NCBI GenBank assembly: GCA_007133495.1
Contig: SLMS01000230.1
Coordinates: 1 to 35,343, forward strand
Origin: Candidatus Sumerlaeota bacterium
GTDB lineage: Bacteria; Sumerlaeota; Sumerlaeia; SLMS01
DNA: 35,343 nt
Direction of reading: 5' to 3'
Shown here: piece by piece, positions 1 to 35,343 of the stretch
Position numbering within the stretch: the first letter of the stretch is position 1
Layout: every line of letters begins with the position of its first letter
Notes under the pieces: model-generated
Told to the model about the DNA's origin: nothing
What the model saw: the letters and a program-made list of their open reading frames with translations, nothing else
Database searches by the model: none
Made by a program: the position numbers and the translations under genes

Positions 1-528
1 GACGTTGACGCCATCGAGCTTCAAGAGACGGTTGAACGCAGTCGTGACGCGCACGGGCGGCACCTCAGTGCCTAGTGTGGAAGCTGGCCACCGAAGGCTT
101 CCAGCCCGTGCGTGCCACACCGAGCAACCACAACCGCCACCTGCCACCCCGCAGGCCGCCCTCACACCCCGATCAACACCCCGGCCGACCCACACTCATG
201 CTGGGAGACCCGCAATGGGCTCGATGAACGCCGCCCGGAGACTCGCTGACATCACTACGTAGAGGTCAGGCACCATGGCTGCCTACCACGTTATCGCCAC
301 TCTCTTCAGCCATCGTCCGCCTGGGCTACTTCTCCTGAACCTGGCGACCGGGCCAGCAACCGTCTGCCCCAGCATCCTGGAGAGTGTGCGGTAGGCGAAG
401 AGCCATGTAGCAGGAACGTACAGTTTGAGGTACTAGTAGCAGTACCTGTTTAGGTACGTCTTGTAGTGTCGATACTGCTACCGAGGCGCTGCAGCCGCCA
501 ACCAACCGAGACCAGGGGGCGATGCCAC
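1..528. other. Left-edge region with no supportable gene
   Basis: No open frame here looks like a protein: frames are short, interrupted by stops, and rich in Pro/His/Arg. Local base composition is less G+C-rich than in the rest of the window, with runs such as GTACTAGTAGCAGTACC (431-446). A 39-codon frame at 275-394 has no clear ribosome site and no recognisable sequence. The last part (about 466-528) lies where the N-terminus of the downstream heptosyltransferase should be, and seems to hold pieces of it in different frames. Low-quality sequence at a contig edge or a decayed gene would both fit. Confidence 0.6.
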
Positions 529-1494
529 ATGCGCGCGCGCGAAGTCTTCCCCAACGCCCGCGTCGCCGTCGTCGGCCGGCCCCACGTCGTCCCCCTCTTC
601 CAGCCCCACCCCTACGCGGACGAAGTCATCGCCGTGGACGATTCGAGCCGCGCAGGCTTCATGGCCGGCGCCCGCCTCGTCCGGAACCTCCGCGCCGGCA
701 TGGGGTTCCTGCTGCCCAACTCCCTCAAGACCGCCAGCTTCTTCGCCGCAGCCGGCCTGCCCGTCCGCATCGGTTACGACCGTGACGCACGCCGCATGCT
801 CCTCACCCACCCGGTCGCCCTCCGCCCCGAGGACCTTGCCGTCCACGAGGTGCGCTACTACCTCCGCCTCCTCCACTTCTGGCAGGACGAGGCAATGGCC
901 CCGGCCCCTCTCCGGCTCGAAGTAACCGCGGAAGAACGCGCCCGCGCGGCCCAATGGCTCGCCGAACGTGGCATCGAACCCGGCAGCTTCCTTGTCGGCG
1001 TCAACCCCGCCGCGGTGTACGGCACGGCAAAGCGCTGGCTGCCGGACCGGTTCGCCGCGGCAGCCGCACACTTCGTCCAGCGCCACGGTGGCCGCGCCGT
1101 CGTCACCGGCCTACCCGAAGAACGCTCCGTCGCCCAGGCTGTCTGCGACGAGGGAGGACCCGCGTTCTACAACGCCGCGGGTGAGATGACCCTCCGCGAG
1201 CTCATGGCCTTCCTCTCCCACTGCTCGCTGTATATCACCAACGACAGCGGCGCCATGCACCTTGCCGCCGCCCTCGGCACGCCCACCGTCGCCGTCTTCG
1301 GCAGCACGGACTGGGTCACCACCGCACCCCTGGGCCCCCACACCCGCATCGTCCGCGTTGAAACACCCTGCGCTCCGTGCCTCCTGCGCCACTGCCCCAT
1401 CGATCACCGCTGCATGACCGGCGTCGGCACGCACATGGTGCTCGAAGCGGGCGAAAGCGTCCTCGAAGAGGCCCGCACCGCCGCCGCCCGCTGA
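529..1494 (+). CDS. GT9 glycosyltransferase, ADP-heptose:LPS heptosyltransferase type, 5' end damaged
   Basis: Probable lipopolysaccharide core heptosyltransferase, adding L-glycero-D-manno-heptose from ADP-heptose at the inner membrane. The C-terminal half carries the GT9 signature NDSGAMHLAAALGTPTVAVFG, and near the end the Cys pattern CAPC...CP...CM that is usual in WaaF-like (heptosyltransferase II) proteins. The reading frame is open back to a GTG at 466. I chose the ATG at 529 (321 aa), which has GGGGG nine bases upstream. Family members normally begin with a strand-turn ending in GDxxMxxPALRALR; that motif is absent in this frame. Codons for G-D-A-T lie at about 517-528 in another frame, so the gene is probably frameshifted or truncated at its start. 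The substrate is inferred from family only. Confidence 0.75.
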   Translation: MRAREVFPNARVAVVGRPHVVPLFQPHPYADEVIAVDDSSRAGFMAGARLVRNLRAGMGFLLPNSLKTASFFAAAGLPVRIGYDRDARRMLLTHPVALRPEDLAVHEVRYYLRLLHFWQDEAMAPAPLRLEVTAEERARAAQWLAERGIEPGSFLVGVNPAAVYGTAKRWLPDRFAAAAAHFVQRHGGRAVVTGLPEERSVAQAVCDEGGPAFYNAAGEMTLRELMAFLSHCSLYITNDSGAMHLAAALGTPTVAVFGSTDWVTTAPLGPHTRIVRVETPCAPCLLRHCPIDHRCMTGVGTHMVLEAGESVLEEARTAAAR

Positions 1495-1516
1495 ACACAC
1501 CATCTCCGTGGTGAAT

Positions 1517-1544
1517 AGTCTTTCTTATAGAGACTCCAAAGACT
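1517..1544. terminator. Possible hairpin between convergent genes
   Basis: AGTCTTT (1517-1523) and AAAGACT (1538-1544) form 7-bp inverted arms with a 14-base loop. They lie in the 50-base gap between the convergent heptosyltransferase and sigma-54 regulator genes, and the arm ends abut the regulator's stop. There is no long T run, so a terminator role is only inferred from position. Confidence 0.3.
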
Positions 1545-2900
1545 CTACCCGGCCTCCACGCCGAGTTCCTTCAGCCGGCGCTGCAACGTCCGCCGCGAAA
1601 TCTTCAGCATCTCCGCCGCACGCGTCCGGTTGCCTTCGCAGAAATCCAGCGTGCGCTTGAGATACTCGGTCTCCACCTCCTCCAGGGGAAGCCCGAGCGG
1701 GAAATGCAGCCCTTCGGTTTGTACCTCGCCCTTGAAAGTTGAGCGGGGAAGGTCCTCCGCCTTCAGCACGTTGCCACGGAGGAAAACGAAAGCGTTCTCC
1801 ATGACGTTGCGCAATTCGCGTATATTTCCCGGCCAGTGATAACTCGCGAGCACCTCAAGGGCTTCCTTGGAGAGTTCCGGCACCTCCCGGTGATTCTCGC
1901 GGGCAAGCTCCTCCAGAAAATGCCGCGCAAGCGCCGGAATGTCTGCCCTCCGCTGCCGCAGCGGCGGCAGCGTGATGGACACCACGTTCAGCCGGTAATA
2001 GAGGTCCTCCCGGAACCGGCCCTCTGCCACGTCCTCCGCAAGATCGCGATTCGTCGCCGCAAGGATGCGCGTGTCCACCGTGATGGTTTCCGAACCGCCG
2101 ACCCGTTGCAGCTCCTTCGATTCAAGAATCCGCAGCAACTTCACCTGCATGGCCAGCGGCACCTCGCCGATTTCGTCGAGGAAGATCGTCCCGCCGTGCG
2201 CCACCTCGAAGCGGCCCTGCCGCCGGCTGACCGCACCGGTGAACGCGCCCCGCTCGTGCCCGAAAAGCTCGCTTTCCAGCAGTGTCTCCGGCAGTGCAGC
2301 GCAGTGCACCGCCACGAACGGCTTCCGCGCCCGCGGGCTCGCCTGGTGGATCGCCCTTGCCAGCACCTCTTTTCCCGTTCCGCTCTCCCCCAGCAGCAGC
2401 ACGTTCGCCCGCGTCGGCGCAATCAGGCGCACCTGATCGTAGATGCGCTGCATCTCCGTCGTCTCGCCCACCATCCCGTCTATACCAAAGCGCCGGCTGA
2501 CCTGCTCCCGCAGGTTGCGGTTCTCCTGCAAGAGGTTGCAGTGCTCCGCCGCCTTCTCCACCAGGATGCGCAGCTCCTTCACGTTCACCGGCTTGGTCAG
2601 ATAGTGCCAGGCACCCTCCTTCAACGCCTCCACCGCATTCTCTATCGTTCCGTACGCAGTCATGATAATCACAACCGGCGGGTTGGGCAGCGACGTGGCA
2701 TGCCTCAGCACCCCCATCCCGTCCAGCCCCTCCATGCGCAGGTCCGTCAGCACGATATCTATCTTTTCCGAGTTCATGACCTGAACGGCCTGCTCGCCAC
2801 TCGGCGCGGTGAAAAGCTCGTGGTCCGTCCTCTTGAAAGCCATACGGAGGCCTTCAAGAATCTCCTCCTGATCGTCAACAAGCAACAGGCGCAAGCGCAT
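1545..2900 (-). CDS. NtrC-family sigma-54-dependent response regulator
   Basis: A two-component transcription activator for sigma-54 promoters. Domains in order: receiver (about 1-120) with acidic pocket VDD, phospho-acceptor Asp53 in LTDLRMEG and the conserved Lys in LTKPVN; AAA+ domain (about 145-375) with Walker A GESGTGKE, the sigma-54-contact loop GAFTGA and a Walker B of the FLDEIGE type; C-terminal Fis-type helix-turn-helix (about 410-445, GNRTRAAEMLKISRRTLQRR). It is full length. The ATG at 2900 is preferred because GGAG lies 11 bases upstream; an in-frame GTG at 2912 would add four residues. It follows the DUF502 gene by about 39 bases on the same strand, so the two are likely cotranscribed. 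No cognate histidine kinase is in the window, and I found no convincing -24/-12 promoter in the spacers, so its targets lie elsewhere. Confidence 0.93.
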   Translation of the reverse strand: MRLRLLLVDDQEEILEGLRMAFKRTDHELFTAPSGEQAVQVMNSEKIDIVLTDLRMEGLDGMGVLRHATSLPNPPVVIIMTAYGTIENAVEALKEGAWHYLTKPVNVKELRILVEKAAEHCNLLQENRNLREQVSRRFGIDGMVGETTEMQRIYDQVRLIAPTRANVLLLGESGTGKEVLARAIHQASPRARKPFVAVHCAALPETLLESELFGHERGAFTGAVSRRQGRFEVAHGGTIFLDEIGEVPLAMQVKLLRILESKELQRVGGSETITVDTRILAATNRDLAEDVAEGRFREDLYYRLNVVSITLPPLRQRRADIPALARHFLEELARENHREVPELSKEALEVLASYHWPGNIRELRNVMENAFVFLRGNVLKAEDLPRSTFKGEVQTEGLHFPLGLPLEEVETEYLKRTLDFCEGNRTRAAEMLKISRRTLQRRLKELGVEAG

Positions 2901-2939
2901 GGGGCGGGACACTCCGGAAATCAGAATACAAACCCAACA

Positions 2940-3740
2940 TCAGCGGAGGAAGCCGGAAGGTGGAATGTCCTCCACTTCCCGGTCCTCTATGGTAAGCGGC
3001 CCAAGCTTCGGCATATCCGGCTCCGAGCCAAGACCGCTGAAGCGCTGGGCATGGAATTCCTCCGGAGAAAGGATGCCACCGCTGATAATGATCCGGGCAC
3101 CCTGCTCCACGGGAATATTCGTGTCGTAAACGTCCTCGGACGGAACAAAAAGAAGAAAACCGGACGTGGGGTTCGGCGTCGTCGGAAGAAATATCGTCAC
3201 CAGCACCGTCCCGTCCGGTTTCTTCGCCACCTCGCTTGTGGCAAAGCCGATCACCCACACGCCCCTCCGCGGATACTCAAAAAGCACCACCCGCTTGAAA
3301 GAGTCCTTCCGCGACATCGTGAACGTCTGCAGCACCTCTTTCGGCGTATTGTAGAAAAACTTAACGATCGGCACCTGGCTCACCAGCTTCTCCAACAGGC
3401 TGATGATCTTCTTCACCGCAAAGAAGGTGGACAGCCACCCAATCAGGAAGATCACCACCAGCGCCAGCACAAACGAAATGAGGTACCGCACCACCGTCAC
3501 AGCGGCGTCATCCCGATCCCACGTCTCATCGATAAGGGTGAACGCACCATCCACCAACCCGCCGAACAGAAACTCGGTCCCCCTCACGATGAAGGAAACC
3601 GCCCACAGCGCTATGAACACCGGGATGATGACGATGAGACCCGTGAAGAAAACACGCCGCAGATGCTCCCACGTCGTGGGGTGGCGCTTGTCGTTGGATT
3701 TCGGCTTGATTCCGAACTTCCTGGCCTTCTTTCCGAACAT
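2940..3740 (-). CDS. DUF502 family inner-membrane protein
   Basis: A 266-aa protein of the DUF502 family; its biochemical role is unknown. A short basic N-terminus is followed by two strong membrane spans (about residues 30-55 and 85-115; see the runs GLIVIIPVFIALWAV and FVLALVVIFLIGWL). A soluble beta-rich domain follows, including the family-typical stretch with PIVKFFYNTPKEVLQTF and the patches VLFEYPRRGVWVIGF and TTPNPTSGFLLFVP. The ATG at 3740 has no good ribosome site. A GTG at 3749 has GGGAG about ten bases upstream and would add three residues. The gene precedes the sigma-54 regulator on the same strand and is divergent from uup. Confidence 0.85.
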   Translation of the reverse strand: MFGKKARKFGIKPKSNDKRHPTTWEHLRRVFFTGLIVIIPVFIALWAVSFIVRGTEFLFGGLVDGAFTLIDETWDRDDAAVTVVRYLISFVLALVVIFLIGWLSTFFAVKKIISLLEKLVSQVPIVKFFYNTPKEVLQTFTMSRKDSFKRVVLFEYPRRGVWVIGFATSEVAKKPDGTVLVTIFLPTTPNPTSGFLLFVPSEDVYDTNIPVEQGARIIISGGILSPEEFHAQRFSGLGSEPDMPKLGPLTIEDREVEDIPPSGFLR

Positions 3741-3749
3741 CGGTTTCAC

Positions 3750-4051
3750 GTGAGGGGGGCTCCCGCCTTCAAAAGGTGGCCTCTTCCGGCAATCCGGCTT
3801 ATCCGGACCCATGCCATCGGGGAAAGGTAAGGAACTCCCTCCGTGCAGAGCAAGCAGGGACGCGCCCCGCCGCCGTACCGCCCGCATTATCCGCCCCCGA
3901 TACCCCCACAGCCACCCGCACCCCGGCGCCAGCGCCCCCTCCCGAAGGGGCAGCACCTCTCGCTCCCGCGGCCCTCCACGCCAGCGCCGCACGGAGCGCC
4001 ACACCACCACGCCCCTTGCGGCGCCACGCTCCCCACCACTATACACACACC
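3750..4051. other. Divergent spacer between the DUF502 gene and uup
   Basis: About 300 bases between two divergent genes. The frame upstream of uup stays open to 3776 but encodes a Pro/Ala/His-rich stretch unlike the family, so I treat it as non-coding. A small dyad CCCCT-CCCGA-AGGGG lies at 3936-3950. TCCGG recurs three times at close spacing around 3786-3808. I could not pick out a convincing -35/-10 pair. Confidence 0.5.
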
Positions 4052-5989
<1,938 letters not shown>

Positions 5990-5993
5990 CATC

Positions 5994-6551
5994 CTACCCC
6001 GCGCGCCGCACGAACGCCAGCCGCGTCATCCCGTATAGACGCTCATCCCCGCACTCCCACCCCCGCGGGAGCAACAAGTCCTCGCTCCGGTGCACCTCGC
6101 ACACCGCAAGCGTCTCCTCCGTGACGAACGGCCCCAGCTCCGCCGCCCCCAGCACCTTCGCACAAAGCCCCGAATGGTACGGCGGCATGAGCAGCAGCAG
6201 GTCCGCCTTCCCCTCCGGCAGCATGGCCCGCCGGAGAACTTCCGGCGCTGCGCCCTTCAGCACCTCGCACCGGTCATTGTAGCGTAGCTTGTCTATATTC
6301 GCCTGAAGGCAGCCGGCCGCCTGCGGAGCCGCCTCCGCGAACGTCACCCACGCCGCGCCGTTGCTCAGCGCCTCCAGCCCCACGGCACCGCTACCGGCGA
6401 ACACGTCCATCACCACCCCCCCCCCGATCGTGGGCCGCAGGATGTTGAACAGCGCCTCCCGCACGCGGCCCCGCAGCGGCCGCGTGTCCAGCCCCTCCGG
6501 CGTCTGCAGTTTCGTCCCGCGCCGCTCACCCGAAATGATCCGCACCGTCAC
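5994..6551 (-). CDS. rsmD: RsmD-like 16S rRNA (guanine-N2) methyltransferase
   Basis: A 185-aa SAM-dependent methyltransferase of the RsmD family, which methylates G966 of 16S rRNA during 30S assembly. It has the N-terminal RIISGERRGTKLQTPEG, the TRP-xx-RVREALFNIL element and SAM motif DVFAGSGAVGLEAL (49-62). The catalytic motif normally reads [D/N]PPY; here it is Met122-Pro-Pro-Tyr125 (codon at 6186-6188), so the usual acidic residue is missing. The GTG start at 6551 overlaps the upstream stop as GTGA and has AAGGAG seven bases upstream, so it is translationally coupled to the DUF374 gene. It is the last gene of the long minus-strand run. Confidence 0.85.
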   Translation of the reverse strand: MTVRIISGERRGTKLQTPEGLDTRPLRGRVREALFNILRPTIGGGVVMDVFAGSGAVGLEALSNGAAWVTFAEAAPQAAGCLQANIDKLRYNDRCEVLKGAAPEVLRRAMLPEGKADLLLLMPPYHSGLCAKVLGAAELGPFVTEETLAVCEVHRSEDLLLPRGWECGDERLYGMTRLAFVRRAG

Positions 6552-7282
6552 TCTTTCTCTCCTTGTGCAATCGGGCAGCCCACCTCCGCCGCGTCCGCCA
6601 GCATCTGCCGGCGCAACTCCCCCGCCAGCACATCCGCGTCCGCCTCCGCCTCCGGGAGCGGAAAGTCACGCAAGCGTATAGACACTCGTGAAAACGGCAG
6701 CGGCAGGAAAAGCCTGTCCCAGGAGCGGAACCGGATCGACTTCCGGCAGCCCACCGTAACGCTCACCACACGCGCCCGTGAAGCTCGGGCTATACGCACG
6801 AAACCCGGTTTCGGCACCGCCGCCGGGCCCCGCGGCCCGTCCACCGCAAGCAGCCCCACGTGCCCCGCCTCAATCTCGTTCACCAGCCCGAACGACCCCG
6901 CCGCCGCGCGGCTCTTCGACGAACCCTTCACCACCCGCAGCCCAATCGCCTGTATAGCCGCGTCCAGCACCAGCCCGTCCCTGCTCGGACTCGTCATGAC
7001 GCACGCCTCCCGTCCCACGCTCCGCGCCACCGCGGCGCACGGCATCAACGCGAAAAACATCCCGTGCCAGCACGCCACCAACAGCCGGTCCTCCGAAAGA
7101 TACATCCGCCGCAGCTCCTCCCTGCCCGCCGGGTCAAGCCGCCAGGTGCGCACAAGCACCCGCAGCAGCACCAGCCCCGCCGGAAGGAGTGCCTTCTCGA
7201 TGAAGGCGAACTTGAACGAACGCCAGGACGAACGCCCCTTCCGCGAGCGCGGCTTCCCTGCGGGCTTCGGAGAGGAACTCAT
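6548..7282 (-). CDS. DUF374 lysophospholipid acyltransferase family protein
   Basis: A 244-aa membrane-associated acyltransferase-like protein of the DUF374 group, often found with lipid A or envelope lipid genes; its substrate is unknown. After a basic N-terminus and a hydrophobic segment (about 31-46) come ACWHG with His73 (the likely catalytic His), SRDG (100-103), KGSS (119-122), DGPRGP (148-153) and SWDRLFLPLPFSR. The order and wording match DUF374 closely. The ATG at 7282 overlaps the upstream stop as ATGA; no separate ribosome site is evident, so coupling is likely. A GTATAGAC site at 7285 lies directly across the junction with the upstream gene. Confidence 0.87.
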   Translation of the reverse strand: MSSSPKPAGKPRSRKGRSSWRSFKFAFIEKALLPAGLVLLRVLVRTWRLDPAGREELRRMYLSEDRLLVACWHGMFFALMPCAAVARSVGREACVMTSPSRDGLVLDAAIQAIGLRVVKGSSKSRAAAGSFGLVNEIEAGHVGLLAVDGPRGPAAVPKPGFVRIARASRARVVSVTVGCRKSIRFRSWDRLFLPLPFSRVSIRLRDFPLPEAEADADVLAGELRRQMLADAAEVGCPIAQGEKE

Positions 7283-9462
7283 TCGTATAGACGCCGTGAT
7301 GCCTCATCAGGATCCAGCGGCACCAGCGAGGGACTCAGGTCCAACCCCGGCAGGAACCCCGCCTCCAGCCCCAGCGGGATGCGCTTGCGCGGCCGCGGCT
7401 TCGCCAACTCCTCCCGCACGGACTGCGTCCGCCGGCGCGGCTCCATCAGCGCCAGCACGCGCCCGAGCTGCTCCTCCGCCAGAGGCAGTTCGATCCGCCG
7501 GCCCGTCCTCCGGTCCACGTAGCTATACGCGCCGTAACGCAGCACCGCAACGCCCTCCCGGCCGATCTCCCCCGTCTCCCGCCGGCCGTCCAGCAGGTCC
7601 GGATTCAGATCGAGTGCATCCTCCCCCGCAAGCTCCGGCCAGGCGCGCAACTCCTCCCTGTCTATCACCGCAAGCGTGTCCGCTTCCCGCCGCGCATCGC
7701 GGAGGCTGCGCCTTACCCGGTCGTACCGCCGGTAATCCGGCCAGGCGTTCACGAGCCGCTCATACGCCCGCACGGCCAGCTCCGGAGTCGGCGCATTGTC
7801 GCCGCGCCGTTCCAGTTCCCGCGCCGCCCGGTGCCGCGCCCGCGCCGCCCGGCGTTCATCCCCCATTCGGTCGTATAGACCCGCCGCGTCCACGTACCGC
7901 CCCTCCCGCCGGTACGCCAGCCCCAGCCGCTGGCCCCACCACTCGCCATCCGGTGAAACGAACCAGTCCGGATCGACTGCCACCGCGGCATTGGGCAGTT
8001 CCGGCTCCGGAAACGGGTCCTGGAACGGCAGAAACAGCATCCGCGCCAGCCAATCCGTCAGAAACAACCCGCGCGCCCGCTCCACCAGCGTCGTGCGCCT
8101 CATGCGCGCCTCCTCCGCCGTCAACGAGCGCTCCAGCACCTGCGGGTCCCGCGCATGAAGTATATACCCCCACCACCGGCCATTGATCGTCCGCACCGCT
8201 TGGCGCAGCTCCGGCAGCGGATCATACTCCGGCTTCCGCAGTATCGCCTCAGCGCGTGCATCCCAGCCGCCGCGCGCAAACCGGCCCTCCAGGAGCTGCT
8301 CCAGCCGCACCGCCGCCAGCGGCCGATTCCCCTCCGCCTGCGCCACGGCCGCCTCCGCCGCGAGCGCCGCCGGCAGCGCCCGCGAGCCGGGATAACTCCG
8401 CTGATAGCCAGCCACGGCCTCCCGGAACGGCGGAAGGCCCTCCTCATAGTCCCGCAGCACCAGGTGCCGCACTATATCACGATAGACGCCGAACTCCTCC
8501 GGCGAACGGAACGACTCGCCGCCCTCCAGCACCTCGCGCGATGCAGTCCGCACCTCGCGCTCCTCCGCAAAACGCCGCAGCAGCTCGCGATGGCCGCTCC
8601 GCCGCACGCCGGTCCAGCCCTGAAGCTGAAGCTCCCGCTCGTACCAGAAAACCGCCGCCCAGTCCCGTCCCTGCTCCACCGCCCGCGCAGCATTCTGCCG
8701 CGCCTGCAGCGCCGCCACCCGCGTCCGCCGCTCCCCGAGCGAATCGAGCACCGTCTGCGCACGCTCCTCCGCACTGCCGGACGTGCCCACCGCCACCGCA
8801 CCCCTTGCAGTGTATAGCTCCCTCCGCTGCTCCGGCGTCAGGTATAGACGGCCAATGAACGCGTACTCGGCCACGTCGAACGGCAGGGAAAGCAGCGGGA
8901 AAATCTGCCCCTGCGCCAGCGACATCACGGGGTCGAGCGCCGCATTTACGGTGCGCTGAAGCCGCGCGTACCGCCGGTCCGCGCGCGCCTCAAGAAAACG
9001 CTGCCGCGGCTCCTCCCGCCGCAGGAGCTCCTCCATGTTCCGCGTCACCTGACTGCGCCGGTACCCGGAAAGCGTGCGCCGCTGCTCGCGCACGGTCGGC
9101 AGCGGCCGGTCCACCGAAGCCGAAAGCGCGGCAAGCGCGCTCGAAATTGGCCGCGGGACCGACCGCGCCGTCGTCGCCGCACGCTCCATCTCCCGCCGCT
9201 CTTCCGCCACGTCCCGCACCGCCTCCGCATCCCCCAGAACCGCCGCCCGCAGCGCCTGCTGCACCTGCCGCTCCGTCAGCCCAACCTCCCGCTCCTCCGC
9301 CGCATCCTCCGCCCACACCGGTGTATAGACAAAAAACCCGGCAAGCAGCAATGCGGCCACCAGGAAGCACCTGTTAAGCACAAACGCACCGCACCCGCTC
9401 TCACCCGGGCAGCCATGCCTGCGCCCTCTGTACAGCAAACCAGACGGAACCGCCCTCGTCAC
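7279..9462 (-). CDS. Secreted TPR-like hypothetical protein
   Basis: I do not recognise a named family. The 727-aa product begins with an Arg-rich n-region, a hydrophobic stretch (about 30-49, with VAALLLAGFFVYT) and a probable cleavage after VWA, so it should be exported. The rest is Arg/Glu-rich and helical, with A-x-x-x-R spacing typical of TPR or solenoid folds (for example around residues 330-400 and 500-560), ending in a Pro-rich tail. The GTG start at 9462 overlaps the previous stop (GTGA) and has GGGAGG six bases upstream, which decides the start despite the long n-region; a GTG at 9381 would give a more ordinary signal peptide. It holds four GTATAGAC sites (7285, 7873, 8842, 9323). 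Confidence 0.8.
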   Translation of the reverse strand: MTRAVPSGLLYRGRRHGCPGESGCGAFVLNRCFLVAALLLAGFFVYTPVWAEDAAEEREVGLTERQVQQALRAAVLGDAEAVRDVAEERREMERAATTARSVPRPISSALAALSASVDRPLPTVREQRRTLSGYRRSQVTRNMEELLRREEPRQRFLEARADRRYARLQRTVNAALDPVMSLAQGQIFPLLSLPFDVAEYAFIGRLYLTPEQRRELYTARGAVAVGTSGSAEERAQTVLDSLGERRTRVAALQARQNAARAVEQGRDWAAVFWYERELQLQGWTGVRRSGHRELLRRFAEEREVRTASREVLEGGESFRSPEEFGVYRDIVRHLVLRDYEEGLPPFREAVAGYQRSYPGSRALPAALAAEAAVAQAEGNRPLAAVRLEQLLEGRFARGGWDARAEAILRKPEYDPLPELRQAVRTINGRWWGYILHARDPQVLERSLTAEEARMRRTTLVERARGLFLTDWLARMLFLPFQDPFPEPELPNAAVAVDPDWFVSPDGEWWGQRLGLAYRREGRYVDAAGLYDRMGDERRAARARHRAARELERRGDNAPTPELAVRAYERLVNAWPDYRRYDRVRRSLRDARREADTLAVIDREELRAWPELAGEDALDLNPDLLDGRRETGEIGREGVAVLRYGAYSYVDRRTGRRIELPLAEEQLGRVLALMEPRRRTQSVREELAKPRPRKRIPLGLEAGFLPGLDLSPSLVPLDPDEASRRLYE

Positions 9463-10064
9463 CCGTCACCTCCCCCGCGTGCCCCCCTGATGCGCTCGGA
9501 GTCATCCTCCGTAAGGAACCCCGCCTGTACCATCTCCTCCAGTTCGAAATCGGACTTGTCCGCCAGCGCCACGAGCCGCTCCGGCAGCCGTTCCCCTTCC
9601 GGTTCCGGCGGCTCCGGCACCGGCGCACTCTCAACCGGCTTGGGGGCGGGCTTCGGCGGCTCCTCCTGCGCCTTTTCTTCCGGCTTCTCTTCCCCCTCGC
9701 GGCGCGCCTGCATCTCCATCTCCGCTAGCTGCAACGCCACTTCCGCCTTTGAGGGCATCTTCCGCGCCGCCTCCTGCGCCTCGCTCCGTTCCAGGAACTG
9801 CTTGCCCATCGTCCGCCGGATCGCCTTCACCTCCTCCTCCGACAGCCGGCCGGACGCGCGCAATTTGTCCAGATCCCGCGGGGACATACCGAACGGCGTC
9901 TCCATCCTCTCCACCCGCCGCGAAAAGTAATGCCGCAGCACACGCGTCAGGACAAACAGCAGCACCAGCGCAATCGCCACCCCGACCCCGGCGAAAAAAA
10001 CCGGGCGGATGCCCTCGTCGAAAAGGAACACGGTAAACGCCAGCAAACCGGCGGGAGAAGTCAC
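9459..10064 (-). CDS. Single-span membrane protein with two SHOCT-like motifs
   Basis: A 201-aa protein of unknown function. A membrane span lies at about 22-40 (run AGVGVAIALVLLFVL). Then comes a short helical motif (62-84, PRDLDKLRASGRLSEEEVKAI), a charged helix, a Pro/Glu/Lys-rich linker (about 125-160) and a second motif of the same shape at 172-193 (ELEEMVQAGFLTEDDSERIR). Both fit the pattern [DE]L-x-x-[LM]-x-x-[SA]-G-x-L-[ST]-E-[ED]-[ED], resembling the SHOCT oligomerisation motif. The GTG start at 10064 has GAGG eight bases upstream and follows the stop of the DnaA/TPR gene by ten bases. It overlaps the next gene by four bases. A membrane partner of the DnaA/TPR protein is possible but only inferred from position. 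Confidence 0.8.
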   Translation of the reverse strand: MTSPAGLLAFTVFLFDEGIRPVFFAGVGVAIALVLLFVLTRVLRHYFSRRVERMETPFGMSPRDLDKLRASGRLSEEEVKAIRRTMGKQFLERSEAQEAARKMPSKAEVALQLAEMEMQARREGEEKPEEKAQEEPPKPAPKPVESAPVPEPPEPEGERLPERLVALADKSDFELEEMVQAGFLTEDDSERIRGARGGGDG

Positions 10065-10074
10065 CGGAGAAACC

Positions 10075-13000
10075 TCAGGACACGAAATACTTCTCCACCA
10101 TACCGGTGGCGAGTTCGGGAGTCAGCGGGCTCCCGTCTATCTCGTTCAGTGTCAGGAGCTGGTTGAACGCGCCCTTCAGCTCCCGCACGTTCGAGGCAAG
10201 CCGCTCGGCAAGCACCTCCAGCACCTCCTCGTCCACGTCCACCCCGCGGCGCTTGGCCTCCTTCGTCAGAATCGCCAGCCGCGTTTCGAAATCCGGCGCC
10301 TGTATATCCACGATGACACCCTGCCCGAACCGGGAACGCAGGCGCATGTCCAGGTGCGCAATGTCCTTCGGCGGACGGTCGGACGTGACCACGATCTGCC
10401 GCCGCGCCTGGAACAGCATGTTGAAGATGTGGAAGAACTCCTCCTGGCTCCGCTCCTTCCCGGCAAGGAATTGCACGTCGTCCAGCAGCAGCACCTCCGC
10501 CTTGCGGTACTTGTTCCGGAAGGCGGTCGTCTTGTTCGCCTCGATCGCCTCCACCAGCTCGCTCGTGAAATACTCCGTGCTGCCATACACGATGCGGATG
10601 CCGGGTTTCAGCCTGGCCAACTCGTTGGCGATCGCGTGCAGCAGGTGCGTCTTCCCAAGCCCCACGTCCGAATAGAGAAAGAGCGGATTGCGCGCCGAGC
10701 CCGGCTGCTTCGCCACCGCCCGCGCCGTCGCGTAAGCGAAGTTGTTCTTCGTACCGACCACAAACGAATCGAAGTCGTACTCCGGCAGCACCTCAAGGCC
10801 CGGCAGTTCCGTCCCGGCCCCGTCCCCCGAAGCCGCACCCGTCGCGGGACCCGCCCCCGCGGGGGACTTCTCCATCAGATCCTGCAACGCCCGGTACTCC
10901 TCCAGCGCCTCATCCTTCTTCCCCATCTTGTCCAGCAACCGCGCCTTCTCCCGCCGCGCCGCCACGTGGTCCGGGTCCTTCCCCAGCACCTCCGAAAGCA
11001 TCTCCAGCGCCTTCGCCTGCTTGCGCTTGCGCGCCAGCAACGCCGCCAGCTCCACCGTCTCGCCAAGTGCCTCCTCACTCCGCCCCTGCTCCTCCAGTTC
11101 CGAGACGAGCAACTGCCGCAACGCCGGCTCCTCCGGCTGCAAAGCCACCGCATCCCGGTAGGCCGCCAGCACACCCTGTCCGTCGCCCTCCTCCTGCAGA
11201 GCGGCCGCCAGCCGGCGCAGTTCCGCCACGGCATCCTCCACACGGCCCGCCCGCCGCAACAGCGCCACCACATAACGCCGCGCCTCGTGGTTGGACGGCT
11301 CCTCCTCCAGTACCTCCCGCAGAATCTCCACCGCCTTCTCCGGCCGGCCCGCCTCCTCATGCACCGAGGCCATCTTCTTCAAAAGCGCGTGCGCGTCGTC
11401 CTCCCGCCCCATGTCCCGCAACAACGCCACGTGCGCGGCGGTGACTTTCTCATTCCCCGGGTCCAGCGCCTGCATCTCCTCGAACGCCGCCGCTGCATCC
11501 TCCAGCTTCCGGGCCTTCTGAAGCTGCCGCGCCAGCACAAGATAGTTCTCGATCGCCTCCGGCAGGCGCCCCGCCTGCTGCAGCGCATCCGTCAGCCCCG
11601 CCCGCAGCGAAATGTTCTCCGGCGCCTGCTTCACCGCCTCCTCGTATAGACGCAGGGCTTCCTCCTGTTCCCCCCGCTCCGCGTGCAGCCCGATCAGCGC
11701 CTCCCACTCCGCGGCGGCCTCATCCGCACGCCCCGCGCTGTGGTACAGCCCCGCCAGCGCCTTGCGGAAATCCGGCAGTCCCGGGTTCACCTCGATCCAG
11801 TCCCGCACAAGACGGATCTTCTTCTCCGTCTCCCCGGGCATCCAGTCCTCCAACTGCCTCAGCCGCAGTGCCAGGCCCTCCTCCTCACCCGCCTCCGCCA
11901 TCAGGCCGATCAGCTCCAGCAGCGGCTCCACCTCTCCCGGCTCAAGGTCCAGCAGCTTTCCCGCCGCGCGCGCCTGGCCCGCCTTCTGCCCCCGTTCCTT
12001 GTATAGACGGACAAGGTGCCGCAGGTGCTCCGCCGCCTTCTCCTTGTTTCCCGCCTCCTCGTAAAGCTCCGCCAGGTGCCGGTGGGCCGTCTCGTCCTCC
12101 GGCTCGAGTTCCACAATCCCCAGTGCGTGCTCCAGCGCCGCCTCACCGTCCCCCTTCGCCCGCAGCAACGAAACAAGCTGGTGCGAGGCGTCCACCACAC
12201 CCGTCGGCTCCCCCAGTTCCGCACAAATCCCCGACAGCAGCCCGAACGCCTCCAGGTCATCCTGCTCCAGCGCCGTCCACTGCTGCAACGCCTCGCGCGC
12301 CTCCGCCAGCCGCTCCGCCCCGCGCCATTCCTTGACCGCGGCGAAGAAGGCCTTCCTCGCCTCGTCAAGCCGCCCCCCGTTCCGGAGCGAGAACGCGTGC
12401 AGCAACCGCAGGGACGGGCTATCCGGCATCTCCTTCAGCAGCCCCTCCACCTCCTCCGGCGCCGCCGGCACTTCGCCCTGCTCCTCCGCGCGCCGCACCA
12501 GCGCGGAAAGCACCACCTCGCACCGGTCCGCCGCCCCCTCCCCGGCGTATAGACGTGCAAGAGGCATCGCCAGCCCCGGATGCCCCGGCACATCCCCCCG
12601 CAGCCCATCAACCAGCGCGAGGAACTCCTCCTGCCGCCCCGCCTCGCGAAACGCCGGCACCGCCTCCGCCAGCTCCGCGGCCGCCTGCACAAGCTCGCCC
12701 TCCGCGCGCCGCACCGCCAGGAGCCGCTTGTATAGACCAGGCTCCGCGGGCGCAGCCTCCATGCAGCGGCGCAGCAACTCCATCGTCTCGCCGTTGCCCC
12801 CCGCCAGTTCGCGCCCGGAGGCCAACAGCCCGTCCAGGGCCGCCAGCGCCTTCTTCGTCTCCTTCTGCCGCAGCAAAAGGTCCACGAGTATCTGACGGGC
12901 CCGCCGGTCGCCCGGATCGCGCTCCAGCAAAAGCTCCACAATGCTCTGCCCCGTCGCCGGCTGCCCCGCCTGGCCGTGCATCTCCGCAAGCCGGTACTCC

Positions 13001-14181
13001 AACTCCCGGCAAAGATCCTCCTCCCCCATCTCCCGGTAGCAGGCCACCATCTTCTGCACCGTACGCAGGTCCTCCGGCATCTCCGCGGCAAGGTAGCTCA
13101 GCGCCTCGGCCGCCGGTGCCAACCGGCCCGCATCCATCATCTCGCCGATTAGCCGATGGCAATCCTCCACAAGTCCTCCCTCCAACCCCGCCAGCAGCGC
13201 CAGCTCCACCACCTGCAGGCGCAGATCATCGTCCGCCGGCCCCGGCCGCACCGCGTCCCGCGCGATCTCCGTCGCCTCGCGATACCGCTCCTCCCGCCGG
13301 AGCTGCCCCAACCGCCGCCCCAGCTCCTCACGCGCCTCTTCATTGCGCCCCTGCGAGACCAGCAGCCCGTGGATCATCGGCTGCACGTCGATTGCGTCCC
13401 CCGCGATCTCCTCCACACGGCGGTACGCCGCCACCGCCTCCTCCACCCGGTGCTCCTGCTCCGCCACCTCCGCCAGCGTCATCAGCTCCGCCACCGCCTC
13501 GTCCTTCAGATCGAGGCCAAGCAGCGCGTCCACCAGGCCCCTTCGCACCGCGAGGTCCGGCGGATTCGACTCCAGGTACCGCTTCGCCACCTCCACAAGC
13601 TGCACCATGTTCCCCGCCGCACGCTCCATCTCCAGCAGGCGCCCCACATCCGGAGCCAGAACGAACACGTTCCCCTCCAGGTGCCGCGCCTCCACCAGCA
13701 GCCGCTGCGCTTCGAGGTACTCCGGATCCAGCTCCAGCGCCCGCCGCAGCCGCTTTACTGCCTCCTCAAGGGCCACCGCATCCGGGGGGGACTTCTTCCG
13801 CGCTTCCTCGATCAGGCGCCCCGCTTCCTCGAACAGCTCCACGGCCGCCTGATCCGACTTGTCTTCCAGCAGGTGGATGCCGAACTCATCCGCCAGCCGC
13901 TCCACCGCCGCGTCCAGGTCCAGACGCCGGCAGCGCGCGAACAGATCGATCAGCGTCCCCGACTGCGGCGGCATGTCCGGCGGCTCCGAACGGAACTCCT
14001 TCGTCTCCGCGTTCACGTTCAGGTACCGGCCCCCCAAGTCCTGACAGAGCGGGCAGAACGACTTGATCAGCGGCCCGCTTCGTTGAATCGACTCGGGATG
14101 GAAGTCGATCAGCTCCAGAACGTCCAGCGCATCCAGATGCGCCAGCAAATCGTCGATAACGTGTTGGGAGTACTTGCCCAT
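10075..14181 (-). CDS. CHC2-like zinc-finger / TPR / DnaA domain III fusion protein
   Basis: A 1368-aa cytoplasmic protein with an unusual architecture. Residues 8-103 resemble the zinc-binding (CHC2) module of DnaG: IDDLLAHLDALDVLELI, then C43-PL-C46, then SGTLIDLF and a terminal AVERLADEFGI. The second Cys knuckle is lost. About 120-1110 is a long array of TPR-like helix pairs (repeated A-x-x-x-Y/L-x-x-x-L-E-x-x-P signatures). After a Gly/Ala/Pro linker, about 1132-1368 is a DnaA domain III ATPase: Walker A GLGKTH (Lys1177), Walker B LLLDD (1234-1235), sensor I TSDRPP, Arg-rich box LRSRF and sensor II SNVREL (Arg1333). It stops there, without the DNA-binding domain IV, as in Hda. The ATG at 14181 is chosen because the CHC2 homology starts beside it; no strong ribosome site is visible. 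It lies between leuS and the SHOCT-motif gene. Function unknown. Confidence 0.9.
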   Translation of the reverse strand: MGKYSQHVIDDLLAHLDALDVLELIDFHPESIQRSGPLIKSFCPLCQDLGGRYLNVNAETKEFRSEPPDMPPQSGTLIDLFARCRRLDLDAAVERLADEFGIHLLEDKSDQAAVELFEEAGRLIEEARKKSPPDAVALEEAVKRLRRALELDPEYLEAQRLLVEARHLEGNVFVLAPDVGRLLEMERAAGNMVQLVEVAKRYLESNPPDLAVRRGLVDALLGLDLKDEAVAELMTLAEVAEQEHRVEEAVAAYRRVEEIAGDAIDVQPMIHGLLVSQGRNEEAREELGRRLGQLRREERYREATEIARDAVRPGPADDDLRLQVVELALLAGLEGGLVEDCHRLIGEMMDAGRLAPAAEALSYLAAEMPEDLRTVQKMVACYREMGEEDLCRELEYRLAEMHGQAGQPATGQSIVELLLERDPGDRRARQILVDLLLRQKETKKALAALDGLLASGRELAGGNGETMELLRRCMEAAPAEPGLYKRLLAVRRAEGELVQAAAELAEAVPAFREAGRQEEFLALVDGLRGDVPGHPGLAMPLARLYAGEGAADRCEVVLSALVRRAEEQGEVPAAPEEVEGLLKEMPDSPSLRLLHAFSLRNGGRLDEARKAFFAAVKEWRGAERLAEAREALQQWTALEQDDLEAFGLLSGICAELGEPTGVVDASHQLVSLLRAKGDGEAALEHALGIVELEPEDETAHRHLAELYEEAGNKEKAAEHLRHLVRLYKERGQKAGQARAAGKLLDLEPGEVEPLLELIGLMAEAGEEEGLALRLRQLEDWMPGETEKKIRLVRDWIEVNPGLPDFRKALAGLYHSAGRADEAAAEWEALIGLHAERGEQEEALRLYEEAVKQAPENISLRAGLTDALQQAGRLPEAIENYLVLARQLQKARKLEDAAAAFEEMQALDPGNEKVTAAHVALLRDMGREDDAHALLKKMASVHEEAGRPEKAVEILREVLEEEPSNHEARRYVVALLRRAGRVEDAVAELRRLAAALQEEGDGQGVLAAYRDAVALQPEEPALRQLLVSELEEQGRSEEALGETVELAALLARKRKQAKALEMLSEVLGKDPDHVAARREKARLLDKMGKKDEALEEYRALQDLMEKSPAGAGPATGAASGDGAGTELPGLEVLPEYDFDSFVVGTKNNFAYATARAVAKQPGSARNPLFLYSDVGLGKTHLLHAIANELARLKPGIRIVYGSTEYFTSELVEAIEANKTTAFRNKYRKAEVLLLDDVQFLAGKERSQEEFFHIFNMLFQARRQIVVTSDRPPKDIAHLDMRLRSRFGQGVIVDIQAPDFETRLAILTKEAKRRGVDVDEEVLEVLAERLASNVRELKGAFNQLLTLNEIDGSPLTPELATGMVEKYFVS

Positions 14182-14329
14182 GACGGCTTGAGAAGGGCTC
14201 CGCGCAGACAGTCTCGGCCCCCGGCAACCGGGGCGGGTCAACTACCGTGGCGTATTAGCCCCAAACCGCCGCCAGCCGGACAACGGGAAAAGGACGAAAT
14301 CCGTTATCCCGCCAGCAGGCCCCCGCCCC

Positions 14330-16924
14330 CTACCCGATCACGTTCACCAGCCGGCCTGGCACCACCACCACCTTGCGCGGGTCGCGATCCCCGAGGTTCT
14401 TCCGGATTTTTTCACTGCCGAGAGCCGCCCGCTCCAGCTCCTCGCGCGAGGCATCCTTCGCCACCGTCACCCGGTCCCGCACCTTGCCGTTGAACTGAAT
14501 CGCGATCTCAATTTCATCTTCGACCGTCAACTCCTCCCGGTACTCGGGATAGCGGCCCGACGTCCAGATGCTCTCCGGCTTGCCCAGCGCCTCCCGCCAG
14601 ATTTCCTCTGCGAAATACGGCGCGAACGGGGCCAGACAGAGCACAATCGTCTCGCGCAGGAAATCGCTCAACGCCTCCGCTGCGCGTGCCTCGTTGAAAA
14701 GCTCCATGATTGCCGCGATCGCCGTGTTGTACGCGAGCTGGTCTATATCCCCCCGCACCTTGCGGATCGTCTTGTGCGTCTTCACCCTCAGCGGCCGCGG
14801 AAGCTCCTCATCCGGTACCACCGGCTGATTGCTCCCGAAATACCACGAATGCAGCCGGTTCAGGAAGCGCCGCGCCCCCTGTATATCCTTGTCGCGGAAG
14901 TCGCCCCCCTGAAGGTACGGCCCAAGGAACATCAGATACAGGCGCAGCGTATCCGCGCCATGGACGTCCACGTACTCGTCCGGATTCACCACGTTGCCCT
15001 TGGACTTGGACATCTTGGCCCCGTCCTTCACGATCAGCCCGTGCGCACGGAATTTCCGGAACGGCTCACCCCGGTCCTTCATTTCCGGACGTTCGCCCAT
15101 CTCCAGAGCCCCCGCCTCCGTCAGCGCAAGACAGATGAAACGCGTATACAGCAAATGCAGCACAGCATGCTCGTTCCCGCCAATATACATATCCACCGGC
15201 AGCCATTTGCGGATCAGCTCCGGGTCGTAGGGCCTGTCCGGATCATTCGCCGAAACGTAACGCAAATAATACCACGCCGAATCGAGGAAATTATCCATCA
15301 CGTCGGTATCCCGCGTGGCTGGCCGGCCGTCCGGCAGCGTCGCTTTCAACCATTCCGTAGCGTTCGCCAGCGGCCCGCGCCCGTCCCCCTTCGGACGGAA
15401 ATCCTCAACGTCCGGCAATGTCACCGGAAGCTGATCCTCCGGCACCGCGTACGGATTCCCCTCCTCATCATACACGATCGGCACCGGCGGGCCCCAGTAC
15501 CGCTGCCGGCTGATGCCCCAGTCCCGCAACCGGTAGGTCGTCTCCGCCTTCCCGATTTTTTTCTCCACGAGCCACCGGACGATGCGCTGCTTCGCCTCCT
15601 CCACCGGCAGGTCGTTCAGCGAGACCTCATCGTTCTCACTGTTAATTGCATTCCCGGAACCTGTCCAGCAAAGATCACCCTCCAGCACGGACTGACGAAT
15701 CTGATGTGGCGTCAACCCGTCCTTCTGTTGCCCGGAAGTAAGCTGCAACTCCTCCACCGCCTTGATGTCCGGATTGAAGACCGGGCGAATCGGCAGCCCG
15801 AAACGCTTCGCAAAAGCGAAATCCCGGTCATCGTGCGCCGGCACCGCCATGATCGCCCCCGTGCCGTATTCCATCAGCACGTAGTCGGCTATATAGACAG
15901 GAATCTCCTCTCCAGTGGCGGGGTTGACAGCATGAGCGCCAATATCAACACCCGTCTTGTCGGTATCCGGCGGCGTGTCATCTGCCCTGTTCACTTTGTC
16001 GGAATCGACAACCTCCTGGGCCTGTCCCTTCTCCTCCTCTTCGCGCCGGCGCTCCGTTTCCTCCCGGTAGCGCGCGATCTCCTCGCTTTTTTCGGGGTCG
16101 GCAATCTTGTCCACCAGCGGGTGGTCCGGCGCCAGCACCATGTACGTCGCACCGAAAAGCGTATCCGGCCGCGTCGTAAATACAGGAATCGACTCCGTCT
16201 TGCCGGCGACAGCGAACCTGATCTCCGCACCTGTGGACTTTCCGATCCAGTTAAGCTGCGCCAGCTTCGTCTTCTCCGACCAGTCCAGCCAATGAAGATT
16301 CCGCTCCAGCCGCTCCGCAAACGCCGTCGTCCGGAAGAACCAGCAAGGCATTTTCCGCCGCTGCACCGCCGTCTCGGGATGCCGCTCGCAAGTTCCCTCC
16401 GGCAGCACCTGCTCGTCGGCGATCACCGTCCCGCACTCCGGGCAGAAATTCACCTCCTTCACGTCCTTGTACGCAAAACCAGCCTTGTATAGCTGAAGAA
16501 AAACCCACTGCGTCCATTTATAGTATTCCGGCGAGGTCGTATCCACCATGTGCCGCCAGTCGAACATGAACCCCATCATCTTGAGCTGGCGCGTAAAATT
16601 CGCCACGTTCTCCGGCACCAGCTCCTTCGGGTGCCGGTTCACCTTCATCGCGAAGTTCTCCGAATGAATCCCGAAAGCATCGAATCCGATCGGCTCAAAA
16701 ACGTCCCGCCCGCGCAGCCGCTGATGCCGGCCGTGCACGTCCGCACCCGTAAAAGCATAGACGTTCCCCACGTGCAGCCCTTCGGCGCTCGGGTAGGGAA
16801 ACATCATCAGCACATAGTACGGATCAGTGGCCGCACCGAGATCAATCTCGTTGACCTTGTTTTCTTCCCACCGCTGCTGCCATTTTTTCTCAACCGCTGC
16901 CGGATCGTAAGAGCGTTCGGCCAT
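14330..16924 (-). CDS. leuS: Leucyl-tRNA synthetase
   Basis: An 864-aa class I aminoacyl-tRNA synthetase charging tRNA-Leu. It has the N-terminal MFPYPSAEGLHVGN (the HIGH-type signature, residues 51-54 reading HVGN instead of HxGH). It also has a CP1 editing domain (TTRPDTLFGATYMVLAPDHP and the downstream DDRDFAFAKRF), the catalytic-core motif WGISRQRYWG, the MDNFLDSAWYYLRY block, KMSKSKGN and a C-terminal anticodon-binding plus tail region. Length is normal for bacterial LeuRS. The ATG at 16924 has GGGAG about five bases upstream. It begins the minus-strand run that continues 148 bases later with the DnaA/TPR gene. The 171-base spacer upstream has a short GTCAGGG tandem and no obvious promoter. 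Confidence 0.96.
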   Translation of the reverse strand: MAERSYDPAAVEKKWQQRWEENKVNEIDLGAATDPYYVLMMFPYPSAEGLHVGNVYAFTGADVHGRHQRLRGRDVFEPIGFDAFGIHSENFAMKVNRHPKELVPENVANFTRQLKMMGFMFDWRHMVDTTSPEYYKWTQWVFLQLYKAGFAYKDVKEVNFCPECGTVIADEQVLPEGTCERHPETAVQRRKMPCWFFRTTAFAERLERNLHWLDWSEKTKLAQLNWIGKSTGAEIRFAVAGKTESIPVFTTRPDTLFGATYMVLAPDHPLVDKIADPEKSEEIARYREETERRREEEEKGQAQEVVDSDKVNRADDTPPDTDKTGVDIGAHAVNPATGEEIPVYIADYVLMEYGTGAIMAVPAHDDRDFAFAKRFGLPIRPVFNPDIKAVEELQLTSGQQKDGLTPHQIRQSVLEGDLCWTGSGNAINSENDEVSLNDLPVEEAKQRIVRWLVEKKIGKAETTYRLRDWGISRQRYWGPPVPIVYDEEGNPYAVPEDQLPVTLPDVEDFRPKGDGRGPLANATEWLKATLPDGRPATRDTDVMDNFLDSAWYYLRYVSANDPDRPYDPELIRKWLPVDMYIGGNEHAVLHLLYTRFICLALTEAGALEMGERPEMKDRGEPFRKFRAHGLIVKDGAKMSKSKGNVVNPDEYVDVHGADTLRLYLMFLGPYLQGGDFRDKDIQGARRFLNRLHSWYFGSNQPVVPDEELPRPLRVKTHKTIRKVRGDIDQLAYNTAIAAIMELFNEARAAEALSDFLRETIVLCLAPFAPYFAEEIWREALGKPESIWTSGRYPEYREELTVEDEIEIAIQFNGKVRDRVTVAKDASREELERAALGSEKIRKNLGDRDPRKVVVVPGRLVNVIG

Positions 16925-17095
16925 GAAAACTCCCGCCTTTGGGTGATTACGCCGCCTCGCCGCGGCGCGCGCTGCTTAACTGCGCGCAACCCCCGCCCGG
17001 AGCAAGCCGGGTTTGGCGGGACTCATGGTCTGGGCGTCAGGGTCAGGGTTATGGGGTCAGGGCCGGCGGCCCAATCCGCCACTCGCTGCTCCGCC

Positions 17096-18556
17096 TCAGG
17101 TGTTCGCCCAGTGCGGCCTCAGGAACGGATGCTCTTCCGGGGGCCGGTGCTCCAGCCCCGCCGCATGCTCCAGTACCGTCTCCACAAAATCGAGCGACCC
17201 CCCCAGCACCGGCGTGATCAGCTTCCCCGTCTGCCCGCGCAGGTCGTCCAGCGTCAGGTCGTCCAGGAACCGCTCATCGTACCGCCGCAGGCAATTGCCC
17301 GGCAGCAGATACTGGTCGTAGGACGGATTGTGCCGCACTGCCTTCCCGAGGTCCGAGCCGCACAGCAGCCCCGTCACGTGAATTGACTCCCCGAAGAGCG
17401 TATTCGTCACCGGGATCACGTCCACCGTCAGCCCCTCGCACCGGTGGCACAGGTCCACCACTTTCTTCAGCACCGGCGGGCTCAGCGTCGAGGTCAGCGC
17501 CGCCACCCGCCACGGCCGCGGCAGCTTCTCCGGCATGAGCTTCCTCGCCTCGGCGAAATCCTTGTAGAAGTGATAAACCATGCCCACGCCGTTCTCGAGC
17601 TGGGGCAGGTCCGGATAGCGGCTATAGCTTGGCGGGCGCTGCCCCGCGATCAGGAACCACTCGTCCGCCAGCAGCGCCAGCGGCTCGCCGAACTGCGCCT
17701 CGATCTCCCGCAGCCGCGGCTTGATCTCCCGGAGGAATTTCCGCGCGTACGCCCGGTCCACCGCCCGCAGCTCCGGCAACCCCTCGCGCCACTTCGTCAT
17801 CCCCACCGGCACGATCGCAATGCTCTGCACCGTCGGGTGAAACGACACCAGCGTCTCCAGCGTCCGCTCCAGCTCCTTCCCGTCGTTCACGTCCGGCGTC
17901 AGCACGATCTGCGTGTGCATCTGGAGCCGGTGCCGGCGGAAGAACCTCAGCAGGTCCAGGAATGGCCGCGCCTTCTTGATCCCCAGCAGGTACTTCCGTA
18001 CGTCCTCGTCGATCGCGTGCGCCGAAAGGTACAGCGGCGTGAGCCGCTGCCGGGCGATGCGCTCAAGGTCGGAGTCCTTCAGGTTCGTCCCCGTGATGTA
18101 CGAACCCTGCATGAAGCTCAGCCGGTAGTCCTCGTCCTTCACGTAAAGCGACTTGCGCATGTGGTCCGGAAGCTGGTGCACGAAGCAGAACACGCAATTG
18201 CACCCGCAGTGCTGCGTGGTGAACTGCTCCACCTCCACGCCCAGGTGGTCCTCCGGCACTTCCTTGCGCAGGAAGACGACCCGGTGCTCCCCCGCCTCCG
18301 ATTCCAGCTCGATCTCCAGCTCCTCGTCCGCCCCGTGGAAGAAGAAATCCACCGTGTCGCGAACCGGCTCGCCGTTGATCAGCAGCAGCTTGTCCCCCGG
18401 CCGGAAGCCGGCGCGCTCCGCCATGCTTCCCGGATAAACGTGCGCCACACGCACGCCGGGAGGCATCTCCGCGACAGCGACGGAGGCGGGAAGGGTCAGG
18501 CTGGGGTCCGCGCGGGCAAGCCTCTTGCGCAGGGTGCTCCGTGGGGGGTTAGTCAA
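17096..18556 (-). CDS. PDZ / radical SAM / DUF512 protein
   Basis: A 486-aa member of the DUF512 (TIGR03279-type) family, a putative radical-SAM iron-sulfur enzyme of unknown substrate. An N-terminal PDZ-like domain (about 31-98, with PGSMAERAGFRPGDKLLLINGEP split over its carboxylate loop) is followed by the cluster motif C117-xxx-C121-xx-C124 (CGCNCVFCFVHQLP) and then the DUF512 region with LSAHA, YLLPGNCLRRYDERFLDD and the C-terminal GG-x-LDFVE. The start is TTG at 18556: it overlaps the propeller-gene stop by eight bases and has GGAG six bases upstream, so coupling is clear. It is the last gene of the S55-propeller-DUF512 set. Confidence 0.9.
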   Translation of the reverse strand: MTNPPRSTLRKRLARADPSLTLPASVAVAEMPPGVRVAHVYPGSMAERAGFRPGDKLLLINGEPVRDTVDFFFHGADEELEIELESEAGEHRVVFLRKEVPEDHLGVEVEQFTTQHCGCNCVFCFVHQLPDHMRKSLYVKDEDYRLSFMQGSYITGTNLKDSDLERIARQRLTPLYLSAHAIDEDVRKYLLGIKKARPFLDLLRFFRRHRLQMHTQIVLTPDVNDGKELERTLETLVSFHPTVQSIAIVPVGMTKWREGLPELRAVDRAYARKFLREIKPRLREIEAQFGEPLALLADEWFLIAGQRPPSYSRYPDLPQLENGVGMVYHFYKDFAEARKLMPEKLPRPWRVAALTSTLSPPVLKKVVDLCHRCEGLTVDVIPVTNTLFGESIHVTGLLCGSDLGKAVRHNPSYDQYLLPGNCLRRYDERFLDDLTLDDLRGQTGKLITPVLGGSLDFVETVLEHAAGLEHRPPEEHPFLRPHWANT

Positions 18557-20645
18557 GCGTTACTCCAAGACGTGCTGTGTTGCCGTTCTCGTCCGTGGCG
18601 AACAGGGTGATCATTTTGCCGCTGCGGGCGTCCTCCCCCTCCAGCGTGAAGGCAAAGGACTCGCGCCGCTGATCGAAAAAGCCGTCCTCCGGCTTCAGCA
18701 GCCTCATTTCGCCAGTTCCGGGCCGGTAGGAGGCGGAGCCGATCAAGCTCGTCGCATCCTCCGCCTCGAACTCCACCCGCACCGACTCGGAGCCCCGCCG
18801 TTCCACGTCCACCAGCCGCAGCTCGGGCACCGTGTTGTCGATCAGGAAAAGCGGGCTCTCCTTCACCGCCTGCAGGCCCTCCCCCACCGGGTAGCTCTTC
18901 ACATCGCTCGCAGTGACCCGCGCCCGGTACTCCCCGTCGGCAAGGTTCCGCGTGTCCAGCGTATAGCTGCTCGACGACAGATCCTCCTCCAGCGTCATCC
19001 AGTTGTCCGTCCCTGCCGGCTTGATCTGCACCGTATAGACGAGCGACTCGCCCCCCGGCTCCTCCGCCGACCAGGTAATCTCCTTCCGCCCCGTGTTCGA
19101 ATGCGGCTCCACGTTCACCCGCACCGGGTTGCGCTGCTGCTGGGCGCCACTGCCGCCAGCGCCACCAGGCGAGCCCACACGCACCGACTCGATCACCGGC
19201 GGCTCATTCGCACGCCGGTAGAACACCCGCATCCGCTCCAGCTCGGGAAGAACCGCCTGGTCCGCATTCGAATCAAGCTTGAACTCCACCCGGTATTGGA
19301 AGAAACGGCTGATTGGACCGTCCGTCAGGTAGTCCCCCGCCGCGAAGTCCGCCGAATCCGACCAGTCCGTCCAGTTGTCGTCCGGCTTCGCCGTGTTTCC
19401 GCTCCGAGTGGAGACGAGGACCTCGCCCTCCCCCGTATAGACATGCCCGAGCAGCCGGCCCCAGCGGACCGTTCCCCGCCCGTCGAAAACACGGGACAGA
19501 TACGCCCCTTCTCCCCGTTCCGCCGCGCGCATCCGGTAAACCGCCGCCTCCGAGCCCGTCCCCATCAGCAGCCGGTTGTTCGCCCCGGTAGCGAGCCGCG
19601 TCACAAACTCCTCGCGCGCCACGCCCGCGCTGTTCTTCTCCCCGTCAGCCGTCACCAGGAAGATGCTCCCCCCGGAGCCCGCCGAAACGATCATTCCGCC
19701 GTCCTCCAGCGGGTAGATGTCGTGGATCGGCGGTTCGGGCGATTTCCACCACTCCCGCATCATCCCATCGGGGTAAATCCGCGCCAGGAAGGACTCCGGC
19801 TGCGGCTGCTGATTCCCCCGCGCCTGCCCCTCGTCCGGTCCGCGGGACAGCAGCTCCTGCCCCGGCGAGCGGATCGCGTTCACAGCCGCCACGATCGACC
19901 CGTCCTCCAGCACAGCCACCCGGCGCACCTCCTCCGACTCGGGGTCCAGCAGCACCGTGGAGTTCCCCTCAGCCGTCACCCGAAGTACCTGCCCGGGGCC
20001 CTGCGTCACCGCCAGCACCCCCTCGCCATCCGGCGCCGGCGCGAGTTGCATGACGTTCAGCGTCTCCTCGAACTCGATAATCGTCTCCACCTCGCCGCCA
20101 TTGTCCACACGGACGATCGATGCCGGCGAACCCGTGGCCGCCCAGACCGCACCGTCGTGCCGCAGCAAGTCCCAGATGATCTCCGCCTCGGTCTCCGCGA
20201 AGACCTCCACCTCGCCATCCTCGTTCACGCTGTATATCTTGCCGCCGGGACTCGCCGCCGCCAGCACCCCGCCGTCCGGGCCTTCCGCCAGCGCGTAGAT
20301 CGCCGACTCCTCGAACTCGTGCAGCATCTCCGGCTCTTCCTCGTGCATCCGCCGGAAAAGCCGGCCGTCATGACCTGTCGCCACGTATAGATAGTCACCG
20401 GTCTCCAGAATGTCCCACACCACCGCCGCGTCGAACTCGTCCAGCTTCACCTTGGGGTGTGGCGGCTGGACAGTGCCGCGGGAGGTCACGATGCTGTCCC
20501 GGATGTCGCCCCGGGCAAAGTCCTCGGGCCGGTCATCCAGAAAGAACTCCGTCTGGGCGGCCGGAGCACCGCCCCCCAGGGCAAGGCTCACGCAGAATGC
20601 GGTTGTATAGACGAAGGCATTACGGCTCAAGAACTGGTTCCTCAT
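18549..20645 (-). CDS. Secreted beta-propeller protein with C-terminal Ig/FN3-like region
   Basis: About 698 aa, exported: the n-region MRNQFLSRN and a hydrophobic core end near APAAQ. Residues about 60-400 are successive four-strand blades with phrases such as DYLYVATGHDGRLFR, AVWAATGSPASIVRVD and NRLLMGTGSEAAVYR, as in WD40/SMP-30/NHL-like propellers. The rest has beta-sandwich patterns (NEPPVIESV, ITWSAEEPGGESLVYTVQ, DGEYRARVTASD, DNTVPELRL), like FN3/cadherin modules. The ATG at 20645 lies inside the end of the S55 gene; an ATG at 20666 is equally possible and neither has a good ribosome site. The family is not recognised more precisely. A sensory or ligand-binding role next to a protease-like protein is inference. 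Confidence 0.8.
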   Translation of the reverse strand: MRNQFLSRNAFVYTTAFCVSLALGGGAPAAQTEFFLDDRPEDFARGDIRDSIVTSRGTVQPPHPKVKLDEFDAAVVWDILETGDYLYVATGHDGRLFRRMHEEEPEMLHEFEESAIYALAEGPDGGVLAAASPGGKIYSVNEDGEVEVFAETEAEIIWDLLRHDGAVWAATGSPASIVRVDNGGEVETIIEFEETLNVMQLAPAPDGEGVLAVTQGPGQVLRVTAEGNSTVLLDPESEEVRRVAVLEDGSIVAAVNAIRSPGQELLSRGPDEGQARGNQQPQPESFLARIYPDGMMREWWKSPEPPIHDIYPLEDGGMIVSAGSGGSIFLVTADGEKNSAGVAREEFVTRLATGANNRLLMGTGSEAAVYRMRAAERGEGAYLSRVFDGRGTVRWGRLLGHVYTGEGEVLVSTRSGNTAKPDDNWTDWSDSADFAAGDYLTDGPISRFFQYRVEFKLDSNADQAVLPELERMRVFYRRANEPPVIESVRVGSPGGAGGSGAQQQRNPVRVNVEPHSNTGRKEITWSAEEPGGESLVYTVQIKPAGTDNWMTLEEDLSSSSYTLDTRNLADGEYRARVTASDVKSYPVGEGLQAVKESPLFLIDNTVPELRLVDVERRGSESVRVEFEAEDATSLIGSASYRPGTGEMRLLKPEDGFFDQRRESFAFTLEGEDARSGKMITLFATDENGNTARLGVTLD

Positions 20646-22641
20646 GCGGTTGGAGTTGGTCCTCATGCGGCGGGACCGGGCGCCTTTCTGGTTCCTCCTC
20701 CGGCAGCCACTCGCCAAAGCGGTCTGCCGGGTCCAGCACTTCAATCTCGATCACGGCGTTGCCCATCAGTTCGGCATCGAACTCGACCCGCTCCTCGGAG
20801 AGCAGCCGGCCACGCGCCGTCCCCGTGCCGCCCGTCTCCCGCACCGTCTGCCGGATCGTAAAGTCAACGCTCCTCGGCAGCGACGGCATCCGCCGGTCCC
20901 GCATCGTCAGGTCCTCCCGCGGGTCCACCAGCAACACGTGCGCGGCGTTGCGCGGGAAAACCGGTTCCGCCCGCCGCAGCAGATCATCCAGCGATTCCAC
21001 CCGGTCCAGCTCGGGACGGAACTGCCGTTCGAGCTGCCCCCGCCGGCCACCGTCCACAACGTGAACCTCATAATGCCCCGGGCGCAGGTCCCCCGGCAGC
21101 TCCACTTCAATACCCATCCATTCCTTCTGACCGCGCCAGGTAAGGAACTCCACACCCCCGCGGAACGTCTCCCCCGGATAGAGCCGCTGGGCGCGCCGCT
21201 CCACACGCTCAAGCGCCATCAACTGCTGGCGCGGCACCATCTCCAGCCGCGCAGAGATCGAATCCACCTTCACCGGCTCGAACCGGTTGTTCACCAACCG
21301 GCCCACGTCGTTCGACATCTGTACAGCCGCCAGCATTCCCGCCATCGATTCACCCGACAGGTACTCCTGCCGTGACATCGTCCGCCCGTCCGCAAGCCGC
21401 ACGTCATACTCCACGTGCAGGCTCATCGGCCCGGACGTCCGCGACACCTCGTCCAGCGATTCGATCAGGCAGATCAGCGCCAACTGCGGCAGGAAATTCC
21501 GGTTCTCCCACAGCCGGAAGTTGTACTCCCGCGACCGCTCCGTATCCCCGGCCGAAACACTCACCTCCATCGGCACCAGCCGCGCCCGGCTCGCAAACGT
21601 CGCCCCGATCGCCGGCCGCCGGTCCTGCCGCAGCGCACCCACCTCCCTCACCACGTTCCCGAGCTTGAAGGGCATCATCATCGACGGGATCACCGTCACC
21701 ACCTCCGCCAGCGCCACCGGTGCATCCATCGGCCCCATCCCCATGAACGGGTGCCCGTAGGCAATCATCCGGTCACCCTCCACCAGCGTCGTCGTCCCGA
21801 TCCCCGCCAGCTTCAGGTCACCATCCGCCAGCAGCACGCTCACCGCGCTGCCATTCTCCATCGGGATGTCTTCCATTCCTTCCTCGCCGCGCCGGTCACC
21901 AATCCCGCCGCCCTGCGCGCCCGCCATCACCGGCGTGAACGCCGTATCGGCGAAAAGCTCCTCCAGCTTCTCCATCACCAGCGGGTTCGTGCTGCTCACC
22001 AGAAGCGGCGTCGTCAGCGGCTTGAGCCTCGCCGCCTCGCCCTCGGCCGCCGCGTCCTCAAGGCCGAACTCCCGAAGCTGCCGCGCCGGAATCCGCACCG
22101 GCTCCAGCGCCTGACGTGCCGCCTCGTCCTCACGCTCCGGCCACACCGCAGGCGGCATCTCGTCATCGCCCAACTGCGGCTCCGCCGTCACAAGCTCCAG
22201 CACCCCCAGCATATCCCCGATCGGCGTGATCCCGCAGATCGCCCGCCGCTGGAAAGACCAGCCGTAGGCCACCGCACCGATCAGTTTGTCATCCACAAAA
22301 ACCGGGCTGCCGCTCATCCCCGAAATGACGCCCATCTCTTCCAGCACCGGGTGCGACAGTTCCGCCACGATCAGGTCGCTCCCCACGAACCACTCCTTCA
22401 GGACGCCCTTGATCTCCACGTCGAACCGCTCGGTCCCCGTCCCGGAGAACACGGTCAGACCGTAGCCGGTCATCCCCGGCGAAAGCTCGTCCGGCGTCAT
22501 GGTCTGGAGGGGGGGGCTCTCTTCGGGGCCCTCCTCGGCGAAAACCGGCGTGAACGCCGCAAAGACCGGCAGGGCAACAAGTAGGGAAAGCAGGCGAAGT
22601 GGCAAGTTCGGACCACCCTTTGGCGGGTTGCGTTCGTGCAT
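20620..22641 (-). CDS. SpoIVB-type (S55) serine peptidase domain protein, exported
   Basis: A 673-aa protein with an N-terminal signal (LRLLSLLVALPVFAAF, about 16-31). It carries the S55 block: PGMTGYGLTVFSGT, then ELSHP with His97 and GVISGMSGSPVF with the nucleophile candidate Ser110, followed by KLIGAVAYGW. A later segment (YGHPFMGMGPMDAPVALAEVV) is typical of the larger relatives of SpoIVB in non-sporulating bacteria. The C-terminal half is beta-rich and unassigned. I start at the ATG at 22641; the frame is open further upstream but would run into the divergent miaA start. Its end overlaps the propeller gene by about 26 bases. Since SpoIVB controls sporulation, its role here must differ; envelope proteolysis is a guess. 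Confidence 0.85.
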   Translation of the reverse strand: MHERNPPKGGPNLPLRLLSLLVALPVFAAFTPVFAEEGPEESPPLQTMTPDELSPGMTGYGLTVFSGTGTERFDVEIKGVLKEWFVGSDLIVAELSHPVLEEMGVISGMSGSPVFVDDKLIGAVAYGWSFQRRAICGITPIGDMLGVLELVTAEPQLGDDEMPPAVWPEREDEAARQALEPVRIPARQLREFGLEDAAAEGEAARLKPLTTPLLVSSTNPLVMEKLEELFADTAFTPVMAGAQGGGIGDRRGEEGMEDIPMENGSAVSVLLADGDLKLAGIGTTTLVEGDRMIAYGHPFMGMGPMDAPVALAEVVTVIPSMMMPFKLGNVVREVGALRQDRRPAIGATFASRARLVPMEVSVSAGDTERSREYNFRLWENRNFLPQLALICLIESLDEVSRTSGPMSLHVEYDVRLADGRTMSRQEYLSGESMAGMLAAVQMSNDVGRLVNNRFEPVKVDSISARLEMVPRQQLMALERVERRAQRLYPGETFRGGVEFLTWRGQKEWMGIEVELPGDLRPGHYEVHVVDGGRRGQLERQFRPELDRVESLDDLLRRAEPVFPRNAAHVLLVDPREDLTMRDRRMPSLPRSVDFTIRQTVRETGGTGTARGRLLSEERVEFDAELMGNAVIEIEVLDPADRFGEWLPEEEPERRPVPPHEDQLQPHEEPVLEP

Positions 22642-22712
22642 CGCGCGGGACAAAATGCCGCTCCCGTAGCGCGATACACAGGGGACTAAGGCAAAACCCC
22701 GAGGTTTGGCAA

Positions 22713-23651
22713 GTGGCGCTTTTCGAATCCGGCCCCATCGTGGGATATCTCGGCGGACCGACCGCATCCGGCAAGAGCGCCCTCGCTGCGCACGCCGCCC
22801 GCCGCGAAAGATGGGCCGTCATCTCCGCGGACAGCATGCAGGTCTATCGCGGCATGCCCATCGGCACCGCCGTCATCCCGGAGGAGCAACGCCACGGCGT
22901 CCCCCACCACCTGCTGGAAATCGCCGACCCCCGCGAGGAATTCCACGCCGCCCGCTTCGTCCGGGAGGCGCTCAAGGCGGCCGAGCACGAATGGCGCGAG
23001 CACGGACGGCGCTCCCTTGTCGCCGGCGGCACGGGCATGTGGATTCAGGCGCTGCGTGAAGGGCTCTTCCCCGGCCCCGGGCGCGACGAGGCCCTGCGCG
23101 CCGAACTCCGAGCACGCCTTGACCGCGAGGGGCCCGAAGCACTCCACGCAGAGCTGGCCACCGCCGACCCGGTCATGGCGGAGCAGCTCTCCCCCCGCGA
23201 CACTGTCCGCATTGTCCGCGCCCTCGAAGTGTACCGCCTCAGCGGCAAGCCCCTCTCCACCTGGTACGAGGAGGACCGTCAGCGGCGTGAGGCGCTCGGC
23301 CCGCTCCCCCCGCTCGTTGTCCTCCGCCTGCCGAAGGACCGCCTGCGCGAGCGCATCACCCGCCGCGTCGATGCCATGCTCGCCGCCGGATGGCTCGAGG
23401 AGGCCCGCCGGCTCAAGGAACTCGGCCTGCCGCCCCACGCACCGGCCCGCAAGGCGCTCGGCTATCCGGAGCTGTTCCGCGTTCTCGACGGCGAGACCAC
23501 CCTTGAGCGGGCGCGCGGAGAGATCATCCGCGCCATCGTGCAGTTCTCCCGCCGCCAGATGACCTGGTTCCGCGGCCAGCGCGGCGTGGTCTGGCTGGAC
23601 GAGCCCGACCCGGAACGGCTCCTGACCGCCCTCCGCCGAGAGGACCGGTAG
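22713..23651 (+). CDS. miaA: tRNA dimethylallyltransferase
   Basis: A 312-aa enzyme that prenylates A37 of UNN-reading tRNAs using dimethylallyl diphosphate. It has the P-loop GPTASGKS (15-22), SADSMQVYRGMPIGTA, the HHLLEI motif, VAGGTGMWIQAL and the C-terminal ALGYPELFRVLDGE...RRQMTWFRGQ. The GTG start at 22713 is chosen because GAGG lies eight bases upstream and it starts close to the conserved P-loop; earlier frame-open sequence is Arg-rich and unlike the family. It is divergent from the S55 gene with only 71 bases between starts, and converges on the SDR gene with a one-base gap. Confidence 0.95.
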   Translation: MALFESGPIVGYLGGPTASGKSALAAHAARRERWAVISADSMQVYRGMPIGTAVIPEEQRHGVPHHLLEIADPREEFHAARFVREALKAAEHEWREHGRRSLVAGGTGMWIQALREGLFPGPGRDEALRAELRARLDREGPEALHAELATADPVMAEQLSPRDTVRIVRALEVYRLSGKPLSTWYEEDRQRREALGPLPPLVVLRLPKDRLRERITRRVDAMLAAGWLEEARRLKELGLPPHAPARKALGYPELFRVLDGETTLERARGEIIRAIVQFSRRQMTWFRGQRGVVWLDEPDPERLLTALRREDR

Positions 23652-23652
23652 G

Positions 23653-24267
23653 TCACGACTTCGGATCGCGCCGCGCCACCACCACCTCCACCGGGCACGC
23701 ACCGGGAGGGCAGCTCAGCAGCCAGACGATCGTATCGCCAAGGGCCGCAGGCTTGATTCCCTCGCCGTCCTCCGCACTTGCCGAGGCGAACTCCTCCCCG
23801 AGCCGCACCGCAGAGTACCAGAACGGGACATCCTTCCCCGGCCGGAATGCGGAATCCCGGGCCACAACCGTCAAAACGCGAAACGCGCCCTTGCCCTGCT
23901 GGGCCTCCAGCACCTGCTCCTCGGCATACAGGGCAAGGTCCTCCATGCTGCCTTTCGCGAACTCCCCGGGCGGGTCTCCCTGCAGGACCGGCAGCACGTT
24001 CACGATGTAGTGGAAGTGCTTGGCGGCATTGCGCGCCTCCAGAATGACGTCGAAGAAACCTTCCCGGCTGGTGGGCAGCACGCAGTCCAGCGGCTTGCCG
24101 GCCTTGGAGACAAGGAACTCCGCGATTTCGCGAATCTGCCGGCGGTCAAAGCCGGCAAGGACGGTCCGGCAGCCAAGCCGGGAGAGCTGCTGCGCCGCCG
24201 CCCGGCCGGGCGAAGAGTCCGCCCCCAGTACCAACGCCGTCTTGTCCCGGAATACCGTTTTCGGCAT
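23653..24267 (-). CDS. Degenerate short-chain dehydrogenase/reductase-like protein
   Basis: A 204-aa Rossmann-type protein. The first strand and glycine loop read ALVLGADSSPGRAAA (11-25), a variant of the SDR TGxxxGxG. The putative active site is Tyr151-Ser-Ala-Val-Arg155, so the catalytic Lys of YxxxK is Arg. The middle contains a region like the N-A-A-G strand but altered (HYIVNVLP). Known SDRs bind NAD(P), but this one may be a non-catalytic or divergent member, and I would not name a reaction. The ATG at 24267 has GGAGG eight bases upstream, a strong site. It stands alone, with a long dyad-rich spacer upstream. Confidence 0.75.
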   Translation of the reverse strand: MPKTVFRDKTALVLGADSSPGRAAAQQLSRLGCRTVLAGFDRRQIREIAEFLVSKAGKPLDCVLPTSREGFFDVILEARNAAKHFHYIVNVLPVLQGDPPGEFAKGSMEDLALYAEEQVLEAQQGKGAFRVLTVVARDSAFRPGKDVPFWYSAVRLGEEFASASAEDGEGIKPAALGDTIVWLLSCPPGACPVEVVVARRDPKS

Positions 24268-24418
24268 GCTGCGGTCCTCCTTCGTGTGGTGCGGGAAGCA
24301 GGCTGTATCCGGCCCCGCAAGGCGAGGGAAAACGTGCCGGCAACTGGCCGGCCCAAATTGGCCCGAGAGTGGCTATACCCTCACCGTAGCAAAGGCGCTA
24401 CTGCTGCGCAGGGGCATC

Positions 24419-24455
24419 ATAAGTCCTGAGGTTCGGCACCGGCCTCAGGACTTAT
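24419..24455. repeat. 13-bp perfect inverted repeat
   Basis: ATAAGTCCTGAGG (24419-24431) and CCTCAGGACTTAT (24443-24455) are exact reverse complements with an 11-base spacer. No T run follows on either strand, which argues against a classic terminator. It sits about 150 bases upstream of the SDR start and about 490 bases upstream of pabB. Confidence 0.75.
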
Positions 24456-24581
24456 ATGCGTTAATTCCTCGGCGTCGAACAATGACACTTCCCGACTTGT
24501 AAACGGCGTGGCGGGAATGCAACGGCGCGGCCGGGATTCCACCGCGAAACTCTTCCGCTTCCGGACGAGCCGGGGGGGGGC

Positions 24582-24617
24582 GTTGCATTATTGCAACATG
24601 GCGGTTCCACAGTGGAA
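24582..24617. promoter_or_regulatory. Pair of operator-like dyads
   Basis: GTTGCA-TTAT-TGCAAC (24582-24597) and TTCCAC-A-GTGGAA (24605-24617) are two adjacent short palindromes, seven bases apart, in the only locally A+T-rich patch of the spacer. TGCAAC also occurs nearby at about 24515-24520. Regulatory use is inferred from form and position only. Confidence 0.35.
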
Positions 24618-24661
24618 GATTTCTTCACAGTATAGCCTTAAAATTATGGAAACCCGGCTCA

Positions 24662-24676
24662 GGGGCTCCAAGCCCC
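24662..24676. repeat. Short G/C hairpin upstream of pabB
   Basis: GGGGCT (24662-24667) and AGCCCC (24671-24676) pair with a three-base loop. It lies between the A+T-rich patch and the REP-like palindromes. Without a T tract it is not called a terminator. Confidence 0.4.
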
Positions 24677-24713
24677 CGGAGACTGAGCACCGCTGACAGG
24701 GCGAGGTTATTCT

Positions 24714-24810
24714 TGGAGTGCGGCGGCTTGCCGCCGCCTTTGCGAGGCGGGCTTGCCCGCCTGCGCTCTGGCCGGCCTTCCCGCGTGGGGCGGCAGCAAG
24801 CTCGCGCCCC
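24714..24810 (+). repeat. REP-like palindrome cluster
   Basis: A run of palindromes: GCGGCGGC-TT-GCCGCCGC (24720-24737), GGCGGGC-TT-GCCCGCC (24746-24761) and GGGGCG...CGCCCC (24787-24810). It opens with TGGAGTGCGGCGGCTTGCC (24714-24732). A 17-of-19 match to that opening occurs in opposite orientation at 31021-31039. The two copies in different spacers show it is a dispersed non-coding repeat. Confidence 0.7.
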
Positions 24811-24947
24811 GAGTGCCCCAGGAGAAGCGGCTTGCGACGAATGGTTGCCACCAAGAACCCTTTGCGCGCAGGTCTCTCCCACACGGCTGCCGGGCAGACC
24901 TTCCAGCAGCGGCCACCAGACAGACATTCGAGGCGGGCAGGCACGTC

Positions 24948-26342
24948 ATGAGCGAAACAACAATGAGCACGACCGTTGGCGCGGGGGTCCTCCTCTCCGG
25001 GGAGACGAGCGGGTGGGACCCGCCAGCACTGCTATTCCCCTCCCCGCTTGTCATCCTCCGTTTCTCCGGCTCGCGGGGCACGCGCGTCTATGCGCACGGG
25101 CAGATGGTGCCGTTCCTGGCCTCGCAGGACCCGCCGCTGGAGGTGCTCCGCCGGGTGCTCGAAGCGATCGGCCGCCACCTGCCCGCCGCCGGGCCCAAGG
25201 CGCCCAAGCCCACCTTCCCCGTGGCGCTCACCGCGATGACCTACGAGTTCGGCCGGCGCTACGCCCCGCACGAACACGCCTTCCCCAACCACGTTTCGCT
25301 GCGCGACGACGAGTTCTTCGCCTCCGTCTTCGTCGATGCCTACCGCCCCGACCCTGAGGGCGGCACCGAGCGGCTCGGCTACGCGGGGACGATCCCCGCC
25401 GGCTGGCTGCCGGACGCGCCGGAGCTCACCCCCGCGCCCTACGGCCACGAGGCGCCCCCCGTCTTTCCCCACCACGTGCCGCCGGGCATCGTCGCCAAAC
25501 CGCTCAGGCCCCTGGTCACCCGCGAGGAGTTCGATTCCTGTATAGCCAAAATCAAGGAGTACCTTGCGGCCGGCGACACCTACCAGGTGAACTATACAAT
25601 TCCCTTCGAGGCGCAGACGCGCGCCGGGGCGGAGGTGCTGTTCGACGCGGCTCTGCGGCGCGGTGGAGCCGCCTACGGCGGGATGCTGCTCACCCCCCAG
25701 GGGACGGCGATCTCCCTCAGTCCGGAGCTGTTCCTGCGCCGGCGCGGCGAACATATCGAAACCCACCCCGTCAAGGGCACCTGCGCCATTCCCGCAAGGT
25801 CCGGCGGTATAGACGAGGCGCGCGAAAGACTCCTCTCCAGCGAAAAGGACCGCGCCGAGCACCTGATGATCGTGGACCTCGAGCGCAACGACCTCGGGCG
25901 CGTGTGCCTCAAGGGTTCGGTGGAGGTGGAGCCCTTCATGCGCGCGGTCGAGCACCCCACCATCCTGCAACTCGAATCCACCGTTAGGGGCCGGCTGCGC
26001 TCGGGCATCAAGCTGGAGGACATCCTGGAGGCTGTCTATCCAGGTGGCAGCGTAACCGGCGCGCCGAAAAAGCGGGCGCTCGAAATCATAGCCGAGCTTG
26101 AGAAGGAACCGCGCGGGTATTACTGCGGGGCGTTCGGCTGGATAGACGCCGAGGAGGACTTCGAGCTGAACCTCCCCATCCGCACGGCAATGCTCCGCCC
26201 CACCGGCCAGGTGGAGTTCCATGCCGGAGGCGGCATCGTGGCGGACTCCTCCGCCGCCGAGGAGTGGCGGGAAGTCGAGTGCAAGGCGCGCTTCTTCAAC
26301 GAGGTGCTGGAGATGGTGAAAGAGGAGCTCGCTGCGGAATAG
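24948..26342 (+). CDS. pabB: Aminodeoxychorismate synthase component I
   Basis: A 464-aa chorismate-utilising enzyme. The C-terminal domain has the catalytic block HPVKGT (Lys276), followed by SEKDRAEHLMIVDLERNDLGRV, the PGGSVTGAPKKRALEII block and GAFGWID...NLPIRTA. The PVKGT Lys and sequence style favour PabB (p-aminobenzoate for folate) over TrpE; the N-terminal part is divergent. The ATG at 24948 is chosen at the start of the clean reading frame; its ribosome site is weak (AGG six bases upstream). It appears monocistronic in the window: no pabA or pabC is adjacent. It contains one GTATAGAC site (25807), read as Ile-Asp with ATA. Confidence 0.9.
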   Translation: MSETTMSTTVGAGVLLSGETSGWDPPALLFPSPLVILRFSGSRGTRVYAHGQMVPFLASQDPPLEVLRRVLEAIGRHLPAAGPKAPKPTFPVALTAMTYEFGRRYAPHEHAFPNHVSLRDDEFFASVFVDAYRPDPEGGTERLGYAGTIPAGWLPDAPELTPAPYGHEAPPVFPHHVPPGIVAKPLRPLVTREEFDSCIAKIKEYLAAGDTYQVNYTIPFEAQTRAGAEVLFDAALRRGGAAYGGMLLTPQGTAISLSPELFLRRRGEHIETHPVKGTCAIPARSGGIDEARERLLSSEKDRAEHLMIVDLERNDLGRVCLKGSVEVEPFMRAVEHPTILQLESTVRGRLRSGIKLEDILEAVYPGGSVTGAPKKRALEIIAELEKEPRGYYCGAFGWIDAEEDFELNLPIRTAMLRPTGQVEFHAGGGIVADSSAAEEWREVECKARFFNEVLEMVKEELAAE

Positions 26343-26624
26343 CGATCCGTCTATATATCAGCGCCGGACACACGCCCTGAGCCACGGAGATACGGACACA
26401 CGAAGGCCGCCCGCCAGGGAACGGCCTCAGTGGACGGGGTGTTCCGCCCTTTCAGAGCTTCGTGGTCCTTCACGCCCGGTTTTCCGGGGAGAGGTGGCTT
26501 GGGCTGCCTGTGTGTCTCCTTGACTTGTATGTACCAGCACATGGCTGCCAGGGATGCTCCCCTCAACATACGTACCAGCCGTGCCGTCGCGTGAGAGGCA
26601 TGGCGGGCCCGGCGGTGCGGGGCG
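26343..26624. other. Spacer between convergent pabB and the GT39-like gene
   Basis: No gene seen. It starts with a GTCTATA copy (26349). The part around 26380-26405 (CCACGGAGATACGGACACACG) and further phrases such as GGAGACACACAGG on the opposite strand resemble the CACGGAGACACGG-type low-complexity spacer sequence common in environmental genomes. No hairpin with a T tract was found. Confidence 0.5.
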
Positions 26625-28232
26625 TTACCAGCCGCGGTGGCGCCAGTACTGGCGGAGGACCGCGTCGCGGAGTTGCTGCCGGCGCCAGTCCTCCATTTCG
26701 AGTTGTGCCTGGCGCTCGCGGCCTTCGCGCTCGAGTATATACGCGGCGCGGCGGAACTCGTCCTCACGGTAGCGCGGCCCACGGGCATGGTCGTCCACCT
26801 GCAACCCGAAGTGCAGCGCGGCCCAGACCATCAGCAAAATGAGCGGGGCACCGGGCTGATACCGCGCGGAGGACCAGGCCCAGACGAGCCCTCCGGCGAG
26901 CGCCATGGCGGCGAGCACGTGGAGCAGCAGCCGGTCGAAGGCTCCCGTTTCAAAAAACAGTCCGTGGGCAACCACGATGCCCACGAGCACCGCGAGCAGC
27001 GGAGGCAGGCGCCGGCGCACAGCGAGAATGAGGAAGCCCGCCCAGCCGGCGGCCATGAGCGTGTCCGGCGCAAGAGTGGCCATGCGGAGAATTTCCGAGC
27101 GCCGGCGGGCGTAGTCCGGATCGAAGAAGGTGGCGGTGTCGCGAGCGCCGAGCAGCTCGCGCAGTTTACGCTGCATGACGCGCGGCACGGCGGCACGCTC
27201 CTGCGGGTCCTTCAGCACGTTGCGGACGGTGCGGTGGAGGCTGCCACGGGCGCGGCTGTATGGATGTATATCTCCGGGGGGGATGGTCTCCAGCACGGCG
27301 CCGGAGTGGACAGTGGAGGCGAAGTCCCATGCGGGCTGGCCCACGTAGGGGAGCCGGTCCCCGTCCACGAAGTGATTGCGCGCAGTGAGCGTGAATGCGA
27401 GCACCGCAGCGGGCGCGAGCAACGCCACCGCCTGCACCAAGCCGGGCCGGAGGCGGTACTGCCAGAGTCCCAGCGCCAGCAGCGGAAAGCCCCACAGGAA
27501 AAACGGCCGCATCCAGAAACCGAGTCCGAGCAGGAGCCCCATGGCCATCCACGCGTTGAGACCGCGAGGGTGCCGCAGCAAATAGAGTCCCGCCGCGAGC
27601 ATGGCGGCGAAAAGACCGGCTTCCCACAGCCACGGACCGGGGACGAGCGTGGCAAGGACGAGCGGCTGGTGCGCGGCGAGGACGACGCCGGTGACGGCTC
27701 CGGCGGAACGGTTGCGGAAGAGCTGTTCGGCCGCGACGGCGCCCAGCACCGGAATGCACGCCCCGGCGAGCAGGGCGGCGAGTTTGTATAGCGCGAGTCC
27801 GCCGCCGATCCCCGCGCTGAGGGAGATCATGTACAGCACGAGGCCGCCGCGGGGGAGGCGCTGGCCGCTCCAGCGCAGCCAGTCCCACTCGTCGGCCATG
27901 GCGGCCACTTCCTGGGTGAGGAACATGTTGTGGCCGGGCAGGAGGCGGTCGCCCTCTGCGGCCATCTGGCGCCCGACCTGATAGTAGTACCATGGCTCGG
28001 TGCCGGTCCATTCCTGGAGCTGCCCGGCGGGATGATCGGCGAGGTCGGCGTAGGCGAGGAGGCGGCACGTACCGGCGAGGACGAAAATACCGAGGAGTAC
28101 GGCGTACCAGGTGCGCTGCTCCCGCAGGTCAAAGCGGATGCCGCCGAGCCACGCCGGCAATGGCGGCAGGGCGCGCCGGGGGGGGACCGGAGTGGGCTTT
28201 GGTTCAGGTGCCGCGGAGGGCTTCTCGCTCAT
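26625..28232 (-). CDS. Polytopic membrane protein, GT39-like
   Basis: A 535-aa integral membrane protein with about ten hydrophobic spans. A Pro-rich cytoplasmic N-terminus (about 1-30) is followed by a first span and an extracytoplasmic loop with HPAGQLQEWTGTEPWYYY, then successive spans (LAALLAGACIPVLGAVAA, WMAMGLLLGLGFWM, VALLAPAAVLAFTL and others). The layout resembles the GT39/PMT group of lipid-linked sugar transferases, but the N-terminal acidic pair typical of those enzymes is not clear to me, so the activity is unproven. The C-terminus is a charged helix rich in Arg/Glu/Gln. The ATG at 28232 has only a weak AGG site. It lies 166 bases after the LysM gene on the same strand, with a stem-loop between. 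Confidence 0.75.
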   Translation of the reverse strand: MSEKPSAAPEPKPTPVPPRRALPPLPAWLGGIRFDLREQRTWYAVLLGIFVLAGTCRLLAYADLADHPAGQLQEWTGTEPWYYYQVGRQMAAEGDRLLPGHNMFLTQEVAAMADEWDWLRWSGQRLPRGGLVLYMISLSAGIGGGLALYKLAALLAGACIPVLGAVAAEQLFRNRSAGAVTGVVLAAHQPLVLATLVPGPWLWEAGLFAAMLAAGLYLLRHPRGLNAWMAMGLLLGLGFWMRPFFLWGFPLLALGLWQYRLRPGLVQAVALLAPAAVLAFTLTARNHFVDGDRLPYVGQPAWDFASTVHSGAVLETIPPGDIHPYSRARGSLHRTVRNVLKDPQERAAVPRVMQRKLRELLGARDTATFFDPDYARRRSEILRMATLAPDTLMAAGWAGFLILAVRRRLPPLLAVLVGIVVAHGLFFETGAFDRLLLHVLAAMALAGGLVWAWSSARYQPGAPLILLMVWAALHFGLQVDDHARGPRYREDEFRRAAYILEREGRERQAQLEMEDWRRQQLRDAVLRQYWRHRGW

Positions 28233-28333
28233 GGGCGGAGCACCTGACCCGCAAGGGCGCAGCACCGCAAGGCGGTTTCACCGGGGGCAAGGGGTGGAGT
28301 TGGCGGTTGACCGGGAAGGAGCGGGGAGCGGGT

Positions 28334-28371
28334 GGTCCGGGAGCGGCAATGGGCGGTTCCGCTCCCGGACC
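28334..28371 (-). terminator. Perfect 13-bp stem-loop after the LysM gene
   Basis: GGTCCGGGAGCGG (28334-28346) pairs exactly with CCGCTCCCGGACC (28359-28371) across a 12-base loop. On the minus strand it lies 27 bases after the LysM stop and before the GT39-like gene. No T tract follows, so it may slow or protect the transcript rather than terminate it. The stem itself is certain; its role is inferred. Confidence 0.5.
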
Positions 28372-28398
28372 GGGAGAAGGAGGAAGCAGAGAGGTGGC

Positions 28399-29214
28399 TT
28401 ACTGGGGCGGAATGTAGAGACGCTGTCCGCGGGCAACGCGGGCGCCCTGCGGCAGGCGGTTGGCGCGGAGCAGGTCGCTCTGGCTCACGTTGAAGCGCTC
28501 GGCGATGGACTGGAGCGTTTCGCCCGCTTCGATGGTGTGGTACTGGCCGCGGCCGGAGGAGCCGGTCTGGGACTGCTGCCCAGAGCCGCTGCCTGAGGAT
28601 GCGGACGACGAGCGGCTGGGTTCAAGCGCGGCACCAGGACTACGCGGAGCAGACTGCTGTTGCTGCTGCTGGCTCGGCTGCTGGCGGGATTGTTCGCGCT
28701 GGGCGGCGATGGTGTTGGTCTGCTCGCGGAAGGTGTCGGCGGGCGAGGAGGAGCGCTGCTGCTGGCTGGAGGAGCGGGCGTCGGCGACGGCGCGGTCCTC
28801 GGAGCCGGCGAGCGGTGCGTCCTCAAGGTCCTGCTCTTCGGGTGCGCTGCGGGCGGGCGGTTCGGCCGAGTCGCTGTCGCGGCTGGTCTGCCGCGTGGTT
28901 CCGGCGGAGGCGATGCCGCTTTCGAGCTGCTCGACGCGCTCGGTGAGGGAGGTGAGCACGGCGCCGGCGGACTCGCCGTCCACGTCGGGCAGGAAGGCGC
29001 GCAGCTCGCTGTTCTCCTCATTGAGCCGGCGGACGTGGTCGGCCATGGTCTGCATGTCTCTGGTCATCTCTTCGACCTTCTGTTGCATCTGGTCCACTTC
29101 GGCGAACTTCTTGCGGATGGCGGGGCTGTTTTCCGGCCGGCCACTGCAGCCGGAAAGCGCGGCGGCGCCGGTGCCGCCGATCGCAAGGGCGAGTATCAAG
29201 GTACGGATCATCAT
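28399..29214 (-). CDS. LysM-domain lipoprotein with coiled coil
   Basis: A 271-aa probable lipoprotein: signal MMIRTLILALAIGG then lipobox ALSG-Cys23. Residues about 35-70 form a heptad-like coiled coil (VDQMQQKVEEMTRDMQTMAD). A long low-complexity Ser/Gln/Arg/Pro region follows (about 95-215, including a run of six Gln). The C-terminus is one LysM domain (about 225-271, YHTIEAGETLQSIAERFNV ... RGQRLYIPP), which binds peptidoglycan glycans. The ATG at 29214 has AAGGAG eight bases upstream, so the start is firm, and a longer upstream frame is rejected. The layout suggests an outer-membrane-anchored peptidoglycan linker, which is inference. Confidence 0.88.
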   Translation of the reverse strand: MMIRTLILALAIGGTGAAALSGCSGRPENSPAIRKKFAEVDQMQQKVEEMTRDMQTMADHVRRLNEENSELRAFLPDVDGESAGAVLTSLTERVEQLESGIASAGTTRQTSRDSDSAEPPARSAPEEQDLEDAPLAGSEDRAVADARSSSQQQRSSSPADTFREQTNTIAAQREQSRQQPSQQQQQQSAPRSPGAALEPSRSSSASSGSGSGQQSQTGSSGRGQYHTIEAGETLQSIAERFNVSQSDLLRANRLPQGARVARGQRLYIPPQ

Positions 29215-29474
29215 GGAACGAACTCCTTCTGGCGGGAACGGGAAATTTGAATGCCCTCTTGCCGGAAATGCGGAACGGAATCCCTGCGAAGGTCGAGGGT
29301 CTTCCCGATCAACCGGCCCGGCCCGCACACCGGCAAGAAAAAACCGCACTGGACCGTGAAACTTTTCTCCGGCGGCCTTGCCCCCCGTCCGGCACCGGGC
29401 GCTAAGCTCCCCTCGCCGGCCGCGCCCCTCCACGCAGCCGGCCAATTCCATCATCAACAGGCGGCACCCCAACG

Positions 29475-30680
29475 ATGAAAAAGAGCTACATCTTCTCGCC
29501 CGGCCCGGTGGAAGTACCCTCCGAGGTCCTGCTCGCCGGAGCGAAGCCGACAGTCCACCACCGCAGCGCGGACTTCCCGCCCATCTTCGCCCGCTGCCAG
29601 GAGAAACTGCGTCAGGTGTACTTCGCCAAGTCGCCGGTGGCGGTGCTGGCCAGCTCGGGCACGGGTGCGATGGAAGCCGCGGTGATTTCCACCTGCTCGC
29701 CCGGCGACACGGTGATTGTGCACAACGCGGGCAAATTCGGCGAGCGCTGGGGGAAGATTGCCCGCGCCTACGGCATCAACGCGGTCGAACTGGAGCCCGG
29801 CTGGGGCAAGCCGCTCGAACCGGCCGTGGTGGAAGAAGCGCTGCGCAAGCACCCCGAAACACGCGCCGTACTGGTCACCCACACGGAGACATCCACGGGG
29901 ACCGTCTCCGACATCAAGGCGCTCGGGGAGGTTGTGGCCCGCACCGAGGCGATTCTGGTCGTGGACTCGGTGTCGGCCTTCGCGGCTGAGGAGCTGCGCC
30001 AGGACGAGTGGAAGCTGGACATCGTGTGCACGGGCTCACAGAAGGCGCTGATGCTTCCGCCGGGGCTCGGGTTCGCCTCCATGTCGGAGAAGGCGCAGGC
30101 TGCGATGCAGAAGGCCAAGTGCCCGAGTTTCTACCTGGACCTGCGGCGCTATATCAAATCGGCCGAGAAGGACGACACGCCGTTTACCCCTGCGGTAAAC
30201 CTGTTCTACTCGCTGGAGCAGGCGTTGGACATGCTGCTGGCCGAGGGCATGGAGAACAACTGGGCGCGCCACACGGTGCTCTCCCGTGCAGCAAGGGCGG
30301 CGATGACGGCGCTGGGGCTGTCGCTCTTCAGCGAGCGGCCGTCGGTGGTGGTCACGGCGGTGAACCTGCCCGAGGGCGTGGAATGGGGCGCGTTCAACAA
30401 GGAACTGAAGTCCCGCGGCATCACGATCGCCGGGGGGCAGGACCACCTGAAAGGGAAGATTTTCCGCTTTGCAACACTGGGGCACTACGACGTGTTCGAC
30501 GTGGTGACGATCGTCAGCGCGATCGAAATGGCGCTCGGCACGAGCGGGCACGCGTTCGAGTCCGGCAAGGGCGTGGCCGCGGCGATGGAAGTGCTCCGCG
30601 CCTACAACCCGGGCAAGGGTTGGACCGCCGCAGAGCAGGAAACCCGCAGCCTGGAGCCGGCGACGGCGCTGCTTCCGTAG
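29475..30680 (+). CDS. Class V PLP aminotransferase (serine-glyoxylate/serine-pyruvate type)
   Basis: A 401-aa PLP enzyme of the alanine-glyoxylate/serine-pyruvate aminotransferase family. N-terminal FSPGPVEVPSEVL, HHRS, SSGTGAMEAA (the phosphate-binding region), THTETSTGT, VVDSVSAFA and SGSQK-like CTGSQKALMLPPGLGF with PLP Lys190 are all present. Related enzymes serve the serine pathway, glyoxylate metabolism or phosphoserine-like roles, so the exact substrate is open. The C-terminus is a little longer than usual (about 30 residues after the last conserved block). The ATG at 29475 follows CCCAACG without a clear ribosome site. It is divergent from the LysM gene (260 bases apart). Confidence 0.9.
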   Translation: MKKSYIFSPGPVEVPSEVLLAGAKPTVHHRSADFPPIFARCQEKLRQVYFAKSPVAVLASSGTGAMEAAVISTCSPGDTVIVHNAGKFGERWGKIARAYGINAVELEPGWGKPLEPAVVEEALRKHPETRAVLVTHTETSTGTVSDIKALGEVVARTEAILVVDSVSAFAAEELRQDEWKLDIVCTGSQKALMLPPGLGFASMSEKAQAAMQKAKCPSFYLDLRRYIKSAEKDDTPFTPAVNLFYSLEQALDMLLAEGMENNWARHTVLSRAARAAMTALGLSLFSERPSVVVTAVNLPEGVEWGAFNKELKSRGITIAGGQDHLKGKIFRFATLGHYDVFDVVTIVSAIEMALGTSGHAFESGKGVAAAMEVLRAYNPGKGWTAAEQETRSLEPATALLP

Positions 30681-30692
30681 GGCTGGAGGGCA

Positions 30693-30733
30693 GCCGGTGG
30701 CGCCGGCGGCGGAAAGTGGTTGGACTTTTTTTT
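30693..30733 (+). terminator. Possible terminator after the aminotransferase
   Basis: A 5-bp G/C stem (30693-30697 with 30703-30707) is followed by T8 at 30726-30733. The 18-base gap between stem and T run is too long for a textbook intrinsic terminator, but position just after the stop and the isolated T run make termination plausible. Confidence 0.3.
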
Positions 30734-30990
30734 GTAAAACCGGGTTCTCCTTACTTGATTTCCGCAGGGGGCCTGATGCAGCATCTGAAGTTGCCGGGGA
30801 GCGCGGCCCTGCTGCTGCTCCCCGCACCCTCCCGGCGGGGTTTCTCCGGGCGCCTCTTGCCGCTCCCGAAAGGTGAGGGTTGGCGAGAGTCGGGCGCACG
30901 GCCCCGCACGGTCCCCTCCCTCCTTGGCGAACTTGTTCGCTTCCACCCCAGCGGGGCCCCTCACCGGGCCCCGCCCCGCCGTTTTAGGGG

Positions 30991-31039
30991 GCGGCAGCGA
31001 GCTCCTGCCGCGAGGGCGATGGCAAGCCTTCGCACTCCA
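30991..31039 (-). repeat. REP-like element, inverted copy
   Basis: GCGGCAG (30991-30997) pairs with CTGCCGC (31005-31011), and 31021-31039 is the reverse complement of the TGGAGTGCG..GGCTTGCC word seen at 24714-24732, with two mismatches. The shared word plus an adjacent palindrome shows the same repeat family on the opposite strand. Confidence 0.65.
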
Positions 31040-31270
31040 TGAGCGGCGCCGTTGCGGCGAGCGCCCTGGATCCTGCCGAGTGGGCAACAGTTCAAGGACG
31101 CGCCCCCGCCGGCTGTGCAACGTGGAAAATCCTTTGCTCCGTGCGGGGGCAGTCCCACTCTTCCCGGAGGCTGGACAGCGGAGCGGCTTTGACCCGGCAG
31201 CCGGGACAGGCCGCGGCTGGAAGCCGGCCGCCATTATCCCATTCCGAGCAACAAGGACAAGATTGTCTCC

Positions 31271-33910
31271 ATGAGCATCCAAACGCCTGCGAACTACCTT
31301 GGGAAGATTCACTTCGTCCCGAACATCCCCGAGCGCCTGCGGGGATTGCTGGAGCTTTCCCGCAACCTTTGGTGGACGTGGAACCCCCGCGCCCGCGCGA
31401 TGTTCCGGATGATCCACCTCGATACTTGGATTTCTGCACGCGGCAACGCAGTGCGCTTCCTGCGCAACGTGCCTCAGGCACGGCTGGACGCGGCGGCGGA
31501 GGACCCGGCCGTCCTGAAGGAATACGACGCGGTGATGGAGCACCTGCGCGAGTACCTGACAACGGCGGACACCTGGTGGCACAAGAACCACGGCGCCGAG
31601 GACAAGGAAGCCCTTATCGCCTACTTCTCCGCAGAGTACGGGCTGCACGAAACGCTGCACATGTATTCGGGGGGGCTCGGAGTGCTGGCGGGCGACCATT
31701 GCAAGTCGGCCTCGGACCTCGGGCTGCCGCTGGTGGCCGCCGGGCTACTCTACCGTGACGGCTACTTCCAGCAGTACATCGACGAGCATGGCCAGCAGGT
31801 GCCGATCTACGAGCACCAGCGGTGGGAGGAGCTGCCCGTGCGCGAGGTGAAGGACAAGGACGAGCAGGTGGTAACGGTGGAGGTGGAGTTCCCCGGCCGG
31901 CTGGTGACGGCCAAGGTGTGGGTGGTGCGGGTCGGCCGCATCCGCATCTATCTGCTGGATACGGACGTGCCGGAGAACATGGAGAGCGACCGGCAGCTCA
32001 CCGCGCGTCTATACGGGGGCGACCAGGAAATGCGCATCCAGCAGGAAATCCTGCTCGGGATGGGCGGGGTGCGGGCGCTACGGAAACTGCACCAGCTCGG
32101 CATCCTGGAGCGCATGCCGACGCTCTACCACATGAATGAGGGGCACTCGGCATTCCTGAGCCTTGAGCGCATGCGCGACTACATGCACGAGGGGCTGCGT
32201 CAGCACGAGGCGGTGGAGGTGATCCGCAGTTCCTCGCTCTTCACGACGCATACGCCGGTGCCGGCCGGGCACGACCGGTTCCCGATACCGCTCATGGAAA
32301 AGTATTTCCGCAGCTACTACGAATCGATCCCGATGAGCCGGGCGGAGTTCCTCGATTTCGGGCTGGAGCCGATGGCCGACGGGCAGCAGCTCTTCTCGAT
32401 GACGATCCTCGCCCTGCATTTCTCCTCGATGGCGAACGGGGTATCGCAGCTCCACGGAGAGACCTCGCGCAAAATGATGTCGCCGATTTTCCGCGACGTA
32501 CCGCCGGCCGAAACGCCGATCGACTACGTGACCAATGGCGTCCACACGCGCACGTGGATGAGCTTCGACATGCAGAACCTGCTGGACAAGTTCGTCGGCG
32601 AGAACTGGCGCGACCGGATCATGGACCGGGAAATGTGGGAGCAGGCGGTGGACGAAATCCCGGACGAGGTGTTCTGGGAGATGAAGTCCGAACTCAAACG
32701 GGCGCTCGTGCGGTTCATCCATGACCGGCTGCGCGAGCAGCACTACCGTTTCGGCGAACGCTCCGAGCAGCTCGATGCGCTGGAGAGCATCTTTACGGGC
32801 GAGGCGCTGACGATCGCTTTCGCGCGGCGCTTCGCGACGTACAAGCGCGCGACGCTGCTCTTCCATAACGTCGAGCGGCTCTCCCGCATCCTGACGAATC
32901 CCGAACGGCCCGTGCAGATCGTCTTCTCCGGCAAGGCGCACCCGGCAGACAAGCCGGGCCAGGACTTCATCCGGCATATTTTCGAACTGTCGAAGCTGCC
33001 GGAGTTCCACAACCGGCTGGTCTTCCTGGAAAACTACGACATGAACATCGGCCGCCGGCTGACGAGCGGGTCGGACCTTTGGCTGAACACGCCGCGCCGG
33101 CCGAACGAGGCCTCCGGCACGTCCGGCATGAAGGTGCCGCTCAACTGCGGGCTGAACTGTTCGATCCTCGACGGCTGGTGGCCGGAAGCCTACCGCCAGA
33201 ATCCGGCGGTCGGCTGGGCCATCGGCTACGAGAAGGAATACCAGAGCGAGGAGCAGCAGGACGAGGAGGACGCCGATCACCTCTACCGCGTGCTGGAAAA
33301 GCAGATCGTGCCGGTTTTCTACGAACGGGACGAGCGCGGGGTGCCGCGTGAATGGGTGCGCCGGGCAAAGGAGGCGATGAAGACCATCGGCCCGGAGTTC
33401 AGCACCGACCGGATGGTTTCGACTTACGCGGACCGGTATTACGGAGTCGGCTCGCGGCGCTACCAGCGCATGTGCGAGCAGAACTACAAGGCGGCGAAGA
33501 ACTACGCCGGAGCGCTGGCGGAACTGCGCCGGCACTGGGGGCAAGTGCGCCTGACCGCGCGGGTGCTTTCCGAGACACCGCCCGGGACAGACATCTACAC
33601 CAGCCTGGTGAAGGAAGGGATCGACATCGAGGCGGAAGTGTTCCTCGGGTCCATCCCGCGCGGGGACGTTTCGGTGGAAATCTACGCCGAGGACCTGCGC
33701 ACCTCCAACGGCAGCCTGCCGCAGGTGGTGCGTATGCCGATGGAATTTGCCGAGGAGCGTGGCTCCGGCGCCTACAAGGCCTGCGTTTACCGGGGCCGGC
33801 TGGCGATGACCGAGTCGGGCGACCTGGGCTTCACGGTCCGGGTGCTGCCGAACGAGGAGAAGTTCTTCCGGCCGCAGTCGCTGGGGCTGGTGAGGTGGGC
33901 GAACGTATAG
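31271..33910 (+). CDS. glgP: Alpha-glucan (glycogen/maltodextrin) phosphorylase, short GlgP type
   Basis: An 879-aa GT35 phosphorylase that releases glucose-1-phosphate from alpha-1,4-glucans. It is of the shorter TIGR02094 type: N-terminal NLWWTWNPRAR, AYFSAEYGLHE, GGLGVLAGDH, FTTHTPVPAGHDRF, ATYKRA, and the PLP-site block NEASGTSGMKVPLNCG with Lys621. The C-terminal 150 residues add the extra beta domain typical of this subgroup. The ATG at 31271 has no strong ribosome site, but the first conserved block begins soon after. Its TAG stop lies inside a GTATAGAC site (33905), and another copy on the minus strand is at 32007. No other glycogen gene is nearby. Confidence 0.94.
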   Translation: MSIQTPANYLGKIHFVPNIPERLRGLLELSRNLWWTWNPRARAMFRMIHLDTWISARGNAVRFLRNVPQARLDAAAEDPAVLKEYDAVMEHLREYLTTADTWWHKNHGAEDKEALIAYFSAEYGLHETLHMYSGGLGVLAGDHCKSASDLGLPLVAAGLLYRDGYFQQYIDEHGQQVPIYEHQRWEELPVREVKDKDEQVVTVEVEFPGRLVTAKVWVVRVGRIRIYLLDTDVPENMESDRQLTARLYGGDQEMRIQQEILLGMGGVRALRKLHQLGILERMPTLYHMNEGHSAFLSLERMRDYMHEGLRQHEAVEVIRSSSLFTTHTPVPAGHDRFPIPLMEKYFRSYYESIPMSRAEFLDFGLEPMADGQQLFSMTILALHFSSMANGVSQLHGETSRKMMSPIFRDVPPAETPIDYVTNGVHTRTWMSFDMQNLLDKFVGENWRDRIMDREMWEQAVDEIPDEVFWEMKSELKRALVRFIHDRLREQHYRFGERSEQLDALESIFTGEALTIAFARRFATYKRATLLFHNVERLSRILTNPERPVQIVFSGKAHPADKPGQDFIRHIFELSKLPEFHNRLVFLENYDMNIGRRLTSGSDLWLNTPRRPNEASGTSGMKVPLNCGLNCSILDGWWPEAYRQNPAVGWAIGYEKEYQSEEQQDEEDADHLYRVLEKQIVPVFYERDERGVPREWVRRAKEAMKTIGPEFSTDRMVSTYADRYYGVGSRRYQRMCEQNYKAAKNYAGALAELRRHWGQVRLTARVLSETPPGTDIYTSLVKEGIDIEAEVFLGSIPRGDVSVEIYAEDLRTSNGSLPQVVRMPMEFAEERGSGAYKACVYRGRLAMTESGDLGFTVRVLPNEEKFFRPQSLGLVRWANV

Positions 33911-34126
33911 ACAGGCCGGACCCCTGCCGGATTCTCTCAAGGATCGGCAGAGGGCTGCAGGGCGTTCTGCTTGGCGCCAGGCCCGGGACCGCAGCGCATC
34001 GAAGAGTTGGCAGTAATGAGAACGTCCTGCGGACACTTCCGGCCCGGCTGATTCCGGTTGGCGGGAGGGCCGGCCCGTTGCGAGGCTTATCGTCAGGCCT
34101 GCGCGGCCCCACAGGGAGAAGAGAGT
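33911..34126. other. Spacer between glgP and lepB
   Basis: 216 bases with no gene. A weak dyad CTGCCG (33924-33929) / CGGCAG (33945-33950) could be a terminator for glgP but has no T tract. The frame of lepB is open back to a TTG at 34058, but the added residues have no signal. Confidence 0.4.
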
Positions 34127-35104
34127 TTGACGCCAGAAACTTCCACAGTCACCGCCCCCGCCGGCAGCTCCACCCGCCAGCGCCTTGAGCAGAAGCGCGC
34201 CGCGGGCGGCGAGGCACAGAGCTTCAGCCTGCCCCAGCGCCTGCGCGGGTACTTGGACGCGCTGGTCTTTGCCTTCCTGCTCGCCATGTTCATCCGCAGC
34301 TTCGTCTTCGAGCTGTTCATGATCCCGACGGGATCAATGACGCCGACGCTGGTGGGCGACGTGGCCGGGGAGGCCGCCTTCCTCGATTACGACGGCGACG
34401 GCATTCCCGACGTGGTGTACACCTTCAACGCCGGCGGCGTGCACTTCAACCGCCTGCAGGTCTTCCTGATGAACGAGGACGGGACGTACCGGGACCTGAT
34501 CTTCGTGGAGAACGTGGACCGGGGGCTGGTGGCCGAAATCGCCGCGCAGTCCCCCCAGCGGCGTGACATGATCATCGTGAACAAGTTCGCCTACTGGTTC
34601 CGGCAGCCCGACCGCGGGGATATCGCCGTGTTCAAGGTGCCGGACAGGCCGGACCCGCAGGCGCCCGACGGCCGGTCGATCTTCCACCCGGAAAAGCCCG
34701 TTTACATCAAGCGTGTGGTGGGCAAGCCGGGCGAGACCGTCGTCCTCCCGCCAATGGAGACGATTCCGGTCGGCCCGAATGATCCGAACCGGGTGAGCAA
34801 CCGGCTCGGCGGTGTGGAGCTGCACCTGCAGCACCAGCCGGTGGTGGTGGACGGGGAGCCACTTAGGGGCGGGCGGTTTGACGATTTGATCTACTTCCCG
34901 CGCCCGCAGAGCGGACGGCCCTACCCCACGCCCGCGGACGACCCGACGGTGGAGGAGGTCCCGCCCGACGGCGTGCTCATGCTCGGGGACAACAGCGCCT
35001 CCTCCAGCGACGGACGCTATTGGGGCGACGTGCCGGTCTCGCACCTGCGCGGCAAGGCGGTGCTGCGCTACGCGCCGTTCGACGCGTTCGGGTTCCTGCG
35101 CTGA
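34127..35104 (+). CDS. lepB: Signal peptidase I with inserted Ca-loop-like segment
   Basis: A 325-aa S26 signal peptidase that removes Sec/Tat leader peptides on the periplasmic face. After a soluble N-terminus comes one membrane span (about 45-62, ALVFAFLLAMFIRSFVF), box B MIPTGSMTPT with nucleophile Ser70, box D VYIKRVVGKPGE with general base Lys195, and box E LGDNSASSSDGRYWG. The Ser-Lys distance is 125 residues, against about 55 in E. coli. The extra ~70 residues follow box B and contain DYDGDGIPD (87-95), shaped like an EF-hand/dockerin or FG-GAP calcium loop. The TTG at 34127 is preferred because GGAG lies eight bases upstream; an in-frame TTG at 34058 lacks that. It converges on pilT. 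Confidence 0.9.
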   Translation: MTPETSTVTAPAGSSTRQRLEQKRAAGGEAQSFSLPQRLRGYLDALVFAFLLAMFIRSFVFELFMIPTGSMTPTLVGDVAGEAAFLDYDGDGIPDVVYTFNAGGVHFNRLQVFLMNEDGTYRDLIFVENVDRGLVAEIAAQSPQRRDMIIVNKFAYWFRQPDRGDIAVFKVPDRPDPQAPDGRSIFHPEKPVYIKRVVGKPGETVVLPPMETIPVGPNDPNRVSNRLGGVELHLQHQPVVVDGEPLRGGRFDDLIYFPRPQSGRPYPTPADDPTVEEVPPDGVLMLGDNSASSSDGRYWGDVPVSHLRGKAVLRYAPFDAFGFLR

Positions 35105-35127
35105 GGGTCCGCCGGGCGCGGGCGCGG

Positions 35128-35343
35128 TCAGATTTGCTCGAAACTCTCCGGAAACTTGAAGCGGGAGATTGCCTCGTCGAAGGTGATGATCCCCTGCTGG
35201 TAGAGCGTCTTGAGCGACTTGTCCATGCTGATCATCCCCTGATCGAACGAGGTCTGGATGATGGTCATGAGCTGTTCGCTCTTGCCGGTGCGGATTTGCT
35301 TCCGGACGCCGTGGCTGGCCAGGAGCACCTCGCAGGCGGCGAC
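35128..35343 (-). CDS. pilT: PilT-type type IV pilus retraction ATPase, C-terminal fragment
   Basis: The C-terminal 71 residues of a gene whose start lies beyond the right edge. The sequence (ACEVLLASHGVRKQIRTGK, SEQLMTIIQTSFDQGMISMD, KSLKTLYQQGIITFDEAI) matches the end of PilT/PilU, the hexameric ATPase that powers pilus retraction and twitching and, in many bacteria, DNA uptake. The Walker and His-box regions are outside the window. PilT and PilU cannot be told apart from this piece. It converges on lepB with 23 bases between stops. Confidence 0.88.
   Translation of the reverse strand, partial: VAACEVLLASHGVRKQIRTGKSEQLMTIIQTSFDQGMISMDKSLKTLYQQGIITFDEAISRFKFPESFEQI

Follow-up and report, generated by a model that had tools for sequence, protein, structure and literature searches.

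DnaA is regarded as a single-purpose initiator of replication, and to our knowledge the known relatives that lack its domain IV, such as Hda and DnaC/DnaI, all serve replication too. Hda and HdaA carry a DnaA-type AAA+ domain without domain IV, and Hda is a short protein with a clamp-binding N-terminus. Helicase loaders of the DnaC/DnaI type and IstB belong to a related AAA+ subclass. The stretch of DNA analysed here (the window, 35,343 nucleotides from a Candidatus Sumerlaeota bacterium) encodes a protein that joins a DnaG-type zinc ribbon, a TPR solenoid and domain III of DnaA in a single chain. The features are as follows:

7279..9462, (-) strand: 727-aa gene after the partner, of no known family, with a signal-like hydrophobic segment at the N-terminus
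9459..10064, (-) strand: partner gene, 201 aa, GTG start about 10 bases past the fusion stop
10075..14181, (-) strand: coding sequence of the CHC2-TPR-DnaA(III) protein, 1368 aa, ATG at 14181, stop at 10075-10077
10090..10794, (-) strand: DnaA domain III (AAA+), residues 1130-1364 (PF00308, TIGR00362, PDB matches, Foldseek, conservation)
10852..13854, (-) strand: TPR solenoid of ~1000 residues, residues ~110-1110 (Pfam TPR_19 and other TPR models)
13867..14181, (-) strand: DnaG-type CHC2 zinc-ribbon domain, residues 1-105 (PF01807 in homologues, hhalign, AlphaFold2)
14330..16924, (-) strand: leuS (leucine--tRNA ligase), upstream neighbour

An open reading frame check confirmed 1368 open codons starting from the ATG at 14181. 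A longer, TTG-started frame reaching 14241 is also present, but the 1368-aa version is preferred because homologues begin at the same Met. An earlier, sequence-only reading of this DNA had proposed the three-part order, which is confirmed and borne out by Pfam, profile-profile comparison and homologues; the residues it had named (C43/C46, K1177, D1234/D1235 and R1333) were located in the translation as it had stated. It had also guessed that the architecture is undescribed, and indeed no published description of a CHC2-TPR-DnaA(III) protein was found in the open-access literature searched. Since the genome assembly is only 88.7% complete and split into 344 contigs, an assembly artefact, a pseudogene or a chance fusion has to be considered. 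However, the identical architecture recurs without stops in dozens of genomes, including the single-contig assembly G035, and this conservation refutes such an origin, whose probability we regard as practically nil.

Domain III scores and folds as that of a DnaA. Pfam Bac_DnaA (PF00308) matches residues 1134-1292 with 4e-63, the PDB matches are DnaA structures, and the predicted model folds like domain III of B. subtilis DnaA (8bv3; Foldseek TM-score 0.89 over the target). As in DnaA, Walker A and B, sensors I and II and the Arg finger are kept, in line with the intact AAA+ motifs reported by the sequence-only reading. In the window protein, these motifs comprise K1177 (Walker A), D1234-D1235 (Walker B), R1284 (Arg finger) and R1333 (sensor II), and the four are invariant in 31/31 members. 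Residues K1242/R1244 form part of the ISM, in which K243 and R245 (E. coli numbering) are the residues that bind single-stranded DNA in DnaA, with V211 also counted. Most members keep them (V or I at the V211 position in 29/31, K243 in 30/31, R245 in 25/31), with partial loss in the L009/L010 members. Next to sensor II, the family has substitutions of its own, E337K and R342Q, and the first glycine of Walker A is changed as well.

The protein ends with domain III. In all homologues whose C-terminus is intact, the chain ends no more than about 25 residues from that boundary and domain IV (the DnaA-box-binding helix-turn-helix) is missing; a six-frame search of the window yielded no remnant of it (best tblastn E 4.1). 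Because of this missing remnant and the ends of the homologues, a frameshift near 10075, which had been considered as a cause, is excluded. The fusion differs from DnaA in lacking domains I and IV, with the TPR solenoid and CHC2 ribbon in their place, and it forms a clade separate from all true DnaAs sampled.

The sequence-only reading had likened this ATPase without DNA binding to Hda, a comparison that we abandon. A role in RIDA, stimulating the hydrolysis of DnaA-ATP as Hda does, would fit a domain III that lacks domain IV and keeps its Arg finger. However, the fusion scores three times higher against the DnaA model TIGR00362 (2.3e-93, 313.6 bits; cut-off 343.9) than against the Hda model TIGR03420 (97.3 bits; cut-off 194.8), its fold is DnaA-like, its ISM is kept in most members and its N-terminus is the CHC2-TPR module. 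Moreover, the family has no conserved sliding-clamp-binding motif: the matches to it are sporadic, do not align and fall within the TPR solenoid. Membership in Hda is rejected on the family scores and the missing clamp motif, and an Hda-like activity, judged from sequence, would be very improbable. Most likely, the fusion is neither an origin-binding initiator nor an Hda. Helicase loaders and IstB, which give weak family matches to the fusion, exist as ordinary, separate genes in the same genome: two further weak Bac_DnaA matches there (L003, L004) were recognized by reading their sequences as a DnaC/DnaI-type loader and an IstB-like ATPase.

The N-terminus is collinear with the CHC2 domain of DnaG (PF01807) over ~100 residues; the family shares the CPxH first knuckle with it and, in the predicted model, the order of helix-helix, five-strand ribbon and helix-helix; the primase catalytic domain of DnaG is missing after the ribbon. 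PF01807 matches the window member at only 12.1 bits (E 0.42), under the gathering cut-off, but is matched by 11/14 family members (best 1.6e-7), and many members pass the cut-off, as the ribbon mostly does outside the window's own family. Comparison with DnaG ribbons by hhalign gave 98.4% probability for the whole family and 96.9% for the window's own family. Thus, a CHC2-like N-terminus holds by homology. The AlphaFold2 model of residues 1-191 (pLDDT 86) has the order helix-helix-five strands-helix-helix; the Foldseek matches listed for it were mainly TPR structures with E > 0.1, which neither support nor refute a ribbon. The module had been called degenerate, with a CHC2 layout and a single Cys pair. 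This description is correct for the window protein, whose family f1 has lost the second Cys pair and kept C43 and C46, but members outside f1 carry a complete ribbon, CPxH…CxxxxC, with all four zinc ligands (the second knuckle being C-x4-C as compared to C-x2-C in DnaG). That is, going by the residues present, the degeneracy appears as a local loss within f1, and the form typical of the phylum is complete. The predicted stretch of ~1000 residues of TPR-like helices between ribbon and domain III is also real: Pfam TPR models (TPR_19, 3.8e-50) cover much of the region up to residue ~1100. A separate CHC2-TPR family of 2600-3100 aa, without the ATPase, adjoins exported SPOR-domain proteins. In Hydrogenedentota, the ribbon profile matches almost solely frames of DnaG length, and a CHC2-TPR architecture was accordingly rejected for that phylum.

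The fusion is present in 35/40 Sumerlaeota genomes, nearly all of which also carry a normal dnaA. The window's own genome has both dnaG and a normal dnaA, whose domain IV was seen, as the sequence-only reading had suggested checking; this dnaA lies on another contig than the fusion. In the loci seen, the fusion is not encoded together with dnaA or dnaN. Directly downstream on the same strand, 17 examined loci and also G023 and G026, altogether 19 genomes from seven families, have the gene for a partner protein with one predicted transmembrane segment near its N-terminus and two SHOCT-like helical hairpins in its cytosolic part; SHOCT (PF09851) matches 4/8 partner members (best 6.6e-9), the window member not among them. 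The partner occurs in 35/40 genomes, almost always as a single match, and is not adjacent to the fusion in families f3, f7, f8, f9, f12, f13 and f14. In genome G034 (92% complete), the partner is present and the fusion was not detected. The 727-aa gene follows only in families f1 and f2, and leuS is not conserved beside the fusion in other families, nadC being found there in f8, f11, f12 and f14. None of the neighbouring genes points to a particular pathway.

Another DnaA family without domain IV, MshEN-DnaA(III), is found across the phylum Hydrogenedentota. Like the fusion, it ends in DnaA domain III, lacks domain IV (20/20) and is phylum-wide with a different N-terminal module, here MshEN instead of CHC2-TPR; in contrast to the TPR-DnaA family, it has lost the ISM residues and lies within a pilB-pilT operon, directly upstream of pilB/pilT-type ATPases (pilus motor genes) in 20/20 loci. 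In the tree, true DnaA occupies one side of a branch (100/97), with TPR-DnaA and MshEN-DnaA, the latter on a long branch, on the other. The two are sisters in the best tree when it is rooted within the true DnaAs, and AU tests did not reject separate origins (p-AU 0.17 and 0.098). It is therefore a tentative and rather doubtful idea that both descend from a single DnaA paralogue lineage without origin recognition, which membrane machines would have adopted as an AAA+ assembly switch, with a CHC2-TPR arm in Sumerlaeota and c-di-GMP-type MshEN in type IV pilus motor operons of Hydrogenedentota. If so, DnaA would have a non-replicative sister family. Domain III matches in Fimbriimonadales and Planctomycetota turned out to be genuine DnaAs with a tail of domain-IV length.

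The sequence-only reading had left two options, a regulator of replication or a scaffold that reuses the AAA+ switch elsewhere. The gene neighbours and the parallel family in Hydrogenedentota lead us to favour the latter, without settling the matter. Our main reading, with a probability of roughly 45%, is that this DnaA-derived ATPase without domains I and IV works beside the inner membrane as a scaffold for ATP-gated assembly, possibly one still in contact with single-stranded DNA. It builds on the intact residues for nucleotide binding, hydrolysis and the Arg finger, the missing domain IV, the TPR region, the ribbon and the adjacent SHOCT membrane protein. With domain IV, the ATPase would have lost its recognition of the origin, and with domain I its means of recruiting the helicase. 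Its heads may self-assemble in the ATP state by way of the Arg finger, much as DnaA does in its filaments. The TPR arm would gather client proteins, ribbon and ISM would hold a nucleic-acid strand or some other partner, and the SHOCT protein would tether the complex to the membrane. Phylum-wide conservation beside a normal dnaA, a domain III nearly as conserved as that of true DnaA (mean pairwise identity 58%, as compared to 63% in the same 16 genomes), the branch that sets true DnaA apart, the adjacency of the nearly always single-copy partner, the MshEN-DnaA parallel and the CHC2-TPR proteins encoded beside SPOR-domain genes all suggest such a scaffold. Counting against it, the ISM and a primase-type ribbon, both typical of contact with single-stranded DNA, would suit work on DNA more than a function confined to the envelope; the lack of a pathway-naming neighbour, the seven families with a non-adjacent partner and the partner without fusion in G034 weigh on the same side.

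A regulator of replication, whose domain III would co-oligomerise with true DnaA as a decoy, cap or membrane tether of DnaA filaments or of the unwound origin, holding single-stranded DNA via ISM and ribbon, is an unlikely but serious contender. It would account for the retained AAA+ interface, Arg finger and ISM residues, the DnaG-type ribbon and the co-occurrence with normal dnaA, but sits poorly with the separation from dnaA and dnaN, the missing clamp motif, the distinct clade with its changes beside sensor II and in Walker A, and the fact that family f1 lost the zinc site yet kept the gene. Membership in a type IV pilus, secretion or motility machine, as the MshEN-DnaA loci and the conditional sister relationship of the two families would suggest, appears improbable. 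Sumerlaeota genomes do contain 9-24 T2SSE ATPase matches each, but none of those listed adjoins TPR-DnaA, no pilB/pilT was noticed beside it in the loci examined, the ISM is lost in one family and kept in the other, and separate origins were not rejected. Genomes without the fusion had not lost their T2SSE genes as well, since T2SSE is present in all 40.

If the scaffold reading is true, a phylum-wide, origin-blind DnaA ATPase, carried on a protein-binding scaffold and linked to a membrane protein, and its parallel in pilus motor operons of another phylum would mean that the DnaA switch has been put to use beyond the initiation of replication. They would also form a natural experiment, in which the residues of domain III needed for ATP-driven assembly could be told from those needed for DNA.

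The fusion, hereafter TPR-DnaA, heads a group of genes on the minus strand of the window:

10075-14181 (-), fusion gene, an uninterrupted frame of 1368 residues
9459-10064 (-), SHOCT partner gene directly downstream; product with a single transmembrane helix plus a pair of SHOCT-like hairpins
7279-9462 (-), exported 727-aa protein with no Pfam or NCBIfam match

Pfam and NCBIfam assign residues 1116-1364 to DnaA domain III (PF00308, 4e-63; TIGR00362, 2.3e-93) and TPR repeats to much of the ~1000 residues preceding it. All motif residues named by the sequence-only reading, K1177, D1234/D1235 and R1333 among them, occupy the positions it gave them, and the absence of domain IV was borne out: the C-terminus coincides with the end of domain III and no remnant occurs anywhere in the window. 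Without domain IV a DnaA protein can no longer recognise DnaA boxes, and without domain I it lacks the known helicase contact; we classify the fusion as a DnaA-type AAA+ protein and not as a DnaA initiator.

Database searching placed the close relatives in Sumerlaeota. TPR-DnaA was found in 35 of 40 Sumerlaeota genomes and not detected in G010, G011, G031, G034 and the deep-branching G039. In the loci read, the N-terminal domain and domain III share a single uninterrupted frame in 26 genomes, the frames measuring 927 to 2160 residues. In genome G028 (locus L073), a CHC2-TPR part (6536-8179) and a TPR-DnaA part (7974-13229) occupy overlapping frames, the result either of a frameshift or of genuine splitting of the gene. 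Nearly all genomes of the phylum search, fusion carriers included, also possess a normal DnaA, with domain IV present in the copies read, and PF01807 is matched above cut-off in 38/40, the best match mostly lying within a DnaG-length frame; the window's own genome has both dnaA and dnaG.

The N-terminus had been described as a degenerate primase zinc finger. Its primase-type character stands, whereas degeneracy applies to the window's own family, f1, only. Members of the other families carry a complete C/H/C/C ribbon with a C-x4-C second knuckle (approximately CPIHxE...FRTLIID...FRCSYSLCPGxxGGDLIxLYAL). PF01807 was matched by 11 of 14 family members (best E 1.6e-7), with no match to any other Pfam family, and profile-profile comparison with DnaG ribbons, represented by two sequences only, reached 98.4% with the phylum alignment and 96.9% with f1 by itself. 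The simplest reading is therefore that the zinc site is ancestral and was lost in f1. The top solved structure, Aquifex DnaG (2au3), is a weak match (E 0.042). An AlphaFold2 model of residues 1-191 (pLDDT 86) comprises two helices, five short strands, two helices and the first TPR; TPR helices dominate its Foldseek comparison, with no primase among the matches listed. The same ribbon and TPRs, without the ATPase, recur in a second Sumerlaeota family of 2600-3100 aa (L094:3673-12978, L095:3480-12710, L096:4359-12215, L098-L101 and others), whose genes often adjoin one for an exported protein of ~900-1200 aa, with a SPOR domain in both scanned.

None of the 31 members compared varies at the Walker A lysine, the Walker B aspartates, the sensor I aspartate, the Arg finger or the sensor II arginine; the first Walker A glycine is Ser or Ala in 28. 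Positions binding single-stranded DNA (E. coli numbering) are mostly retained (V211 as V/I in 29/31, K243 in 30/31), R245 being present in 25/31, a higher share than among the sampled true DnaAs (16/26). Substitutions peculiar to the family adjoin sensor II (E337K, 29/31; R342Q, 30/31). Mean pairwise identity of domain III is 58%, as compared to 63% for true DnaA from the same genomes.

A second DnaA family without domain IV, fused to MshEN, occurs in at least 50 of 68 Hydrogenedentota genomes. Its tail beyond domain III measures 3-18 residues in the 20 loci read, and, unlike TPR-DnaA, it has lost the single-strand-binding residues. The loci noted for it include:

L020:6735-8537 and 20 Hydrogenedentota loci (L132, L144-L147, L149-L163), MshEN-DnaA genes with pilB/pilT-type ATPases directly downstream, often a sigma-54 response regulator

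A T2SSE ATPase gene directly follows it in 20/20 loci, and the usual arrangement is mshEN-dnaA, pilB, pilT, one more gene and a sigma-54 response regulator; genome G077 departs in detail, its nearest T2SSE ATPase being labelled PilT with a spurious opposite-strand frame in between. In these Hydrogenedentota loci a type IV pilus operon has a DnaA-type ATPase as a conserved member. Additional dnaA copies in Planctomycetota carry a domain-IV-length tail (16/16 read), and nearly all Armatimonadota genomes with a match have a single dnaA. In domain III trees including DnaA from seven phyla, true DnaA (100/97), TPR-DnaA (98/89) and MshEN-DnaA (100/100) each fall on one side of a branch. The latter two are sisters provided that the root falls among true DnaAs; AU tests did not reject separate origins (p 0.17, 0.098), and a single origin is therefore not established. 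In the open-access papers searched, among them the Sumerlaeota/Hydrogenedentota genome papers PMC8092238 and PMC10866078, no description of either architecture was found.

Anatomy, distribution and linkage of TPR-DnaA are the demonstrated part of this account, and the mechanism proposed below is inferred throughout. The SHOCT partner adjoins it, in the same orientation, in 17 of the loci examined as well as in G023 and G026, spanning f1, f2, f4, f5, f6, f10 and f11; where not adjacent, one copy lies elsewhere in most genomes. Overall the partner occurs in 35/40 genomes, a few by weak matches; Pfam SHOCT or SHOCT_2 matches several members and not the window's own. The ~700-residue exported protein comes next only in f1 and f2. 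We favour, at a probability of about 45%, an ATP-gated, membrane-linked scaffold: the retained Arg finger and complete ATP switch suggest ATP-dependent self-assembly, the TPR arm would bind client proteins, and the SHOCT partner would provide the membrane link. Given the kept binding residues and the primase-type ribbon, single-stranded nucleic acid may be a ligand.

A regulator acting on DnaA or the origin, with which the DnaA-type ATPase and retained single-strand positions would be compatible, is a less probable reading; among the conserved neighbours seen, none is a replication gene. Action in the manner of Hda is very improbable: the C-terminal model, of moderate quality (pLDDT 71), resembles domain III of B. 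subtilis DnaA (TM 0.89 over the target), with Hda far behind, although TPR-DnaA and Hda share an ATPase without domain IV. A pilus or secretion role, for which the MshEN-DnaA operons offer a parallel in another phylum, appears unlikely. Sumerlaeota possess a large set of pilus/secretion motors: each of the 40 genomes has between 9 and 24 matches to T2SSE-type ATPases.

Two further window genes deserve mention; SpoIVB peptidase S55 is best known from sporulating lineages, outside which the host lies:

20620-22767 (-), protein of 715 aa, matching SpoIVB peptidase S55 over a short stretch (PF05580, 6.8e-8)
17096-18556 (-), TIGR03279-type protein combining PDZ, radical SAM and DUF512 (1.1e-114, short of the cut-off for that family)
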